Of a DNA stretch of 64,000 bases, positions 1 to 64,000 are shown one piece after another. Source of the DNA: Burkholderia pseudomultivorans (GTDB lineage Bacteria; Pseudomonadota; Gammaproteobacteria; Burkholderiales; Burkholderiaceae); assembly GCF_001718415.1 (NCBI RefSeq), contig NZ_CP013377.1:1736001-1800000 (forward strand), written 5' to 3'. Both the position numbers and the translations under genes were made by a program. A model generated the notes under the pieces. That model ran no database searches. It had not been told where the DNA came from and saw only the letters and a program-made list of their open reading frames with translations. How positions within the stretch are numbered: the first letter of the stretch is position 1; each line of letters starts with the position of its first letter.

Positions 1-739
1 ACGTGCCAATAGCGGCTCATCCTTAATATGTAAATCACGAGCGATTTAGGCCGTCCGAATAAGTCTGAGCAGAGCCAAAAAAGCGTCTCATTTCCGGACA
101 CTCGCCGTCGCGGTCGACACATCGGCCCATTCGACTGATCAATACGTAAGCACCCTTAGCGAGCCCGCCGATCGGCGCGACAGGCTTTTCGTTCAAATAC
201 TTACATATGATTTTCAATCGTTTCCGTGACGTTCGAGGCGGCCGCCCGACTCGCTTCACCCCGCTCGCACAGTCGTTTGAAACTGTCTCAAAATTGAATC
301 GACACTCTAATGCCGCAGTTTGTTATCTGCCGCACAAAGACATCGCAAGCCGGTGATTTGATTGAGGAAAATCGACACCGCCACACAAATGTCAAATAAT
401 GTTTGATGTTGCTTTTTTGTTTTTCGACTATCGTGATGGAGCGCGTCGATTGATGAGCGAGCGTCGTCGAATACATTCTCATCGCGTCATTCCAAACCAG
501 GATGATTAATTCCGCAAAGCCTCGGAAACAGCGTTTCTGATAACGTTTGCATTCACGTCGAAATCGTCAAACACTGTGAAATGACATAATGTGGGATTGG
601 CGAATTTCGATGCCGTGCTAGCCTTTGCGCACTGCACGCTTTCAAATATTCACGAACCACGAGTCCGCACGCTCGTGCGAATTCCCGTTGCGGAATCCCG
701 GCGAGACGCTGTGCGACTGTCACCATACGAGGATGTGAC
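1..739. other. Non-coding region upstream of berA-like gene
   Basis: This 739-bp stretch is visibly richer in A and T than the rest of the window, especially between about 280 and 640. I found no convincing gene in it. The short reading frames here (74, 64 and 86 codons, all on the minus strand) have no recognisable domain and no supporting ribosome binding site. It probably holds the promoter and control sites of the CRP/FNR-type regulator that starts at 740. A sigma-54-like TTGGC...ATGC pair lies at 598-613, but its spacing is one base too long for a standard -24/-12 promoter. Confidence 0.5.
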
Positions 740-1522
740 GTGACCTTACAGGCCAACGACGCCGTCGCCCGCGCGAACGGCATGATCGAGCTGTCCCACA
801 GTTTCGACGCCAACCGGTTTCTCGCTGCGCTCGATCGCGACGACCGCGCGACGCTGATCCCGCAACTGCAGCTCGTCCACCTGAAATCCGGGCAGGTGCT
901 GTGCGAACCCGGCGAGATGCTCGCCGCGGTCTACCTGCCCGTCACGACCGCGATCTCGCTGCAGTACGTGTCGTCCGGCGGCATGACGCTGGAGGTCGCG
1001 CAGATCGGCAGCGAGAGCGTGGTTTGCGACGACGTGATCGGCGGCAGCGGCCGGATGCCGTGCCGCGCGGTCGCGTGCCGCGACGGATTCGTGTACCGCC
1101 TCGACCGGCGCGTGTTCGCCGCCGCGTTCGACACGTCGCCGGTGATTCGCCATCTCGTGTTCGTCTGCGTGCGGCTGCTGATGGCGCAGGTGTCGCAAAT
1201 CACCTTCTGCAGCCGCCATCACGTGCTCAAACATCAGTTATGCAGATGGTTCCTGCTCGCATACGACCGCTCGCGCAGCATCGAGATCCAGGTCACGCAC
1301 AGCATGCTCGCGCAGATGCTCGGCGTGCGGCGCGAGACGGTCACGGATGCCGCCGGCGAAATCCAGAAGCTCGGGCTGATCCGGCAGTACCGCAGCTCGA
1401 TCGTGCTCGCGGATCTCGCCGGCCTCGAGACGATGTCCTGCGGCTGCCGCGCGATCGTGCGCGACGAAATGAAGCGCATCCTGTCGGCCGACACGGGCGT
1501 GCCGGCGGCCGCGCGCGCATGA
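740..1522 (+). CDS. berA: CRP/FNR-family regulator, BerA-like (c-di-GMP effector)
   Basis: The 260-residue protein has a cyclic-nucleotide-binding beta-barrel in roughly residues 20-135 and a winged helix-turn-helix of the CRP type at about 175-220 (HSMLAQMLGVRRETVTDAAG is the recognition region). The GTG start at 740 follows an AGGATG ribosome binding site; an ATG at 782 is a possible alternative. The setting matches B. cenocepacia Bcam1349 (BerA), a c-di-GMP-responsive activator of biofilm exopolysaccharide: a five-gene operon follows, then a sigma-54 activator, then polysaccharide export genes. From published work on that species, as I recall it, berA transcription is activated by BerB with RpoN. 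Assignment as the BerA ortholog rests on context and fold, not on an alignment. Ligand binding cannot be judged from the sequence alone. Confidence 0.75.
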   Translation: MTLQANDAVARANGMIELSHSFDANRFLAALDRDDRATLIPQLQLVHLKSGQVLCEPGEMLAAVYLPVTTAISLQYVSSGGMTLEVAQIGSESVVCDDVIGGSGRMPCRAVACRDGFVYRLDRRVFAAAFDTSPVIRHLVFVCVRLLMAQVSQITFCSRHHVLKHQLCRWFLLAYDRSRSIEIQVTHSMLAQMLGVRRETVTDAAGEIQKLGLIRQYRSSIVLADLAGLETMSCGCRAIVRDEMKRILSADTGVPAAARA

Positions 1523-1530
1523 CCCACGTC

Positions 1531-1557
1531 GTGCACGTGGTGCACGTGGTGCACGCG
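1531..1557. repeat. Three tandem 9-bp GTGCACGTG units
   Basis: Three adjacent 9-bp units (GTGCACGTG, GTGCACGTG, GTGCACGCG) begin eight bases after the berA stop codon. Each unit contains the self-complementary hexamer GTGCAC, so the array can form alternative short hairpins. It may be a simple microsatellite or a small transcription-termination or protein-binding element; nothing in the sequence decides between these. Confidence 0.5.
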
Positions 1558-1727
1558 ACGCTGCGGCCCGCCCGCTCGCGTACGCCCGCGCAGGTCAGCA
1601 GATTGTAGGGTGGCGAACAGAACGCAACGGCGGCGAATGGTCTACTGATGTCGGACTGCCGGGGGGATGTCAGCGCATTGCGCCGTGTCTGCCCGCATGG
1701 ACGAAACCACGCACGCCGGAGCAGCAC

Positions 1728-1979
1728 GTGAAAAACGAAATCAGAACCATCCTCAAGCAGGTCGCCCATCTCGAAGCTGCGATCGATTCGATCGGCGACG
1801 GCGACGACCTCTACGAAGCGGGCCTGTCGTCGCTCGACACGATCCAGCTGATGCTGGCGATCGAAAAGCAGTTCAACATCGAGATTCCCGACGAGATGCT
1901 GAACCGCAATCTGTTCCGCAGCATCGACGCGCTCGCGGACACGATCGCCACCCTGCAACGCACCGAGCATTCCGCATGA
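1728..1979 (+). CDS. Acyl carrier protein (amino acid-accepting type)
   Basis: An 83-residue acidic four-helix carrier protein. The phosphopantetheine attachment motif is GLSSLDT, with Ser35 as the expected attachment serine, followed by the typical helix IQLMLAIEKQF. The usual Asp of the DSL motif is replaced by Ser, as I recall for the carrier proteins paired with amino acid:[carrier protein] ligases in Bradyrhizobium. It starts with GTG at 1728, and its stop codon overlaps the ATG of the next gene (ATGA), so it is the first gene of a five-gene translationally coupled operon. Because the ligase two genes downstream belongs to the enzymes that load glycine or alanine on such carriers, this protein probably carries an amino acid thioester rather than a fatty acyl chain. 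Confidence 0.85.
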   Translation: MKNEIRTILKQVAHLEAAIDSIGDGDDLYEAGLSSLDTIQLMLAIEKQFNIEIPDEMLNRNLFRSIDALADTIATLQRTEHSA

Positions 1980-3172
1980 GCGCGCTGCTTCCGGAACTCG
2001 CAGCCGACGACGAATCCCGTCGGCTCGACGAGGCCGCGCGCGCCGTCGCGGAGATCGCCGCCCGCCACGCGGACGCGGTCGATCGCGACGCGCGCTGCCC
2101 CGTCGAGGCGATCGAGGCGATGCGCGCGCGCCGCCTGTTGAGCGCGATGGTGCCGACGCGGCTGGGCGGCGCGGGCGCCTCGCTGGCGGACATCGCGTCG
2201 GCCTGCTCGATCCTCGGCCAGGCCTGCGCATCGTCGGCGATGGTGTTCGCGATGCACCAGATCCAGGTCGCATGCATCGTCGACCACGCGGCCGACCACG
2301 GCTGGCACAAACTGTTCCTGCAGCAACTCGTGCGCCACCAGTGGCTGCTCGCGTCGGCCACGTCGGAGGACGGCGTCGGCGGCAACCTGCGCGCGAGCCA
2401 GTGCGCGCTGGAAACCAACGGCGGCGAATTCCGGCTGCACAAGTCCGCGCCGACGATCTCGTACGGCGAGTACGCGGACGGCATCCTCGCGACCGCGCGA
2501 CGCGACGCGCAGGCCCCCGCCTCCGAGCAGGTGCTCGTCACGCTGATGCGCGACGGCTATACGCTGGCGCGCCGCGGCGAATGGGACACGCTCGGCATGC
2601 GCGGCACCTGCAGCAACGGCTTCACGCTCGACGCACAGGGCGCCACCGTGCAGTGCCTGCCGGTGCCGTTCGCGCAGATCGCCGAGCAGACCATGGTGCC
2701 CGTCTCGCACATCCTGTGGGCTGCCGTGTGGATCGGCGTCGCGGGCGACGCGTTCCATCGCGCACACCAGTTCTTCCGTGCGCAGGCGCGCCAGACCGAC
2801 GGCGCGCCGTCGCCGGCAGCGCGGCGCATCGCCGAATCGCTCGCGCTGATGCAGGCGATGCAGGCCCGCGTCGACAACGTGCTGCGCCTGTACGCGAATG
2901 CATCCGCGCGCTCGTGGTCGGCGGGCATGGCCTGGGCCGCCGAGATCAATACGCTGAAGACCTACGTCTCGACGACCGCGCTCGAAGTCGCGCACGAGGC
3001 GATGATGATCTGCGGGATGGCCGGCTACAAGCAGGGCACGCCGTTCAGCGTCGGCCGGCATATTCGCGACCTGCACGCGGCGCCGCTGATGATCAACAAC
3101 GACCGCATTGCCGCCAACACTTCGAGCCTGCTGCTCGCGCTGCGTCCTGCGACGCTGGAGAAACTCACGTGA
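1976..3172 (+). CDS. Acyl-CoA dehydrogenase-like flavoprotein
   Basis: A 398-residue member of the acyl-CoA dehydrogenase superfamily: an N-terminal helical part (ARRLLSAMVPTRLGGAGASL is typical), a central beta-domain, and a C-terminal helical bundle containing the AYEVAH-like helix TTALEVAHEAMMICGMAGYK. The family uses FAD to introduce a double bond next to a thioester. The start is the ATG at 1976, which overlaps the carrier-protein stop by four bases, and its own stop overlaps the next GTG. In this context the substrate is likely to be the aminoacyl or acyl group held on the carrier protein, as in the flavin enzymes that oxidise prolyl-carrier proteins. That substrate is inference; it could equally act on a free CoA ester. 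Confidence 0.8.
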   Translation: MSALLPELAADDESRRLDEAARAVAEIAARHADAVDRDARCPVEAIEAMRARRLLSAMVPTRLGGAGASLADIASACSILGQACASSAMVFAMHQIQVACIVDHAADHGWHKLFLQQLVRHQWLLASATSEDGVGGNLRASQCALETNGGEFRLHKSAPTISYGEYADGILATARRDAQAPASEQVLVTLMRDGYTLARRGEWDTLGMRGTCSNGFTLDAQGATVQCLPVPFAQIAEQTMVPVSHILWAAVWIGVAGDAFHRAHQFFRAQARQTDGAPSPAARRIAESLALMQAMQARVDNVLRLYANASARSWSAGMAWAAEINTLKTYVSTTALEVAHEAMMICGMAGYKQGTPFSVGRHIRDLHAAPLMINNDRIAANTSSLLLALRPATLEKLT

Positions 3173-4143
3173 ACGACCGCCTGTCCGTGCCCCCCGCCGC
3201 TTCCATCCCCGCCGATGCGCCGCTCGACCGCGCCGGCGTCAACCCGCTGCGCGACGAGCTGATCGAGGCCGGCCTGCTGGTCTCGACCGGCATCCAGGGC
3301 CTGTTCGGCCGCAGCGAATCGTTCGAGCGCGTGGTCGAGGCGCTCGACGCGTTCGTCACGCGCATCGGCGCCGACCAGCAGGCCGAAGTGTTGCGCTTTC
3401 CGCCCGCGATCAGCCGCCTCGAGTTCGAGCGCAGCGAATACATGAAGAGCTTCCCGCAGCTTGCCGGCAGCGTCCATTCGTTCTGCGGCGACGAGCGCCA
3501 GCACCAGCGGCTGCTGCAATGCCTCGATCGCGGCGAGGACTGGACGGAAAACCAGAAGCCGACCTATGTCGTGATGACGCCGGCCGCCTGCTATCCCGTC
3601 TATCCGGTCATCGCGCGCGAAGGCGCACTGCCCGCCGACGGCCGCATCGTCGACGTGTTCTCGTACTGCTTCCGCCACGAGCCGTCGCTCGACCCGACCC
3701 GCATGCAGCTGTTCCGGATGCGCGAGTACGTGCGGATCGGCACGCCCGAGCAGATCGTCGCCTTCCGCCAGACCTGGATCGAACGCGGCACGCGGATGAT
3801 CGAGGCGCTGCGCCTGCCGAACGCGATCGACCTCGCCAACGACCCGTTCTTCGGGCGCGGCGGCAAGATCGTCGCGAACAGCCAGCGCGAGCAGAACCTG
3901 AAGTTCGAACTGCTGATCCCGATCGAGCACGACGGCCGGCAGACCGCATGCCTGAGCTTCAACTACCACATGGACCATTTCGGGCTGCTGTGGAATATCC
4001 GCACCGCGACCGACGAAGTCGCGCACACCGGCTGCGTCGGCTTCGGCCTCGAACGCCTCACGCTCGCGCTGTTCCGTCATCACGGCTTCGACATCGACGC
4101 ATGGCCGCAGGACGTGCGCGACGTGCTGTGGGGATCGCCATGA
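3169..4143 (+). CDS. Amino acid:[carrier protein] ligase (class II aaRS-like)
   Basis: A 324-residue protein with the class II aminoacyl-tRNA synthetase catalytic fold but no tRNA-binding domain. Motif 2 is visible as QLFRMREYVR and motif 3 as GCVGFGLERLTLALF. Expected zinc ligands are Cys141, Glu186 and Cys289; their spacing (45 and 103 residues) equals that of Cys131/Glu176/Cys279 of the Bradyrhizobium glycine:[carrier protein] ligase as I remember it. These homologs of archaeal SerRS cores activate glycine or alanine with ATP and load it on the phosphopantetheine of a carrier protein, here most likely the one encoded at 1728. The GTG start at 3169 overlaps the preceding stop (GTGA), and the stop overlaps the next ATG. 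Which amino acid is used cannot be read from the sequence. Confidence 0.88.
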   Translation: MNDRLSVPPAASIPADAPLDRAGVNPLRDELIEAGLLVSTGIQGLFGRSESFERVVEALDAFVTRIGADQQAEVLRFPPAISRLEFERSEYMKSFPQLAGSVHSFCGDERQHQRLLQCLDRGEDWTENQKPTYVVMTPAACYPVYPVIAREGALPADGRIVDVFSYCFRHEPSLDPTRMQLFRMREYVRIGTPEQIVAFRQTWIERGTRMIEALRLPNAIDLANDPFFGRGGKIVANSQREQNLKFELLIPIEHDGRQTACLSFNYHMDHFGLLWNIRTATDEVAHTGCVGFGLERLTLALFRHHGFDIDAWPQDVRDVLWGSP

Positions 4144-5195
4144 AATTCGTTTCGCGCGACGGCGAAGACCGGTCGTTCGAGGACGTGCGCCACCGCGCAC
4201 GCCACTATCGACCGCATCCGCTGCACGGCCACGAGATGGTCTGGAAGCAGACCAACTGCTATGTCGACATGTGGCTCGAGGTGCTCCGGTGGTGGGGCTT
4301 CAATCCGTACGCGGCGCTGCCGTTTACGATCGCGCTCGATTTCGAGGGCGACCAGTTCACGTTCTTCAAGTTTCCGCACGACGAACTGGAGCGACTCTAC
4401 GGCATCGTCGTGCAGGAGCACTCGATCTACGAGCCGCTCGACCGGCACGTCGAGACGCAGGTGGCGCGCGGTCACCTGATGATCGTCGAAGTCGACGCGT
4501 GGTTCCTGCCCGATACGCGCGGCATCAGCTATCGCACCCAGCACACCAAGACGACGATCGGCATCGACGCGATCGATCGCGCGCATCGCCAGCTCGGCTA
4601 TTTCCACAACAGCGGCTACTACGTGGCCGAGGGCGTCGACTACGACGGGCTGGTCGGCGACGGTTCGCCGATGACGCTGCCGCCGTACGTCGAATGCGCG
4701 AAGCGGCGCTTCCCGCCGCTCGACGAACGCACGCTGTGCGAGGTGTCGCTCGCGGCGCTGCAACGCCACCTGCGGCGCCTGCCGGTCGTCGATCCGATCG
4801 CGGCGTTCCGGCAGCAGCTGTACAGCGACGCGAAGACGCTCGCCGACTCGCCGATCGAGCGCTTCCACGCGTACTCGTTCAATTCGGTGCGGCAGCTCGG
4901 CGCGAACTTCGAACTGTTCGGCCACTACGTGCGCTGGCTGCAGGCAAGCGGCTGCATCGGACCGTTCGCCGAGATCCGTGCCGCGTGCGATCGCATCGCG
5001 TCCGAGGCGATGGTGCTGGAATTCCGGCTCGCGCGGGCATGCTCGCGCGGCAAGGAAGAACGCGGCGACTCGACGCTCGACGCGATCCAGGCCGCCTATG
5101 CGGATATCGTCGCGTGTGCGCGGCAGATCGCGCCGCCGCTGCAGCACGCGGCGCCGCTTCGCCACGACGCGGCGTTCGCGCCGCTCGCGCGGTGA
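4140..5195 (+). CDS. DUF1839 family protein
   Basis: A 351-residue soluble protein that I assign to the DUF1839 family by its WKQTNCYVDMWLEVLRWWGF beginning and the GYYVAEGVDYDG segment in the middle. An invariant-looking Cys (about residue 40) followed by Asp, and later His residues (FHNSGYY, ERFHAYSF), would suit an acyl- or aminoacyl-transferase active site, but this is a guess. As I recall, homologs occur next to amino acid:[carrier protein] ligases in rhizobia and Burkholderia, which supports a role downstream of the aminoacyl-carrier protein. It starts with ATG overlapping the previous stop and ends overlapping the GTG of the GH2 gene. No signal peptide or membrane segment is seen, so it acts in the cytoplasm. 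Confidence 0.75.
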   Translation: MKFVSRDGEDRSFEDVRHRARHYRPHPLHGHEMVWKQTNCYVDMWLEVLRWWGFNPYAALPFTIALDFEGDQFTFFKFPHDELERLYGIVVQEHSIYEPLDRHVETQVARGHLMIVEVDAWFLPDTRGISYRTQHTKTTIGIDAIDRAHRQLGYFHNSGYYVAEGVDYDGLVGDGSPMTLPPYVECAKRRFPPLDERTLCEVSLAALQRHLRRLPVVDPIAAFRQQLYSDAKTLADSPIERFHAYSFNSVRQLGANFELFGHYVRWLQASGCIGPFAEIRAACDRIASEAMVLEFRLARACSRGKEERGDSTLDAIQAAYADIVACARQIAPPLQHAAPLRHDAAFAPLAR

Positions 5196-7669
5196 CGCGC
5201 GCCGCCGCTGCGCCCGGCGCGTCCGCATGGTCGATGCTGGCGACGGCCGCGGGCGCCGTGCGCAGGCCGCGCGAACTGCCCGCCGACGCCGACTGGATCG
5301 CCGCGCCCGTGCCCGGCACGGTCGCACTGGCGCTGATGCTCGCGGGCCGGCTCGACGAAGCGGGCTCGCTCGACGAGCGCGACCATTGGTACCGGCTCGA
5401 CCTGCGCGGACACGGCGCGCGCCTGCTGCGCTTTCACGGGCTCGCGACGCTCGCCGAAGCGTGGCTCGACGACACGCCGATCCTCCGCTCGAACAGCATG
5501 TTCGTCGCGCATGACGTGCCCGTGTCGCTCGACGGCGCGCATCGGCTGACGCTCTGCTTCCGCGCGCTCGCGCCGCACCTGCGCGACGTGCGCGCCACGC
5601 GCCGCGCGCGCTGGCGCACGCGGCTCGCCGAACCGGCCGCGCTGCGAACCGTGCGCACCTCGCTGTTCGGCCACATGCCGGGCTGGTTTCCGCCCTACGT
5701 GCCGGCCGGCCCGTGGCGGCCCGTCGACGTGATCGACCCGGCCGGCGGCCCTGCCGTCGTCCACTGCGACCTGCATGCGCGCGTCGACGGCGACACCGGA
5801 TGGCTCGACGCGGAACTCGCATTTGCCGCACCGCTGCCCGACTCCTTCGCCGCCCGGCTGTCGTGCGGCGAGCATCACGCGACGCTCGAACGCAGCGCCG
5901 CCGACCGCCTGCGTGCGACCGTCGCGGTACCCAACGTGCGCCGCTGGTGGCCGCATACGCATGGCGAGCCGGTGCTTTACGATGTCGTGCTGCATATCGG
6001 CGCGGAACGGCACGCACTCGGCGCCACCGGCTTCCGGACCATCGAAGCGGATCCGGGCGCCGACGGCAAGGGCTTCGGCCTGCGCGTGAACGGCGTGCCG
6101 GTGTTCGCGCGCGGCGCATGCTGGAGCAGCGCCGCGCCGCTCGCGCTGCATGCCGACGAGGCGACCTACCGCCGGCTGCTCACGCTCGCGCGCGACGCCG
6201 GCTTCAACATGATCCGCGTCGGCGGCACGATGAGCTACGAAGCCGACGCGTTCCATGCCTGGTGCGACCGCCTCGGGCTGCTGGTCTGGCAGGACTTCAT
6301 GTTCGCGAACTTCGATTACGCGCTCGACGAGCCCGCGTTCGCGGACGCGGTCGACCGCGAGGCCGAACAGTTCCTGATGCGCCACCGCGCGTCGCCGTCG
6401 CTCGCGGTGCTGTGCGGCGGCAGCGAGATCGCGCAGCAGGCCGCGATGTCGGGGCTCGGGCCGAAGCAGCGCTTTCTCGAACTGACCGCCGACCGGTTGG
6501 CCGGTCATGCCGCGGCGCGACGGCCCGATGCGGTCTACGTGCCGGACTCGCCCGACGGCGGCGTGCTGCCGTTCCAGCCGCGCGAGCGCGTGTCGCACTA
6601 TTACGGCGTCGGCGCGTACCTGCGCCCGCTCGACGACGCGCGCCGTGCGGACGTGCGCTTCGCGAGCGAATGCCTCGCGTTCGCGAACGTGCCGAGCGAC
6701 GCGATGCTCGACAGCCTCGGCCGGCCCGGCGTGCACGAGCCGCGCTGGAAGGCGGCGGTGCCGCGCGACCCCGGCACCTCGTGGGATTTCGAAGACATTC
6801 GCGACCACTATCTGCGCGCGCTGTACGACGTGGCGCCCGACCGGCTGCGGCGCGAGGATCCGGCGCGCTACTTCGAGCTGTCGCGCGCCGCGATCGCGGA
6901 CGTGATGCGCGAGACGTTCGCCGAGTGGCGACGCACCGGCTCGCGCTGCGCCGGCGCACTCGTCTGGCAGTTGCAGGACGTGATGCCCGGCGCCGGATGG
7001 GGCGTGATCGAAGCGACGCACCGGCCGAAATCGGCCTGGCACGCGCTGCGCCAGGTGCTGCAGCCGGTGCAGGTCCTGCTCGTCGACGAAGGCCTGAACG
7101 GGCTGGACCTGCACGTGATCAACGAGCGTCCCGCGCCGCTGTCGGCGGCCGTCGAACTGGTCGCGCTGCGCGATGGCCGCACGCCGGTCTCGCGGGCCGG
7201 ATGTCCGGTCCGGATCGCCGCACACGATGCGGTCCGGCTCGGCTCGGCCGAACTGCTGGGCCGCTTCTTCGACTGGACCTATGCGTACCGCTTCGGCCCG
7301 TGCGAGCACGACACGGTCGTCGCGACGCTGCGCGCCGACGACGGCACGCTGCTGTCGCAGGCGTTCCATTTCCCGTCTCGCACGCATCCGGCGGTGTTCG
7401 CGCCGCGCGAACTCGGGCTCGAGGCATGCGTGTCGCGCAGCGGTGATGTCTGGCACGTCGATATCGACACGCGTCACGTCGCGCGTCACGTGCAGATCGA
7501 CGCGCCGGGATTCGTGCCGCGCGACGACTGGTTCCATCTCGCGCCCGGCACGCCCGCGCGCGTCGCGCTGATGCCGCTCGACGACGGTGCGGCATCCGGG
7601 GCGCCGCCGGTCGTCGAGATCCGCGCCGTGAATGCCGCGCGCACCGTGCGCGCGACGCAGGCCGACTGA
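5192..7669 (+). CDS. Glycoside hydrolase family 2 (beta-mannosidase-like)
   Basis: An 825-residue GH2-type protein: sugar-binding jelly roll (about 1-170), immunoglobulin-like domain, then the TIM barrel. The barrel entry strand RVGGTMSYEADAFHAWCDRL and the VWQDFMFAN segment are typical of beta-mannosidases. The acid/base Glu is expected at residue 412 in LCGGSEIAQQ and the nucleophile at Glu493 in FASECLAF. The residue before Glu412 is Ser instead of the nearly invariant Asn of the NNE motif, so activity or specificity may differ from known members. There is no signal peptide, so it appears cytoplasmic. It is the last gene of the carrier-protein operon, with its GTG overlapping the DUF1839 stop. 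Its presence hints that the operon product is attached to, or released from, a mannose-containing glycan. Confidence 0.8.
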   Translation: MTRAAAAPGASAWSMLATAAGAVRRPRELPADADWIAAPVPGTVALALMLAGRLDEAGSLDERDHWYRLDLRGHGARLLRFHGLATLAEAWLDDTPILRSNSMFVAHDVPVSLDGAHRLTLCFRALAPHLRDVRATRRARWRTRLAEPAALRTVRTSLFGHMPGWFPPYVPAGPWRPVDVIDPAGGPAVVHCDLHARVDGDTGWLDAELAFAAPLPDSFAARLSCGEHHATLERSAADRLRATVAVPNVRRWWPHTHGEPVLYDVVLHIGAERHALGATGFRTIEADPGADGKGFGLRVNGVPVFARGACWSSAAPLALHADEATYRRLLTLARDAGFNMIRVGGTMSYEADAFHAWCDRLGLLVWQDFMFANFDYALDEPAFADAVDREAEQFLMRHRASPSLAVLCGGSEIAQQAAMSGLGPKQRFLELTADRLAGHAAARRPDAVYVPDSPDGGVLPFQPRERVSHYYGVGAYLRPLDDARRADVRFASECLAFANVPSDAMLDSLGRPGVHEPRWKAAVPRDPGTSWDFEDIRDHYLRALYDVAPDRLRREDPARYFELSRAAIADVMRETFAEWRRTGSRCAGALVWQLQDVMPGAGWGVIEATHRPKSAWHALRQVLQPVQVLLVDEGLNGLDLHVINERPAPLSAAVELVALRDGRTPVSRAGCPVRIAAHDAVRLGSAELLGRFFDWTYAYRFGPCEHDTVVATLRADDGTLLSQAFHFPSRTHPAVFAPRELGLEACVSRSGDVWHVDIDTRHVARHVQIDAPGFVPRDDWFHLAPGTPARVALMPLDDGAASGAPPVVEIRAVNAARTVRATQAD

Positions 7670-7678
7670 CGCCGGCAG

Positions 7679-7699
7679 CGGGCCGCAGGCGGCGGCCCG
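7679..7699. terminator. GC hairpin between convergent genes
   Basis: An 8-bp perfect inverted repeat, CGGGCCGC and GCGGCCCG, with a 5-base loop lies between the GH2 stop and the berB-like stop. It could end transcription from both sides. A strong T-run is lacking, so termination efficiency is uncertain. Confidence 0.5.
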
Positions 7700-7702
7700 T
7701 CT

Positions 7703-9094
7703 TCAGTCCGACGAGCCCGTGCCGCGCGGCCGCTCGATCCCGTAGGCCTCCATCCAGCGATAGAGCGTCGCGCGCGACACGCCGAGTTCGCGCGCGGACG
7801 CCGCGACGCGGCCGCGCGTGCGCAGCAGCGCGGTTTCGATTGCCTCGCGCTCGATCGACTTGCGAATGTCGGCCACCGACGGCGACGCGGCGTCGAGACA
7901 GTATTCGAGCTCGAGGTCGTGCGCGGTGATCAGGCGCCCTTCCGTCATCACGACCGCACGGCGCACGCGGTTGATCAGTTCGCGGACGTTGCCCGGCCAG
8001 TCGTGCTTGTAGAGCGCGGTGATCGCATCCGACGAGAAGCCGCGCACGCGATGGCGCGCATCGCCGCGGAAACGCTCGAGCATGTGATGCGCGAGCAGCT
8101 CGATGTCCTTGCCGCGCGCGCGCAGCGGCGGTTGGTCGATGCGCATCACGCACAGCCGGTGAAACAGGTCCGCGCGAAACCGGCCTTCCTCCATCGCGTC
8201 GCGCAGATCGACGTGCGTCGCGGACACGATCCGGACGTCGACCGGCACCGGATCGCTGCCGCCCAGCCGGTGAATCGCGCGTTCCTGCAGGAAGCGCAGC
8301 AGGCTCGCCTGGCTCTCGTGCGGCAGGTCGCCGATTTCGTCGAGCAGCAGCGTGCCGCCGTTGGCGGCCTCGACGTAGCCGATCTTGCGCGCGTTCGCGC
8401 CGGTAAACGCGCCGCGCTCGTAGCCGAACAGTTCGGACTGCAGCAGATGCGGCGGAATCGCCGCACAGTTGACCGCGACGAACGGCCCGTTGCGCCGCTC
8501 CGAATGACGATGGATCGCGACCGCCGTCAGCTCCTTGCCGGTGCCCGTTTCGCCGAACACGAACACGGGCGCGTCCGTGCGCGCGAAGCGACGCACCGTA
8601 TCGAACAGCCGCAGCATCGCGCTGCAGGTGCCGACGATTCCGTGTTCGTCGGATTCGAGCCGCTCGCGATCGCGCGCGAACAGGCATTCCATGCCGTACG
8701 CGTGACCGACCGTATCCGCGATCCGCTGATGCGACGCAGGCAGCGTGATGTAGTCGAAGCAATAGTCGCGCAACAGCGCGCGCACGTTCGGCGACGCGGT
8801 CTGGCCCGCATCGACGAGCGCGACCCACACGACGTCGCGCATCGACGCGCAGGTGGACGCGATGCTGCCGATTGCGTCCGCATGCCCGCCGCTGAGGTCG
8901 AGGATGCCGCAGGTGATTTCGCTGGCGGTGTCGCGCAATTCGCTTGCTTGCGAAACGACCGAGACTTTCCAGTCGCGCCGAGCCAGTTCCTTGCGCAGCA
9001 TGACGGATGGCGCCTGCGTCCAGTAGATCAACGGGCGCTGCCCGGCCGCATTCCCCCCGCCGGCGCTCTTATCGCGCGTTATTGGCATATTCAT
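7703..9094 (-). CDS. berB: Sigma-54 enhancer-binding protein, BerB/VpsR-like
   Basis: A 463-residue NtrC-type activator. Residues 20-140 form a receiver-like domain that appears to lack the standard phosphoacceptor aspartate motif, as in VpsR-type proteins. The AAA+ domain contains Walker A GETGTGKE at 181-188, the sigma-54 contact motif GAFTGA at 228-233, and Walker B GGTLLLDEIGDL. A Fis-type helix-turn-helix ends the protein (VAASARELGVSRATLYRW). From published work on B. cenocepacia, BerB binds c-di-GMP and drives RpoN-dependent transcription of berA, which then raises exopolysaccharide production. The position here, between the berA region and the polysaccharide genes, fits that protein. 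ATG at 9094 is the longest start; the third residue is also Met. The gene is convergent with the GH2 operon. Confidence 0.75.
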   Translation of the reverse strand: MNMPITRDKSAGGGNAAGQRPLIYWTQAPSVMLRKELARRDWKVSVVSQASELRDTASEITCGILDLSGGHADAIGSIASTCASMRDVVWVALVDAGQTASPNVRALLRDYCFDYITLPASHQRIADTVGHAYGMECLFARDRERLESDEHGIVGTCSAMLRLFDTVRRFARTDAPVFVFGETGTGKELTAVAIHRHSERRNGPFVAVNCAAIPPHLLQSELFGYERGAFTGANARKIGYVEAANGGTLLLDEIGDLPHESQASLLRFLQERAIHRLGGSDPVPVDVRIVSATHVDLRDAMEEGRFRADLFHRLCVMRIDQPPLRARGKDIELLAHHMLERFRGDARHRVRGFSSDAITALYKHDWPGNVRELINRVRRAVVMTEGRLITAHDLELEYCLDAASPSVADIRKSIEREAIETALLRTRGRVAASARELGVSRATLYRWMEAYGIERPRGTGSSD

Positions 9095-10425
9095 AACGAA
9101 CCGTCACTTTCTCCACTCCGCGAATCGCTCGCGTGCGCTGCGTGCGGCGGTGCGTGGCCGCCTGTCCGCGCTGCGTTTCCGCAGCTTTGGCGAAGATCGA
9201 AAATGCACACGGCGAGAGCCCCCGGAGGTCGAGCCGGATGTCATCCGGCCTCGTTGTCATCGTACTCGAAGGAAACACGCGGCCTCGGGAGCCACGGCGT
9301 TCCGGCTTTGATGCGACGCGCAGCCACTCGCCACACGTCGGCAAACGGGAATTCCGACCGCATTTGCGTCGCGTCGTACACGACAGCCGCGCCCGATGCT
9401 GAACCGGACGGCCGCCCATCCGTTTCCGGAGCGACGGCCTGATTTCATCCGTTCCTGAATCTACACCCCGTTTCAGGGTGGTTTGTTACGAAAAGCAATA
9501 CATCGAATCATTCGATTACGTCAGCGGCCGATACGTGAAGCGCCCCCTTTAGCGACTCAGATTTGATTATCTCCGACCATTCGCGTCAATCGGTGGCAAA
9601 TACTACTTTTCCGCGTATTTGGCCGCGTTCATTGCTCGTGATTCACGGCGGAATCGTGTGAAACGGCCGAAAACCGTTCCGCCGGCCGAATAATCCCACT
9701 TGTTGCGCAGCGCCGCAGGCACGCGCCGGACACCGGCGCGGCGACCCGCCGTTACATCGTCGTAACCACCTCGGCACCGATGCCGGCCCTTGGGCTGCGG
9801 GTCGCCGGCCCGAGTCGGCCGCCATTAGCCCGCCGGATTGCAAGGAGTCAGGGGCTTCGCGAGCCGGCGCGCAAGCGTCGTGCCCGGGCGCTTCGTTGCG
9901 CGACGCAACATCGCCGTCCGTCGAAAACGGCGCGCGCGAGCGGGATATCGGGAGGCTGGCGATACGGGGGAGCGTTCCGAACGACCGGTTCGGCACGGTC
10001 GGCAACTCGAACGCCCGCGCCCGATGCCGACGGTTGGCTTGCAGGCTGACCACGCTTTCGCGATGGCAGGCTGCGCCACGTCGCGATGCATGTCGGCGCG
10101 CCGGCATCCGCATGGCGCCGCGCGGCACGCGCGGCCCGTCGTGAACGATCGCAATCTTCAAGTGCATCCCCGGTTCGTTCATTCATGTTCGCCGGTGGCG
10201 AATCGCGTAGCGCATCGCCCCCTTCGAATGCATTCATTATCGAAAAGTCGCGGCGGCACCGATGTGTGCTGCCTCACACTGCACCATTCTCGTGAAGCGC
10301 CGCCGTGCGGACCCGGAGCGTGAGTAGGCTTTCGAACAGACCGTTGCGCGGTGCATCCGCATCATGAAGTCGCGCCGCAACCTCACGGAAGCGGCAGGTT
10401 GAAGGCATCACGCGAGGACCGCATC
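9095..10425. other. Long non-coding control region, berB / manC divergent spacer
   Basis: This 1.33-kb spacer separates the divergent berB-like gene from the acetyltransferase-manC pair. Reading frames up to 179 codons occur but have arginine-rich, shadow-like composition and no domain. The segment 9440-9660 is clearly more AT-rich than its surroundings and includes a perfect inverted repeat ATCGAAT-C-ATTCGAT at 9502-9516 and CGTGA-T-TCACG at 9637-9647. These are candidate operators for BerA or another regulator of the exopolysaccharide genes. I found no canonical sigma-54 promoter. Confidence 0.5.
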
Positions 10426-11010
10426 ATGGAATGGCATTGTTGTGAATTCGAACATCTGGGCGCCGTCGATCTCTACGCGATCCTGCGCGCCCGCAACGCG
10501 GTGCTGGTGGTCGAGGATGCGCACACGCATCTCGACATCGACGGCAAGGACGCCGGCGCGCTGCACGTCTACGCACGCGTGCACGACGACGACGCCGTCG
10601 AGGTCGCCGCTTACGCGCGCATCCTGCCCGGCGACGATATCGACCCCGACGTCGTGATCGACAAGGTGCTGACGAGCGAGGCGTGCCGCGACGACGACAC
10701 GCTCGAACGGCTGCTGGAGCGCGCGCTCGCCGCCGCGCACGTCGCGTGGCCGGACACCGCCGTGCGCACGCACGTGCCGGCGTCGCGCCAGGCGTTCTAC
10801 AAACGCTTCGGATTCCGCAAGGCCTACGGTCCGTATCTCGAACAGGGCGCACCGTTCGTCGGCATGGTCCGGCCGGCGGACCGCGCGGCAGGTGCGCTGC
10901 GCACGCTGCTGTCCCGGGTCGTGACCGCGTCCGGAACCGGCAGCGCCGACACGCATGCCGAGGGCCGTGCGTCCAGCCGGCAGCCGGCCGACACCGGAGC
11001 CAATCGATGA
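10426..11010 (+). CDS. ElaA-like GNAT acetyltransferase
   Basis: A 194-residue GCN5-related N-acetyltransferase of the ElaA type. Its opening (MEWHCCEFEHL...LYAILRARNAVLVVE) and the DIDGKD and FYKRFGFRKA segments match that family, in which acetyl-CoA binds at the end of strand 4. The ATG at 10426 has a GAGGACC ribosome binding site and matches the usual ElaA start; a longer upstream frame from 10351 looks untranslated. The last ~40 residues are a low-complexity extension absent from typical ElaA proteins. Its stop overlaps the manC start by four bases, so the two proteins are made together. The substrate is unknown; an acetyl group on a sugar precursor is possible but unproven. Confidence 0.75.
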   Translation: MEWHCCEFEHLGAVDLYAILRARNAVLVVEDAHTHLDIDGKDAGALHVYARVHDDDAVEVAAYARILPGDDIDPDVVIDKVLTSEACRDDDTLERLLERALAAAHVAWPDTAVRTHVPASRQAFYKRFGFRKAYGPYLEQGAPFVGMVRPADRAAGALRTLLSRVVTASGTGSADTHAEGRASSRQPADTGANR

Positions 11011-12596
11011 CCCGCCTCCTTCGCCCGGTTCCCGAACCGGATCTGCCGCGCATCCTGCCCGTGATTCTCGCGGGCGGCTCCGGTACGCGGCTCTGGCCGC
11101 TGTCGCGCGAACAGCATCCTAAGCAGCTGATCGAGCTGATCTCGAACGAGTCGCCGCTGTCGGCGACGGCGCGTCGCCTGAACGGCATCGAGAACGCGTC
11201 GCTCGGCGACCGCCTGCTGCTGGTGTGCGGCGAGCAGCACCGCTTCATGAGCGCCGCGCAGGTCGCCGGCCAAGGCGCCGCGCCCGCGCGCATCCTGCTC
11301 GAGCCGAGCGCGCGCAATACGGCGCCGGCCCTCACGCTGGCGGCGCTCGACGCATGCGCCTACGCCGACGACCCGGTGCTCGCGGTGATGCCGGCCGATC
11401 ACGTGATCGTCGACGCCGCCGCGTTCCAGGATGCCGTCGGCCGCGCCGCGCGCTACGCGCAGGAAGGTGCGATCGTTACGCTCGGCGTGCTGCCGCGCCG
11501 TGCGGAAACGGGCTACGGCTACATCCAGGTCGGCGCGCCGCGTGCGGGCCGCCACGGCGGCCAGGGCGGCTATTCGATCGGCCGCTTCGTCGAGAAGCCC
11601 GATGCCACACTCGCCGAGCGCTATCTGCAGTCGGGCGACTACTGGTGGAACAGCGGCATCTTCATCACGCGCGCGTCGGTCTGGCTCAAGGCGATCCAGG
11701 CGCTCGCGCCGGACATTCATGCGGCCTGCGAAGCGGCATGGCGCGCGGGCGTCGCCGAGGATCCGTTCTTCCGGATCGACGCGGCGGCGTTCGACGCGTG
11801 TCCGTCCGACTCGATCGACTACGCGGTCATGGAGCGGCTCGCGGACAGCGGCAAGCTCGGCATCGAGGGCATCGTGGTGCCGCTTGCGGCCGGCTGGTCG
11901 GACGTCGGCACCTGGGATGCGATCTGGGAAATCATGCCGAAGGACCACCAGGGCAACGTCGCACGCGGCCCGATCGTGTTCGAGAATACGCAGGACAGTC
12001 TCGTGCGCTCCGAAGGGCGGCTCGTCGCGTGCATCGGGATGAAGGACGTGGTCGTGATCGAGACGGCCGATGCCGTGCTGGTCGCGAACAAGCACGACGT
12101 GCAGCGCGTGAAGGACATCGTCGCGCGCCTGAAGATGGATCAGCGCCCGCAGGTGCGCGAACACCGCAAGGTGCAGCGGCCGTGGGGGCACTACGATTCG
12201 ATCGACGTCGGCACGCGCTTCCAGGTCAAGCGCATCGTCATCGAACCCGGCAAGCGGCTGTCGCTGCAGATGCACTATCACCGCGCCGAGCACTGGATCG
12301 TCGTGCGCGGCACCGCGCGGGTCACGCGCGGCGACGACACGTTCCTGCTGAGCGAAAACGAATCGACGTACATTGCGGTCGGCGAGGTGCATCGGCTCGA
12401 GAATCCCGGCCGCATTCCGCTCGAGATCATCGAGGTGCAGTCGGGCGACTACCTCGGCGAAGACGATATCGTGCGCTTCGAAGACCAGTACGGCCGCGCG
12501 GTCGAGACGCCGCCGGTCCGACCGGCTCCGCCCGCGGCACCCGACGACGAAGCGCACGAACCGGCCGAAGCGGTGGTGCGCGATGGCGTTCGGTAA
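11007..12596 (+). CDS. manC: Mannose-1-P guanylyltransferase / mannose-6-P isomerase
   Basis: A 529-residue bifunctional type II enzyme. The N-terminal nucleotidyltransferase has the pyrophosphorylase signature ILAGGSGTRLWPLSRE near residue 20 and FVEKPD further on. The C-terminal cupin phosphomannose isomerase domain has the zinc-site region QMHYHRAEHWIVVRGTA. Together these convert fructose-6-phosphate (through mannose-6-phosphate and a separate phosphomannomutase) to GDP-mannose, the donor for mannose-rich exopolysaccharide. The length is slightly above the usual 470-480 because of an acidic, proline-rich C-terminal tail of about 35 residues. It is translationally coupled to the acetyltransferase upstream and convergent with the export genes. 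Confidence 0.92.
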   Translation: MTRLLRPVPEPDLPRILPVILAGGSGTRLWPLSREQHPKQLIELISNESPLSATARRLNGIENASLGDRLLLVCGEQHRFMSAAQVAGQGAAPARILLEPSARNTAPALTLAALDACAYADDPVLAVMPADHVIVDAAAFQDAVGRAARYAQEGAIVTLGVLPRRAETGYGYIQVGAPRAGRHGGQGGYSIGRFVEKPDATLAERYLQSGDYWWNSGIFITRASVWLKAIQALAPDIHAACEAAWRAGVAEDPFFRIDAAAFDACPSDSIDYAVMERLADSGKLGIEGIVVPLAAGWSDVGTWDAIWEIMPKDHQGNVARGPIVFENTQDSLVRSEGRLVACIGMKDVVVIETADAVLVANKHDVQRVKDIVARLKMDQRPQVREHRKVQRPWGHYDSIDVGTRFQVKRIVIEPGKRLSLQMHYHRAEHWIVVRGTARVTRGDDTFLLSENESTYIAVGEVHRLENPGRIPLEIIEVQSGDYLGEDDIVRFEDQYGRAVETPPVRPAPPAAPDDEAHEPAEAVVRDGVR

Positions 12597-12671
12597 ATGA
12601 CGGGAAGGGCGGCTGCGGCGCACGAAGGCGCGACGCGTGCCGCCCTCCTTCGCGCGCCTCGCCTCGCACCG

Positions 12672-13928
12672 TCAGCGGGTGCCGCGCAACTGCCTGAGCG
12701 ATTCGCGCACGCGCGGCAACTGCGTCGCGTCGACGCCGACCACGTCGGACGCCGACAGCTGCATCGCCGCTTTCGCGCACGCCGCCCCGTCGCAATCGCG
12801 CGCGCCGCCGATCTGCACCGGCATGCCGCCGATCCCCGACAGGCGGTTGTCGGCCAGACGGACGGCGGACACGTTTCCCCATAAGCGAATGCCGCCGAAG
12901 CGCGCATTCGACACGCGGTTGCCGATCACGGCCACGCGCGTCACCGTGCCCGACCACGTGCTGATGTCGATCGCGGCCTGCCGGGTGAGCGGGCGCGGAT
13001 CGGTGCGGTCGGTCGCGGTCTGGATGTTCTCGATCACGTTGCCTTCGACCAGCACGCCGGACGAGCCGGCGGTGTGGTTGCTGTCCTCCTGCGCGACGAG
13101 CACGCCGGCGCTCACCTGCACGTTGCGCACGATATTGTTCTCGATCGTCACGTCCGCGCCGCCGACTACCGTGATGCCGCGTCCCCAGTAGTTGCCTTCG
13201 AGCACGTTGCCGGTAATCAGCACGTTGCGGGTCAGTTCGGGTTCGTTGTCGTAGCTGACCACCGCGATCATGTCGTCGCCCACGCCGCGCACGACATTGC
13301 CGCGCACCAGCACGTTGCGCGAGCCATGCGTGATGTGGATCGCATCCGCCAGCGTCGAGCGGACCTCGTTGCCGACGATCGCGACGTTGGTCCCGCCGAA
13401 TACGAAGATGCCGCTGCAACTGCCGCCGTCGATCGTATTGTCGAGCACCTGCACGTCGCGCCCGGTCACCTCGAGCTTCGCCGCCTCCGGCGTCGAGAGG
13501 CGCGTGGTGCCGGTCCCGACCAGCGTGAAGCCGGCGATCGTCGTGCCGGCGCCGCGCATCTCGATCACCTGGTCTTCGTCGGCGGTCGCGATCAGCGTCG
13601 CGCCGTAGCCCGACAGCACGACACGCGGCTGCCGCACGACCAGCGAACGGCCGACGACATAGCGGCCCGGCGCAAACACCAGCCGCTGGCCCGGCTGCAG
13701 CGCATCCAGCGCGCGCTGCAGCGCGTCGGCCTGATCGGCGCCGTCGCGGGCGGGAGACACGTGCGCGTCCGCTACGCTCGGCTGGCTCGCCGCCGCGCCT
13801 GCGCCGGAGGCCGCCGCGGCTGCCATCGCATTCGTCGAGGGCAGTCCGCCGGCCGTGCCGACACCGAAGGCCAGCGCGCACGCGGCGGCCAGTCGACGGA
13901 TACGCGCGCCGCCGCCGGCGGCTTTCAT
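12672..13928 (-). CDS. Exported right-handed beta-helix protein
   Basis: A 418-residue protein with an N-terminal signal sequence (RRLAAACALAFGVGTAGG...AMA) and about ten beta-helix coils. These show recurring N-x-I/V and G-x-V patterns such as VLVRGNVVRGVGDD, VLITGNVLEGN and VTIENNIVRN. The start overlaps the Wzc stop by four bases (ATGA), so it belongs to the wza-wzc operon. Beta-helix proteins in such operons are usually periplasmic polysaccharide lyases, epimerases or O-acetylation factors, as in alginate AlgG and AlgL systems. No catalytic residues can be assigned here, so whether it cuts, epimerises or only binds the polymer is open. Confidence 0.78.
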   Translation of the reverse strand: MKAAGGGARIRRLAAACALAFGVGTAGGLPSTNAMAAAAASGAGAAASQPSVADAHVSPARDGADQADALQRALDALQPGQRLVFAPGRYVVGRSLVVRQPRVVLSGYGATLIATADEDQVIEMRGAGTTIAGFTLVGTGTTRLSTPEAAKLEVTGRDVQVLDNTIDGGSCSGIFVFGGTNVAIVGNEVRSTLADAIHITHGSRNVLVRGNVVRGVGDDMIAVVSYDNEPELTRNVLITGNVLEGNYWGRGITVVGGADVTIENNIVRNVQVSAGVLVAQEDSNHTAGSSGVLVEGNVIENIQTATDRTDPRPLTRQAAIDISTWSGTVTRVAVIGNRVSNARFGGIRLWGNVSAVRLADNRLSGIGGMPVQIGGARDCDGAACAKAAMQLSASDVVGVDATQLPRVRESLRQLRGTR

Positions 13929-16198
13929 CGGTCGCCCTTGCCGCCCGCACCGGCCGGCCGGTGCGCCATCATCCCCGCATAGCCCGACGCGGCCTGATGG
14001 GTTTCCGCATTCCCGTAGCCATAGCCGTGCCCCGGCCCGCGCGCGAAGTCGTTCAGGATCACGCCGCGCACGTCGACCTGCACGTCCTGCAGCCGGCGCA
14101 CGCTTTCGTCGATTTCCGTCAGCGTCGTCACGCCGCTGCGCGCCACGAGGAACACGATACCGGCCAGACGGCCGAGCGCCAGCCCGTCGGTAACCGGCAG
14201 CAGCGGCGAGCCGTCGATCACGATCATCCGGTACTGCGACGACAGGCGCTCGATCAGTTCCGCCAGCGCGGGCTGCAGCAGCACCTCGCCCGGATCCGCG
14301 ACGATGCTGCCCATCGACAGGAAATCGAGGCCGGGCCGGACATCGCGCTTGAGCGCCTCGTCGAGACGGTGCGTGCCCATCACGACGTCGGACAGCCCCG
14401 GCGCGCGACTGTAACGGAAGTGATCGTGCAGCGCGCCCTTGCGCAGATCCGCGTCGATCAGCAACACGCGCTGGCTTGCCGCGGCCGCCAGTGCAGCGAG
14501 GTTCGATGCGATGTACGACTTGCCGACGCCGGTCGTCGGGCCCGAAATCAGCACGATGCGATTCGGCGCGTCCGGCAGCGACAGTTGCAGCGTCGTGCGG
14601 AAATTGCGCAGGCTTTCGATTGCCGGATCGGCCAGCCCGCCGCGTGACGCGGCGGACGCATGCGGCCGGTTGCGCGCGTCGGCGCCCGCAAGCCGCGGCG
14701 ACTCGCCGCGCGGCACCGTCGCGATGACCGGCAGGCCGGTCGTCCATTCGATTTCGCCGGGATCGGAAACGGTGCCGACGAACCGCTGCCGCAGCATCAG
14801 GTACGCGCCCGCCGCGAGCACACCCAGCAGCAGCGCGGCGACGACCGCCACGCCGCGATGCGGCTGCACCGGCAGGTCGGCGACCTTTGCGCGATCGACG
14901 ATCCGCACCGTGCCGGTCTTGCTTGCGCGTGCGAGCATCATCTGCTGCCGCGCGTTGAGCAGGTTCGTGTACAGCGCGGTATCGACCGTCACGTCGCGCT
15001 GGAGCTGCAGCACGCCCTGCTCCACCGCCGGCAGCTTCTGGATCTGCTCGCGCACCGCCGCGAGCGAACGCTGTGCGTCCGCGAGCTGCGCGTCGACCGC
15101 CACCACCGCCGGGTGCTTGTTCATGAAGCGCGTCAGCAGTTCCTGACGCTGCTGCTGCAGCGTCAGGATGCGCGTTTCGATATCGACCGACTGCTGGCGC
15201 AATGCGAGCGCCTCGTCGCTCGTGTTGACCGAGCCGTGCGACGCGCGATACGCGTTGAAACGCCCTTCGGCCGCTTCCAGCTGCGCCTTCAGTTGCGGCA
15301 GCTGCGCATCCATGAAGCGGATCAGCTTGTCCGCCGCCTCCGACTTGCGCTGCGTGTTCTGCGCCAGATACGCGTCGCCGACCGCGTTCAGGATGCTGCT
15401 GATGTGCGCGGCATCGCTGCCGTCGAGCGTCGCTCCGATGATGTTGGACTGCTTGCCGCGCTCCGAAATCAGCACGTTCTTCTGCAGCCACGCGGTGGTC
15501 TCGGCCTCGCCGTGGCGCGTCAGGTCGAAGCGCGCGCCCGGCTCGCCGTCGATCCCGCGCACCAGCAGGTCGATGTTTCCGTCCGGCGTCTCCGCGTGCA
15601 GCGGTTCGCCGATGCGCCCCTGCCATACCGGCCCCTTCCGGCCGAACAGGCCCGTGCGCTGCAGCGTGTACGCCCCGCCGCGCCCCACCGTCAACGCGAA
15701 CGACTTGTCGTACAGGCGTTTCGGCACGTCGAACGCCGCCACGTCGATCCGCTCGGTGCCGTACACGTATCCGCCCGGCAGCGGCGACGACAGGCCGTCC
15801 GCACCGTTCACCAGCCGCCAGCCGATCAGCGGCACGTAGCGCGGCCGCGCCTCGATGTACAGCTTCGTGGTGTCGACCGCGCGCGCCATCACCGCGCGCG
15901 ATTTCAGCACCTCGATCTCGGTCGCGGCATCGGTCTTCAGATCGAACATCGACGACGGATCGCCGGTCGGCGAAGCCGGCTTCGTGTCCGTCGGGCTCTG
16001 CTCGACCTGGAACAGCACGTCGCTTCGATACACGGGCCGCGCGCACAGCGCATACAACGCGCCCGCCGCGACGCAGATCAGCGCGCTGGCGACGATCGTT
16101 CGCCGGCCGCCGTACAGCATGCCCCAGTACCGGCGGAACGGATGCGGCGGCCGGGCCGTGGGCCCGCCGCGCGATTCAGGCATGGTCAGATGGCTCAT
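13925..16198 (-). CDS. Wzc-type polysaccharide copolymerase / tyrosine autokinase
   Basis: A 757-residue inner-membrane protein: transmembrane helix near residues 35-52, a periplasmic Wzz domain with a long coiled coil (about 270-400), a second helix near 455-475 (VAVVAALLLGVLAAGAYLML), and a cytoplasmic BY-kinase domain. The kinase has Walker A SGPTTGVGKS, Walker A' LLIDADLRKG and Walker B VIDGSPLLPVTD; the last usually reads DTPP. The C-terminal tail has three tyrosines in GYGYG and GYAG, fewer than classic Wzc tails. Such proteins control chain length and export of capsule or exopolysaccharide together with Wza. The start lies 55 bp downstream of the Wza-like gene, in the same operon. Confidence 0.88.
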   Translation of the reverse strand: MSHLTMPESRGGPTARPPHPFRRYWGMLYGGRRTIVASALICVAAGALYALCARPVYRSDVLFQVEQSPTDTKPASPTGDPSSMFDLKTDAATEIEVLKSRAVMARAVDTTKLYIEARPRYVPLIGWRLVNGADGLSSPLPGGYVYGTERIDVAAFDVPKRLYDKSFALTVGRGGAYTLQRTGLFGRKGPVWQGRIGEPLHAETPDGNIDLLVRGIDGEPGARFDLTRHGEAETTAWLQKNVLISERGKQSNIIGATLDGSDAAHISSILNAVGDAYLAQNTQRKSEAADKLIRFMDAQLPQLKAQLEAAEGRFNAYRASHGSVNTSDEALALRQQSVDIETRILTLQQQRQELLTRFMNKHPAVVAVDAQLADAQRSLAAVREQIQKLPAVEQGVLQLQRDVTVDTALYTNLLNARQQMMLARASKTGTVRIVDRAKVADLPVQPHRGVAVVAALLLGVLAAGAYLMLRQRFVGTVSDPGEIEWTTGLPVIATVPRGESPRLAGADARNRPHASAASRGGLADPAIESLRNFRTTLQLSLPDAPNRIVLISGPTTGVGKSYIASNLAALAAAASQRVLLIDADLRKGALHDHFRYSRAPGLSDVVMGTHRLDEALKRDVRPGLDFLSMGSIVADPGEVLLQPALAELIERLSSQYRMIVIDGSPLLPVTDGLALGRLAGIVFLVARSGVTTLTEIDESVRRLQDVQVDVRGVILNDFARGPGHGYGYGNAETHQAASGYAGMMAHRPAGAGGKGDR

Positions 16199-16253
16199 AC
16201 AACAGGTTTCCGTAAGACGCGACGAGTCGCGGTGACGAGGACCGGAACGACGT

Positions 16254-17483
16254 TCACGGTGAAATGGCCTTGGCCGTCAACGCGCCCTGCGCGGCCGACG
16301 GAATCAGCAGGTTGACGACGCGGGACCAGCGAACCAGCGACGATGCATCGACGAACACGACGTCGTGACGCCTGAGCGGGAATTGATCGGCCAGCGCCAT
16401 CGAGGTCGGCGATTTCGCGTCGAGGTGATAGACGAGCGGACGGTTGCCGGGCCCGCGGCGCACCACATACACCTGTCGCGCATCGGCCGTGTACTGGCTG
16501 ACGCCGCCCGTGTCGCCGAGCGCTTCGCCGAGACTCATGCGGCCGTCGGTCAGCGTCAGCGTCGCCGGCCGCGTCACTTCGCCGAGCACGAATACCTTGC
16601 TGTCGGTCGCCGGATGGACGCGCACCAGATCGCCGTCGCGCAGCAGGATCTTCGACGGATTCACGCCCGACGCGATCATCGCCGGCAGGTTCACCGTCAC
16701 CGTTTCGTCGCCGCGCGTGACGGTCACCGTCGAACGGTCCGCGGTCGGCGTGAAGCCGCCGGCGCGATCGATCGCCTCCGGCAGCGTCATCGGCAGGTCG
16801 TTGACGATCTGCAGCCCCGGCGTGCGCACCTCGCCGTCGAGATAGACGCGCTTGCTGCGATACGCCTGGACGCGCAGCGCGAGCTGCGGCTTGCGCACGT
16901 ATTCGCCGAGCCGGCGCATCAGCGCGTCGCGCGCCTGCGCCTCGGTCAGGCCGGCGACGTGCACGAGGCCCGCATACGCGAACTGCACGTAGCCGTTCGC
17001 ATCGACCGTATAACCGGTCGTGACGGTCTTGCTGCTGGTATCGGCGACGCTTTCGCCCTGCGTGCCCGGCATGTTCAGTTCCGGATGATCCCAGACGACG
17101 ATGTTCAGCACGTCGCCCGGCCCGATCACGTACGGCTTCGGCACGCCGAACAGCCGGCCGATCTCCGCATCGACCTGTCCGCCGCGCGTCATGTGCTGGC
17201 GCTCGACGAGTTCGGGCGTGATCTGGATCAGCTGCTCGCTCGACACGTTCTGCACGCCGTCGAGCCCGCCGGAACCAGCCGCGTCCGCGCCGACGCGCGC
17301 ATTCGCGCCATTGTCGGCCGGCGCCTGATACGTCATCCCCGGCGCAAACGCGCACGCGCTCAGCGCGAGCGCGGCGAGCGCCATTGCCGCGCGCGACTGC
17401 CACGGCAAGCGGCCTGCACCGGCCGTGCCGCACGCGGCATGCCGTGGCCCGTGCGTCGAATTGTTTTGCGTGCTTGAAACCAT
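16254..17483 (-). CDS. Wza-type outer-membrane polysaccharide export lipoprotein
   Basis: A 409-residue polysaccharide export protein. It has a long n-region, a hydrophobic segment and the lipobox LSAC with Cys44 as the lipidated residue. A Poly_export domain follows (YVIGPGDVLNIVVWDHPEL, about residue 117), then SLBB-type domains (RVYLDGEVRTPG and KVFVLGEVTRPATL). It would form the octameric outer-membrane channel that works with the Wzc-like protein encoded next. AGAGGG precedes the ATG at 17483. It is the first gene of a three-gene minus-strand operon and is divergent from a small secreted protein gene. Confidence 0.9.
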   Translation of the reverse strand: MVSSTQNNSTHGPRHAACGTAGAGRLPWQSRAAMALAALALSACAFAPGMTYQAPADNGANARVGADAAGSGGLDGVQNVSSEQLIQITPELVERQHMTRGGQVDAEIGRLFGVPKPYVIGPGDVLNIVVWDHPELNMPGTQGESVADTSSKTVTTGYTVDANGYVQFAYAGLVHVAGLTEAQARDALMRRLGEYVRKPQLALRVQAYRSKRVYLDGEVRTPGLQIVNDLPMTLPEAIDRAGGFTPTADRSTVTVTRGDETVTVNLPAMIASGVNPSKILLRDGDLVRVHPATDSKVFVLGEVTRPATLTLTDGRMSLGEALGDTGGVSQYTADARQVYVVRRGPGNRPLVYHLDAKSPTSMALADQFPLRRHDVVFVDASSLVRWSRVVNLLIPSAAQGALTAKAISP

Positions 17484-17608
17484 GACACCCTCTTGAACTG
17501 TGCGCTAACCCGCCGATCGCGACGGACTACGGCATTACTCTGTTTCCGCGGCCCGGCCCGGGTCGCCACGCCACCCTTACCCTCGCACGGCGCACCGTGC
17601 GATTCGAC

Positions 17609-18049
17609 ATGAACCGCTACCCGTCAATCGCGTACGCGCTGCTTGCAGCGCTAGCCTGTACAACCGCCCACGCGCAGAACCTCGTCGACGACACGCCGGT
17701 GCGCGCCCCGTCCCTCTCCGCCGCGCCGATCGTGCCGGCAGTGCCGCCGCCCCAGCGCTCCGCGCAGCCGCCGGCGCCCGGCATCCCCGGCATCCCCGGC
17801 ATCGCATCGCCCGCATCGTCCGCGGATGCATCGCTCGATGCGGCAACCGACACGCGCGTCGCCGCTGATCCCGACTTGCGCGCGCGCCAGAAACTGCGCC
17901 GCCCGTTGTCGCTGATCCGGCCGCAGCGCATCGACGACCTCGCGCGCACCCGGCAAAACGCCACCGGCAACGTCTGGCGCAGCGACGCGCTCTATGCGTC
18001 GCCCTACGCGACGTCGGCCGATCCGCGTTCGCCGGATGCCGCCCGGTAA
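17609..18049 (+). CDS. Small exported protein of unknown function
   Basis: A 146-residue protein starting MNRYPSIAYALLAALACTTAHA, a good signal peptide with likely cleavage after AHA. The mature part is proline- and alanine-rich, contains a short PGIPGIPGI repeat, and ends with a more conserved-looking basic segment (ARQKLRRPLSLIRPQRIDDLARTRQN). I do not recognise a family. It is divergent from the Wza gene, which suggests a link to polysaccharide export. A GTG twelve bases upstream is an alternative start. No strong ribosome binding site is visible, so there is some chance the frame is not translated. Confidence 0.55.
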   Translation: MNRYPSIAYALLAALACTTAHAQNLVDDTPVRAPSLSAAPIVPAVPPPQRSAQPPAPGIPGIPGIASPASSADASLDAATDTRVAADPDLRARQKLRRPLSLIRPQRIDDLARTRQNATGNVWRSDALYASPYATSADPRSPDAAR

Positions 18050-18164
18050 TACCGCCGGGCCGCGTCGCGAAAGACGATGACAAATTGGACACCGTGCGCC
18101 CCGGGCGGATTGTGAGCGACCTCACCTAACGCACATTTCGCCGGGGAATCGCCCGGCCGCCCCG

Positions 18165-20009
18165 TTACGACCCGTGCACGGACACGTTGTCGAACGCCCG
18201 CCGCGCGCCGTCCGATAACGGTCCGCCGGCGATCCGGCGCCGCGCGTCACCCGCATCGCCGCCGACCGCGCCGATACACAGCTCGATCACCGACTCCGAA
18301 CCTGCCGTGCCGAACAACGCATGATCGAGATGGGCTATCGTATGCAGGCGCACGTGGCGCGAGCGGCGGAATGCGCGCCCGACGGCGCCGAAGTGACGAC
18401 CGACATCGTCGATGCCGGGATCGAGCGCCCCGTACACGAGCAGCGTCCATACATTGCGCTGCGCGAGATGTCGCATCAGGCCGCGCGGCGTGTCGAGCGG
18501 CGGCGTCCAGCCCAGGCGTGCGGCGATTTCCATCGCCGGCACGCGCAAGCGTGCGAAGCACTGGCTTGCCAGCGCGCGCACGATCGGGCGCAGGTCGCGC
18601 CGCTCGGTGAACAGCCGCTTCCATCTGCGCCAGTCGCGCCCCGACACGAGATAGCCGCGCACCGAATTGTTCCGCTGCTTCTGCACCTCGGCGAGCGTCA
18701 CGCCCGTCGGCCAGATGAACCGCGCGAGGTTGATCGCGATCACGCCGGTCAGCGCGGTGCTGCGGGTCGCCGCATGCAGCGCCGCATAGGCCCCCGAACA
18801 GATGCCGGCCGAGATCACGTTGCGGTAGCCTTGCGACTGCAGCCAGTCCGCCGCGGCGGCGACGTCGTCGATCGCACGATCGGAATACAGGACCCCTGAT
18901 TGATCGTCGGGTGCGCACGGCCCGCTGTCGCCGACGCCGTCGATGTCGAAGCGCAGCGTCGTGATGCCGACCCGCGCCATCGCACGCGCGAGTCGCACGC
19001 CGAACTGGCCTTCGCCGTTGCGCGGATTCGCGGACGTATTGACGATCAGCACGACCGGGCCGTCCGATTGCGGCGCAGCCGCCACGGCGGGTGCGCACAG
19101 CACGCCGACCAGCCGGTCGCGCCCCACCGCGACGATACGCTCGGTCATGCCGTTCAGCGCGAGCGTGGGCGCCGCGCGGTCGTCCCACGGTGCGGGTGCT
19201 GCCGGTGGTGCGGGAAGCGCCGACACCTGCTCGCCGATCCAGCGCACCATCGCTTCGATCGCCGCGCGCGGCAGGCGCGAACGCGTGCAGTCCAGCATCG
19301 TCGTCGGCCAGTCGGAGAACGCCTGGAACGCGACAGTCACGCCACGCGAATGCAGCGCCGCGCGCAACGCGGGGCCGTCCCCTTGCGCGGGCTCGATCAG
19401 CAGCATCCGGTCCGGAACGAATGCCGCGTCGCGCACGACGTTGCACAGATCGATCGCCTTCAGCGCATCGACGAAGTCGGCGGGAAAGCGATGTCCGAGC
19501 ACGTTCAGGCACGGCTCTTCGCGCTGCGCGTCGCGGATCGCCGGCGGCGCCGTGTCGACCCACTGCCGGTGCACGACCGACAGTTCGCGCAGATACGCCC
19601 GCCCGCGCACGACCGGCGCCAGCGCGACGATCGCGTCGATGCGCGACCCGCCATCGACGCCGGCCTCGGCCGCGGCGAGCGTCGCGAACAGCACGCCGGC
19701 GCGAATCCCGACCAGCGTCAGCGACCTGATGCCGTCCCGCGCACGCAGCAGCTCGATCGCGCGACGCACGCTGGCGACACAGGCGTCGAACCGCCCCGCG
19801 TCGAGTTCGTCGCCGGCCGAATCGCCGGAACCGGGATAGTTGAAACGCAGCGTCGTGATGCCCTTGCCCGCGAGCTGCTCCGCGAGCGCACGCGTCAGCT
19901 TGTGCGTCCAGATGGCCTCGTGGCCCAGCGACTCGCAGATGATCACGGCATGCTCCGCATGCCCTTCATGGAGCCAGCCCATACAGCCGTCAAACGCTAT
20001 CGGCTTCAC
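18165..20009 (-). CDS. Tandem alpha/beta hydrolase-fold protein
   Basis: A 614-residue protein with two alpha/beta hydrolase domains, about residues 1-270 and 290-580. Both show the FNYPGSGDS / FDIDGVGDSG loop typical of the exosortase-associated and serine aminopeptidase-like hydrolases found in exopolysaccharide loci. At the nucleophile elbow, domain 1 has GIRAG, with Arg103 in place of Ser, and domain 2 has GICSG, with Cys404. The C-terminal domain keeps a candidate acid (GALDPGIDD) and His (HLDHALF). So domain 1 is probably inactive and domain 2 may be a cysteine-based acyl hydrolase or transferase. Its strand and position behind the wza operon suggest a role in polysaccharide modification, which is inference. 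Confidence 0.75.
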   Translation of the reverse strand: MKPIAFDGCMGWLHEGHAEHAVIICESLGHEAIWTHKLTRALAEQLAGKGITTLRFNYPGSGDSAGDELDAGRFDACVASVRRAIELLRARDGIRSLTLVGIRAGVLFATLAAAEAGVDGGSRIDAIVALAPVVRGRAYLRELSVVHRQWVDTAPPAIRDAQREEPCLNVLGHRFPADFVDALKAIDLCNVVRDAAFVPDRMLLIEPAQGDGPALRAALHSRGVTVAFQAFSDWPTTMLDCTRSRLPRAAIEAMVRWIGEQVSALPAPPAAPAPWDDRAAPTLALNGMTERIVAVGRDRLVGVLCAPAVAAAPQSDGPVVLIVNTSANPRNGEGQFGVRLARAMARVGITTLRFDIDGVGDSGPCAPDDQSGVLYSDRAIDDVAAAADWLQSQGYRNVISAGICSGAYAALHAATRSTALTGVIAINLARFIWPTGVTLAEVQKQRNNSVRGYLVSGRDWRRWKRLFTERRDLRPIVRALASQCFARLRVPAMEIAARLGWTPPLDTPRGLMRHLAQRNVWTLLVYGALDPGIDDVGRHFGAVGRAFRRSRHVRLHTIAHLDHALFGTAGSESVIELCIGAVGGDAGDARRRIAGGPLSDGARRAFDNVSVHGS

Positions 20010-20870
20010 TCGGTACTCCTCGGATAAGTCTTGTTATCGAATACCGGCAAATCGCTCCGGCTGGTCCGACCGAAGTCCGGGCCGCACGCGCCGATAGCGC
20101 GCCCTCCCGCGGATCTGCCGGCGCACTGCCGGTCGCCTGCGCGGCGCTGCCGGCGCAGACGCGCATCGACACGGATATCGCACGGCCCGTGTTGTCGTTT
20201 GCATTCGTGCGGCACGAATGCTGCCGCCGAACGCTTGTGCATGCCGGTGTCGTCTGGCCGCTCCGCCGGTGCTCCCGTGCAGTTCGTGCGCTGCACCGGG
20301 CCGGCGGTGTCGGACGCTCGCGCATGCGACCGGACGAATACCGATGGCCGATTAGACCATTCATGCTGCTTGCGCTTCGGTGCGCCAGATGACAGACGGA
20401 TTCGATCGCGCGGCGACGCAACGCGTCGTGTGCGCGAGCAATTTTTTGCGACGCGCGGCACGCTTCGTCGTCGGCCGCGACATCGCCGCGAGGCCGCGCG
20501 ACCGGTAGTTCTTGCCGCGCCGCGCACGCCGAACACGCACGATTGACCGCTTTTTCCACACGGCCCGACCGTCGTTTCACAAAGATCGCAGGAATCGGTA
20601 GAAACACTGATGCTGTAGTCAGACTACATTCATACCATTGGTCGCTGCAGAGAATTGCTACATCCGATTCGACAACGCCGGGCGGCCCGTGCACCGCGCC
20701 CGCCGATGCGTGTCGGGCCCAACCGGCCGCAACGATTCTCCGCACGGCCTGGCATGCCGACGCCGCAGACACCCCGCATTGCCAGCCTGGTGCGTCCGGT
20801 GCGAATCCACTGGACGCGCGCAGCGCCAGACTTCATCCGAACAACCGGCAACACGATCATGGAGAGCAAC
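20010..20870. other. Non-coding spacer between divergent hydrolase and GH3 genes
   Basis: About 860 bp with no supported gene; frames up to 260 codons on both strands have shadow-like, arginine-rich translations. The part 20540-20660 is less GC-rich and holds an inverted repeat TGTAGT-CAG-ACTACA at 20614-20628, a possible operator for the GH3 gene. I saw no clear promoter hexamers. Confidence 0.45.
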
Positions 20871-23072
20871 ATGCGGGACACACTCTGGCCGGCCGCCGTG
20901 CTGGCAGCGACCCTCTGCGCCAATGTCCATGCGGGCACGGCCGATTTCACGCCATCCACCGACAGCATCGATGCGTTCGCGTCGGCCGCCGCGCAGCGGC
21001 GCGCCGATCTGCTCGTGCGCAAGATGACGCTCGACGAGAAGCTGCAGTTCATTCATTCGAAATACGAAATGTCGAGCGTGCCGGGCGGCGGCGCCGGCTA
21101 TATCCAGGGCGTGCCGAGGCTCGGCATTCCCGACCTGAACATGGTCGATTCGGCGACCGGCTCCGGCAGCACGTCGCAACCCAGCACGACCTTTCCGGCG
21201 ACGATCGCGGTCGCCGCGAGCTGGGACCGGCGCCTGTCGTACGACTACGGCAAGCAGGTCGCGATCCAGTTGCGCGCGCAAGGATTCGGGATGGGGCTCG
21301 GCGGCGGCACCAACCTCGCGCGCGAGCCGCGCGGCGGCCGGCTGTTCGAGTATCTCGGCGAGGATCCGCTGCTCGCCGGCGACCTGCTCGCCGAGCGCAC
21401 GCTGGCCACGCAGCGTCAGAAGGTCATCGCGACCATCAAGCACTACGCGGGCAACGAGCAGGAGCACGGCCGGATGGGCGGCAACTCGCAGATCGACGAG
21501 CGCACGCTGCGCGAGCTGTACCTGCTGCCGTTCGAGATCGCCGCGAAGCGCGGGCAGCCCGGCAGCGTGATGTGCAGCTACAACCGGCTGAACGGCGACT
21601 ATGCGTGCGAGAACACGCACCTGCTCAACGACGTGCTGAAGAACGAATGGGGGTTCCAGGGCCAGGTGCAGTCCGACTGGGGCGCAACGCACAGCACGGC
21701 CGCCGCGATCAACGCCGGGCTCGACGAGGAAGAGGACGTCGGGCCGACCGTGTACCTGACGCCGGCCGCCGTCAAGCAGGCGATCGCGAACGGCTCGGTG
21801 TCGACCGCGCGCCTCGACGACATGGTGCGGCGCAAGCTGGCGGTGATGATTCGCGTCGGCGTGATGGACGATCCGGCCCGCGGCGGCGGCACGATCGATT
21901 TCGCGGCGGCGAACCGCTTCGCACAGTCCGTCGCCGAACAGTCGATCGTGCTGCTGAAGAACGACGGCAACCAGTTGCCGCTCGCCGCGTCGGCGCTGTC
22001 GCGCATCGCGGTGATCGGCGGCCACGCGGACGCGGCCGTGATGTCCGGCGGCGGCTCCGGCAATACGCGCGACCCGGTCACCGGATCGTTCGCCGGCTGC
22101 GGCGGCCTGACGTTCGGCTCGTCGACCGGCTGCAGCTGGTGGCGCAATCCGTGGCTGAAGGTCGACGTGCCGATCGTCGCGGCGATCCGTGCGCTCGCGC
22201 CGGCCGCGCAGGTCACGTTCGCGGGCAACAGCGACCAGCAGTCGCCGTTTCGCGCATACACGCAGCAGGAGATCGACCAGGCGGCGGCGCTCGCCGGCCG
22301 CTCGGACGTCGCGATCGTCGTGGTCGCGCAGCCGGCCGGCGAGGATTTCGGCGATCTGCAAAGCCTGAGCCTCGCGAACCCGTCGAACCAGGATGCGCTG
22401 GTCGAAGCGGTCGCGCGCGCGAATCCGCATACGATCGTCGTCGTGCAGAGCGGCAATCCGGTGCTGATGCCGTGGAAGGACCAGGTGTCCGCGATCGTCG
22501 AGGCGTGGTATCCGGGCGAAGGCGGCGGCAAGGCGATCGCGAACGTGCTGTTCGGCGCGGTCAATCCGTCCGGCAGGCTGCCCGTGACCTTTCCGGCCCG
22601 CGACCAGGACACGCCGACCTGGGGTGCGAACGGCACGTTCGACAACGATCCCGTCTATGCGGAAAAGCTCGACATGGGCTATCGCTGGTACGACGCGCGC
22701 AACATCAAGCCGATGTTCGAATTCGGCTACGGGCTGTCGTATACGCATTTCGCGTATTCGGGGCTGTCGGTGTCGCGGCAGGGGGACGGCTCGCTGAGCG
22801 TGTCGTTTACCGTGCGCAACGACGGCCGCGTCGCCGGCACGGACACGCCGCAGGTCTATCTCGGCGTGCCGTATAAAGACGAACCGCCCAAGCGGCTGGT
22901 TGGCTGGGAGAAGATCCGGCTCAATCCGGGCGACGCGCGGCACGTTCGCCTGACCGTGTCGCCGCGGATGCAGAGCGTCTGGGATACGTCGCGCAACGGC
23001 TGGCGCTATGTGCCGGGCGCCACGGTATATGTCGGCGCGTCGTCGCGCGATATCCGCCTGCAGGGACGCTGA
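20871..23072 (+). CDS. Secreted GH3 beta-glucosidase
   Basis: A 733-residue glycoside hydrolase family 3 enzyme. It has a signal peptide (MRDTLWPAAVLAATLCANVHA), the (alpha/beta)8 barrel with KHYAGNEQEHGR, the nucleophile Asp269 in VQSDWGA, the alpha/beta sandwich (SIVLLKNDGNQLPL) and a C-terminal fibronectin III-like domain (FEFGYGLSYTHF then the beta-rich end). The ATG at 20871 is chosen over the ATG at 20859 because GGAGAG lies five bases before it and the shorter form has a cleaner signal peptide. It should release glucose or similar sugars from beta-linked oligosaccharides in the periplasm or outside the cell, possibly trimming the nearby exopolysaccharide. Confidence 0.88.
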   Translation: MRDTLWPAAVLAATLCANVHAGTADFTPSTDSIDAFASAAAQRRADLLVRKMTLDEKLQFIHSKYEMSSVPGGGAGYIQGVPRLGIPDLNMVDSATGSGSTSQPSTTFPATIAVAASWDRRLSYDYGKQVAIQLRAQGFGMGLGGGTNLAREPRGGRLFEYLGEDPLLAGDLLAERTLATQRQKVIATIKHYAGNEQEHGRMGGNSQIDERTLRELYLLPFEIAAKRGQPGSVMCSYNRLNGDYACENTHLLNDVLKNEWGFQGQVQSDWGATHSTAAAINAGLDEEEDVGPTVYLTPAAVKQAIANGSVSTARLDDMVRRKLAVMIRVGVMDDPARGGGTIDFAAANRFAQSVAEQSIVLLKNDGNQLPLAASALSRIAVIGGHADAAVMSGGGSGNTRDPVTGSFAGCGGLTFGSSTGCSWWRNPWLKVDVPIVAAIRALAPAAQVTFAGNSDQQSPFRAYTQQEIDQAAALAGRSDVAIVVVAQPAGEDFGDLQSLSLANPSNQDALVEAVARANPHTIVVVQSGNPVLMPWKDQVSAIVEAWYPGEGGGKAIANVLFGAVNPSGRLPVTFPARDQDTPTWGANGTFDNDPVYAEKLDMGYRWYDARNIKPMFEFGYGLSYTHFAYSGLSVSRQGDGSLSVSFTVRNDGRVAGTDTPQVYLGVPYKDEPPKRLVGWEKIRLNPGDARHVRLTVSPRMQSVWDTSRNGWRYVPGATVYVGASSRDIRLQGR

Positions 23073-23092
23073 GCGAGCGGGTCGATGAAGCG

Positions 23093-23121
23093 GCGCGGGC
23101 GGGTCGCGACCGCCTGCGCCG
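23093..23121. terminator. GC hairpin between convergent genes
   Basis: An 11-bp stem (one G-T pair on the plus-strand RNA) with a 7-base loop lies in the 87-bp gap between the GH3 and phospholipase D-type genes, which converge here. A T-run is absent, so it is a candidate terminator only. Confidence 0.4.
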
Positions 23122-23159
23122 CGCAGACAGCGGCGTCGCGCCGTTCCGCCAGCCGCCGC

Positions 23160-24710
23160 TCACAGTTGCGATTCGATCGGAAACAGCCCGAGAAACCACA
23201 CCTCCATCCGGCGCGGCACCGACACCTCCGGTTCGTGGTCGAACTCGGTGACCGTCCCGTCCGCATCGGTCTGCACCCACTTGAGCCGCTGCGCGCCCGC
23301 CGCATCGGTGCCCAGCTCGACGCGCCACGCAATCTGGTCGAGCCGCGACTCGACATCCGTCGCCACCTCGGATGCGATCGCCGGGCTCTCGCAGTAGACG
23401 CCGATCTCCGTATTGAGATTCAGCGAGCGCGGATCGAGGTTCATCGAGCCGATGAAGACGCTCTCGCGGTCGAACACATAGGTCTTCGCATGCAGCGATG
23501 CGCGCGACGACCCGATCAGGACCTGCTTCGAGATGCTCCTGTCGCCGGACGGCCGTCGTTCGTAGAGCCGCACGCCGGCCTCGACCAGGTCGCGCCGATA
23601 GCGCCGGTACCCGGCATGCACGGCGGCCACGTCGGTCGACGCAAGCGAATTGGTCAGCACCGTCACGCGCACGCCGCGCGCCGTCATTGCGCGCAGGCGC
23701 TCGATGAAGTCCTTCCCGGGGACGAAATACGGCGACACGATCAGCAGCTCGTGCTGCGGCTGCAGCGCAAGCGCACGCAGCTTCGGCAGCAGATGCCCGT
23801 CGCTGTCCTTCGGCTTGTGCGCGATCTTCGCCGGATCGTCGTACAGCACGGTCGCATGCCCCCACGACAACTCCGTCCCCTCTCCGTGGATGATCTGATC
23901 GAGCCTTTGGCGGGCCTTGAGGACGTAAGGATTGTCCTCCATCGCCCTCAGGTAGTCGCGCAGCCGTTCGCGCTCCTCGTCCAGGCCTTCCGACGTCGCC
24001 TCGTGCCCGACCAGCGCATCCACCGGATACGCGTACGGGGAATTCCAGAACGTATCGAATTCGTCGGAGATGTCGTTGACGACCGGCCCGTGCACCACGA
24101 CGTCCAGATCGCCGAAGTCGAGCATCGACGAGGCGCCGAAGTACTCGTCGCCGATGTTGCGGCCGCCGATGATCGCCGCCTGATTGTCCGCGACCATCGC
24201 CTTGTTGTGCATGCGCCGATTGATGCGCGCGAACTCGAATACGGCGCCGAGCTTCTTGAAGTGCCGCGTCGCGACCGGATTGAACAGCCGGATCCCGATG
24301 TTCGGATGAGCGCTGATCTCGAGCAGCTTGCGATCGTCCGCGTTCGTGCCGAGATCGTCGAGCAGGACGCGCACGCGCACGCCGCGGTCTGCCGCGCGGA
24401 TGATCGCATCGGCCAGCTGATGCCCGGTCAGGTCGTCGTGCCAGATGTAGTACTGCAGGTCGAGCGAACGGTCCGCGCGATCCGCAAGCAGCACGCGCGC
24501 GTCCAGCGCATCGACCGGATCGCGCAGCACGTGGAACGCATCCTCGCCCGGATGCGCCTGTGCCTGCTGCCGGAACGCGACGCCCAGCCGCGTGTTCGCC
24601 GTGTCGGTAAACGCATGTGTCGGCGTGCGGCCGGCCTGCGGCGGCAGGCTGGCACACGCGACCAGCGCCAGCAGCGAAAGAATCGCACTCCACGAACGCA
24701 GCGTCGCCAT
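23160..24710 (-). CDS. Phospholipase D-like lipoprotein (cardiolipin synthase C type)
   Basis: A 516-residue protein with a lipobox LVAC (Cys19) after a short signal sequence and two HKD motifs: MHNKAMVADNQAAIIGGRN and LHAKTYVFDRESVFIGSMN. It resembles the ClsC/YmdC group, which transfers phosphatidyl groups between phospholipids. The ATG at 24710 is used because upstream codons have no signal-like features. It would act at the periplasmic side of the envelope. A lipase or nuclease function is possible, because HKD motifs do not fix the substrate. It stands alone, convergent with the GH3 gene. Confidence 0.85.
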   Translation of the reverse strand: MATLRSWSAILSLLALVACASLPPQAGRTPTHAFTDTANTRLGVAFRQQAQAHPGEDAFHVLRDPVDALDARVLLADRADRSLDLQYYIWHDDLTGHQLADAIIRAADRGVRVRVLLDDLGTNADDRKLLEISAHPNIGIRLFNPVATRHFKKLGAVFEFARINRRMHNKAMVADNQAAIIGGRNIGDEYFGASSMLDFGDLDVVVHGPVVNDISDEFDTFWNSPYAYPVDALVGHEATSEGLDEERERLRDYLRAMEDNPYVLKARQRLDQIIHGEGTELSWGHATVLYDDPAKIAHKPKDSDGHLLPKLRALALQPQHELLIVSPYFVPGKDFIERLRAMTARGVRVTVLTNSLASTDVAAVHAGYRRYRRDLVEAGVRLYERRPSGDRSISKQVLIGSSRASLHAKTYVFDRESVFIGSMNLDPRSLNLNTEIGVYCESPAIASEVATDVESRLDQIAWRVELGTDAAGAQRLKWVQTDADGTVTEFDHEPEVSVPRRMEVWFLGLFPIESQL

Positions 24711-24908
24711 GATTGCCGCTCCCCTGTCGGGCAAAGTCTGTTTGTTCTGGTTGCCGCCGGATCGCCGCGCCGGTCGGCTGTCCGTCGGGTTCGACCGGTA
24801 TGCAGGCCGATCGCGCCGCGTCAAAGCATACTTCGATTGATGTCGGCGCGGCGAGCGCTCGGTGTTTTCCCGAGGGCGTCCGGTTCAGCGATACGCAATG
24901 CCGGCCCC

Positions 24909-25325
24909 CTAGTCCGTCGGTTGCCACAGCTTCTTGTCGTTCAGGCAGCGGGCAATCGGAACGAGGCGTGTATGGCTGATCTTGCTGACGTGACTGTATT
25001 CGACGGATTCGAACACCATGCACGCGCATGTCAGATAGTCCTCGTTATGGACACCGGAATACACTTCCGATCGCGTCGTATTCGGATACATGTCCGACTG
25101 CCGAATGACGGGCCAGCGCCCCGCATTCCGGTCGATCCTCCAGTTCTGCTCGCCGTCCCGAAACACGACCTCGTTCTCCCTCACGCCGCCCGACGACAGA
25201 TCCAGCCAGCCGCATCGATCGCCCGACGCGTGAGCGGCGGCCGGGCCCGTCAATACGAGCGCCGCACACGATACGGCACACCATTGCCGGATACGAAGAA
25301 CGAACCGCCATCGGCTATCGTGCAT
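24909..25325 (-). CDS. Small exported protein, probable DUF4087 type
   Basis: A 138-residue protein with a hydrophobic signal segment (WCAVSCAALVLTGPAAAHA) and a mature part starting SGDRCGWLDLSSGG. The RCGW-L opening followed by a short W-containing strand resembles DUF4087 proteins. A pair of cysteines (TCACMVF) and a later Cys suggest disulfides in the periplasm. The ATG at 25325 follows GAGGTG with good spacing; a GTG two codons upstream is an alternative. It lies 11 bp after the preceding minus-strand gene, so the two are co-transcribed. Function unknown. Confidence 0.65.
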   Translation of the reverse strand: MHDSRWRFVLRIRQWCAVSCAALVLTGPAAAHASGDRCGWLDLSSGGVRENEVVFRDGEQNWRIDRNAGRWPVIRQSDMYPNTTRSEVYSGVHNEDYLTCACMVFESVEYSHVSKISHTRLVPIARCLNDKKLWQPTD

Positions 25326-25336
25326 CGCCACCTCGA

Positions 25337-26131
25337 TCAGGATTTCGGAGCGAACTTCCAGCCGCGCCCGCTGTATTCCAGCGATACGTACCGGTCCCGC
25401 CCGTTGGATTGGTCATAACCGCCGAAGAACATCAGGTTGCCGAGCCGGCGATACGGACCATACTCGGCTGCGTCACGAACCTTGTGGCCGTGCAGCGTCA
25501 TGTCGATGGCGTTGGCCCAGTCCTCGAAACCCGACGCAACCCGAATCGAATATCTGACGTCCGTCCGGTACGAACCGGTGAGATCCTTGTATACGCTCCC
25601 GTTGATCTGCGACCGGTCCGACGAGTCGCCGACAAAGAAATCGGCCTCGAGCGAAGTAAAGCCGTCGTACACATAGCGGCCGAAGCACAGCGCCTTCGAC
25701 GTCCCGCCGGCCTGGGCGCGCACATACGGTTTCGCCCGCGGAGCAAGGTCGTAGATGCGCCTTTCATGCGGATAGAACTGTACCGGCCCGGCATTCGGAT
25801 TCGGCACGACCTTGCGGGTGACGAAGCCGATGTCGGCCAGCGCCTCCAGCAGCGCCAGCGTATATTTGGTCTGCGTGTACACCGGCGCGTCGAAATCGTA
25901 AGTGACCGGCCAGCGGCGATATTCGTCGCACACTTCGCCGCTCGTGTAGCGCAGCGCATCCTGGCGCGCGAACGCCTCGGCCTCGGACGCCGAAGGCGGG
26001 CTCGGAAACGCCTGCGCCCGAACTTCCGAAAGCAGGCCCGGGAATCGGGACCAGCCGAAATAGGCGGCAAGCACCAACGTAATGAGCAGAACGGCCAGCA
26101 GATGTCTTTTTTTGAATTGCCTCGTCGCCAT
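25337..26131 (-). CDS. Membrane-anchored protein of unknown function
   Basis: A 264-residue protein with a single N-terminal membrane segment (LLAVLLITLVLAAYFGW) and a ~230-residue periplasmic part containing a CDEYRRWPVTYDFDAPVYTQ region and aromatic-rich strands. I do not recognise a family. ATG at 26131 is preferred over the GTG one codon upstream. The gene overlaps nothing and is followed after 11 bp by the small exported protein, making a two-gene envelope operon. Nothing shows its function. Confidence 0.6.
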   Translation of the reverse strand: MATRQFKKRHLLAVLLITLVLAAYFGWSRFPGLLSEVRAQAFPSPPSASEAEAFARQDALRYTSGEVCDEYRRWPVTYDFDAPVYTQTKYTLALLEALADIGFVTRKVVPNPNAGPVQFYPHERRIYDLAPRAKPYVRAQAGGTSKALCFGRYVYDGFTSLEADFFVGDSSDRSQINGSVYKDLTGSYRTDVRYSIRVASGFEDWANAIDMTLHGHKVRDAAEYGPYRRLGNLMFFGGYDQSNGRDRYVSLEYSGRGWKFAPKS

Positions 26132-26383
26132 CACGATGACTCACTCGCTGCGATTTTCGAAAGGATTCGTTGGATATCGGCATGCGCCGTCGCATCCCGT
26201 CATTCCGGCGCATCGGCGATTCTACTCAATTCGCTGCCGGGTCGATTGTCCGGACACCGTTTCGGGCGCGTTGCAAGGCGCGTACGCGCACCGCTGTAAA
26301 ATCCCGTCGTTTGAGCGGGCGCGGTTCATTCGTCGCCACCGCATTGCCCGATTGATTTCGTTATCGTCTTTACCGCCCGGACC

Positions 26384-26971
26384 ATGACCTATTCGCTTGC
26401 CGCCCCCTGTATCCGGGAACTCGAAATCCGCAAGAGCCGCTTCATCGCACATGCGATCCCCGTCGAACACCGCGACGCCGCCATGCTGGAACTGCAGCGC
26501 TTGCGCGACGCGCATCCGACGGCCACGCACGTGTGCTGGGCGCTGCTCGCGGGCGGGCAATCGGGCATGTCGGACGACGGCGAGCCGTCCGGCACCGCGG
26601 GCCGGCCGATCCTCGAAGTGCTGCGCCACCACGATCTCGACGGCGTCCTCGGCGCGGTCGTGCGCTACTACGGCGGCGTCAAGCTCGGCGCAGGCGGCCT
26701 GGTGCGCGCCTATACGGACGCGATCGCGTCGGCGCTGCTCGATGCCGAGCGCGTCGAGCGCATCCGGCACACGCGATTCGCGATCGAGATCGGCTACCCC
26801 GACGAGGCGCGCGTGCGCCGCTGGATCGAACAGGCCGGTTACGAACTGGTGGACAGCGCATACGGGATGACGGTGAAGCTCGTGATCAAGCTGCCCGAGA
26901 CCGCCCAAAGCGACGCGAAATCGGCGCTGTTCGACCTGACCCAGGGGCGCTCGGGTTTCCCGGACCTGTAA
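26384..26971 (+). CDS. YigZ / IMPACT family protein
   Basis: A 195-residue protein with the UPF0029 (IMPACT) N-terminal domain and its signature GAVVRYYGGVKLGAGGLVRA at about 101-120, followed by the DUF1949 ferredoxin-like C-terminal domain. The length matches E. coli YigZ (~205). The family is linked to translation control in eukaryotes; the bacterial role is not firmly known. The ATG at 26384 starts the usual conserved region (S-x-x-x-F-I-A motif: KSRFIAHAIPV). It is convergent with ppk2. Confidence 0.88.
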   Translation: MTYSLAAPCIRELEIRKSRFIAHAIPVEHRDAAMLELQRLRDAHPTATHVCWALLAGGQSGMSDDGEPSGTAGRPILEVLRHHDLDGVLGAVVRYYGGVKLGAGGLVRAYTDAIASALLDAERVERIRHTRFAIEIGYPDEARVRRWIEQAGYELVDSAYGMTVKLVIKLPETAQSDAKSALFDLTQGRSGFPDL

Positions 26972-26978
26972 CGACGGC

Positions 26979-27010
26979 CACGGTCGCGCGCCGATGCAGA
27001 CGCGACCGTG
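26979..27010. terminator. Inverted repeat between yigZ-like gene and ppk2
   Basis: A perfect 10-bp inverted repeat (CACGGTCGCG and CGCGACCGTG) with a 12-base loop fills most of the 48-bp gap between convergent genes. It is a likely bidirectional terminator, though without a T-run. Confidence 0.5.
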
Positions 27011-27019
27011 CGCCGACGC

Positions 27020-27970
27020 TCAGTAAACCTCGGGCACGATCATGTCGTCCGGCACGGGCCGGCGAATGTAGTCCTCGTGGTGCTCGCGCTGCGGCAGGTC
27101 GATCGGTGCGCGCGGCACCTCGTGATACGGCACCTGGCTCAGCAGATGGTGGATGCAGTTCAGCCGCGCGCGCTTCTTGTCGACGGCCTGCACGACCCAC
27201 CAGGGCGCTTCCGGAATATGCGTGCGCTGCAGCATCTCTTCCTTCGCGGCCGTATAGGCTTCCCAGCGGCGGCGGCTCTCGAGGTCCATCGGGCTCAGCT
27301 TCCACTGCTTCAGCGGATCCTCGATCCGGCTCTGGAAACGCAGCTCCTGCTCGTGATCGGTGATCGAGAACCAGTACTTGACGATCTGGATCCCGCTGCG
27401 CGCGAGCATCTTCTCGAACTCGGGCACCGACCGGAAAAACTCCTCGTATTCGTCGTCGGTGCAGAAGTTCATCACGCGCTCGACGCCCGCGCGGTTATAC
27501 CAGCTCCGGTCGAACAGCACGATCTCGCCGCCGGCCGGCAGGTGTGCGACATAGCGCTGGAAATACCATTGCGTGCGTTCGCGGTTGCTCGGCGCGGGCA
27601 GCGCCGCCACGCGACATACGCGCGGGTTCAGCCGCTGCGTGATGCGCTTGATCACGCCGCCCTTGCCGGCCGCGTCGCGGCCCTCGAAGATGACGACGAG
27701 CCGGTGTCCGGTGCTCACGACCCAGTCCTGCAGCTTCACGAGTTCGCCCTGCAGCCGGAACAGCTCGCGGAAATACTGCTTGCGGGCCTCGCGGCGCTCC
27801 TGCGAGAACAGCAGATCCTCGCCGCCGTCGAAACGACGATCGTCGAGCTCCATCTCGAGCTCTTCGTCGTAGGCATCGACCAGATCCTCCTCGAAACGGC
27901 GCCGGCGCGCCTCGAGCGCCTGCATGTCGGAGCGGTCGTCGGTCTCGGTACGCGTGTCGTTGTCGCCCAT
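27020..27970 (-). CDS. ppk2: Polyphosphate kinase 2
   Basis: A 316-residue PPK2-family kinase with Walker A FEGRDAAGKGG, the lid-region FDRSWYNRAGVE and the conserved SPMDLESRRRWEAY segment. These enzymes use polyphosphate to phosphorylate nucleotides (GDP or ADP) or the reverse. The single-domain form with a ~50-residue acidic N-terminal extension fits class I. The ATG at 27970 is chosen because AAGGAGG lies just upstream; an in-frame extension to 28048 is unlikely. It is monocistronic. Confidence 0.93.
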   Translation of the reverse strand: MGDNDTRTETDDRSDMQALEARRRRFEEDLVDAYDEELEMELDDRRFDGGEDLLFSQERREARKQYFRELFRLQGELVKLQDWVVSTGHRLVVIFEGRDAAGKGGVIKRITQRLNPRVCRVAALPAPSNRERTQWYFQRYVAHLPAGGEIVLFDRSWYNRAGVERVMNFCTDDEYEEFFRSVPEFEKMLARSGIQIVKYWFSITDHEQELRFQSRIEDPLKQWKLSPMDLESRRRWEAYTAAKEEMLQRTHIPEAPWWVVQAVDKKRARLNCIHHLLSQVPYHEVPRAPIDLPQREHHEDYIRRPVPDDMIVPEVY

Positions 27971-28048
27971 GGGGCCTCCTTCCATCACAGTGTCGCAGCC
28001 AAACCGCGACATTATCTCAGCCCGACGCGTCAGTTTGATGAATGTCAC

Positions 28049-28395
28049 ATGCCGGCGGCGGCCGGCGGGATCCGTCGTGCGCGCCGATGGTGAAGACGGA
28101 GCGCCGGGTGCGCCTCACCTTCGCGGACACCTCGCCTCGTCCCGACAACAGCAGGCCGCGACCGGCCGACCGGCTGGGCGCAGTCGACGACCATTCGCGC
28201 ATGCACTCGCGTGTCCCGGTTAAGTTGCGTGCGCAACGTTTTCGAAAAACGCCCCGCCTTCCGTCCCGTCGCGCCAACGCATCGCAACGGCGCATCGCCG
28301 CATCCGCCCCGCAGGCATCCATTGCGCAACGACCGTGCCCGGACATCGCACTGCCCGTCCCGCGACTGTCGCACCGTGCAGGGGTATACGCGATG
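28049..28395. other. Spacer upstream of ami promoter
   Basis: About 350 bp between ppk2 and the amiE promoter region. Open frames here are shadows of one another with no domain. I see no additional element apart from GC-rich sequence; the control elements of amiE begin at 28396. Confidence 0.4.
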
Positions 28396-28424
28396 TTGCA
28401 TCCGAAAAAAACTTTGCTTAGAGT
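28396..28424 (+). promoter_or_regulatory. Probable sigma-70 promoter of the ami operon
   Basis: TTGCAT at 28396-28401 and TAGAGT at 28419-28424 are separated by 17 bp, with an A-run in the spacer. Transcription from here would give a leader of about 215 bases before amiE, containing the ANTAR-type hairpins and the terminator described below. Confidence 0.55.
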
Positions 28425-28532
28425 GCATCCCATCGATCCGGCGGACAAAGACGTCCCACGATCGTGCGCAGCGCGCGCCCGACAGCCGCGCTTCGCCGGC
28501 CTCCTGACAGGCCCCCGATCCGCATTCCCGTT

Positions 28533-28573
28533 ATCCGACAGCGTTGTCGGATGAACGAACCGGCAAAGAAGCC
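28533..28573 (+). promoter_or_regulatory. Two-hairpin ANTAR recognition element (AmiR target)
   Basis: Hairpin P1 (28533-28552) has a 7-bp perfect stem and the six-base loop AGCGTT. Nine bases later, hairpin P2 (28562-28573) has a 3-bp stem GGC/GCC and the six-base loop AAAGAA. Both loops have A at position 1 and G at position 4, the known signature for RNA bound by ANTAR domains. The 3' arm of P2 is also the first three bases of the terminator stem, so P2 and the terminator cannot form together. Binding of AmiR, encoded at 33797, would favour P2 and let transcription reach amiE. The P2 stem is short, which is the weak point. Confidence 0.7.
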
Positions 28574-28606
28574 CTTGCCTCGCTCGTCGAGGCAAGGGCT
28601 TTTTTT
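28571..28606 (+). terminator. Leader terminator (attenuator) before amiE
   Basis: A perfect 12-bp stem (28571-28582 with 28588-28599), 5-base loop and seven T residues form a classic intrinsic terminator. It lies about 43 bp before amiE and points into the operon. In P. aeruginosa the amiE leader terminator is overcome by AmiR; the same arrangement is seen here. The A-rich sequence at 28565-28570 can pair with the T-run and lengthen the stem. Confidence 0.85.
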
Positions 28607-28648
28607 GCTTTCCGAAAACGTACGCGTTACCCGTTCCAGGAGCACACC

Positions 28649-29686
28649 ATGCGTCATGGCGATATTTCCAGCAGCAACGACGCCGTCGGCGTCGCCGTCG
28701 TCCAGTACAAGATGCCGCGCCTGCATACGCGCGCCGACGTGATCGCAAACGCGCGCGAGATCGCAGAGCGCGTCGTCGGCATCAAGCGCGGCCTGCCCGG
28801 CATGGACCTGATCGTGTTTCCCGAGTATTCGACGCACGGGATCATGTACGACGCGAAGGAGATGTACGACACCGCGTCGACGATCCCCGGCGAGGAAACC
28901 GACATCTTCGCGGCCGCGTGCCGCAAGGCCAACGTGTGGGGCGTGTTCTCGCTGACGGGCGAACGTCACGAGGAACACCCGAACAAGGCGCCCTACAACA
29001 CGCTGGTGCTGATCAACAATCACGGCGAGATCGTGCAGAAGTACCGCAAGATCATGCCGTGGGTTCCCGTCGAAGGCTGGTATCCGGGCGACTGCACGTA
29101 CGTCGCCGAGGGGCCGAAGGGACTGAAGATCAGCCTGATCATCTGCGACGACGGTAACTATCCGGAGATCTGGCGCGACTGCGTGATGCGCGGCGCCGAA
29201 CTGGTCGTGCGCTGCCAGGGCTACATGTACCCGGCGAAGGACCAGCAGGTGCTCGTGTCGAAGGCGATGGCGTTCATGAACAACTGCTACGTGGCGGTCG
29301 CGAACGCGTCCGGATTCGACGGCGTGTACTCGTATTTCGGCCACTCGGCGATCGTCGGCTTCGACGGCCGCACGCTCGGCGAATGCGGCGAGGAAGAGAA
29401 CGGCGTGCAGTATGCGGAGCTGTCGGTCAGCCTGATTCGCGACGCGCGCCGCAACATGCAGTCGCAGAACCACCTGTACAAGCTGCTGCATCGCGGCTAC
29501 ACCGGCAAGATCGGTTCCGGCGAAGCGCCGAACGGCGTCGCGCAGTGCCCGTTCGAGTTCTATGCGAACTGGGTGAACGACCCCGACGGCACGCGCCAGG
29601 CCGTCGAGCGGCTCACGCGCGCGACGCCCGGCACGCCCGAATGCCCGATCGACGGCATTCCGTCCGAAGCGCCCGCGCATCGCTGA
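28649..29686 (+). CDS. amiE: Aliphatic amidase
   Basis: A 345-residue nitrilase-superfamily amidase that hydrolyses short aliphatic amides (acetamide, propionamide) to acid and ammonia. The catalytic residues fall at the positions known in P. aeruginosa AmiE: Glu59 (FPEYS), Lys134 (KYRK), Glu142 and Cys166 (ICDDGN). The [20 protein letters not shown] start matches that enzyme nearly exactly and sets the ATG at 28649, with CAGGAG upstream. It is a cytoplasmic hexamer in known members. First gene of the ami operon; expression probably depends on AmiR antitermination at the leader. Confidence 0.97.
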
Positions 29687-29748
29687 ACGCCGCCCGTCCG
29701 TTCGCGCCGCGAGCGCGAACGGCGCCCGCCCTTTCCGGAGTTTTCGTC

Positions 29749-30230
29749 ATGCTCGGTGTCGCTCTCTTCTTCATCGGCGCGGTGCTGGTCGTCAACGGCG
29801 TTGCGCTGACCGGCCGCATCGAGCCGCGCGATGCGGCCGGCCTGAACCTGCTCGTCGGGCTGCTTGCGCTGCTGATCAATCTCGCGGGCCTCGCGCAGGC
29901 GTCCGCGCCGGCGCAGTATTTCGCGAGCGCCGGCGGCCTGCTGTTCGCGTTCACCTACCTGTATCTCGCGGCCGTCCAGTGGCGCGGGCTGCAAGGCGCG
30001 GGGCTCGGCTGGTATTGCCTGTTCGTCGCGATCAGCGCGCTCGTCTATGCGGGCACGTCGCACGACGTGCGGTTCGGCGCGATGTGGCTGCTGTGGTCGA
30101 GCCTGTGGTTCCTGTTCTTCGTCGCGCTCGGACTCAAGCGGCGCGTGCGCTTCCTGCCCGGCTACACGATCGCGATCGGCGTCGGCACCTGCTGGCTGCC
30201 CGGGATGCTGATGATGACGGGGAGGTGGTG

Positions 30231-30231
<1 letters not shown>
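29749..30231 (+). CDS. amiS: AmiS/UreI family amide or urea channel
   Basis: A 160-residue membrane protein with six predicted hydrophobic helices, starting MLGVALFFIGAVLVVNGVAL and containing NLLVGLLALLINL and LYLAAVQWRGLQGAGLGWYC, as in AmiS and UreI. Such channels let small amides or urea through the inner membrane. It follows amiE by 62 bp, and its stop overlaps the next ATG by one base (TGATG). In P. aeruginosa amiS is last in the operon; here it is second. Confidence 0.9.
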
Positions 30232-31060
<829 letters not shown>

Positions 31061-31064
<4 letters not shown>

Positions 31065-32617
31065 GTGCGCTGCAGCTTGCCCGCTTCCTGCACGGGATGA
31101 CCGCGCGCGAGACCGACGTGCGGCTCGACGATGCCGCGCCGCGCGCGACGCTCGGCCATGCCGCCCTGCATGTGCCGCGCGCGTTGCCACCCGACGCCCG
31201 GGTCGCGGCGGCCGCGCACGCGCTGGCGCACTGGCGCCATTCGCCGTCGGGCGAGCCCGTCGACGCACTGACGCCGATCGGCGTCGCGATCGCCGGGCTG
31301 ATCGAGGACGCGCGCGTCGAAACGCTGCTCGCCGCCGAGTGGCCGGGGCTCGCGACTTTCTGGGCGCCCGCGTTCGCGCCGATCGAGCGCGAAGGACTCA
31401 CGTTCGGCCGTCTCTGCGCGCGGCTTGCGAAGGCGCTGTTCGATCCGTCGTACCGCGACGGCAACCCTTGGGTCGACAAGGGCGCGCGGCTGTTCGACGC
31501 GCGGCGCGACGCGCTCGACGACTACCGCGCGTTTCGCTCGATCGCGTCGCGGCTCGCGAACGATCTCGGCCAGATGCGCGTGCGCTACGAGCCCGACGAC
31601 GGCAGCTGGCTGCCGTATCGCGACGACAACGCGCGGCTGTGGGCGCAGCCGGCCGCTGCCGCCGAACGCGCCGGCAACGAAGGCATCGAGACGTCGGCCG
31701 CGACCGGTAGCGCGGGCGGTACGCAGGACGACGAAGCGCCGCCCGCGCCCGATGCGCCGCGTTATCCGGAATGGAATTGCCACACGCAGCGCGAACGGCC
31801 CGACTGGACGACGATCGTCGAACGCGCGCCGACCGCATCCGCGCCGTCGCCTGCGCTGGCCGCGCTGATCGACGCCGACCGGCGCGCCGCGAAACGCATC
31901 GCGAGCCCCCGTGCGTCGGAACCGATGCGACGCATCGGCCGCCAGCTCGACGGCGACGCGCTCGACATCGATGAGGCAATCGCGGCGCGCATCGCCCGAC
32001 GCGCCGGGCATGCAGCCGATCCGCGCGTGTTCCGCCGCCGCGCGCCGCACGATGCGCGCGGGCCGGTGCTGATCCTGCTCGACCTGTCGGCGTCGACGGC
32101 CGCGCAGGTCGCCGCGCTCGAGAAGCGCGCCGCATTCGTGCTCGGCGACCTGTTCGACCGGCAGCGCCGGCGCTGGGCCGTGCACGGCTATACGTCGGAC
32201 GGCCGGCATCGCGTGTACTACGCGCGCTTCAAGGATTTCGGCGACGCGTTCGACGCAGGCCGCCGCACGGCGCTGCTGACGGCCGACGCCGGCATGAGCA
32301 CGCGCACCGGCGCGGCCTTGCGCCATGCGCTGGCGCTGCTGCGCCGCGAGACGGCGTCCGAACGGGCCGCCGTGCTGATGATCGGCGACGGCGAGGCCGC
32401 CGACATCGACGTGTTCGATCCGCGCTACCTCGTCGAGGATGCACGCCATGCCGCGCGCCAGGGCCGGCAGCGCGGCGTCGCGATCGCGGGCCTGTCGTTC
32501 GGCGCGCCGCCCGGCTTGTCTACAATACTCGGCGGCGGCCCGCACTGCGTGCACGCGGCGAACGGCGACGCGTTGCCCGCGATCGTCGCGCGAACGGCCG
32601 GGCGCCTGACCGCCTGA
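31061..32617 (+). CDS. von Willebrand A-domain protein (CbbO/NorD-like)
   Basis: A 518-residue protein with a helical N-terminal part, a low-complexity Ala/Gly/Pro-rich linker (about 200-240) and a C-terminal vWA domain. The metal-ion site is LLDLSAST, with a second threonine region (AGMSTRTGAALRHAL) and an acidic site (MIGDGEAADID). It resembles NorD and CbbO, partners of MoxR ATPases. It starts at an ATG overlapping the amiB stop and ends 31 bp before amiC. It has no counterpart in the P. aeruginosa amiEBCRS operon as I know it. Confidence 0.85.
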
Positions 32618-32648
32618 CGGCCTCATCAGCAGAAACAGGACAGACCCG

Positions 32649-33791
32649 ATGAAGAGTGTGAAGGTTGGCGTATTGTTCTCGCAGAGCGGATGCACGTCGC
32701 ACCTCGGCCAGAGCCAGTTGCGCGGCACGCTGCAGGCGATCGCCGAGATCAACGAGGCCGGCGGCGCGAACGGCTGCGAGATCGTGCCGGTCGTGCGCGA
32801 CGCGTGCTCGGACCCGGCCGTCTACGCGCGGCTCGCGGAGGAACTGATCGCGACCGAGCGCGTGAACGTGCTGTTCGGCGCGTACATGTCGAGCAGCCGC
32901 AAGGCGCTGATTCCGATCGTCGAGAAGTGGGACAAGCTGCTGTTCTACCCGACTCTCTACGAAGGCTTCGAGTTCTCGCCGAACGTGATCTACACGGGCG
33001 CCGCACCGAACCAGAACAGCGTGCAGCTCGCCGCGTTCATGACCGCGCAGTTCGGCGCGCGCGTGTATCTCGTCGGGTCCGACTACATCTACCCGTACGA
33101 GTCGAACCGCATCATGATCGATCTCGTCACGCAGCATCCGGAAGGCCAGATCCTCGGCGAGGTGTACATGCCGCTCGTCGCGTCCGAACAGGATTTCGCG
33201 CCGGTCGTCGCGGACATCCGCGCGAAGGCGCCCGACTTCGTGTTCAGCACGCTGGTCGGCGACAGCACCGCCGCGTTCTACCGCGCATACGCGCAGGCGG
33301 GCCTCGATGCGCGCAGGATGCCGATCGCGAGCCTGACGACGTCGGAGATCGAGCTCCATCAGATGGGCGCGGCGGCGGCCGGCCATTACACGTCGTCACC
33401 CTACTTCCAGACCGTCGATTCGGACGTAAACCGGCGCTGCATCGCGCAGCTGAAGGCGCGCTTCGGCGACGACGCCCGCGCGTCCGCACCGTGGGAGGCC
33501 GCCTATTTCCAGGTTCATCTGTTCGCGAATGCACTCGCGCGCGCGGGCACCGACCAGCGCGACCGCCTCGTCGAGCATCTCGCCGATGCGGAATTCGACG
33601 CGCCGCAGGGACGCGTGAAGATCGACCGGCTCACGCAGCACACGTGCCTGTATCCGCGCATCGGCTGCGCGACGGCCGACGGCGATTTCACGATCGTGCG
33701 CGAGGCGACGCGGCGCGTGCATCCCGATCCGTATCTCGTCACGCACTCGCTCGGCGACCGCGTGCACACGCCCGACGAACTGAAGGCCTGA
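32649..33791 (+). CDS. amiC: Amide sensor AmiC
   Basis: A 380-residue periplasmic-binding-protein fold without a signal peptide, which points to a cytoplasmic sensor. The start (VKVGVLFSQSGCTSHLGQSQLRG) and the GAAPNQNSVQL and SDYIYPYESNR segments match AmiC of Pseudomonas. AmiC binds acetamide or butyramide and holds AmiR inactive until inducer is present. An AACAGGA ribosome binding site lies just before the ATG. Followed directly by amiR, as in Pseudomonas. Confidence 0.93.
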   Translation: MKSVKVGVLFSQSGCTSHLGQSQLRGTLQAIAEINEAGGANGCEIVPVVRDACSDPAVYARLAEELIATERVNVLFGAYMSSSRKALIPIVEKWDKLLFYPTLYEGFEFSPNVIYTGAAPNQNSVQLAAFMTAQFGARVYLVGSDYIYPYESNRIMIDLVTQHPEGQILGEVYMPLVASEQDFAPVVADIRAKAPDFVFSTLVGDSTAAFYRAYAQAGLDARRMPIASLTTSEIELHQMGAAAAGHYTSSPYFQTVDSDVNRRCIAQLKARFGDDARASAPWEAAYFQVHLFANALARAGTDQRDRLVEHLADAEFDAPQGRVKIDRLTQHTCLYPRIGCATADGDFTIVREATRRVHPDPYLVTHSLGDRVHTPDELKA

Positions 33792-33796
33792 CGACG

Positions 33797-34408
33797 ATGC
33801 GCGCCCGCACCCCGATCCGCTCGACGCCGCGCCTGCTCGCCGAACTTCGTTCGCTGCGCGTGATGGTTTACTACCCGGACGACGACAACGGCCTGCTGAT
33901 CATCGAGCAACTGTCGCGCATCGGCTGCCCGAGCGAGCAGCGCTGGCCGCCGCCCGCCGCGCTGCCGGAGAGCGTCGATCTCGTGATCCTCGCGGTGCGG
34001 CCCGACCTGCTGCACCTGTCGATCCCGTGGCTGGAGGACGATGCGCGGCCGCCGCTGATCGCCGTGACGACCTACGAAAGCCCGACCATCCTCGAACTGA
34101 TGCTGCGCATCGACGCGCAGAGCGCGGTCACGACACCCGTGCGCTCGTTCGGGCTGCTGAGCGCGATGGCGCTCGCATGCCACCAGAGCCGTCGGCACGA
34201 CGAGTACCGGCGCCGCATCGCGCAGCTCGAACAGCGCGTGATGTCCGCGCGCACGCTGCAGGACGCGAAGACGCTGCTGATGCAGCACAACGGCATCAGC
34301 GAGGAAGAGGCCTACCAGCAGATCCGCTCGCAGGCGATGGAGCGGCGCGTGTCGATCAACCAGCTCGCCGAGCAGATCGTGCACGCGCATGCGCTGCTGA
34401 AGCGGTGA
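33797..34408 (+). CDS. amiR: Antitermination regulator AmiR (ANTAR domain)
   Basis: A 203-residue protein: a receiver-like domain without the full phosphorylation site (residues 15-125), a coiled coil (EYRRRIAQLEQRV) and a C-terminal ANTAR three-helix domain (QDAKTLLMQHNGISEEEAYQ and onward). ANTAR proteins bind paired hexaloop hairpins in RNA and prevent intrinsic termination. Its expected target is the leader element at 28533-28573. Activity should be silenced by AmiC in the absence of amides. It starts six bases after the amiC stop codon. Confidence 0.94.
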   Translation: MRARTPIRSTPRLLAELRSLRVMVYYPDDDNGLLIIEQLSRIGCPSEQRWPPPAALPESVDLVILAVRPDLLHLSIPWLEDDARPPLIAVTTYESPTILELMLRIDAQSAVTTPVRSFGLLSAMALACHQSRRHDEYRRRIAQLEQRVMSARTLQDAKTLLMQHNGISEEEAYQQIRSQAMERRVSINQLAEQIVHAHALLKR

Positions 34409-34427
34409 CGACGGCCGCTCGATCATG

Positions 34428-34452
34428 AAAAACGCCGGGCACGGGCCCGGCG
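34428..34452 (-). terminator. Intrinsic terminator of ggt
   Basis: A 7-bp perfect stem (CGCCGGG and CCCGGCG) with a 6-base loop is followed on the minus strand by five T residues (34432 to 34428). It lies 53 bp after the ggt stop and also near the end of amiR, where it lacks a T-run on the plus strand. Confidence 0.75.
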
Positions 34453-34505
34453 TCCATAACATCGCGTTCACGCGATCGCGTGCATGCTCGTGCGAACGTA
34501 TCGCC

Positions 34506-36227
34506 TCAGCGGATGATCCGCGTGACGCCGCGCCCGCGCGGATCGGCCACCGCTTCCGGCGTATTGCCGTCGATCTTGATCACCTGGATGTCGCCGCTGA
34601 AATCCTGCCCCTTCAGCGTATAGCCGCGCGCCTCGATCTGCTTGGCAAGCTCGCCCTCGATCGGGTGGTACGGCTCCCAGAAGATCGTGTTCGGCGGCAG
34701 CAGCTGGTGATGGAAGCGCATCGCGCCGACTGCCTCCTTCAACGGCATCTTGAAGTCGTACACGTTGTTGATCACCTGGAAGATCGACGTAAAGATCCGC
34801 GAGCCGCCCGGCGTGCCGATCACGAGCGACACCTTGCCGTCCTTCGTCATGATGGTCGGCGACATCGACGACAGCGGCCGCTTCTTCGGTTCGATCGCGT
34901 TCGCGTCGCTGCCGACCACGCCGAACATGTTGGCGACGCCCGGCTTCGCGGAGAAGTCGTCCATCTCGTCGTTCAGCACGATGCCGGTGCCGTCGGCGAC
35001 CACGCCCGAACCGAAATAGCCGTTGATCGTGTAGGTGTTCGACACCGCGTTGCCCCACTTGTCGACGACCGAGAAGTGCGTCGTCTCGGCCTTCTCCGGC
35101 ATCGTCGTGCCGAGGCCCGGCTGCACGCTCTTGGTGTCGGCGATCTGCGTCGGATTGACCTCGGCCGCGCGCTTCGCGATATAGGCGTCGTCGGTCAGCT
35201 GCGCGACCGGCACCTTGTAGAAGTCGGGGTCGCCGAGATACTGCGCACGATCGGCGAACACGCGCTTCTCGATTTCGGCGATCAGGTGGATGTACTGCGG
35301 CGAATTCAGCGGCACGCCTTCGAAATCCTGCTTGAGGTCGGCCTTCATCTTCAGCAGCTGCACGAGGCCGATGCCGCCCGAACTCGGGGGCGGCGCGGTG
35401 ATCACGTCATAGCCGTTCCATTTCGCCTGCACCGGCTGGCGCCAGACCGCGCGGTACTGCGCGAGATCCTCGGTGGTGATCAGCCCGTTGCCGTCGCCGG
35501 TCTTCATCGACGCGGCGATCAACTCGGCCGTCTTGCCCTTGTAGAAGCCTTCCGCGCCGTTGTTCGCGATGCGCGTCAGCACGTCGGCGAGATCGGGCTG
35601 CTTGAAGTTCGCGCCGGCCTTCAGGCCGGAGAAGTACTTGTCGAAGTTGGTCTTGCCGCCGAACTCCTTCGACGCGTCGACGCCGCGCTGCGCAAGCTGC
35701 TCGTCGACGATGAAGCCGTCGCGCGCATAGTGGATCGCCGGCGCGAGCACCTGCTTCCACTTCAGCTTGCCGAAGCGCTTCTGCGCTTCCCACATGCCTG
35801 CGACCGTGCCCGGCACGCCGGCCGCGCGCGGGCCGTAGAGGCTCATGCCCTTGATGACGTTGCCGTCCTTGTCGAGGTACATGTCCTTGGTCGCGGCGAG
35901 CGGCGCGCGCTCGCGGTAGTCGATGAAGTAAGGCTTGCCGTCCTTGTAGATCGTCATGAAGCCGCCGCCGCCGATATTGCCGGCTTCCGGGTACGTGACG
36001 GCGAGCGTGAACGCGATCGCGACGGCCGCGTCGATCGCGTTGCCGCCTTCCTTGAAGATCCGCTCCGCGGCATCCGCGCTGTATTTGTCGGCCACCGCGA
36101 CCGCGGAACTCGTCAGGACCGCCGGCTGCGGCCCTTTCGCGTAGACGGGCGCGTTCGGCAGGAAACCGATGCCGGCCGCCGTCGCGAGCACGACAGCGGA
36201 TGATTTGAAGCGATTCAGCGTAGTCAT
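34506..36227 (-). CDS. ggt: Gamma-glutamyltranspeptidase
   Basis: A 573-residue precursor with a signal peptide (VVLATAAGIGFLPNAPVYA) and the N-terminal nucleophile Thr382 in ETTHFSVVD, where self-cleavage gives large and small subunits. GGGGF near 86-90 and PLSSMSPT are further family signatures. It removes or transfers the gamma-glutamyl group of glutathione and similar peptides in the periplasm. The ATG at 36227 is chosen for the signal peptide and GGGGGA upstream; a longer frame to 36515 is not credible. The window also has a Gsi importer at 52-58 kb that could use the products. Confidence 0.94.
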   Translation of the reverse strand: MTTLNRFKSSAVVLATAAGIGFLPNAPVYAKGPQPAVLTSSAVAVADKYSADAAERIFKEGGNAIDAAVAIAFTLAVTYPEAGNIGGGGFMTIYKDGKPYFIDYRERAPLAATKDMYLDKDGNVIKGMSLYGPRAAGVPGTVAGMWEAQKRFGKLKWKQVLAPAIHYARDGFIVDEQLAQRGVDASKEFGGKTNFDKYFSGLKAGANFKQPDLADVLTRIANNGAEGFYKGKTAELIAASMKTGDGNGLITTEDLAQYRAVWRQPVQAKWNGYDVITAPPPSSGGIGLVQLLKMKADLKQDFEGVPLNSPQYIHLIAEIEKRVFADRAQYLGDPDFYKVPVAQLTDDAYIAKRAAEVNPTQIADTKSVQPGLGTTMPEKAETTHFSVVDKWGNAVSNTYTINGYFGSGVVADGTGIVLNDEMDDFSAKPGVANMFGVVGSDANAIEPKKRPLSSMSPTIMTKDGKVSLVIGTPGGSRIFTSIFQVINNVYDFKMPLKEAVGAMRFHHQLLPPNTIFWEPYHPIEGELAKQIEARGYTLKGQDFSGDIQVIKIDGNTPEAVADPRGRGVTRIIR

Positions 36228-36599
36228 TGCATGTCCCCCATATGGATCTCCTTCAGGCAGGAATGGGCCTGATCCGTTTATGGCCGCTGGCGCGCCGACA
36301 GCCATACGCCGGTTTCGTAGTATAGGGGCACAAAAAGGGTCGAACACGCGACGCGCTCGAAAAGCCGTCGATTGTGTGCGCCCGGTCACGCACCGGCGCC
36401 GGCGCGCGCATGCTGCGGCGCGATGGCGCGGTGCACGAAACCGAAAGTTGCAAACTGCGCGGCGGGTCCGCAGCCCATGCAAAAAATCTGCGGGAAAGCG
36501 CTCCGCTGCGCGCACCGATCTGCGAAGATAGCGCCCCGCTTGCGCGCCGCATCGTCGCTTCGTTCACGCACTGCTTCACGTTTTCTCGTTCCGTTTCCT
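36228..36599. other. Divergent spacer, ggt / YdjM-like gene
   Basis: This 372-bp spacer contains a minus-strand TATACT -10-like hexamer (plus 36319-36324) that could serve ggt, with no good -35 partner. GAAGGAG lies at about 36248 on the minus strand. I see no gene in it; the frames crossing it continue ggt or the next gene. Confidence 0.4.
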
Positions 36600-37124
36600 A
36601 TGGCATCTCACAACGCGCATCATGCGTCCGGCTTCGCGGCCGGCGTCGCCGCCGCCGTTCTCGTCGCGCATACCGGCACGACCGGCCCGTGGCATGCAGG
36701 CCTCGTCGCCGCATTTGCGGCCGGCGTCGCAGGCGGCACCGCGCCCGACTGGCTCGAACTCGCGTGGTGGAGCCGCAAGCGCCGTCTATGGATCGCGCAT
36801 CGCACCGTCACGCACTGGGGAATCGGCTGGCTCGCGCTGCTTGCGTTCGCGTGGCACGGGCTCACCCATCAGCCGCATCCGCTGTGGGCCGCGCCGCTGT
36901 TCGGCTTCGCGTGCGGCGGCCTGATGCATCTGCTCGCCGACTGGCCGAACCCGCTCGGCGTGCCGTGGATCTGGCGCCGTCATTCGCTGAACCTGTGGAA
37001 CAGCGGACATTGCGACCTGATCGTGGTCGCCGCCGCGTGGGGCGGCGCGCTGTGGCTCGCGCAATCGCTGTGGACGCGCGCGCCGCTGCTCGAGCACTGG
37101 CTCGGCTGGCTGCATCGCGTCTGA
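36600..37124 (+). CDS. YdjM-type inner-membrane metal-dependent hydrolase
   Basis: A 174-residue membrane protein with about four hydrophobic helices and conserved histidines: HNAHHASG at the start, HRTVTHW (about 67-73) and GGLMHLLADWPNPLG. This pattern defines the PF04307 (YdjM/YfhO-like) family of predicted membrane-bound metal-dependent hydrolases. The ATG at 36600 begins the conserved histidine region. Substrate unknown. It stands alone, 264 bp before lhr. Confidence 0.8.
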   Translation: MASHNAHHASGFAAGVAAAVLVAHTGTTGPWHAGLVAAFAAGVAGGTAPDWLELAWWSRKRRLWIAHRTVTHWGIGWLALLAFAWHGLTHQPHPLWAAPLFGFACGGLMHLLADWPNPLGVPWIWRRHSLNLWNSGHCDLIVVAAAWGGALWLAQSLWTRAPLLEHWLGWLHRV

Positions 37125-37388
37125 CGCGGCGCGCTTGCGCAGCATGTTGCGGGAAGGCGCGCGCTCTGCCCGCGTTCGTGACAGGCGCCGCTTGCCCTTC
37201 TCGTCGCGCATCGCGTCGAAAGCGGCATTGAAAGCCGCCCGCGCGCCCTCATCTGCCGGGATGCCGCGCATGCGCAGCGCCCGCGCCGCTGCCGCCGTAT
37301 CGCGTCCGGCACATGGCCGCGACGTCTGGCACACTGGCGATTCGCGCGCCGCGTATCGCGCTCGCTCGCACCCCATTTCAACGAACCG

Positions 37389-40300
37389 ATGGACGTCACC
37401 GCCACCCGCCCCGCCACTCGTGCGCTCGACGTGTTCCACCCGGCCGTCGCCGCGTGGTTCCGCCGCACGTTCGCCGCGCCGACCGGCGCGCAGGCGCTCG
37501 CGTGGCCGCACATCAAGGCCGGCCGCTCGACGCTCGTCGCCGCGCCGACCGGCTCCGGCAAGACGCTCACCGCGTTTCTCTGCGCGCTCGACGAACTCGT
37601 GCGCGATGCGCTCGCGCACGACGGCGCGCTGCCCGACGCGACGCTCGTCGTCTACGTGTCGCCGCTGAAGGCGCTGTCGAACGACATCCACGTGAACCTC
37701 GACGCACCGCTCGCCGGCATCGCCGCGTCGCTCGCGCAGCTCGGCCTGCCGGTGCCGGAGATCCGCACCGCGGTGCGCACCGGCGACACCACGCAGGCCG
37801 AACGCGCCGCCCTGCGCAAGCGCGCGCCGCACATCCTCGTGACGACGCCCGAATCGCTGTACGTGCTGCTGTCGTCGACGTCGGGACGGCAGATGCTGTC
37901 GACCGTGCGATCGGTGATCGTCGACGAGATCCACGCGCTCGCGTCGTCCAAGCGCGGCAGCCATCTCGCGCTGTCGCTCGAGCGCCTCGACGCGCTGACG
38001 GGCCGCGCGCTGCCGCGCATCGGACTGTCGGCCACGCAAAAGCCGATCGACGCGGTCGCGCGCTTCCTGGTCGGCGGCCCGGCCGATGCGCCGCGCGACT
38101 GCACGATCGTCGACACCGGCCACGTGCGCGAGCGCGACCTCGCGCTCGAACTGCCGAACGTGCCGCTCGAACCGGTGATGGCGACCGACGTGTGGGAACA
38201 GGTGTACGACCGGATCGCCGCGCTCGCGGCCGCACATCGCACGACGCTCGTGTTCGTCAACACGCGGCGCACCGCGGAGCGCATGGCGCGCCATCTCGCC
38301 GAGCGGCTCGGCAAGGACGCGATCGCCGCGCATCACGGCAGTCTCGCGAAGGAACACCGCTTCGACGCCGAGCAGCGCCTGAAGCGCGGCGAGCTGAAGC
38401 TGCTCGTCGCGACCGCATCGCTCGAACTCGGCATCGACATCGGCGATGTCGATCTCGTCTGCCAGGTCGGTTCGCCGCGCGGGATCGCGCCGTTCCTGCA
38501 GCGCGTCGGCCGTTCGGGTCACCACGTCGGCGGCATGCCGAAAGGCCGGCTGTTCCCGCTGTCGCGCGACGAACTGGTCGAATGCGCGGCGCTGCTCGAT
38601 TGCGTGCGGCGCGGCGAACTCGACACGCTGCGGATTCCGCAGGCGCCGCTCGACGTGCTCGCGCAGCAGATCGTCGCCGAAGCCGCATGCGCCGAATGGC
38701 AGGAGGACGCGCTTTACGCGAGCTTCACGCGCGCGGCGCCGTATGCGCACCTGTCGCGCGAGCGCTTCGACGAAGTGATGAAGATGCTCGCGGAAGGCTT
38801 CTCGAGCCGTCGCGGCGTGCGCGCGGCGTACCTGCACCGCGACGTGGTCGGCGGCACGGTGCGCGGCCGCCGCAATGCGATGATGACCGCGACGACCTCC
38901 GGCGGCACGATTCCCGACATGGCCGACTATGCGGTGCTGCTGGAGCCGCAGGGCATCCAGGTCGGCACCGTCAACGAGGATTTCGCGGTCGAGAGCCTCG
39001 CCGGCGACGTGTTCCAGCTCGGCAACCAGTCGTACCGGATCATTCGCGTCGAAACCGGGCGCGTGCGCGTCGAGGATGCGCACGGCCAGTCGCCGAGTAT
39101 TCCGTTCTGGCTCGGCGAGGCGCCGGGGCGCAGCGACGAACTGTCGGCCGCGGTCGGCCGGCTGCGCGCGCGGCTCGACGCGTTGTTCGCCGAAGGCGAG
39201 CGGCATGCCCGCGCAAACACGGCAAGCGGAGCGAAGGCCAAGGGCAGCATGAAATCGGCGCCGCCTGCCGGAACCCAAGCCGAGGCCGACGCCGCCGCGC
39301 AACGCAGCACGGCTGTTGCCGATCCGGCCCGTCCCCCCGAAAGCCACCTCGCGCCGGCGCTGCACTGGCTCGTCGACGAGCTGCGCGTATCGCCCGACGC
39401 CGCGCGCCAGATCGCCGACTACCTCGCCCGCGCGCGGGCCGCGCTCGGCGCGCTGCCGACGCAGGACACGCTCGTGATGGAGCGCTTCTTCGACGAATCG
39501 GGCGGCATGCAGCTCGTCATTCATTCGCCGTACGGCAGCCGCATCAACCGCGCGTGGGGGCTGGCGCTGCGCAAGCGCTTCTGCCGCAATTTCAACTTCG
39601 AGCTGCAGGCCGCCGCGACCGACGATGCGATCATCCTGTCGCTGTCGCTCGCGCACAGCTTCGCGCTCGACGAAGTGTGGCGCTACCTGCGTTCGGCGAG
39701 CGCCGAACACGTGCTGATCCAGGCGCTGCTCGACGCGCCGCTGTTCGGCGTGCGCTGGCGCTGGAACGCGACCACGGCGCTCGCGCTGCCGCGCTTCACG
39801 GGCGGCAAGCGCACCGCGCCGCAACTGCAGCGGATGAAGAGCGACGATCTGCTCGCGACCGTGTTCCCCGATCAGGTCGCGTGCCTCGAGAACGTCGTCG
39901 GCGAACGCGAGATCCCGCATCATCCGCTCGTCGAGCAGACGCTCGACGACTGCCTGCACGACGCGATGGACACCGACGGCTGGCTCGCGCTGCTGCGCCG
40001 GATCGAAAGCGGCGCGATCGAACTCGTCGCGCGCGACCTGCCGGCGCCGTCGCCGCTCGCGGCCGAGATCCTCAACGCAAAGCCCTACGCGTTCCTCGAC
40101 GACGCGCCGCTCGAGGAGCGCCGCACGCAGGCCGTGCAGTCGCGTCGCTGGAGCGACCCCGAATCGGCCGACGATCTCGGCGCGCTCGACGCCGATGCGA
40201 TCGACGCGGTGCGCGACGAAGCCTGGCCGCTGGTGCGCGACGCGGACGAAATGCACGACGCGCTGCTGACGCTCGCCTGCATCGCCGACGACGAAGCGCA

Positions 40301-41882
40301 GGCGCACGAAGGCTGGCCCGCGCGGCTCGCGGAACTGGCCGAACGCCGTCGCGCGACGAAGCTCGCGACGCCGGACGGCGCGGCGCTGTGGGTGCCGGTC
40401 GAACGGCTGGTCTGCCTGCGCGCGCTGCATCCCGACGCCCGCCTCTCGCCCGTGCTCAAGATACCGGCCGCGTGCGCCGAACCGTGGGACGCCGATGCCG
40501 CGCTCGTCGACGTGATCCGCGCACGGCTCACCGGCTTCGGCCCGCTGCCGCTCGACGCGATCGCGAAACCGCTCGACCTGCCGCCCGCCGCGGTCGCGAC
40601 GGCGCTTGCCGCGCTGGAGCGCGAGGGCTACGTGATGCGCGGCCGCTTCACGCCGGGCACGACGCTCGACGAATGGTGCGAACGCCACCTGCTCGCCCGC
40701 ATTCATCGCTATACGGTGAAGCGGCTGCGTCGCGAAATCGAACCGGTCGAGCGCGCCGACTTCATGCGCTTCCTGTTCCACTGGCAACACCTGACGCCCG
40801 ACACGCGCGGCACGGGCCGCGATGCGCTCGCGGCCGTCGTCGAGCAGCTCGAAGGCTACGAGGCCGCGGCCGGCGCGTGGGAAGACGCGCTGCTGCCCGC
40901 ACGGCTCACCGACTACACGGCCGGCGGCATCGACGACCTGTGCCGCTCCGGCAAGCTCGTATGGACCCGCATCGGCGCGCCGGCGCGCGCGGCCGGCACG
41001 CCCGTGAAAACCACGCCGATCGTGCTGCTGCCGCGCCGCCATCTCGGCGCATGGCAGGCGCTGCGCGATCCCGACGCGCAGCCCACGCTGTCCGCTCGCG
41101 CGGCACAGGTGCGCGATGCGCTGGCCGCACACGGCGCGATGTTCTTCGACGCGCTGCTCGACGACCTGCACATGCTGCCCGTCGAACTCGAACAGGCACT
41201 CGGCGAACTCGTGTCGGCCGGCCTCGTCAACGCGGACAGCTTCGCGGGCCTGCGCGCGCTGCTGAAGCCGGCAGTCAAGCGCAGCGCGACCTATGCGCCG
41301 CGCACGCGGCGCGGCGGCGCACTGATCGGCGGCATGGACGACGCCGGCCGCTGGGCGCTGGTGCAGCGCCCGGCGCCGCCGGTCGACACGCCGGCGACCA
41401 GACGCGGCGCGGTCGCCGCAACCGACCCCGACGCGCTCGAACACATCGCATGGACACTGCTGCGCCGCTACGGCGTCGTGTTCTGGCGGCTGCTCGAACG
41501 CGAGGCCGACTGGCTGCCGAGCTGGCGCGAACTCGTGCGCGTGCTGCAACGCCTCGAAGCGCGCGGCGAGATTCGCGGCGGGCGCTTCGTCGCCGGGCTC
41601 GCGGGCGAGCAGTTCGCGTTGCCCGAGGCGATTCCGATCCTGCGCGAACTGCGGCGGCAACCGGGCGACGGGCAAACCGTCTGCGTGACGGGTGTCGATC
41701 CGCTCAACCTCGTCGGCACGCTGCTGCCCGGCGACAAGGTACCCGCGCTCGCCGGCAATCGCGTGCTGTTCCGCGACGGCGTGCCGATCGCATCGCTCGT
41801 GTCGGGCGCGTTCCATTACGCGCCCGACCTGTCGCCCGCCGCGCGCGAGGACGCGCGCCTGCGGCTCGCGCGCCGCTACTGA
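37389..41882 (+). CDS. lhr: Lhr-type ATP-dependent helicase
   Basis: A 1497-residue superfamily 2 helicase, close to E. coli Lhr (1538). Motif I APTGSGKT is at 52-59, motif II is DEIH (VIVDEIHALASSKRGSHL), motif III SATQKP, and the C-terminal RecA motif reads VGRSGHHVGG. A winged-helix/beta-barrel Lhr-core follows, then the long C-terminal region. Lhr unwinds RNA-DNA hybrids and is linked to DNA repair. The ATG at 37389 begins the conserved region. No exonuclease or ligase genes adjoin it. Confidence 0.93.
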   Translation: MDVTATRPATRALDVFHPAVAAWFRRTFAAPTGAQALAWPHIKAGRSTLVAAPTGSGKTLTAFLCALDELVRDALAHDGALPDATLVVYVSPLKALSNDIHVNLDAPLAGIAASLAQLGLPVPEIRTAVRTGDTTQAERAALRKRAPHILVTTPESLYVLLSSTSGRQMLSTVRSVIVDEIHALASSKRGSHLALSLERLDALTGRALPRIGLSATQKPIDAVARFLVGGPADAPRDCTIVDTGHVRERDLALELPNVPLEPVMATDVWEQVYDRIAALAAAHRTTLVFVNTRRTAERMARHLAERLGKDAIAAHHGSLAKEHRFDAEQRLKRGELKLLVATASLELGIDIGDVDLVCQVGSPRGIAPFLQRVGRSGHHVGGMPKGRLFPLSRDELVECAALLDCVRRGELDTLRIPQAPLDVLAQQIVAEAACAEWQEDALYASFTRAAPYAHLSRERFDEVMKMLAEGFSSRRGVRAAYLHRDVVGGTVRGRRNAMMTATTSGGTIPDMADYAVLLEPQGIQVGTVNEDFAVESLAGDVFQLGNQSYRIIRVETGRVRVEDAHGQSPSIPFWLGEAPGRSDELSAAVGRLRARLDALFAEGERHARANTASGAKAKGSMKSAPPAGTQAEADAAAQRSTAVADPARPPESHLAPALHWLVDELRVSPDAARQIADYLARARAALGALPTQDTLVMERFFDESGGMQLVIHSPYGSRINRAWGLALRKRFCRNFNFELQAAATDDAIILSLSLAHSFALDEVWRYLRSASAEHVLIQALLDAPLFGVRWRWNATTALALPRFTGGKRTAPQLQRMKSDDLLATVFPDQVACLENVVGEREIPHHPLVEQTLDDCLHDAMDTDGWLALLRRIESGAIELVARDLPAPSPLAAEILNAKPYAFLDDAPLEERRTQAVQSRRWSDPESADDLGALDADAIDAVRDEAWPLVRDADEMHDALLTLACIADDEAQAHEGWPARLAELAERRRATKLATPDGAALWVPVERLVCLRALHPDARLSPVLKIPAACAEPWDADAALVDVIRARLTGFGPLPLDAIAKPLDLPPAAVATALAALEREGYVMRGRFTPGTTLDEWCERHLLARIHRYTVKRLRREIEPVERADFMRFLFHWQHLTPDTRGTGRDALAAVVEQLEGYEAAAGAWEDALLPARLTDYTAGGIDDLCRSGKLVWTRIGAPARAAGTPVKTTPIVLLPRRHLGAWQALRDPDAQPTLSARAAQVRDALAAHGAMFFDALLDDLHMLPVELEQALGELVSAGLVNADSFAGLRALLKPAVKRSATYAPRTRRGGALIGGMDDAGRWALVQRPAPPVDTPATRRGAVAATDPDALEHIAWTLLRRYGVVFWRLLEREADWLPSWRELVRVLQRLEARGEIRGGRFVAGLAGEQFALPEAIPILRELRRQPGDGQTVCVTGVDPLNLVGTLLPGDKVPALAGNRVLFRDGVPIASLVSGAFHYAPDLSPAAREDARLRLARRY

Positions 41883-42015
41883 CATCGGCTGACATGCGGC
41901 ACGTCGCGGACTACTGATCGACGCACCGCGTCGCCGCCGACATTCGGGTAGCATCGGACGATTGTTCATCGCGCGCACTGCCGCGCTCACGACAAGATTT
42001 CCGGAGACTGTCGCA

Positions 42016-43290
42016 ATGTCCTCGCATGCCGATTCGCCCGCCGCCCGTCACGCCGGCTCGCTGACGATTTTCCAGGGCGCCGCGCTGTATATCGGCGCGG
42101 TGCTCGGCACCGGCGTGATCGCATTGCCCGCGCTGGCCGCCGAGGTCGCCGGCCCGGCGTCGCTGCTCGCGTGGGCCGCGCTCGTCGTGCTGTCGGGGCC
42201 GCTCGCGGCCACCTTCGCTGCGCTCGGCGCGCGCCATCCCGACGCGGGCGGCGTGTCGACCTATGCGCGCCGCGCGTTCGGGCCGAAGGCGGCCGCGATC
42301 GTCGGCTGGTGCTTCTATTTCGCGGTGCCGGCTGGCGCGCCGGCGGCCGCGATGTTCGGCGGCGCCTATGTCGCCGCCGTGACGGGCGGCGGACACACGA
42401 CGGTCATCGTCACGGCCGCCGCGCTGATCGCGGTCGTCTCGGCCGCGAACGCGTTCGGCGTGACGGTGTCGGGCCGCATGCAGCTCGTGCTGTCCGCGCT
42501 GCTCGTCACGCTGTTGCTGGCGGCCGTGCTCGCGTCCGCGCCCCATGCGCGCGCGGCGAACCTGCATCCGTTCGCGCCGCACGGCTGGCTCGCGGTCGGA
42601 CAAGCCGCCGCGCTGCTCGTGTGGAGCTTCGCCGGATGGGAGGCGATCACGCATCTCGCGGCGGAATTCCGTCGGCCCGCGCACGACATGCCGCGCTCCG
42701 CCGGCATCGCGGTGGTCGTCGTCGGCCTGCTGTATCTGTCGGTCGCCGCTGCGAGCGTCGCGGTGCTGGGGCCGTCAGCGGGCGCGTCGGGTGCGCCGCT
42801 CGCGGAGCTGATCGCGGGCGGCCTCGGCGGTCATGCGCAAGTGCTGGCTGCGGTGGCCGCGCTGCTGCTCACGCTCGGCACGATGAACGCGTATTTCGCG
42901 GGGGCGGCAAAGCTGGGCGCCGCGCTCGGCCGCGACGGCGCATTGCCCGCATGGCTTGCGCAAGGCAGCCAGGTCGGCGGCGTGCCGCGCCGCAGCCTGG
43001 GCGTGATCGCCGTGCTCGCGGCCATCGCGCTGGCCGCGACGACGTTTGGTGACGTCGGGCCGAAGCCGCTCGTGCTGGTCACATCGGGATGTTTCGTGAT
43101 GGTGTACGGGCTCGGCGCGGCCGCCGCGCTGAAGCTGCTGCCGCGCGGCGGCATCGCCCGTCGTTGCGCGTGGATTTCGCTGATCGCCGTCGCGGGGCTG
43201 TTCCTGACGACCGGATGGTATTTGCTGTGCCCGCTGCTGCTCGCGGGCGGTGCGCTGCTCTATCTGCGCATGACAGGCGCACACGATTGA
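42016..43290 (+). CDS. APC-family amino acid exporter, YjeH-like
   Basis: A 424-residue amino acid-polyamine-organocation transporter with about 12 membrane helices. The first helix reads GAALYIGAVLGTGVIALPALAAEVAGPAS, with the G-x-G-x-G substrate loop, and FAGWEAITHLAAEFRRP marks helix 6. It resembles E. coli YjeH, which exports methionine and branched-chain amino acids. ATG at 42016 is chosen because the upstream extension is not hydrophobic. Monocistronic. Confidence 0.8.
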   Translation: MSSHADSPAARHAGSLTIFQGAALYIGAVLGTGVIALPALAAEVAGPASLLAWAALVVLSGPLAATFAALGARHPDAGGVSTYARRAFGPKAAAIVGWCFYFAVPAGAPAAAMFGGAYVAAVTGGGHTTVIVTAAALIAVVSAANAFGVTVSGRMQLVLSALLVTLLLAAVLASAPHARAANLHPFAPHGWLAVGQAAALLVWSFAGWEAITHLAAEFRRPAHDMPRSAGIAVVVVGLLYLSVAAASVAVLGPSAGASGAPLAELIAGGLGGHAQVLAAVAALLLTLGTMNAYFAGAAKLGAALGRDGALPAWLAQGSQVGGVPRRSLGVIAVLAAIALAATTFGDVGPKPLVLVTSGCFVMVYGLGAAAALKLLPRGGIARRCAWISLIAVAGLFLTTGWYLLCPLLLAGGALLYLRMTGAHD

Positions 43291-43439
43291 GCCGACCGGC
43301 ATTCGCGGCGACGCGCGGGGCCGCTCGCCGCCCGAGGTCCGTGCCGTCTGCATCGAACCGGCTCGCGCGGGATACGCGCCACGGCGGGTCGTAGCGCGCC
43401 GCCCGGCGGGCCGGAAGTCGGCGCTCGATCGCCGCAATG

Positions 43440-43458
43440 GCCGGGCAGATCGCCCGGC
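43440..43458. terminator. Hairpin between convergent yjeH-like gene and higA
   Basis: GCCGGGC and GCCCGGC form a 7-bp stem with a 5-base loop in the 220-bp gap between convergent genes. No T-run follows on either strand. It is a weak terminator candidate. Confidence 0.35.
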
Positions 43459-43510
43459 GAGTTGCGCCGACGCGAACGGCGCAGCGGCGGCACGCCGTTG
43501 CGGCGAAGCG

Positions 43511-43807
43511 TCAGGCCGGCACCAGCTCGAAACTCAGCCGTTTGCCGAGCACCGCGGCGGCGCTTGCGAGCGTCGTCAGCGTGAGGCTCGTGTCGGTTTC
43601 GTCGAGCAGCCGGTTGAGCGCGGCACGGCTGGTCTTCATGCGCGCGGCCATCGCCGTTTTCGTGATGTGCTGCGCCTTCATTTCCTGCCCGATCTGCCAT
43701 GCGATCACGCGCTTGATCGCGGTCGCGGTCGCGGCTTCGAGATGGCCGTCTTCTTCGAGGAAGGCGTCGAAATCGCTGCCGATGTGGGCGTTGTTGGTAG
43801 TCGTCAT
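43511..43807 (-). CDS. HigA-type antitoxin, XRE helix-turn-helix
   Basis: A 98-residue DNA-binding protein with a helix-turn-helix at about 50-70 (ITKTAMAARMKTSRAALNRLL) and a preceding dimerisation helix. It fits the HigA antitoxins paired with Gp49-like toxins. It lies 52 bp after the toxin gene and is transcribed from the same promoter. It should bind and neutralise the toxin and repress the operon at the palindrome at 44233-44254. Confidence 0.82.
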   Translation of the reverse strand: MTTTNNAHIGSDFDAFLEEDGHLEAATATAIKRVIAWQIGQEMKAQHITKTAMAARMKTSRAALNRLLDETDTSLTLTTLASAAAVLGKRLSFELVPA

Positions 43808-43859
43808 GTCGTACTCCAGTGCATGGCGTTGCCGGCCGCGTGCCGGCTCAACCGGGAAA

Positions 43860-44219
43860 TCAGATGGCTCGCGCCAGCGCCTTCAGGCGGGCGAGCGTGA
43901 CGTCGAGATCGTCCGACGGCGTCGCCGACGACTGCTTGATGAACCCGTGCAGCAGGACCATCGTGTCGCCGACGACCGTAAACAGCACGCGGGCAATCCG
44001 GCGCGGCAGCATGATCCGGATCTCCCACAGATCCTGCGACATCTTCCGGACCAGCGGCATGCCGAGCGGCCAGCCCAGTTGAACGGTCTTGATCTCTTCG
44101 CCGATCGCCCTTCTCTCTGCCGGCTCGAGCGCCCTGATCCATTCGCGAACGGGTTCGTTGCCCCCCGCCGTCCTGAAAAAACGCACGCCGAGCGTGACCT
44201 GAATCTGCTGTCTCGCCAT
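43860..44219 (-). CDS. HigB/Gp49-like toxin (RelE superfamily)
   Basis: A 119-residue protein of the phage-derived Gp49-like (DUF891) family. Diagnostic features are the LWEIRIMLPRRIARVLFTVV strands and the C-terminal LLHGFIKQSSATPSDDL motif. Such toxins are ribosome-dependent mRNA nucleases. The ATG at 44219 lies 14 bp after the palindromic operator; an in-frame extension upstream would run through the operator and is rejected. Toxin-first gene order is usual for higBA. Confidence 0.83.
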   Translation of the reverse strand: MARQQIQVTLGVRFFRTAGGNEPVREWIRALEPAERRAIGEEIKTVQLGWPLGMPLVRKMSQDLWEIRIMLPRRIARVLFTVVGDTMVLLHGFIKQSSATPSDDLDVTLARLKALARAI

Positions 44220-44232
44220 CGTCTTGCCACCG

Positions 44233-44261
44233 ATCGTATCAAAATTGATACGATATGCCAA
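44233..44261 (-). promoter_or_regulatory. higBA promoter with palindromic operator
   Basis: On the minus strand, TTGGCA (44261-44256) and TACGAT (44238-44233) are spaced by 17 bp. A perfect palindrome with arms ATCGTATCAA and TTGATACGAT around a central AA covers 44233-44254, overlapping the -10 and most of the spacer. Binding there would block RNA polymerase, as expected for autorepression by the toxin-antitoxin complex. Confidence 0.75.
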
Positions 44262-44334
44262 GCACGAAAAAGCCGACAGTCGACCGAACAGCCAGTCCGC
44301 GACCGACGGATTGGCCCGAGCCGCCGCGTGCGCG

Positions 44335-45321
44335 TCAGCGCTCGCGCCGAACCGGCTTGCGCGCGCCGCGTGACGGACGGCGCGCACGCGCATCGCCGAA
44401 GCGCGCCCGCGCGATTTCGCGCACGGCGTCGATCAGCGTGCGCGCGACCGGCGATGGCTGCGCGTCGGTGCGCAGGATCAGCCCGACCGGTTCATCGGTG
44501 CCGGCCGACGGCAGCGGCAGGCGCGCCAGCACCCCGGCCGACAGGTCGTACTCCGCCGTATACAGCGGCACGAACCAGATCGCGTCGTTCTCCAGCGCCA
44601 GCGCGCGCGCCACCGACACCGACAGCACCTCGATGAACGAATCGAGCGGCGGTGCGCCGCAAGCGCCGAGCAGATGCTCGGCCGACTGCCGGATCAGCGT
44701 GCCGTACGGCGGCAGCACGACCGGATGGCGCGCGAGCTCGGCCGCCGGCGCGGCGCTCGCGAGCAGCGGATGTCCCGCGCGCACGACGGCGACGAGCGGC
44801 TCGTTGTACAACTGCTCGAACGCGAGCCCGATCATCCGCTCCGGCTCCGACAGGCGTCCGATCGCGCATTCGATCGCACCCGCCTTCAGGCGTTCGAGCA
44901 GGTCGGCGTTCGCGGCCGTCGCGATCCGCACCACGACGCGCGGCCAGCGCTCGGCCAACGCCTTCATCAGCGGCGGTGCGAGCGATGCCGCGACGGTCGG
45001 CAGCATGCCGATTTCCAGCGTCGCCGCGGCCGCGCCGCCTTCCCGCGCGAGCAGCCCGACGCCCTGTCGCAACGCGAGCACGCAAGCGTTCGCGTGCGGC
45101 ATGAACAGCTGCGCTTCACGGGTCGGCTGCGCGCCCTGCCTGCCGCGCTCGAACAGCTTCACGCCGAGGATCGACTCCAGTTCGGCGATCGTCTTCGACA
45201 CGGCCGGCTGCGTGATCGACAGGCTTTCCGCCGCCTTCTGCACGCCGCCCAGCTGCGCGACCGCCAGAAAACACTGCAGGTGACGGAACTTGACGCGGCC
45301 GTCGGCGATACGGTTATTCAT
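44335..45321 (-). CDS. pcaQ: LysR-type regulator PcaQ
   Basis: A 328-residue LysR regulator: helix-turn-helix at about 18-60 (GGVQKAAESLSITQPAVSKTI), then the co-inducer domain. KFRHLQCFLAVAQ is the PcaQ-style opening, and pcaHG lie nearby. PcaQ activates protocatechuate genes in response to beta-carboxy-cis,cis-muconate in rhizobia. The ATG at 45321 has no clear ribosome binding site and overlaps a probable PcaQ box, suggesting autorepression or a leaderless message. An arginine-rich C-terminal tail of ~25 residues is unusual. Its stop is 115 bp upstream of the higBA start, on the same strand. Confidence 0.85.
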   Translation of the reverse strand: MNNRIADGRVKFRHLQCFLAVAQLGGVQKAAESLSITQPAVSKTIAELESILGVKLFERGRQGAQPTREAQLFMPHANACVLALRQGVGLLAREGGAAAATLEIGMLPTVAASLAPPLMKALAERWPRVVVRIATAANADLLERLKAGAIECAIGRLSEPERMIGLAFEQLYNEPLVAVVRAGHPLLASAAPAAELARHPVVLPPYGTLIRQSAEHLLGACGAPPLDSFIEVLSVSVARALALENDAIWFVPLYTAEYDLSAGVLARLPLPSAGTDEPVGLILRTDAQPSPVARTLIDAVREIARARFGDARARRPSRGARKPVRRER

Positions 45322-45374
45322 AACGTGCGGTTATGCGAAAGACGATGAAACGCCATTTTGCATAACTTTCCGGG
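45319..45374. promoter_or_regulatory. PcaQ box, copy 1 of duplicated element
   Basis: CATAAC-GTGCG-GTTATG forms an inverted repeat at 45319-45335, similar to the published PcaQ site ATAACC-N4-GGTTAA. A third half-site GCATAAC follows at 45360-45366 within CATTTTGCATAACTTTCCGG. The whole ~55-bp stretch recurs at 47019-47074 with the same spacing and orientation. The first half-site overlaps the pcaQ start codon. Confidence 0.75.
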
Positions 45375-45414
45375 CAGCCCCAAGCGTTCCGCGCAATGAC
45401 GCGGTCGGCCCCCG

Positions 45415-46152
45415 TCATGCACTGCGCCGCAACGCATGGAAACCGGTCGGCTCCCAGATTCGCTTCGCGATCAGCAATCCCGTGCCGTGCTTCTGGCCGA
45501 GCGGCGCCGATGCCGATTCCGCGTGGAGCGCGGCGGCCTTGCTGCGCAGCCGGCGCAGCTCCAGTTCGAGTTCCGCGGCGGCGGCTTCGGTCAGCATCCC
45601 TTGCGAGAACGTCATCGTCTCGCCCGGGCCGTCGAAGCGGCTGTCGAGAAAATCGCCGAGCGCGTGCGCATGGAAATAGCGGCGAATCGGGCCGCCCGGC
45701 AGCCAGTCGAAGTCGCGCGCGACACGCACGCGGATCCGGTCGCCGGGCAGCAGCGCAACGACGTTCATCCGGTCGAGCATCAGCAGGTACTTCACGCACT
45801 CGGCCTTCGTCACGCGATAGGTCGTCACGATGTCCTGCACGGTCCAGTAGTTGATCGCGCAGACGGCGACCAGCAACAGCTTCTCGTCCGACACGAGCAG
45901 TGCCTCCTGCTGCTCGCTCAGCACGTGCAGCCGCGGCGCGGACGCCGACGCCTCCTGCGCGAGCTCGGCCAGCGTGTAGCCGAGCAGCTGCGCGATCTCG
46001 ACGAGGCGCTCGAGCGTGAAGCGGCCGCTCGCGAACAGCCGCTTCACGCTGGTCTCGGACACGTCGAGCGCTCGCGCGACGTCGCGGTAGGTCATCCCCT
46101 GCGCCTTCAACAGGCGCTTCAGCGTATCGATAAGTTGGGCGGTCTCGGTCAT
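45415..46152 (-). CDS. Helix-turn-helix regulator (XRE-like)
   Basis: A 245-residue protein with an N-terminal XRE/Cro-type helix-turn-helix (residues 18-62, GMTYRDVARALDVSETSVKRLF) and a ~150-residue C-terminal part with a WTVQDIVTTYRVTKAECVKYL winged-helix-like segment. The ligand is not apparent. It is divergent from the YebB-like gene at 46275, with 122 bp between them, so it may control it. The two genes lie together between the duplicated PcaQ elements. Confidence 0.78.
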   Translation of the reverse strand: MTETAQLIDTLKRLLKAQGMTYRDVARALDVSETSVKRLFASGRFTLERLVEIAQLLGYTLAELAQEASASAPRLHVLSEQQEALLVSDEKLLLVAVCAINYWTVQDIVTTYRVTKAECVKYLLMLDRMNVVALLPGDRIRVRVARDFDWLPGGPIRRYFHAHALGDFLDSRFDGPGETMTFSQGMLTEAAAAELELELRRLRSKAAALHAESASAPLGQKHGTGLLIAKRIWEPTGFHALRRSA

Positions 46153-46274
46153 TTTGGTATCGAAAAATGATGCTTCGAGTCGGATATTAGGCTACTCGAG
46201 CAGGCAGATGAACACTTTCAGATACTTGTCTGCATAATTCGCCCCGTGCTGTCACTTACCGAGACGGAGCCGAA

Positions 46275-46838
46275 ATGTCCACCCGAACCGAAACCGCCGC
46301 GTACGACCCGCATCGCGCCACGCCGCGCGATACCCGCGACACGGATCGCGCGCTGCCGCTCGCCACCGTCCGCACGCTCGCCGCCAGCGCGCATCTCGGC
46401 GATCTCGTGTTCATCCGCGCCGCGGCGGGCGCAGCGCGCGACCCGGCGGGCACGGCAGGCGCGTGGGCCAATCGTTTCGGGATCGTCGTCGACACGTCGG
46501 GCGACGAGCCGATGATCGCCGAGCCCGGTTTCCCGTGGACGAAGCTCACGACGCTCGCCCGCTTCGTCGCCCGCGCCGGCGGCGGACGCATCGCGCTGGC
46601 GCGTCGCACCGCCGCGCCGACGGCCGACGCGCAGCGCCGGCTGCACGGCACCGCCGAACGGCTGATCGGCGCACTGCTCGGCTCGCATTTCAACCTGCGC
46701 GCGCGCCGCGGATTCTGCGCGCGCTACGTGAGCGAAGTGCTCGGCGCCGACAGCGCCGCGACGCCCGCGACCCTGCTGCGCAGCGGCGCGCTGTCGCTCG
46801 AATTCGACGGGATCGTGTTCGATCCCGCCCGCCAGTAA
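46275..46838 (+). CDS. YebB-like permuted papain-fold protein (C40/NlpC-type)
   Basis: A 187-residue protein resembling the YebB/YiiX permuted NlpC/P60 group: HLGDLVFIRA (near 50) and WANRFGIVVDTSG supply the His region, and GFCARYVSEVLG the candidate catalytic Cys. Such enzymes cut amide or thioester bonds. There is no signal peptide, so it is probably cytoplasmic. The ATG at 46275 is preceded by GAGACGGAG. Function unknown; the divergent HTH protein is the likely partner. Confidence 0.6.
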   Translation: MSTRTETAAYDPHRATPRDTRDTDRALPLATVRTLAASAHLGDLVFIRAAAGAARDPAGTAGAWANRFGIVVDTSGDEPMIAEPGFPWTKLTTLARFVARAGGGRIALARRTAAPTADAQRRLHGTAERLIGALLGSHFNLRARRGFCARYVSEVLGADSAATPATLLRSGALSLEFDGIVFDPARQ

Positions 46839-46964
46839 CGACGGCAGGCGCAGGGAGACCCGATAACAACAACAACGACATACCAAAAAACAGCGACGGG
46901 CTGGCTGGAGGGCCGTGCACGGGGTCGTCGACGGTGACGACGACGCGAAGCCCGATCGCTTTAT

Positions 46965-46991
46965 CCGCCGGACAGGCATCCTGTCCGGCGG
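46965..46991 (+). terminator. Strong 12-bp hairpin downstream of YebB-like gene
   Basis: CCGCCGGACAGG and CCTGTCCGGCGG pair perfectly over 12 bp around a CAT loop. It is followed by a T-containing tail (TCTTTATT). It lies 127 bp after the YebB-like stop and just before the second PcaQ element, so it would insulate pcaHG from upstream transcription. Confidence 0.65.
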
Positions 46992-47017
46992 CGTCTTTAT
47001 TGGCGCAGCGCCCGAAC

Positions 47018-47085
47018 GCATAACGAACGGTTATGCGATTCGCGAAAAAAGGTCATTTTGCATAACTTTCCGGATTGGCTAAAGT
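47018..47085 (+). promoter_or_regulatory. PcaQ box copy 2 and pcaHG promoter
   Basis: GCATAAC-GAACG-GTTATGC (47018-47036) is a perfect 7-bp inverted repeat; a third half-site GCATAAC lies at 47060-47066. TTGCAT (47058-47063) and TAAAGT (47080-47085), 16 bp apart, form a plausible -35/-10 pair in which the -35 overlaps the third half-site. pcaH starts 42 bp after the -10. This fits LysR activation at the inverted repeat upstream of the promoter. Confidence 0.8.
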
Positions 47086-47126
47086 CCTGCCATCCACTTC
47101 GCGAAATACCTATCAGGAGACGCCCG

Positions 47127-47834
47127 ATGGATTCCCCCACGATCCTCACGCCGCGCGACTGGCCGTCGCATCCCGCGTATATCCATCCCGAGTACCGCTC
47201 GTCGGTGAAACGCGGCCCGACCCGGCCGCTGATCCCGCTGAAGGAAAAGCTGCGCGACCAGTACGCGCCCGTCTATGGCGCCGAGGATCTCGGCGCGCTC
47301 GACCACGACCTGACGAAGAACGCGGTGAAGAACGGCGAGCCGCTCGGCGAACGCATCGTCGTCACCGGCCGCGTGCTCGACGAAGGCGGCAAGCCCGTGC
47401 GCAACACGCTCGTCGAGGTGTGGCAGGCGAACGCCGCAGGCCGCTACGTGCACAAGGTCGACCAGCACGACGCGCCGCTCGACCCGAACTTCCTCGGCGC
47501 GGGCCGCTGCCTGACCGACGACGAAGGCCGCTACCGCTTCCTGACGATCAAGCCCGGCGCGTATCCGTGGGGCAATCATCCGAACGCGTGGCGCCCGAAT
47601 CACATCCACTTCTCGCTGTTCGGCGACTACTTCGGCTCGCGCCTCGTCACGCAGATGTATTTCCCCGGCGATCCGCTGCTCGCGTACGACCCGATCTTCC
47701 AGGGCACGCCCGAGGCTGCGCGCGATCGGCTGATCTCGCGCTTCTCGATGGACATCACCGAAGAAGGCTATGCGCTCGGCTACGAATTCGACATCGTGCT
47801 GCGCGGCCGCGACGCCACCCCGATGGAGCGCTGA
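47127..47834 (+). CDS. pcaH: Protocatechuate 3,4-dioxygenase beta subunit
   Basis: A 235-residue intradiol dioxygenase subunit that carries the iron. Ligands are Tyr107 (GRYVHK), Tyr146 (GAYPWGN), His159 and His161 (PNHIHFS); their spacing equals that of the Pseudomonas enzyme. With PcaG it opens the ring of protocatechuate to 3-carboxy-cis,cis-muconate in the beta-ketoadipate pathway. The ATG at 47127 follows CAGGAGA. The remaining pca genes are not in the window. Confidence 0.96.
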   Translation: MDSPTILTPRDWPSHPAYIHPEYRSSVKRGPTRPLIPLKEKLRDQYAPVYGAEDLGALDHDLTKNAVKNGEPLGERIVVTGRVLDEGGKPVRNTLVEVWQANAAGRYVHKVDQHDAPLDPNFLGAGRCLTDDEGRYRFLTIKPGAYPWGNHPNAWRPNHIHFSLFGDYFGSRLVTQMYFPGDPLLAYDPIFQGTPEAARDRLISRFSMDITEEGYALGYEFDIVLRGRDATPMER

Positions 47835-47837
47835 ACC

Positions 47838-48431
47838 ATGACGACGCTGAAGCAAACCCCTTCGCAGACGGTCGGCCCGTACTTCGCATACGGCCTGTGC
47901 CCGCAGCAATACGACTACGACCTGAAGAGCCTGTTTACGCCGACGATCGCCGCGCCGCACGCCGAAGGCGAACACGTGCTGCTGGTCGGCCAGGTGTTCG
48001 ACGGCGACGGCAAGGTCGTCAGCGACGCGATCCTCGAGTTCACGCAGGCCGACGGCGCGGGCCGCTACCCCGCCTCGCGCAACGACATCGCGACCGCGGG
48101 CTTCACCGGCTTCGCGCGCGTCGGCACGGGCACCGATGCGCAGCACCGCTTCATCGTCGAGACGGTGAAGCCGGGCCGGATCGCCGCGGACGAAGCGCCG
48201 CACATCAACGTGACCGTGATGATGCGCGGGATCCTCACGCACGCGTTCACCCGCGTCTACTTCGACGACGAAGCCGCGGCGAATGCGACCGACCCCGTGC
48301 TGAACCTGGTGCCGGCCGAGCGCCGTGCGACGCTCGTCGCGAAGCGCGATGCGCAACCGGGCCGCCCGACCGTCTACCGCTTCGACATCCGGATGCAGGG
48401 CCCGGAAGAAACCGTGTTCTTCGACGTGTGA
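47838..48431 (+). CDS. pcaG: Protocatechuate 3,4-dioxygenase alpha subunit
   Basis: A 197-residue partner of PcaH, of usual length, starting TLKQTPSQTVGPYFAYGL and with the substrate-contacting GRYPASRND and TRVYFDDE segments. It lacks the iron-ligand set, as alpha subunits do. It starts three bases after the pcaH stop codon, so the two are co-translated to give the alpha-beta multimer. Confidence 0.96.
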   Translation: MTTLKQTPSQTVGPYFAYGLCPQQYDYDLKSLFTPTIAAPHAEGEHVLLVGQVFDGDGKVVSDAILEFTQADGAGRYPASRNDIATAGFTGFARVGTGTDAQHRFIVETVKPGRIAADEAPHINVTVMMRGILTHAFTRVYFDDEAAANATDPVLNLVPAERRATLVAKRDAQPGRPTVYRFDIRMQGPEETVFFDV

Positions 48432-48499
48432 TGCACGCGCCGGCGCAGGCCGGCCCTGCGCGAAGCGCAACGCCGCGTGACGCGACGCCGATCCGGCCT

Positions 48500-48518
48500 C
48501 GCCGCACGCGGCGTTTTT
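48500..48518 (+). terminator. Intrinsic terminator of pcaHG
   Basis: CGCCG-CACG-CGGCG followed by five T residues lies 68 bp after the pcaG stop. The stem is 5 bp with a 4-base loop, extendable to 6 bp with a 2-base loop. Confidence 0.65.
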
Positions 48519-48885
48519 CATTTCCGCCGACATCATTCGATGCTGCGCCGCATGGCGCTCGGTCGAGACCGGCGCGGTCGACGCATCAAGGCTTCCGACC
48601 CTTACATCTTCTGCAGCAGCGAAATGCATGCTGCAAACGCACATGCTTCACCGGTCTGATGGAAATTGACTACCGCGTTATGCGGCGTATTCTGTGTTTT
48701 CCGAAACGACTCGAGCAAATTGAATCGGCACAGGAAACAATGACCCATAGATGCGCGACACGGCCCAGGCCGCCGGCTCGCGCATTTTTTCTGACCGGGT
48801 GCCTTTGGCGCGGCTGCGAAATTCGGCAGGCGCGCATTTTTTTGCCCCGTCGTCGCAGGCACGCACGCGCCGCGGAATCCGGCGG
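48519..48885. other. Spacer between pcaHG and AraC gene
   Basis: About 370 bp without a gene, downstream of two convergent transcripts. It contains two short CGCGCATTTTTT tracts (near 48779 and 48829), whose reverse complement would be A-rich on the minus strand. I see no promoter or structured element beyond the pcaHG terminator. Confidence 0.4.
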
Positions 48886-49665
48886 CTAGCGGCGAATCTC
48901 CAGATACCGGCTCGGCGTGTCGCCGAGGATGCGCCGAAACGCCGACGCAAACGCGCTGGCGCTCGCATAGCCGAGATCGAGCGCCACGCGCGTCACCGGC
49001 TGCCCGTCGCTCAGCCGCGTAATCGCCGCGAGCATGCAGACCTGCTGACGCCATGCGGCGAAACTCACGCCCGTCTGCGCGCGGAACAGCCGCGTAAACG
49101 TGCGCCGGCTCAGGCCCGCGTCGGCCGCGACGCGGTCGAGGTCGGCCGCGATCGACGGCGACGCGAACAGGTGGCGGCAGATCCGCGCCAGGCGCGCGTC
49201 GACCGGCAGCGGCGCATGCAGCGACAGGCGCGGCATCGCGGCGATTTCCGCGACCAGCAGCGCCATCAGCTTGCCGGCGCGCCCGTCGACGTCGTACATC
49301 GCCGGCAAGTCGATCGCCTCGTCGATCAGCTGCCGCAGCAGCGCCGACACACCGTACACGCCGCAATGCTCGGGCAGGCCGGCCTCACGCGCGGCGGCGT
49401 CCGACACGAAGGTGTTGAGCATCGTGACCGGCCCGCTCATCGTCATTTCATGCCGCACGCCGGCCGGCACCCAGCACGCGCGCTGCGGCGGCACCAGCCA
49501 GCGGCCGTGCGGCGTCGCCACGCTGATCGTGCCGCGCGACGCGAACGCGAACTGCCCGCGCGCATGCGCGTGCTCCGGAAACGTCGTGCCTGCCGCATAG
49601 TCGTTGGCGATCACGACCACGCTACGCGGAATGTGTTCGTAGGGATCAAGCAGCGTATTTCTCAT
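48886..49665 (-). CDS. AraC-family transcriptional regulator
   Basis: A 259-residue regulator with an N-terminal cupin sensor (EHAHARGQFAFASRGTISVAT, WLVPPQRACWVPAGVRHEM) and a C-terminal double helix-turn-helix (AADAGLSRRTFTRLFRAQTG and VALDLGYASASAFASAFRR). The ATG at 49665 is preferred because the longer frame reads through the divergent spacer. It is divergent from the alpha/beta hydrolase at 49808 (142 bp apart) and may control it. Ligand unknown. Confidence 0.88.
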   Translation of the reverse strand: MRNTLLDPYEHIPRSVVVIANDYAAGTTFPEHAHARGQFAFASRGTISVATPHGRWLVPPQRACWVPAGVRHEMTMSGPVTMLNTFVSDAAAREAGLPEHCGVYGVSALLRQLIDEAIDLPAMYDVDGRAGKLMALLVAEIAAMPRLSLHAPLPVDARLARICRHLFASPSIAADLDRVAADAGLSRRTFTRLFRAQTGVSFAAWRQQVCMLAAITRLSDGQPVTRVALDLGYASASAFASAFRRILGDTPSRYLEIRR

Positions 49666-49807
49666 GGCCCGAATTCCATCATGAATGACCCGATATCGAA
49701 AGCGGGTCGCCTTCGACCGATCTACGATCCGCTTCACGCCCGAGCGACCGACGCGTCGCCCGGATCGTCGGCCGGATCGGCCGCATTGCAACGACTTCGG
49801 AGCGGAT

Positions 49808-50587
49808 ATGCCCAATACCTTTCATCGCGTCGGCCACGGCCCGCACGCGGTGCTCGTGCTGCACGGCTGGTTCGGCGACGCACACGCGTTCGAACCCGTC
49901 GAGGCGTGGCTGTCGCGCGAACGCTTCAGCTACGTGTTCATGGACTACCGCGGTTACGGCCGCATGCGCGATGCGCGCGGCGCATACACGATCGACGAGA
50001 TCGCCGCCGACACCATCGCGCTCGCCGACGCGCTCGGCTTCGACCGCTTCAGCCTGGTCGGCCATTCGATGGGCGGCATGGCGATCGAGAAGGTCGCCGC
50101 CCTCGCGCCCGAGCGCGTGCGCGCGCTGGTTCCGGTCGCACCGGTGCCGTGCGGCGGCGTGCCGTTCGACACGCCGCGCCGGACGCTGTTCGAACGGGCC
50201 GCCGACCATCCCGCCGCGCGCCGGACCATCATCGATCGCAGCACGGGCGGGCGGCTACCCGCCGCCTGGGTCGAGTGGAAAGCCGCGTATTCGGCAGCCT
50301 GTTCGTCGGCGCACGCGTTCGGCGCGTATTTCCGCGCGTGGGCCGATACGGATTTCAGTGACGAGATCGCCGGCCATCATCCGGTGAAGGTGCTGATCGG
50401 CGAACACGACCCGGCGTTCGACGCCGCGCTGATGGCCCGCACCTATCTGCGGCGCTACCCGCTCGCGACCGTCGACGTGCTGCGCAACGCCGGCCACTAT
50501 CCGATGAACGAAACCCCGCTTGCGCTGGTCGCGGCGATCGAGTCCTTCCTGCTCGCCACCGCAGCGGAACCGGCCGGTCGCGCGTAA
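49808..50587 (+). CDS. Alpha/beta hydrolase
   Basis: A 259-residue single-domain hydrolase with oxyanion region HGWFGD, nucleophile elbow GHSMGG (Ser ~83), acid Asp in GEHDP and catalytic His in NAGHYP. This is a complete triad of the haloperoxidase/esterase type. The ATG at 49808 follows GGAT at suitable distance and starts the conserved core. It is divergent from the AraC gene and convergent with the peptidase operon. Substrate not predictable. Confidence 0.85.
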   Translation: MPNTFHRVGHGPHAVLVLHGWFGDAHAFEPVEAWLSRERFSYVFMDYRGYGRMRDARGAYTIDEIAADTIALADALGFDRFSLVGHSMGGMAIEKVAALAPERVRALVPVAPVPCGGVPFDTPRRTLFERAADHPAARRTIIDRSTGGRLPAAWVEWKAAYSAACSSAHAFGAYFRAWADTDFSDEIAGHHPVKVLIGEHDPAFDAALMARTYLRRYPLATVDVLRNAGHYPMNETPLALVAAIESFLLATAAEPAGRA

Positions 50588-50613
50588 CGGGCGCGGCATG
50601 CTGTCGGCGCGCG

Positions 50614-51441
50614 TCATCGCAGCATGAACGACATCGCCGACAGGCTGTTCAGCGTGCGCACGACGTGCTCGACCGACGGCCCGTCGAAGCGCAGCGTCAC
50701 CGCGTCCACGCGCGTCAGCGACGGCAGCACGGCGAACAGGTCGGCGATCGCGGCCGTCTGCACGCGCAGCGTGCATGCGGCCGGCGCGGGCCGATGCGCG
50801 CCCGCGCGCCAGCCGGCCGATACGGCCTGCGCCACCGTTTCACGCGCGGCGACGGCGATGCGCGCACAGGCGGCGGCCGGCGTCAGCGTATCGCCGCTCG
50901 ACGCGCCGCCGGCGGTCTTGACCGTCTCGAAACGCGCCTGCGGAAACAGCGGCCGCGTCTCGTCGGCGAACACGTCGTCGCCGGTCGCCAGCGCGACATG
51001 CGCGCCGTACTCGCGCGCGAGCGCACCGTACAGTCCGGCCTCGCCGAGCTCGACGTCGTTCAGCCACACCTGCGTGAACGCGAAGCTGTTGATCGTGTGC
51101 GCCAGCACGCCGCGCGTCTGCGATTTCGCGTGATAGCCGATCATGAACACGAGATCGGGCTGCTGTTCGATGCCCGCCATCATCCCGAGCGTGCGCGGCT
51201 TGCCGAGCACCACGCGGGCGCGCGCATCGAGCCCGTCGGGCAGCAGGTTGCGAAAGCCGCCGTGCGAATCGTTGACCCACACGGCCTGCGCGCCGCCCGC
51301 GAATGCGCCTTCGATCGCCGCGTTGGCCTCGGCGGTCATCCAGCGGCGCGCGCGCTCGTACTCGGGATTGCCGGCGCGCGTCTGCTCGGCGGCGAACACG
51401 CCGGCAACGCCTTCGATGTCGGTCGAAATCAGGATCTTCAT
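50614..51441 (-). CDS. M55 D-aminopeptidase (DppA-like)
   Basis: A 275-residue zinc peptidase of the DppA family. The start MKILISTDIEGVAG supplies the first metal ligands (Asp8, Glu10), and NDSHGGFRNLLPD and MIGYHAKS provide further ligands and the catalytic His region. DppA removes N-terminal D-amino acids. It is last in the eight-gene operon and its ATG overlaps the DmpA-like stop by four bases. Confidence 0.87.
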   Translation of the reverse strand: MKILISTDIEGVAGVFAAEQTRAGNPEYERARRWMTAEANAAIEGAFAGGAQAVWVNDSHGGFRNLLPDGLDARARVVLGKPRTLGMMAGIEQQPDLVFMIGYHAKSQTRGVLAHTINSFAFTQVWLNDVELGEAGLYGALAREYGAHVALATGDDVFADETRPLFPQARFETVKTAGGASSGDTLTPAAACARIAVAARETVAQAVSAGWRAGAHRPAPAACTLRVQTAAIADLFAVLPSLTRVDAVTLRFDGPSVEHVVRTLNSLSAMSFMLR

Positions 51442-52514
51442 GAATGGTTCGGACGGTCTGCGTGGAAGAGGCCATCGAGATCGGGCAGCGCGTCGCGCAG
51501 CGACTGCCGCACATGAGCGTCGCGCCCGGCGACCGTCACGGCCTGCAGCAGCGCATCGGCGATCGCGTGCTCGACGCTCTCGGCCGCGGCCATGAACAGC
51601 GGATCGAGCGCGGCATCGGCCAGCAGCGCCGGCAGCGCGACATGCGTGGCATCGTGCGCGATCGTGTAGGCGGTCGAGAACGCGAGCGCGAGGTCGCCGC
51701 TGCCGTGCCCGTAGACGGAGCCCGTGCGCGCAAGCCCCGCGCCCGCCCGGCGGGCGAGCCGTGACAGTTGTCGCGCGTCGAGCGGCGCATCGGTCGCGAG
51801 CAGCAGGATGATCGAGCCCTGCTCGGGCGGCGCAGCCTGCGCGGCAGCGGCCGCCTGCCGTTCGGCGAGGATCCGTCCGACCGGCACGCCGCCGAGCGTC
51901 AGCATCGGCAGCCGGCCGAAATTCGCGAGCACGAGCGCGCCGACCGTGTACGGCCGCCCGGCCGCGACGGCGACCCGCGACGCCGAGCCGATCCCGCCCT
52001 TCAGGTCGAAGCACGCCATCCCTCGCCCCGCGCCTACCGCGCCGCGCGCGACCTCGCGCGACGCGGCGCGGCACGCGGCGTCGTAATGCGCGGCCATCAC
52101 CGCGAACGCCTGGAGGTCGTTCAGATAACCGTCGTTGCACTCGAACACGAGCGGATTGACGGTCGGCCAGTCGCGGCCGATCCGCGGATTCGCGGCGATC
52201 GCCGCGCGGATCTGCGCATGGGCGACCGCGCCGACGGCGAACGTGTTGGTCAGCGCGATCGGCGTATCGAGCGTGCCGAGTTCGTCGACCTGCACGAGCC
52301 CGACGCTCTTGCCGAAGCCGTTGATCACCGCCGCGCCGGCCGGCACCTTGCTGCGGTACACGTCGCCCGGATGCGGCTTCACGACCGTGACGCCGGTCTG
52401 CACCGCGCCGGCGTCGAGCGTGCAGTGGCCGACCGTCACGCCCGGCACGTCGGCGATCGTGCCGCGCCGCCCGGCCGGCAGCGTCGCGCTCCACATCGTC
52501 GGTACGGCAACCAT
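51438..52514 (-). CDS. P1/S58 family aminopeptidase (DmpA-like)
   Basis: A 358-residue N-terminal nucleophile peptidase that cleaves itself into two chains. The usual sites are seen in TIADVPGVTVGHCT, GAAVINGFGKSVGL, NPLVFECNDGYLND and the self-processing region GSVYGHGSGDLALAF. DmpA-type enzymes release L- or D-amino acids from peptides. Its ATG shares one base with the gsiD stop. It processes peptides that the Gsi importer likely brings in. Confidence 0.87.
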   Translation of the reverse strand: MVAVPTMWSATLPAGRRGTIADVPGVTVGHCTLDAGAVQTGVTVVKPHPGDVYRSKVPAGAAVINGFGKSVGLVQVDELGTLDTPIALTNTFAVGAVAHAQIRAAIAANPRIGRDWPTVNPLVFECNDGYLNDLQAFAVMAAHYDAACRAASREVARGAVGAGRGMACFDLKGGIGSASRVAVAAGRPYTVGALVLANFGRLPMLTLGGVPVGRILAERQAAAAAQAAPPEQGSIILLLATDAPLDARQLSRLARRAGAGLARTGSVYGHGSGDLALAFSTAYTIAHDATHVALPALLADAALDPLFMAAAESVEHAIADALLQAVTVAGRDAHVRQSLRDALPDLDGLFHADRPNHS

Positions 52515-53407
52515 CAGCGGCGCTCCAGCTTCGGATCGAGCGCGTCGCGCAGCCCGTCGCCGAGCAGGTTGAACGCGAGTACGGTCAGGAAGATCGCGAG
52601 GCTCGGGAAGATCGCGACGTGCGGCGCACTCACCATGTCCGCGCGCGCCTCGTTGAGCATCGCGCCCCACTCCGGCGTCGGCGGCTGCGCGCCGAGCCCG
52701 AGGAACGACAGGCTCGCGGCCGTGATGATCGAGGTGCCGATGCGCATCGTGAAGTAGACGACCACCGACGACACCGTGCCCGGCAGGATATGCCGCATGA
52801 TGATCGTCCAGTCCGACGCGCCGATGCTGCGCGCGGCCTCGACATAGGTCATGTGCTTGAGCATCAGCGTATTGCCGCGCACGAGCCGCGCGAACGCCGG
52901 GATGCTGAAGATCGCGACCGCGCAGATCACGTTGATCATGCCGTTGCCGAGGATCGCGACCACGCCGATCGCGAGCAGGATCCCGGGGAACGCGAACAGC
53001 ACGTCGGCGATGCGCATCGTGATGCGGTCCCACCAGCCTTCGTAGTAGCCGGCGAGCAACCCGAAGAACGTGCCGATCAGCGCGCCGAGCGCGACCGAGA
53101 AAAAGCCGGCCGCGAGCGAGATGCGCGTGCCGGCGACGATCCGGCTGAAGATGTCGCGGCCGAGCGAATCGACGCCGAACCAGTGCACGGCCGACGGCCC
53201 CGCGTTCAGCGCGTCGTAGTCGAAATAGTTTTCCGGATCGAACGGCACGACATGCGGGCCGACGAACGCCAGCACGACGAGCAGCAGCACGAAGCCGCCC
53301 GCGACGAGCGCCACGGTCTGCCGGCGGAACTTGCGCCAGAATTCGCGCCACGGCGTGCGGATCGCGGTCGATGCGGGCGGCGCCGAGGTCGGGACAGTCG
53401 CGTTCAT
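52514..53407 (-). CDS. gsiD: Peptide/glutathione ABC permease (GsiD-like)
   Basis: A 297-residue permease of the DppC/GsiD class with six membrane helices and the EAA loop [37 protein letters not shown] is the family's characteristic periplasmic segment. The ATG at 53407 has GAGG upstream; a GTG two codons earlier is possible. It follows gsiC after seven bases. Confidence 0.92.
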
Positions 53408-53414
53408 GCGCACC

Positions 53415-54335
53415 TCACTTGAACCGGATGGTCGGGTTGATGACCGCGTACAGCACGTCGACGGTCAGGTTGATCAGGATGAATTCGAGCGAGAACAGCA
53501 GCACGATCGCCTGGATCACGGGGTAATCGCGCATCGTCACCGAATCGACCAGCAGGCGGCCGAGCCCCGGCCAGTTGAACACGGCCTCGACGACGATCGA
53601 GCCGCCGAGCAGGAAGCCGAACTGCAGCCCCATCATCGTGACGACCGGGATCATCGCGTTGCGCAGGCAGTGCTTGAGCACGACCATCGGCTCGTGCACG
53701 CCCTTCGCGCGCGCGGTGCGCACGAAATCCTCGTTCAGCACCTCGACGAACGACGCGCGCGTGAAGCGCGCCATCACCGCCGCGACCGCCGCGCCGAGCG
53801 TCAGCGACGGCAGCACGTAGCTCTTCCACGTGCCGTCCGGCACGACCGGCAGCCAGCCGAGCTTCACCGAGAAGATCTCCATCAGCAGCATGCCGAGCGC
53901 GAACGCCGGAAACGAGATGCCCGACACCGCGAGCGTCATGCCGATGCGGTCCGGCCAGCGATTGCGCCACACCGCCGACGCAATGCCGATCGCCATCCCG
54001 AACAGCGTCGCCCACGCCATGCTGACGATCGTCAGCATCAGCGTCGGCATGAAGCGCTCGCCGATCTCGGTCGACACCGGCCGCTTGCTGCGCGTCGACT
54101 TGCCGAAATCGCCGTGCGCGATCTTCACGAAGAAGTTCGCGAACTGCGTCGGCAGCGGCCGGTCGAGCCCGAGATCGGCGCGCACCAGCGCGACCGTCGC
54201 GTCGTCGGCTTCGGGACCGGCCGCGAGCCGCGCCGGGTCACCGGGCAGCAGGTGCACGAACAGGAACACGAGCACCGCGACGATCGCGAGCGTCGGCAGC
54301 AGGCCGAACAGGCGTTTGATGATGAAATTCAGCAT
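53415..54335 (-). CDS. gsiC: Peptide/glutathione ABC permease (GsiC-like)
   Basis: A 306-residue permease of the DppB/GsiC class: [21 protein letters not shown] first helix, [10 protein letters not shown] loop and EAA motif [24 protein letters not shown]. It forms the channel with GsiD. It lies 75 bp after gsiB. Confidence 0.93.
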
Positions 54336-54410
54336 GAGGGCACCGGATCCTGGCGGCCCGCCGCGCGTTCGACATGCCGCGCCGGCGAGCCGCGATGCGC
54401 GCGGACGCGC

Positions 54411-55973
54411 TTACTTCATCGAGATGTCGTCGATGTTGAACGAAGCGTCCGGCATCACGTAGACGCCCTGCAGCCGCTTGCTGCGCGCATAGACGATGCT
54501 CTCCTGCACGAGGAAGATCCACGGCGCATCGGCCCAGACTCGCTTCTGCGCATCGGCGTACAGCTCGGCCTTCTTCGCGCGGTCGACGGTCTGCAGCGCC
54601 TTCGCGAGGTCGTCGTCGAAGGCCGGATTGCGGTAGTAGGCGGTGTTGAACAGCTTCGGCGGCGCCGACACCGTCGCGAGCAGCGGCGCGAGCGCCCAGT
54701 TCGCCTCGCCGGTCGACGCGGACCAGCCGATATAGAACATCCGCACCGGCGCGCTCGCCGGATCCTGCGCGCTCTCGACCTTCGACACGCGCTCGCCCGA
54801 TTCCAGCGCCTGCACCTGCGCCTTCACGCCGACCTGCGCGAGCTGCTGCTGCAGGAACTGGATCACCTTCTGCGACGTCGTGTTGTTATAGCCGGACCAG
54901 AGCGTCGTCTCGAAGCCGTTCGGATAGCCGGCCTCCTTCAGCAGCGCGCGCGCCTTCGCCGGATCGTACGGCCAGGGGCCCGTCTTCGTGGAGAACTCGA
55001 CGCCCGGCGGCACGACGCCCGTCGACGGCGTCGCAAAGCCCGAGAACGCGACCTTCACGAGCGCCTCCTTGTTGATCGCGTAGTTGAGCGCCTGGCGCAC
55101 CTTCAGGTTGTCGAACGGCTTTTGCTGCATGTTCAGCGACACGTAGCGCGCGACGATCGACGGCCGCTCGACGATATCGAGCTTCGGATTGGCCTTCAGG
55201 TCGGGCACCTGCTCATACGGAATGCGGAACGCCATGTCCGCCTGGCCGGCCTTCATCAGCGCCGCGCGCGTGTTGTTGTCGATCACGGGCTTCCAGTCGA
55301 TCCCGTCGATCTTCGGATAGCCCTTCTTCCAGTAGCCGGCGAACTTCTTCACCTTCAGGTCGTCGGTCTGCTTCCATTCGACGAACTCGAACGGCCCGGT
55401 GCCGACCGGATGCAGCGCGATGTCGCGCCCCCACTTCTTCAGCGCCGCGGGCGAGATCATCACCGCCGACGGATGCGCGAGCGTGTTGATGATCGCCGAG
55501 AACGGCTCGCGCAGCGTGATCTTCACCGTGTACGGATCGACGGCCTCGGTCTTCTCGATCACGCGGAACAGGTTGTAGCGCTTCAGCTTGTTCGCCGGAT
55601 CGGTCACGCGGTCGAAGTTGGCCTTCACCGCTTCCGCGTTGAAATCGGTGCCGTCGTGGAACTTCACGCCCTTGCGCAGGTGGATCGTGTAGACCTTCGC
55701 GTCCGGCGACGCGTCATACCCGGTCGCGAGCACGTTGACGACCTTCATGTCCTTGTCGAACCCGAACAGGCCTTCGTAGAACGACTTGGCCGCGGCCTGC
55801 GACACGGTGTCGTTCGCGTCGTACGGATCCATCGTCGTGAACGTCTGGTCGACGGCGATCACCGCGGTCTGCTGCGCGAGCGCGGGCAGCGCGGCCGTCA
55901 GCGCGAACACGCTCGCGCCGGTCGCGATCAGCGTGCGCAGGCGAAACATCGGGGACGAAAGCGATTGGTTCAT
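54411..55973 (-). CDS. gsiB: Periplasmic glutathione/peptide-binding protein (GsiB-like)
   Basis: A 520-residue family 5 solute-binding protein with a signal peptide ending ALPALA-QQ. The mature start [20 protein letters not shown] and the [22 protein letters not shown] segment match GsiB. Length (E. coli GsiB is 512) supports the assignment. It captures the peptide for GsiC/D. ATG at 55973 lies 112 bp after gsiA. Confidence 0.93.
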
Positions 55974-56085
55974 GCTGGCTGGCTCCTGTGCAAGGTTCTG
56001 TGACGCGTGATGAATGCGCGGGACGACGGCCCCCCGCTTCGGAAAAAACCGCGTAGCAGCGCGTGCGCGACCGCATGGCGCTGCG

Positions 56086-57972
56086 TCAGTACGCGCCGCC
56101 GACGCGATGCGTCGCGACGTAATGCCCGGGCCCGACCGCGACGAGCGGCGCGACGACGGGCTCGTCGCCGACCGCGCGGATCGGGCTCGGAATCTCGTCC
56201 GCCGCGAGCTGGCGCGGCGCATGCCGGCGCGCGGGATCGGCGACCGGCACCGCGCTCATCAGCTTCTTCGTGTACGGATGCTGCGGCGCCTCGAACACCG
56301 CGCGGCGCGGGCCGATCTCGACGATCTGGCCGAGATACATCACCGCGACGCGATGGCTGATACGCTCGACGACGGCCATGTCGTGCGAGATGAACAGGTA
56401 CGCGACACCGAGTTCGCGCTGCAGGTCGAGCATCAGGTTGACGATCTGCGCCTGCACCGACACGTCGAGCGCGGACACCGATTCGTCGGCGATCACGACT
56501 TTCGGGTTCAGCGCGAGCGCGCGCGCGATCGCGATCCGCTGGCGCTGACCGCCGGAAAACTCGTGCGGATAGCGGCGCGCCGCCTCGGGCGGCAGGCCGA
56601 CCTTGTCGAGCAGCCAGTCGACGCGCGCCTGCGCGTCGCGGCCGTTCGCGACGCCGTGCACGAGCAGCGGCTCCATGATCGAGAAGCCGACCGTGAGGCG
56701 CGGATTCAGCGACGCGAACGGATCCTGGAAAATGAACTGGATGTTCCGGCGCAGCGCCTGCAGATCCGCGCCTTTCAGCGCGCTGATGTCGCGGCCGTCG
56801 AATTCTATCGAGCCGCTCTGCGATTCGACGAGGCGCAGCAGCGAGCGGCCGGTCGTCGACTTGCCGCAGCCCGACTCGCCGACCAGCGCGAGCGTTTCGC
56901 CGGCGCGCAGCTCGAAGCTCACGCGCTCGACCGCATGCACGTATTGCGACACGCGGCCGAACAGCCCGCTCTTCACCGGAAAGCGTGTGACCAGGTCGCG
57001 CACGCGCAGCACCGGCGGCGCGCCCGGATCGACGCGCGGCTGCGCATCGCCGTGCACCGGAACGGCCGCGCCGGCGCCGTCGACCTTCAGCAGCGGGAAT
57101 TTCTCGGGCGCGTCGGTGCCGTGCATCGAGCCGAGCCGCGGCACGGCCGCGAGCAGCGCGCGCGTGTAGCGATGCACGGGCGCCGCAAAGATCCGCTCCG
57201 ACTCGCCCTCCTCGACCTTCTCGCCGCGATACATCACCAGCACGCGGTCGGCCACCTCGGCCACCACGCCCATGTCGTGCGTGATGAAGATCACGCCCAT
57301 CTTCATCTCGTCCTGCAGCCCGCGTATCAGTTGCAGGATCTGCGCCTGGATCGTCACGTCGAGCGCAGTGGTCGGTTCGTCGGCGATCAGCAGCGCGGGC
57401 CGGCACGACAGCGCCATCGCGATCATCACGCGCTGCCGCATCCCGCCCGACAGCTGGTGCGGGTAGCGCGCAAACACGCGGCGCGCCTCGGGAATGCGCA
57501 CGAGGTCGAGCAGGCGCAGCGCTTCCGCGCGCGCCTGGCCCGGCGATTTCGACTGGTGCAGCGCGATCGCCTCGCTGATCTGGTCGCCGACCGTAAACAC
57601 CGGGTTGAGCGACGTCATCGGCTCCTGGAAGATCATCGCGATGTCCGCGCCGCGAATGCCGCGCATCGTCGCGGCGCCGGCCTGCGCGAGATCGAGCAGC
57701 GCGCCGCTGCGGCGCCGCAGCACGATCCGGCCGCCGGTGATCTCGCCGCCGCCGTGCTCGACGAGCCGCATCAGCGCGAGCGACGTGACCGACTTGCCGG
57801 AGCCCGATTCGCCGACGATCGCGAGCGTCTCGCCGCGATCGACGTGAAACGACACGTTGCGCACCGCGTCGAAGGTCGCGCCTTCGCGGCGGAACGTGAC
57901 CGACAGGTCGTCGACCGCGACGACGCGCTGCTCGGGCAGCACCAGGCCGGACGGATTTCGGTTCGAAGTCAT
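56086..57972 (-). CDS. gsiA: Dual-domain ABC ATPase (GsiA-like)
   Basis: A 628-residue fusion of two ABC ATPase domains. First: Walker A GESGSGKS, signature LSGGMRQRV, Walker [13 protein letters not shown]. Second: [29 protein letters not shown]. The domain duplication and size are as in E. coli GsiA (623). The second Walker B has DES in place of DEP, common in this family. It powers import with GsiC/D. Confidence 0.94.
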
Positions 57973-57999
57973 GCGTGAGCCTCCTGCGGCGCTCCGGAA

Positions 58000-58992
58000 T
58001 CAGCGCGCATCGTCGTCATCGCGATAGATGCCGACGACGGGCGCTTCGCCGACGCGCGCGTAGCCGCGATACATCCCTTCCGTGTTGAACGGCATCGCGA
58101 CGTTGCCGTGCGCGTCGACCGCGACGATGCCGCCGCGCCCCGCGAGACGCGGCAGCTTGTTCATCACGACGTCGTGCGCGGCATCGGCAAGCGACGCGCC
58201 GCGATATGCGATCTGCGCGGCGACGTCGTGCGCGGTCGCGAGCCGGATGAACATCTCGCCGGTACCGGTCGACGACACCGCGCAGGTCGCGTCGTCCGCA
58301 TAGCAGCCCGCGCCGATGATCGGCGAATCGCCGACGCGCCCCGGCTGCTTGTTCGTGATGCCGCCCGTCGACGTCGCCGCCGCGACGTGCCCGTGCAGGT
58401 CGCACGCGACCGCGCCGACGGTGCCGAGCTTGTTGTCGGGATCGAGCGGCTCGGGCGGTTGCGCCGCGCCGAACGCGAACGTCGCGGCGTCGTGATCGAG
58501 CATCATGCCGGCCGCCGCGCGTGCCTTGAGCCACTGCGCATGGCGCGCCTCGGTGTCGAAGTAGCCGGGCTCGACGAGTTCGAGCCCCTGTGCGGCCGCG
58601 AACGCGTCGGCGCCCGCGCCCGCGAACAGCACGTGCTCGCTCGCTTCCATCACGCGCCGCGCGGCGAGCACCGGGTTGCGCACGCGCGTCGCGCAGCAGA
58701 CGGCGCCCGCGGCGAGCGTCGCGCCGTCCATGATCGCGGCGTCGAGCTCGTGCTTGCCCTCGGCCGTGTACACCGCGCCGCGCCCCGCGTTGAACAGCGG
58801 ACAGTCCTCGAGCATCCGCACCGCGACGGTCACGGCGTCGAGCGCGCTGCCGCCGTCGGCCAGCACCTGCCGGGCGGCCTGCAGGATCGCGCTCAGCTCG
58901 GCGCGGTACTGCCGTTCGGTGTCGGTGTCCATCGCATCGCGCAGGATCGTGCCTGCGCCGCCGTGAATCGCGACGATCGCGGTTGAAGTCAT
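58000..58992 (-). CDS. iaaA: Isoaspartyl peptidase / L-asparaginase
   Basis: A 330-residue plant-type asparaginase. It begins AIVAIHGGAGTI and has the self-cleavage nucleophile Thr191 in NKLGTVGAVACD, giving alpha and beta subunits; GDSPIIGAGCYADD and STGTGE are further active-site segments. It hydrolyses isoaspartyl dipeptides. In E. coli iaaA also precedes gsiABCD. The ATG at 58992 overlaps the RpiR-type stop by four bases. Confidence 0.95.
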   Translation of the reverse strand: MTSTAIVAIHGGAGTILRDAMDTDTERQYRAELSAILQAARQVLADGGSALDAVTVAVRMLEDCPLFNAGRGAVYTAEGKHELDAAIMDGATLAAGAVCCATRVRNPVLAARRVMEASEHVLFAGAGADAFAAAQGLELVEPGYFDTEARHAQWLKARAAAGMMLDHDAATFAFGAAQPPEPLDPDNKLGTVGAVACDLHGHVAAATSTGGITNKQPGRVGDSPIIGAGCYADDATCAVSSTGTGEMFIRLATAHDVAAQIAYRGASLADAAHDVVMNKLPRLAGRGGIVAVDAHGNVAMPFNTEGMYRGYARVGEAPVVGIYRDDDDAR

Positions 58993-59933
58993 GGTTTTTT
59001 CGGTCGAGAAACGGGAAGGTTGGCGGCCGGCAGCGCCGCTTGCGGCTGCACGAGCCAGGGCAGCAGGAATTCGGTCATCTCGGCGGCGGACTTCGCGGAG
59101 CGGTGCGTGCGCAGCGCGACCGCATCGATCAGCGCCTCGATCGTCGCGAGCACGGCCGCCTCCGACGTCGCCGCGAAGCGCCGTTCCGCCTTCACGTACA
59201 GGTTCAGCGACGCGACTGGCGCGAGCGGCGAGCCGGGCCCGTCGGAAATGCCGAGCACGCGCGCGCCGCGCGCGGCCGCCCGTCGGGCCAGCTCGATCGT
59301 GTCCTTCACGTAGCGCGGAAACGCGAGCGCGATCACGAGATCGCGCGCATCGGCCGTATACAGCCGCCGCGCCGCATGCGTCGGACCGCCGAACATCGCG
59401 AGCGACTGCACGTTGTCGTGACACACGGACAGCCCGTGCTCCATCAGCCCCGCGAGAAACGCGCTGGAGCCCGCGCCGAGGATCATCACGCGCCGCGCGC
59501 CGACGATCGCCTCGACCGCGGCCTCGACATCGGCTGCGTCCAGCTGCGCGCGGGTGTTCTCGATGTTCGCGACCGCCTGGTCGAACACCGCGTCGATCCA
59601 TACGGCGCCGCGCACGCCGGCCTCCTGCTCCTGCGCCGAACGCAGCCGCTCGACCGGCCCGAGCGTCGCCTCGAAACCGCGCACCAGCGCCGCGCGCATC
59701 GCCGGATAGCCGTCGAAGCCGAGCGCCTTCGCGAAACGGTTCGCGGTCGCGATCGACGCGTTGACCGCGACCGCGAGTTCGTCGATCCGCATCGTCGCCG
59801 CGCGAAACGGGTTGGCCAGCACGAACTCGCCCATGCGCCGGTGGATCGGCGTCATCGACGGCATCGCCGCCGCGATGCGCTCGGCGATCGCGGGTTCGTC
59901 GTGGGTGACGTCGTGCTGAACGTGGGTCGTCAT
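58989..59933 (-). CDS. RpiR/MurR-family regulator
   Basis: A 314-residue regulator: N-terminal RpiR helix-turn-helix (IDELAVAVNASIATANRFAKALGF) and C-terminal SIS phosphosugar-binding domain (VMILGAGSSAFLAGLMEHGL, about 150-290). It heads the peptide operon, so it is its likely local regulator, perhaps sensing an amino sugar phosphate. ATG at 59933 is chosen over the TTG at 59951; neither has a strong ribosome binding site. Confidence 0.88.
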   Translation of the reverse strand: MTTHVQHDVTHDEPAIAERIAAAMPSMTPIHRRMGEFVLANPFRAATMRIDELAVAVNASIATANRFAKALGFDGYPAMRAALVRGFEATLGPVERLRSAQEQEAGVRGAVWIDAVFDQAVANIENTRAQLDAADVEAAVEAIVGARRVMILGAGSSAFLAGLMEHGLSVCHDNVQSLAMFGGPTHAARRLYTADARDLVIALAFPRYVKDTIELARRAAARGARVLGISDGPGSPLAPVASLNLYVKAERRFAATSEAAVLATIEALIDAVALRTHRSAKSAAEMTEFLLPWLVQPQAALPAANLPVSRPKKP

Positions 59934-60287
59934 GAGCAGCGAGGATTGCAAGGTGGATGAAAATCAATTTACACAATTCAAGGCGAAGAAAAAATTAATT
60001 TTCATCAGGGTTGTCACGCCCCCGCCCCGCACCCTCGTGCCCGTCGCCCGGGAAAACCCTCAGAAAGTTCGTTCGAACGCATTTTCACGTTGACCGAATT
60101 CACATTCGAACATAGGATGTTCGAAAATGGTCAGTTGTCCGACAACGTCGGTTCCCGAAAAGGGCAGAATGTTCGCTCGAACGCCGCCATATCACCCGAG
60201 TACGGGCGGACTGATATCTCAAAAGATCAGACATCATATGAATGAGACAAGCGATTCGCCCCGCCGGTGGATCGCCTGGAGACGATA
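59934..60287. promoter_or_regulatory. Divergent control region with four inverted repeats
   Basis: This 354-bp spacer serves the RpiR operon and the MFS-GH31 operon. It is AT-rich near 59950-60000 and carries perfect dyads: GTTCG-TT-CGAAC (60067-60078), TTCGAACAT-AGG-ATGTTCGAA (60105-60125), GTTGTC-C-GACAAC (60134-60146) and GTTCG-CT-CGAAC (60171-60182). Three share the TTCGAA/GTTCG core and look like an operator set. The regulator is not identified. Confidence 0.6.
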
Positions 60288-61559
60288 GTGAAGACAATCA
60301 AGGCATTGCGCTGGTGGATCATCGTGCTGGTCTGCCTCGGTACGATCCTCAACTACCTCGCGCGAAATTCCCTCGCGGTGCTCGCTCCCGAGCTGAAACA
60401 CGTGTTCGCGATCTCGACGCAGCAGTACTCGTACATCGTCGGCGCGTTTCAGGTGGGCTACACGATCATGCAGCCGGTGTGCGGCTTCGTCGTCGACCTG
60501 ATCGGGTTGCGGCTCGGCTTCGCGCTGTTCGCGACGCTGTGGTCGGTGGTCGGCGTGCTGCACGGCTTCGCGTCGGGCTGGCTGTCGCTCGGCCTGCTGC
60601 GCGGCCTGCTCGGGCTGTTCGAAGCTGCCGCGATTCCGTCCGGGATGAAGGCCGTCGCCGAGTGGTTTCCCGATCGCGAGAAGTCCGTCGCGGTCGGCTA
60701 CTTCAACGCCGGCACGTCGCTCGGCGCGGCGATCGCCCCGCCGCTCGTCGTCTTCCTCTCGATGCGCTTCGGCTGGCAGTCGGCGTTCATGGTCACCGGC
60801 GCGCTCGGCTTCGTGTGGGCGGCGCTCTGGTATACGCAGTACCGGTCGCCCGGCGATCATCCGCGCATCACGCCGCAGGAGCGCACGCTGATCCGCGACG
60901 GCCAGGCCACGATGCCCGCCGCATCGAAGCGCCGCATTCGCGACGTCGTCACCGCACGGCGCTTCTGGGCCATTGCGCTGCCACGCTTCTTCGCCGAACC
61001 CGCGTGGCAGACCTTCAGTTTCTGGATCCCGCTGTATCTCGCGACCGAGCGCCACATGGAGCTCGCGCAGATCGCCGTCTTTGCGTGGATGCCGTTCCTT
61101 GCCGCCGATCTCGGCGGCATCGCCGGCGGCTACCTGTCGCCGTTCCTGGCCCGGCGGTTCAAGCTGCCGCTCGTATGGTCGCGCGTCGCCGGCGTCGCGC
61201 TCGGCGCGCTGCTGATGCTCGGCCCCGCAACGATCGGGCTGGTGGCATCGCCCTACATGGCCATCGCGCTGTTCTGCGTCGGCGGCTTCGCGCACCAGAT
61301 GATCTCCGCGCTCGTCAACACGCTGTCGGCCGACGTGTTCGACCCCGAGGAAGTCGGCACCGCGAGCGGCTTCGCCGGCATGGCTGCCTGGATCGGCGGC
61401 CTCGGTTTCTCGCTCATGGTCGGCGCGCTGGCCGACCGGATCGGTTATGCGCCGCTGTTCGCCTGCCTCGGCCTGTTCGACATCGTCGGCGTCGCGCTGC
61501 TCGCGTGGCTGATCCGCGGACAATCGAAACAGGAACGCCTGCTCGCACGGCACGCCTGA
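60288..61559 (+). CDS. MFS transporter, anion:cation symporter type
   Basis: A 423-residue major facilitator with 12 helices. It starts RWWIIVLVCLGTILNYLARNSLAVL, with the AHS/ACS family pattern, and has GLRLGFALFATLWSVVG, RGLLGLFEAAAIPSG and EWFPDREKSVAVG. Relatives carry hexuronates, galactonate or phthalate. The GTG at 60288 is chosen because GGAG lies six bases before it; a GTG at 60267 is upstream. It is followed after 27 bp by a GH31 gene, so it probably imports a glycoside or sugar acid. Confidence 0.85.
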   Translation: MKTIKALRWWIIVLVCLGTILNYLARNSLAVLAPELKHVFAISTQQYSYIVGAFQVGYTIMQPVCGFVVDLIGLRLGFALFATLWSVVGVLHGFASGWLSLGLLRGLLGLFEAAAIPSGMKAVAEWFPDREKSVAVGYFNAGTSLGAAIAPPLVVFLSMRFGWQSAFMVTGALGFVWAALWYTQYRSPGDHPRITPQERTLIRDGQATMPAASKRRIRDVVTARRFWAIALPRFFAEPAWQTFSFWIPLYLATERHMELAQIAVFAWMPFLAADLGGIAGGYLSPFLARRFKLPLVWSRVAGVALGALLMLGPATIGLVASPYMAIALFCVGGFAHQMISALVNTLSADVFDPEEVGTASGFAGMAAWIGGLGFSLMVGALADRIGYAPLFACLGLFDIVGVALLAWLIRGQSKQERLLARHA

Positions 61560-61586
61560 CCTCCGTTCTCACAGGAAATCGCCTTC

Positions 61587-64000
61587 ATGAATTCGCTTCT
61601 TCATCCGCCCGTCTTCCGTCTCGCCGGCCGGCACGCGAACCGGCTGCTGCTGGCTTCCGACACCGGCGCGACCCTCGAGATATTCGTGCTCGAGGACGAC
61701 ATCGTGCGGGTGCGCGTACTCCCCGACGCGCGGGCGCGCAACCCGCGCACGTGGTCGATCGCGCCGGGCCTCGACGACGTGCCGCTCGACGGGCGCGACC
61801 GCCTCGACCTGAGCGGCTTCGCGCTGCCCGCCTACGATCTGCTCGAGGACGACGACAGCCTGTCGGTCGAGACCGCGCTGATTCGCGTTTCGGTGCGCCG
61901 GCAGGGCGGCCATTGCACCTGGTCGATGCGCGACGCCGACGGCACATGGCAAGCCGTGCTCGCCGACCGGCCGACGCAGGCGTACAACTTCGGCTGGTGG
62001 GACGAGCGTGCCTACCACTACGTCGTGCGCGAGCGCGGCGACAAGGTGTTCGGTCTCGGCGAGCGCGCAGGCGACCTGGACCGCACGGGCGGGCGCTTCG
62101 AGATGCGCAACATCGATGCGATGGGCTACAGCGCGAAGCATACGGACCCGCTCTACAAGCACATTCCGTTCTACATCACGTGGTCGCCGCAAGCGTGCCG
62201 CGGATTCGGCCTGTTCTACGACACGCTGTCGGACTGCACGTTCGACATGGGCCGCGAACTCGACAACTACCACGGCCCGTACCGCTACTTCGTCGCCGAG
62301 CACGGCGATCTCGACTACTACTTCATCGCGTCGCCCGACACGCCGCTCGCCGCCGCGCGGCGCTTCACGTGGCTCACGGGCCGCCCGGCGCGCACGCCGA
62401 GGTGGGGCCTCGGCTATTCCGGCTCGACGATGAGCTACACCGACGCGCCGGATGCCCAGCAGCAGATGAACCGCTTCGTCGAACAGTGCGACGCGCACGA
62501 CATTCTGTGCGATTCGTTCCACCTGTCGTCGGGCTATACGTCGATCGGCGCGAAGCGCTACGTGTTCAACTGGAACCGCGAGAAGTTTCCCGATCCCAGG
62601 GGATTCGTGAAGCACTATCGCGACCACGGCATCCGCCTGTGCGCCAACATCAAGCCGTGCCTGCTGCGCGATCATCCGGCCTTCGACGACGCGCAGCGGC
62701 GCGGGCTGCTGATCCGCTCCGCGTCCGGCGAACCCGCGTGGGTGCAGTTCTGGGACGAGGTCGGCGCCTATCTCGACTTCACGCAGCCCGACGCGTATCG
62801 CTGGTGGCAGGAACAGGTCACGTCGGCGCTGCTCGACTACGGCATCGAGTCGACCTGGAACGACAACAACGAGTACGAGGTGTGGTCGCCCGACGCGATC
62901 GCGCACGGCTTCGGCCAGCCGTTCCCCGTGCGCGAGGCGAAGGTGCTGCAGACGATGCTGATGATGCGCGCGTCGTACGAAGCGCAGCGCGCGCACGCGC
63001 CGGCGCTGCGTCCGTTCCTCGTGTCGCGTTCGGGCGGCGCCGGCATGCAGCGCTACGTGCAGACGTGGTCGGGCGACAACTACACGTCGTGGGAAACGTT
63101 GCGCTACAACCTGAGGATGGGGCTCGGCCTCGCGCTGTCGGGCGTGTCCAACATCGGCCACGACATCGGCGGCTTCTCGGGGCCCGCGCCGTCCCCCGAG
63201 CTGCTGCTGCGCTGGGTGCAGTTCGGCGTCTTCATGCCGCGCTTCAGCATTCATTCGTGGAACGACGACGGCACCGTCAACGAGCCGTGGATGTATCCGG
63301 AAATCACCGCGCAGATCGCGTCGCTGATCAAGCAGCGCTATCGGCTGCTGCCCTATCTCTATCACCTGCTGTGGCTGTCGACGACGCGCTACGAACCCGT
63401 GCTGCGGCCGACCTTCGCGGACTTCCCCGACGATGCGCGCTGCTACGACGAAAACGACGACATGATGCTCGGCGACGCACTGCTGGTCGCGCCGGTCGTC
63501 GAACCGGGCCGCGACACGCGCACGGTCTACCTGCCGTGCGGCGCGCGCTGGCTGTGCTGCGCAAGCGCGCAATCGTTCGACGGGGGCGCGAGCGTGACGC
63601 TGCCCGCGCCGCTCGACACGCCGGTGATGCTGCTGCGCGAAGGACACGTGCTGCCGCTGAACGTCGCCGAACAGCATTTCGGCTCGCGCGCCGACGCACG
63701 CGGCTTCATCGTCGCGCCGCGCACGGCGGACGGCGTGGCGCACGGCGAGTGCGTCGAGGACGATGGCGAAACGGAGGCCTGGCGCGACGGCGAATACGGG
63801 CTGTGGCGCATCGAGACCGGGCTCGACGCTTCCGGTGCGCTGGCCGTCTCGATCCGTTGGGACGGCCGCATGAAGCGGCCCGCCGACCGGATCGACCTCC
63901 TGCTGCCCGCGACGCGGCAGGACGCCATCGCGATCCACGGCGCGCGGCTCGAACAGGAGACGCGGGACGGCGCATGGCGCCGCCTGGTCGTCGCACTGGA
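61587..64000 (+). CDS. GH31 alpha-glycosidase (3' end outside window)
   Basis: The frame is open from the ATG at 61587 to the window edge, 804 codons without a stop, so the C-terminus is missing. GH31 features: N-terminal galactose mutarotase-like domain, DKVFGLGERAGDLDR, PFYITWSPQACRGFG, barrel segment WGLGYSGSTMSYTD, nucleophile Asp in STWNDNNEYE, acid/base Asp in TWSGDNYTSWETL, and HDIGGFSGP. The nucleophile motif reads NDNNE, while many members have NDMNE. It has no signal peptide. With the MFS transporter it forms a glycoside uptake and cleavage pair; alpha-glucosidase or alpha-xylosidase activity is likely. Confidence 0.9.
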   Translation, partial: MNSLLHPPVFRLAGRHANRLLLASDTGATLEIFVLEDDIVRVRVLPDARARNPRTWSIAPGLDDVPLDGRDRLDLSGFALPAYDLLEDDDSLSVETALIRVSVRRQGGHCTWSMRDADGTWQAVLADRPTQAYNFGWWDERAYHYVVRERGDKVFGLGERAGDLDRTGGRFEMRNIDAMGYSAKHTDPLYKHIPFYITWSPQACRGFGLFYDTLSDCTFDMGRELDNYHGPYRYFVAEHGDLDYYFIASPDTPLAAARRFTWLTGRPARTPRWGLGYSGSTMSYTDAPDAQQQMNRFVEQCDAHDILCDSFHLSSGYTSIGAKRYVFNWNREKFPDPRGFVKHYRDHGIRLCANIKPCLLRDHPAFDDAQRRGLLIRSASGEPAWVQFWDEVGAYLDFTQPDAYRWWQEQVTSALLDYGIESTWNDNNEYEVWSPDAIAHGFGQPFPVREAKVLQTMLMMRASYEAQRAHAPALRPFLVSRSGGAGMQRYVQTWSGDNYTSWETLRYNLRMGLGLALSGVSNIGHDIGGFSGPAPSPELLLRWVQFGVFMPRFSIHSWNDDGTVNEPWMYPEITAQIASLIKQRYRLLPYLYHLLWLSTTRYEPVLRPTFADFPDDARCYDENDDMMLGDALLVAPVVEPGRDTRTVYLPCGARWLCCASAQSFDGGASVTLPAPLDTPVMLLREGHVLPLNVAEQHFGSRADARGFIVAPRTADGVAHGECVEDDGETEAWRDGEYGLWRIETGLDASGALAVSIRWDGRMKRPADRIDLLLPATRQDAIAIHGARLEQETRDGAWRRLVVAL

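Follow-up and report, generated by a model that had tools for sequence, protein, structure and literature searches.

The window analysed here, a stretch of 64,000 nucleotides from Burkholderia pseudomultivorans (contig NZ_CP013377.1), carries at 1728-7669 a cassette of five genes joined by four successive 4-bp overlaps (ATGA, GTGA, ATGA and GTGA), with a berA-like and a berB-like gene on either side (Table 1). The initial annotation had described this arrangement, and all of its coordinates are confirmed, as are the carrier, ligase, DUF1839 and GH2 genes by family profiles and the two flanking regulators by domain matches. Its expectation that the five genes travel together also holds: the order is intact in 110 of 115 DUF1839 loci, and the five exceptions are three contig ends and two decayed loci. 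This sample includes the best 80 of 165 relatives, near-copies among them and with possible species overlap with 35 diverse regions; the latter come from 38 genomes with DUF1839, of which G415 and G539 were left out and G000 is the window itself. For each gene dN/dS is 0.02-0.26 against five Burkholderia relatives, which together with the conserved order excludes chance as the source of the gene set.

Table 1. Features of the cassette and its surroundings in the window
Feature	Position	Strand	Remarks
berA-like Crp/Fnr regulator	740-1522	+	PF13545, PF00027 (Crp-type domains); start codon uncertain
Conserved promoter block upstream of operon	1603-1648	+	alignment of 16 upstream regions; contains GAATGGTCTACTGA at 1635-1648
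Carrier protein (ACP)	1728-1979	+	GTG start; PF00550 PP-binding, NF005480; phosphopantetheine site S35
Acyl-CoA-dehydrogenase-fold flavoprotein without either dehydrogenase base	1976-3172	+	PF02771, PF00441 (Acyl-CoA_dh_N, _1)
Amino acid:[carrier protein] ligase, SerRS paralogue	3169-4143	+	GTG start; NF005479
DUF1839, predicted papain-fold carrier-protein-dependent amide synthetase	4140-5195	+	DUF1839 427 bits; Cys40, His156
GH2 glycosidase	5192-7669	+	GTG start; Pfam: N-terminal domain PF22666 only
berB-like sigma-54 activator	7703-9094	-	PF00158, PF20161 VpsR
Double alpha/beta hydrolase, TIGR03101-TIGR03100 type	18165-20009	-	scores below curated cut-offs
Second GAATGGTCTA element copy	20353-20362	-	~340 bases upstream of double alpha/beta hydrolase

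The phosphopantetheine serine of the carrier is kept in 120/120 rows. The ligase scores 556 bits against NF005479 (amino acid--[acyl-carrier-protein] ligase; curated cut-off 357) and 302-311 bits against the structures of Bll0957 of Bradyrhizobium (aa:CP ligase 1; 3mey, 4h2w). Its zinc-ligand pattern C141/E186/C289, already recognised in the initial annotation, aligns with that of Bll0957, presumably C131/E176/C279 in the published numbering, and is invariant in all 125 rows; the class II motif residues R169 and R183 are present in 125/125 and 123/125. By profile and motif, the protein is a member of the amino acid:[carrier protein] ligase family. Bll0957 also has an acyl-CoA dehydrogenase gene, bll0958, next to it, yet it belongs to a clade without DUF1839 and GH2, in which the carrier gene is divergent in 7 of 9 regions (used from 12 DUF1839-free genomes with a ligase over cut-off). 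In two regions from relatives below the cut-off, L195 and L196, the ligase is present and its four cassette partners are all missing. Relatives of the ligase load amino acids of the Gly or Ala class. As stated in PMC9437257, they aminoacylate their cognate carrier and not tRNA.

The flavin "dehydrogenase" of the initial annotation stands as far as the fold is concerned, but not in the usual sense of the word. We take the catalytic Glu of acyl-CoA dehydrogenases to lie at the MCAD-376 or the IVD-254 site; the equivalent flavoprotein residues, located visually with motif spacing and HMMER alignments as guides, are 373 (Ile 121, Val 2) and 244 (Ser 109, Ala 12, Cys 1, Thr 1). As neither Glu occurs in any of 123 rows, an ordinary, alpha,beta-desaturating fatty-acyl dehydrogenase was rejected. 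The fold is also that of flavin N- or S-monooxygenases such as DszC, DnmZ and KijD3. With a structure model (pLDDT 92.3), Foldseek placed TdsC/DszC on top and VIA-align gave a tie between TdsC/DszC and dehydrogenases; profile scores put dehydrogenases above monooxygenases, which goes against an N-oxygenase reading. No flavin reductase is found among the five genes. The protein could still be a true dehydrogenase with an unusual base, for example the invariant His245, which would yield a dehydroamino acid or imine rather than act as an oxygenase. Against this stand the loss of both known Glu positions and residue W203, which matches DnmZ, a nitrososynthase-type N-oxygenase, at the aligned place, and we consider a true dehydrogenase possible, with the balance against it.

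For DUF1839 we predict the carrier-dependent papain-type fold of CcbD, LmbD and CtaG, with Cys40 as the nucleophile. Its fold relatives, CcbD, CtaG and AziU3, share a fold of the protease type, and all three act in secondary metabolism; searching PDB sequences with the profile of DUF1839 gave 0 matches. Judged from the alignment, His156, His135 and Asp167 are invariant and Thr139 is present in 113/117 rows, and either His156 or His135 may be the partner of Cys40; two further Cupriavidus plasmid records served the DUF1839 Cys question only. According to PMC10318531 the catalytic order of DUF1839 is C-(T/S)-H, that is Cys-Thr/Ser-His, whereas the CcbD triad is Cys-His-Glu. CcbD/LmbD, which work with the CcbZ/LmbN carrier, further differ by their 12% identity and another activating enzyme, and the available part of PMC12945683 mentions no GH2 partner for this lincosamide synthetase.

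The GH2 protein shows beta-mannosidase kinship across almost its full length (profile, E 1.4e-84), and in ungapped rows its acid/base E412 and nucleophile E493 are kept in 112/113 and 112/112. A strict beta-mannosidase identity was nevertheless rejected, since the place of BtMan2A D199, which we take to be the mannose-binding Asp, is held by an invariant Gly164. A simple test found no N-terminal hydrophobic stretch indicative of a signal peptide in its 115 rows, and across the ligase, flavoprotein, DUF1839 and GH2 only 1 of 477 rows (a ligase) exceeded the threshold; the test covers N-terminal stretches. The GH2 enzyme is probably cytoplasmic. The double alpha/beta hydrolase found further along the window directly follows the GH2 gene in Mycetohabitans and in two records of Azospirillum (three records were covered by this search) and is a sixth operon gene in some other species. 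Azospirillum brasilense (L234) has a standalone set of six genes, Paraburkholderia xenovorans LB400 (L058) one of five. It is present in 24/35 DUF1839 regions versus 0/9 ligase-only regions.

The hydrolase counts, like those for glycosyltransferase and Wz-type genes, come from rough profiles of our own that may miss genes. Glycosyltransferase or Wz-type genes were detected in 22 of the 35 diverse regions and in none of the other 13, so the idea that the cassette always lies within polysaccharide clusters was dropped. Standalone cassettes occur on plasmids, conjugative Rhizobium plasmids among them; that of R. gallicum adjoins nif genes and that of Phyllobacterium an MFS transporter. Eight cassette records were hand-picked from 59 (H61, a third Cupriavidus with two places, was left out): in the stretch read, 0 of the 7 annotated records have glycosyltransferase or Wz-type genes, and the eighth, an unannotated B. 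cenocepacia record, has them.

Among Burkholderia loci, a berA-like gene occupies the equivalent position. From the promoter block, the pattern GAATGGTCTAMTSR has two copies in the genome of 7.96 Mb and is present in 23/61 genomes of the genus, compared with 1 match for a reversed control pattern; its position relative to the operon was checked for G000 and G324. AATGGTYTACT was detected in 26 of 35 loci (L002-L036), and the bep region of G324 holds GAATGATCTA with one mismatch. In the form of a 14-mer with AATCG at its end, the second GAATGGTCTA copy is confined to 2/61 genomes, those of G000 and G771, which makes common control of operon and hydrolase a weak proposition outside this species. 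Allowing up to 3 mismatches, the region upstream of the berA-like gene shows no RpoN site resembling the published berA one, and RpoN-like matches across the window number 76 against a shuffle mean of 111.8. The bep glycosyltransferases are absent between manC and wzc, but a loss was rejected as they are located at G000 C2:1601144-1607524. The published bep cluster is bcam1330-1341 and leaves out of its count the genes lying between berB (bcam1342) and berA (bcam1349); the tags bcam1343-1348 gave no match in the literature searched, open-access with few subscription journals.

The gene set itself is not new. A 2010 note in proof (PMC2922099) reports it (example Atu2574) and predicts aminoacylation of an amino sugar, with a neighbourhood of carrier, ligase, redox enzyme, conserved uncharacterised ORF and glycosidase. 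Its predicted logic is the same as ours, an amide to an amino sugar with the redox enzyme probably a monooxygenase. Unlike the present analysis, the text of the note gives no fold or fold relatives for the ORF, no clade split, no Cys-loss case, no standalone plasmid form and no c-di-GMP regulators. The earlier statement that no product is described remains valid for the literature searched (open-access, most subscription journals lying outside it), although this very similar scheme was in print. Searches of the open-access literature for papain-fold amide synthetases and for the combined gene names gave no match; a side lead concerned triacsin and azaserine only.

On balance we lean towards a self-contained cassette in which an amino acid held on the carrier would be turned into an amide, perhaps with an amino sugar as the amine acceptor; product, acceptor and GH2 role are putative. 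The ligase would adenylate a small amino acid and load it on the carrier phosphopantetheine, as its relatives do. Because both dehydrogenase bases are lost, and glycine would have no beta carbon, we infer that the flavoprotein would not desaturate the tethered aminoacyl group but oxidise it, either by N-hydroxylation or, at the C-N bond, to an imine. Cys40 of DUF1839 would then accept the acyl group and pass it to an amine by ping-pong transfer, a step modelled on CcbD, which uses an amino sugar acceptor (structure with its amino sugar, 7yn2), and the GH2 enzyme may trim or release a sugar of the acceptor or conjugate. In Burkholderia, position and the conserved promoter element suggest that the operon is under the berA/berB c-di-GMP circuit. 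The initial scheme of carrier loading, flavoenzyme, onward transfer by DUF1839 and a link to sugar is supported as a putative pathway. Its biofilm-polysaccharide product has berA and berB beside the cassette in Burkholderia in its favour, yet is overstated given the regions and annotated plasmids devoid of glycosyltransferase or Wz-type genes and a Bep without amino sugar.

The cassette might instead serve surface decoration, attaching an aminoacyl group to a sugar of a surface polysaccharide such as Bep in a manner functionally like DltA/DltC or AlmE/AlmF/AlmG. These systems move a carrier-bound amino acid to an envelope sugar or polymer; to our knowledge their ligase and transferase folds are unrelated and they have neither flavoprotein nor glycosidase. 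The location between berA and berB beside bep genes, the polysaccharide genes in most diverse regions, the 2010 prediction (PMC2922099) and a 2023 papain survey, in which DUF1839 is suggested to process glycans at the cell wall, all point this way. However, the annotated plasmid cassettes stand apart from such genes, the bep glycosyltransferases are here on another contig (C2), N-terminal hydrophobic stretches are nearly absent, and the Bep repeat (PMC7084887) is a neutral Gal, Glc, Gal, Man without amino sugar. Both extraction and measurement of Bep were done in 0.3 M alkali, however, under which a labile ester may have been lost. We regard surface decoration as unlikely.

A diffusible small molecule (a sugar-amide or peptide-like metabolite, or a signal) for which the cassette alone suffices, the alpha/beta hydrolase nearby perhaps cleaving or maturing it, would fit the standalone plasmid forms and the secondary-metabolic fold relatives of DUF1839, the EPS neighbourhood then reflecting shared regulation; but the five genes include no exporter and have no known product, and clusters of this sort seldom contain a glycosidase that lacks a signal peptide, leaving this reading tentative and somewhat unlikely. 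Very improbable, in our view, is a catabolic or scavenging set, with a conjugate of sugar and amino acid being split by GH2 and DUF1839 and its acyl portion recovered through the carrier system. The retained GH2 active site, the protease-type fold and the hydrolases nearby would suit it, whereas an ATP-spending ligase with its own carrier points to synthesis, and no uptake gene is among the five.

Returning to the self-contained amide cassette, its fullest form is a mobile minimal assembly line. An aaRS-paralogue ligase with a free carrier, a flavoprotein that oxidises at nitrogen and an amide synthetase of the CcbD type would yield an amino-sugar metabolite bearing an oxidised aminoacyl group, on which a dedicated GH2 enzyme would act in the cytoplasm; plasmids would carry the set in proteobacteria that live with plants, fungi and insects, and the c-di-GMP circuit would have captured it in Burkholderia. 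In all its parts together we hold this to be doubtful. The CcbD/CtaG-type assignment of DUF1839 would supply the missing transfer step and leads one to expect that a Cys is catalytic and the acceptor an amine, making the pathway testable with five or six soluble-looking proteins. That plasmids from associates of roots, nodules, fungi and insects carry the cassette intact suggests that it serves in host life, and in Burkholderia it would link a hidden metabolite to biofilm control.

The initial annotation placed genes for a carrier protein, a flavin enzyme, an amino acid:[carrier protein] ligase, DUF1839 and a GH2 glycosidase, joined by 4-bp overlaps, between a berA-like and a berB-like gene, and this arrangement is present as claimed. 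All four junctions are 4-base overlaps (ATGA, GTGA, ATGA and GTGA), a berA-like Crp/Fnr gene lies 5' of the operon and a berB-like sigma-54 activator gene points towards it. A neighbourhood search had also been proposed, and the five genes do travel together: of the 80 named Burkholderiaceae loci compared (the best 80 of 165 relatives), 75 keep the order carrier protein-flavoprotein-ligase-DUF1839-GH2, as do all 35 regions taken from as many genomes in eleven families. The five loci without the full order are contig ends (L005, L019, L030) or decayed copies (L048, L054). Over all five genes dN/dS is 0.02-0.26 against five Burkholderia relatives, and each gene looks to be under purifying selection. 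In a phylum sample of 398 genomes, 16 carry DUF1839; it was also found in 5 of 200 from a sample of the window's own order and in 25 of 199 from another order, where a repeat sample centred on a different genome returned the identical 25. Its closest named relative among the best 80 of 165 comes from a B. pseudomultivorans strain (97%) whose DNA is 94% identical across 13.7 kb. According to excerpts from PMC9684580, berB, berA and bep of B. cenocepacia are BCAM1342, BCAM1349 and BCAM1330-1341; the operon should therefore correspond to the unnamed genes standing between berB and berA.

Features of the operon, its surroundings and a locus with two DUF1839 copies
Feature	Location	Length	Strand	Remark
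Five-gene operon	window 1728-7669		+	
Carrier protein		83 aa	+	
Acyl-CoA-dehydrogenase-like flavoprotein		398 aa	+	
Amino acid:[carrier protein] ligase		324 aa	+	
DUF1839		351 aa	+	
GH2		825 aa	+	
Double alpha/beta hydrolase	window 18165-20009			
bep cluster, part in window	10417-17504 and 18165-20009			
bep cluster, other part	C2:1601144-1607524			locus L228
Glycoside hydrolase family 3 gene	window 20655-23072			near split bep cluster
DUF1839 copies, locus L099	7425-8378 and 12235-13209			operonic copy without Cys at position 40, second with Cys

The ligase scored above its cut-off in 28 of the 398 genomes, including all 16 with DUF1839 and 12 without; in one DUF1839 genome (G197:C23:92354-93265) there is one TAA stop within the match. 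In the regions of nine of these 12, the flavoprotein adjoins the ligase (9/9), a divergent carrier gene is common (7/9), and neither DUF1839 nor GH2 was found. A ligase tree (n=59) splits exactly by DUF1839, 9 versus 50, with support of 100/100. Agrobacterium Atu2573 is reportedly one of the ligases assayed in a 2010 PNAS paper. The crystallised Bll0957, which matches a ligase of the DUF1839-free clade with 714 bits compared to 302 for the window's ligase, is, judged from sequence, a member of the DUF1839-free form. In the fold-change column for a Bradyrhizobium phaR mutant, as far as excerpted from PMC10888616, bll0957 and bll0958 (acyl-CoA dehydrogenase) both stand at 3.0. The ligase-only regions, the tree and the placement and pairing of Bll0957 therefore indicate a core made up of flavoprotein and ligase, with DUF1839-GH2 as an added module. 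At some ligase-only loci (L193, 10693-13009) the ligase is directly followed by genes for a PLP enzyme of Cys/Met metabolism and a homoserine O-succinyltransferase-like protein, which suggests a different product from the same loading core.

The earlier term flavin dehydrogenase is not supported in its ordinary meaning. Profile and fold place the flavoprotein in the acyl-CoA dehydrogenase superfamily, yet the positions aligned to MCAD-376 and IVD-254, which we take as reference positions and set by motif spacing and HMMER alignments, hold Ile or Val and Ser, Ala, Cys or Thr, respectively, in 123 of 123 homologues each. H94, W203, H245, W248, W252, N375 and R377 are invariant. The best Foldseek match is the FMN monooxygenase TdsC, followed by DszC, another enzyme of that kind; VIA-align put both level with dehydrogenases. 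From these residues and fold matches we infer oxidation at nitrogen or a C-N bond, by hydroxylation or dehydrogenation. The GH2 family is nearest to beta-mannosidases (5n6u, 7op6, 2je8) and keeps both catalytic Glu (E412, E493), with an invariant Gly164 in place of Asp at what is presumably their mannose-binding site. A simple hydropathy test found no signal peptide in any of 115 homologues, and GH2 should act in the cytoplasm on a sugar.

Two aligned DUF1839 sequences lack the Cys at position 40, the predicted nucleophile; they are operonic copies. Their genomes, G328 and G255, alone among the 38 DUF1839 genomes of three samples have a second DUF1839, and this second copy keeps the Cys. The operonic copy likewise lacks it in two named records, those of Cupriavidus metallidurans CH34 and C. 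campinensis MJ1. A Cys-bearing partner is thus present in four of four cases, lying beyond the neighbouring Crp/Fnr gene in L099, L241 and L242, among them both Cupriavidus strains, and on a short contig in G255. The four Cys-less sequences differ from one another but seem to represent one lineage, so that the loss may be a single event. Duplication also occurs without loss: the P. ginsengisoli (L036) and P. sejongensis (L035) genomes each have two DUF1839 genes in two full cassettes, all with the Cys.

A double alpha/beta hydrolase of the exosortase-associated TIGR03101/TIGR03100 kind, scoring below both cut-offs, lies within 24 of 35 DUF1839 regions compared to none of nine ligase-only regions. 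In the window it is on the minus strand; as a sixth gene that shares four bases with the end of GH2 it occurs in Mycetohabitans rhizoxinica, Azospirillum lipoferum and A. brasilense. With a rough profile, glycosyltransferase or Wz-type genes were found near 22 of 35 cassettes and not near 13. Of eight plasmid records picked by hand, seven showed no such genes (Mycetohabitans, two Azospirillum, Rhizobium leguminosarum, Caballeronia, R. gallicum, Phyllobacterium), and the eighth, an unannotated B. cenocepacia record, has them. DUF1839 occurs in 59 records of the plasmid collection, 12 of them typed conjugative. On the conjugative R. gallicum plasmid NZ_CP017104.1 (L236, 6625-12484) the cassette stands between nifDKENX-fdxB and an ACC deaminase gene. 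In the window's genome the bep cluster is split, with a GNAT-like gene, manC, a beta-helix gene, wzc, wza and the hydrolase beside berB; another contig carries counterparts of at least four other bep-region genes of Burkholderia genome G324, two of them glycosyltransferases by Pfam (76-80% identical).

Burkholderia loci share a strongly conserved block 5' of the carrier gene. Its 14-mer pattern, GAATGGTCTAMTSR, has two sites in the 7.96-Mb genome, both in this region, one preceding the operon and the other the double hydrolase. The pattern occurs in 23 of 61 genomes of the genus (one match for a reversed control), but its second form in only two. We treat BerA control of the operon as hypothetical. 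With up to three mismatches allowed, a site like the published berA RpoN site was not found upstream of the berA-like gene (window 380-740).

A 2010 note in proof (PMC2922099, in excerpt) already sets out a carrier, a ligase, a redox enzyme, a conserved ORF and a glycosidase, and its authors predicted monooxygenation and the formation of an amide with an amino sugar of the cell surface. Our evidence supports the chemistry of that prediction and weakens its cell-surface part. In excerpts of PMC7084887, the nearest polysaccharide, Bep, is Gal-Glc-Gal-Man without amino sugar; 0.3 M NaOH was used to extract it and 0.3 M NaOD to measure it. A stoichiometric amide on a Bep amino sugar should have been noticed in that analysis; a base-labile ester could have been missed owing to the alkaline treatment. 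The gene set is real, conserved and noticed before, with its mechanism now sharpened, and is a new form of putative carrier-protein aminoacyl transfer.
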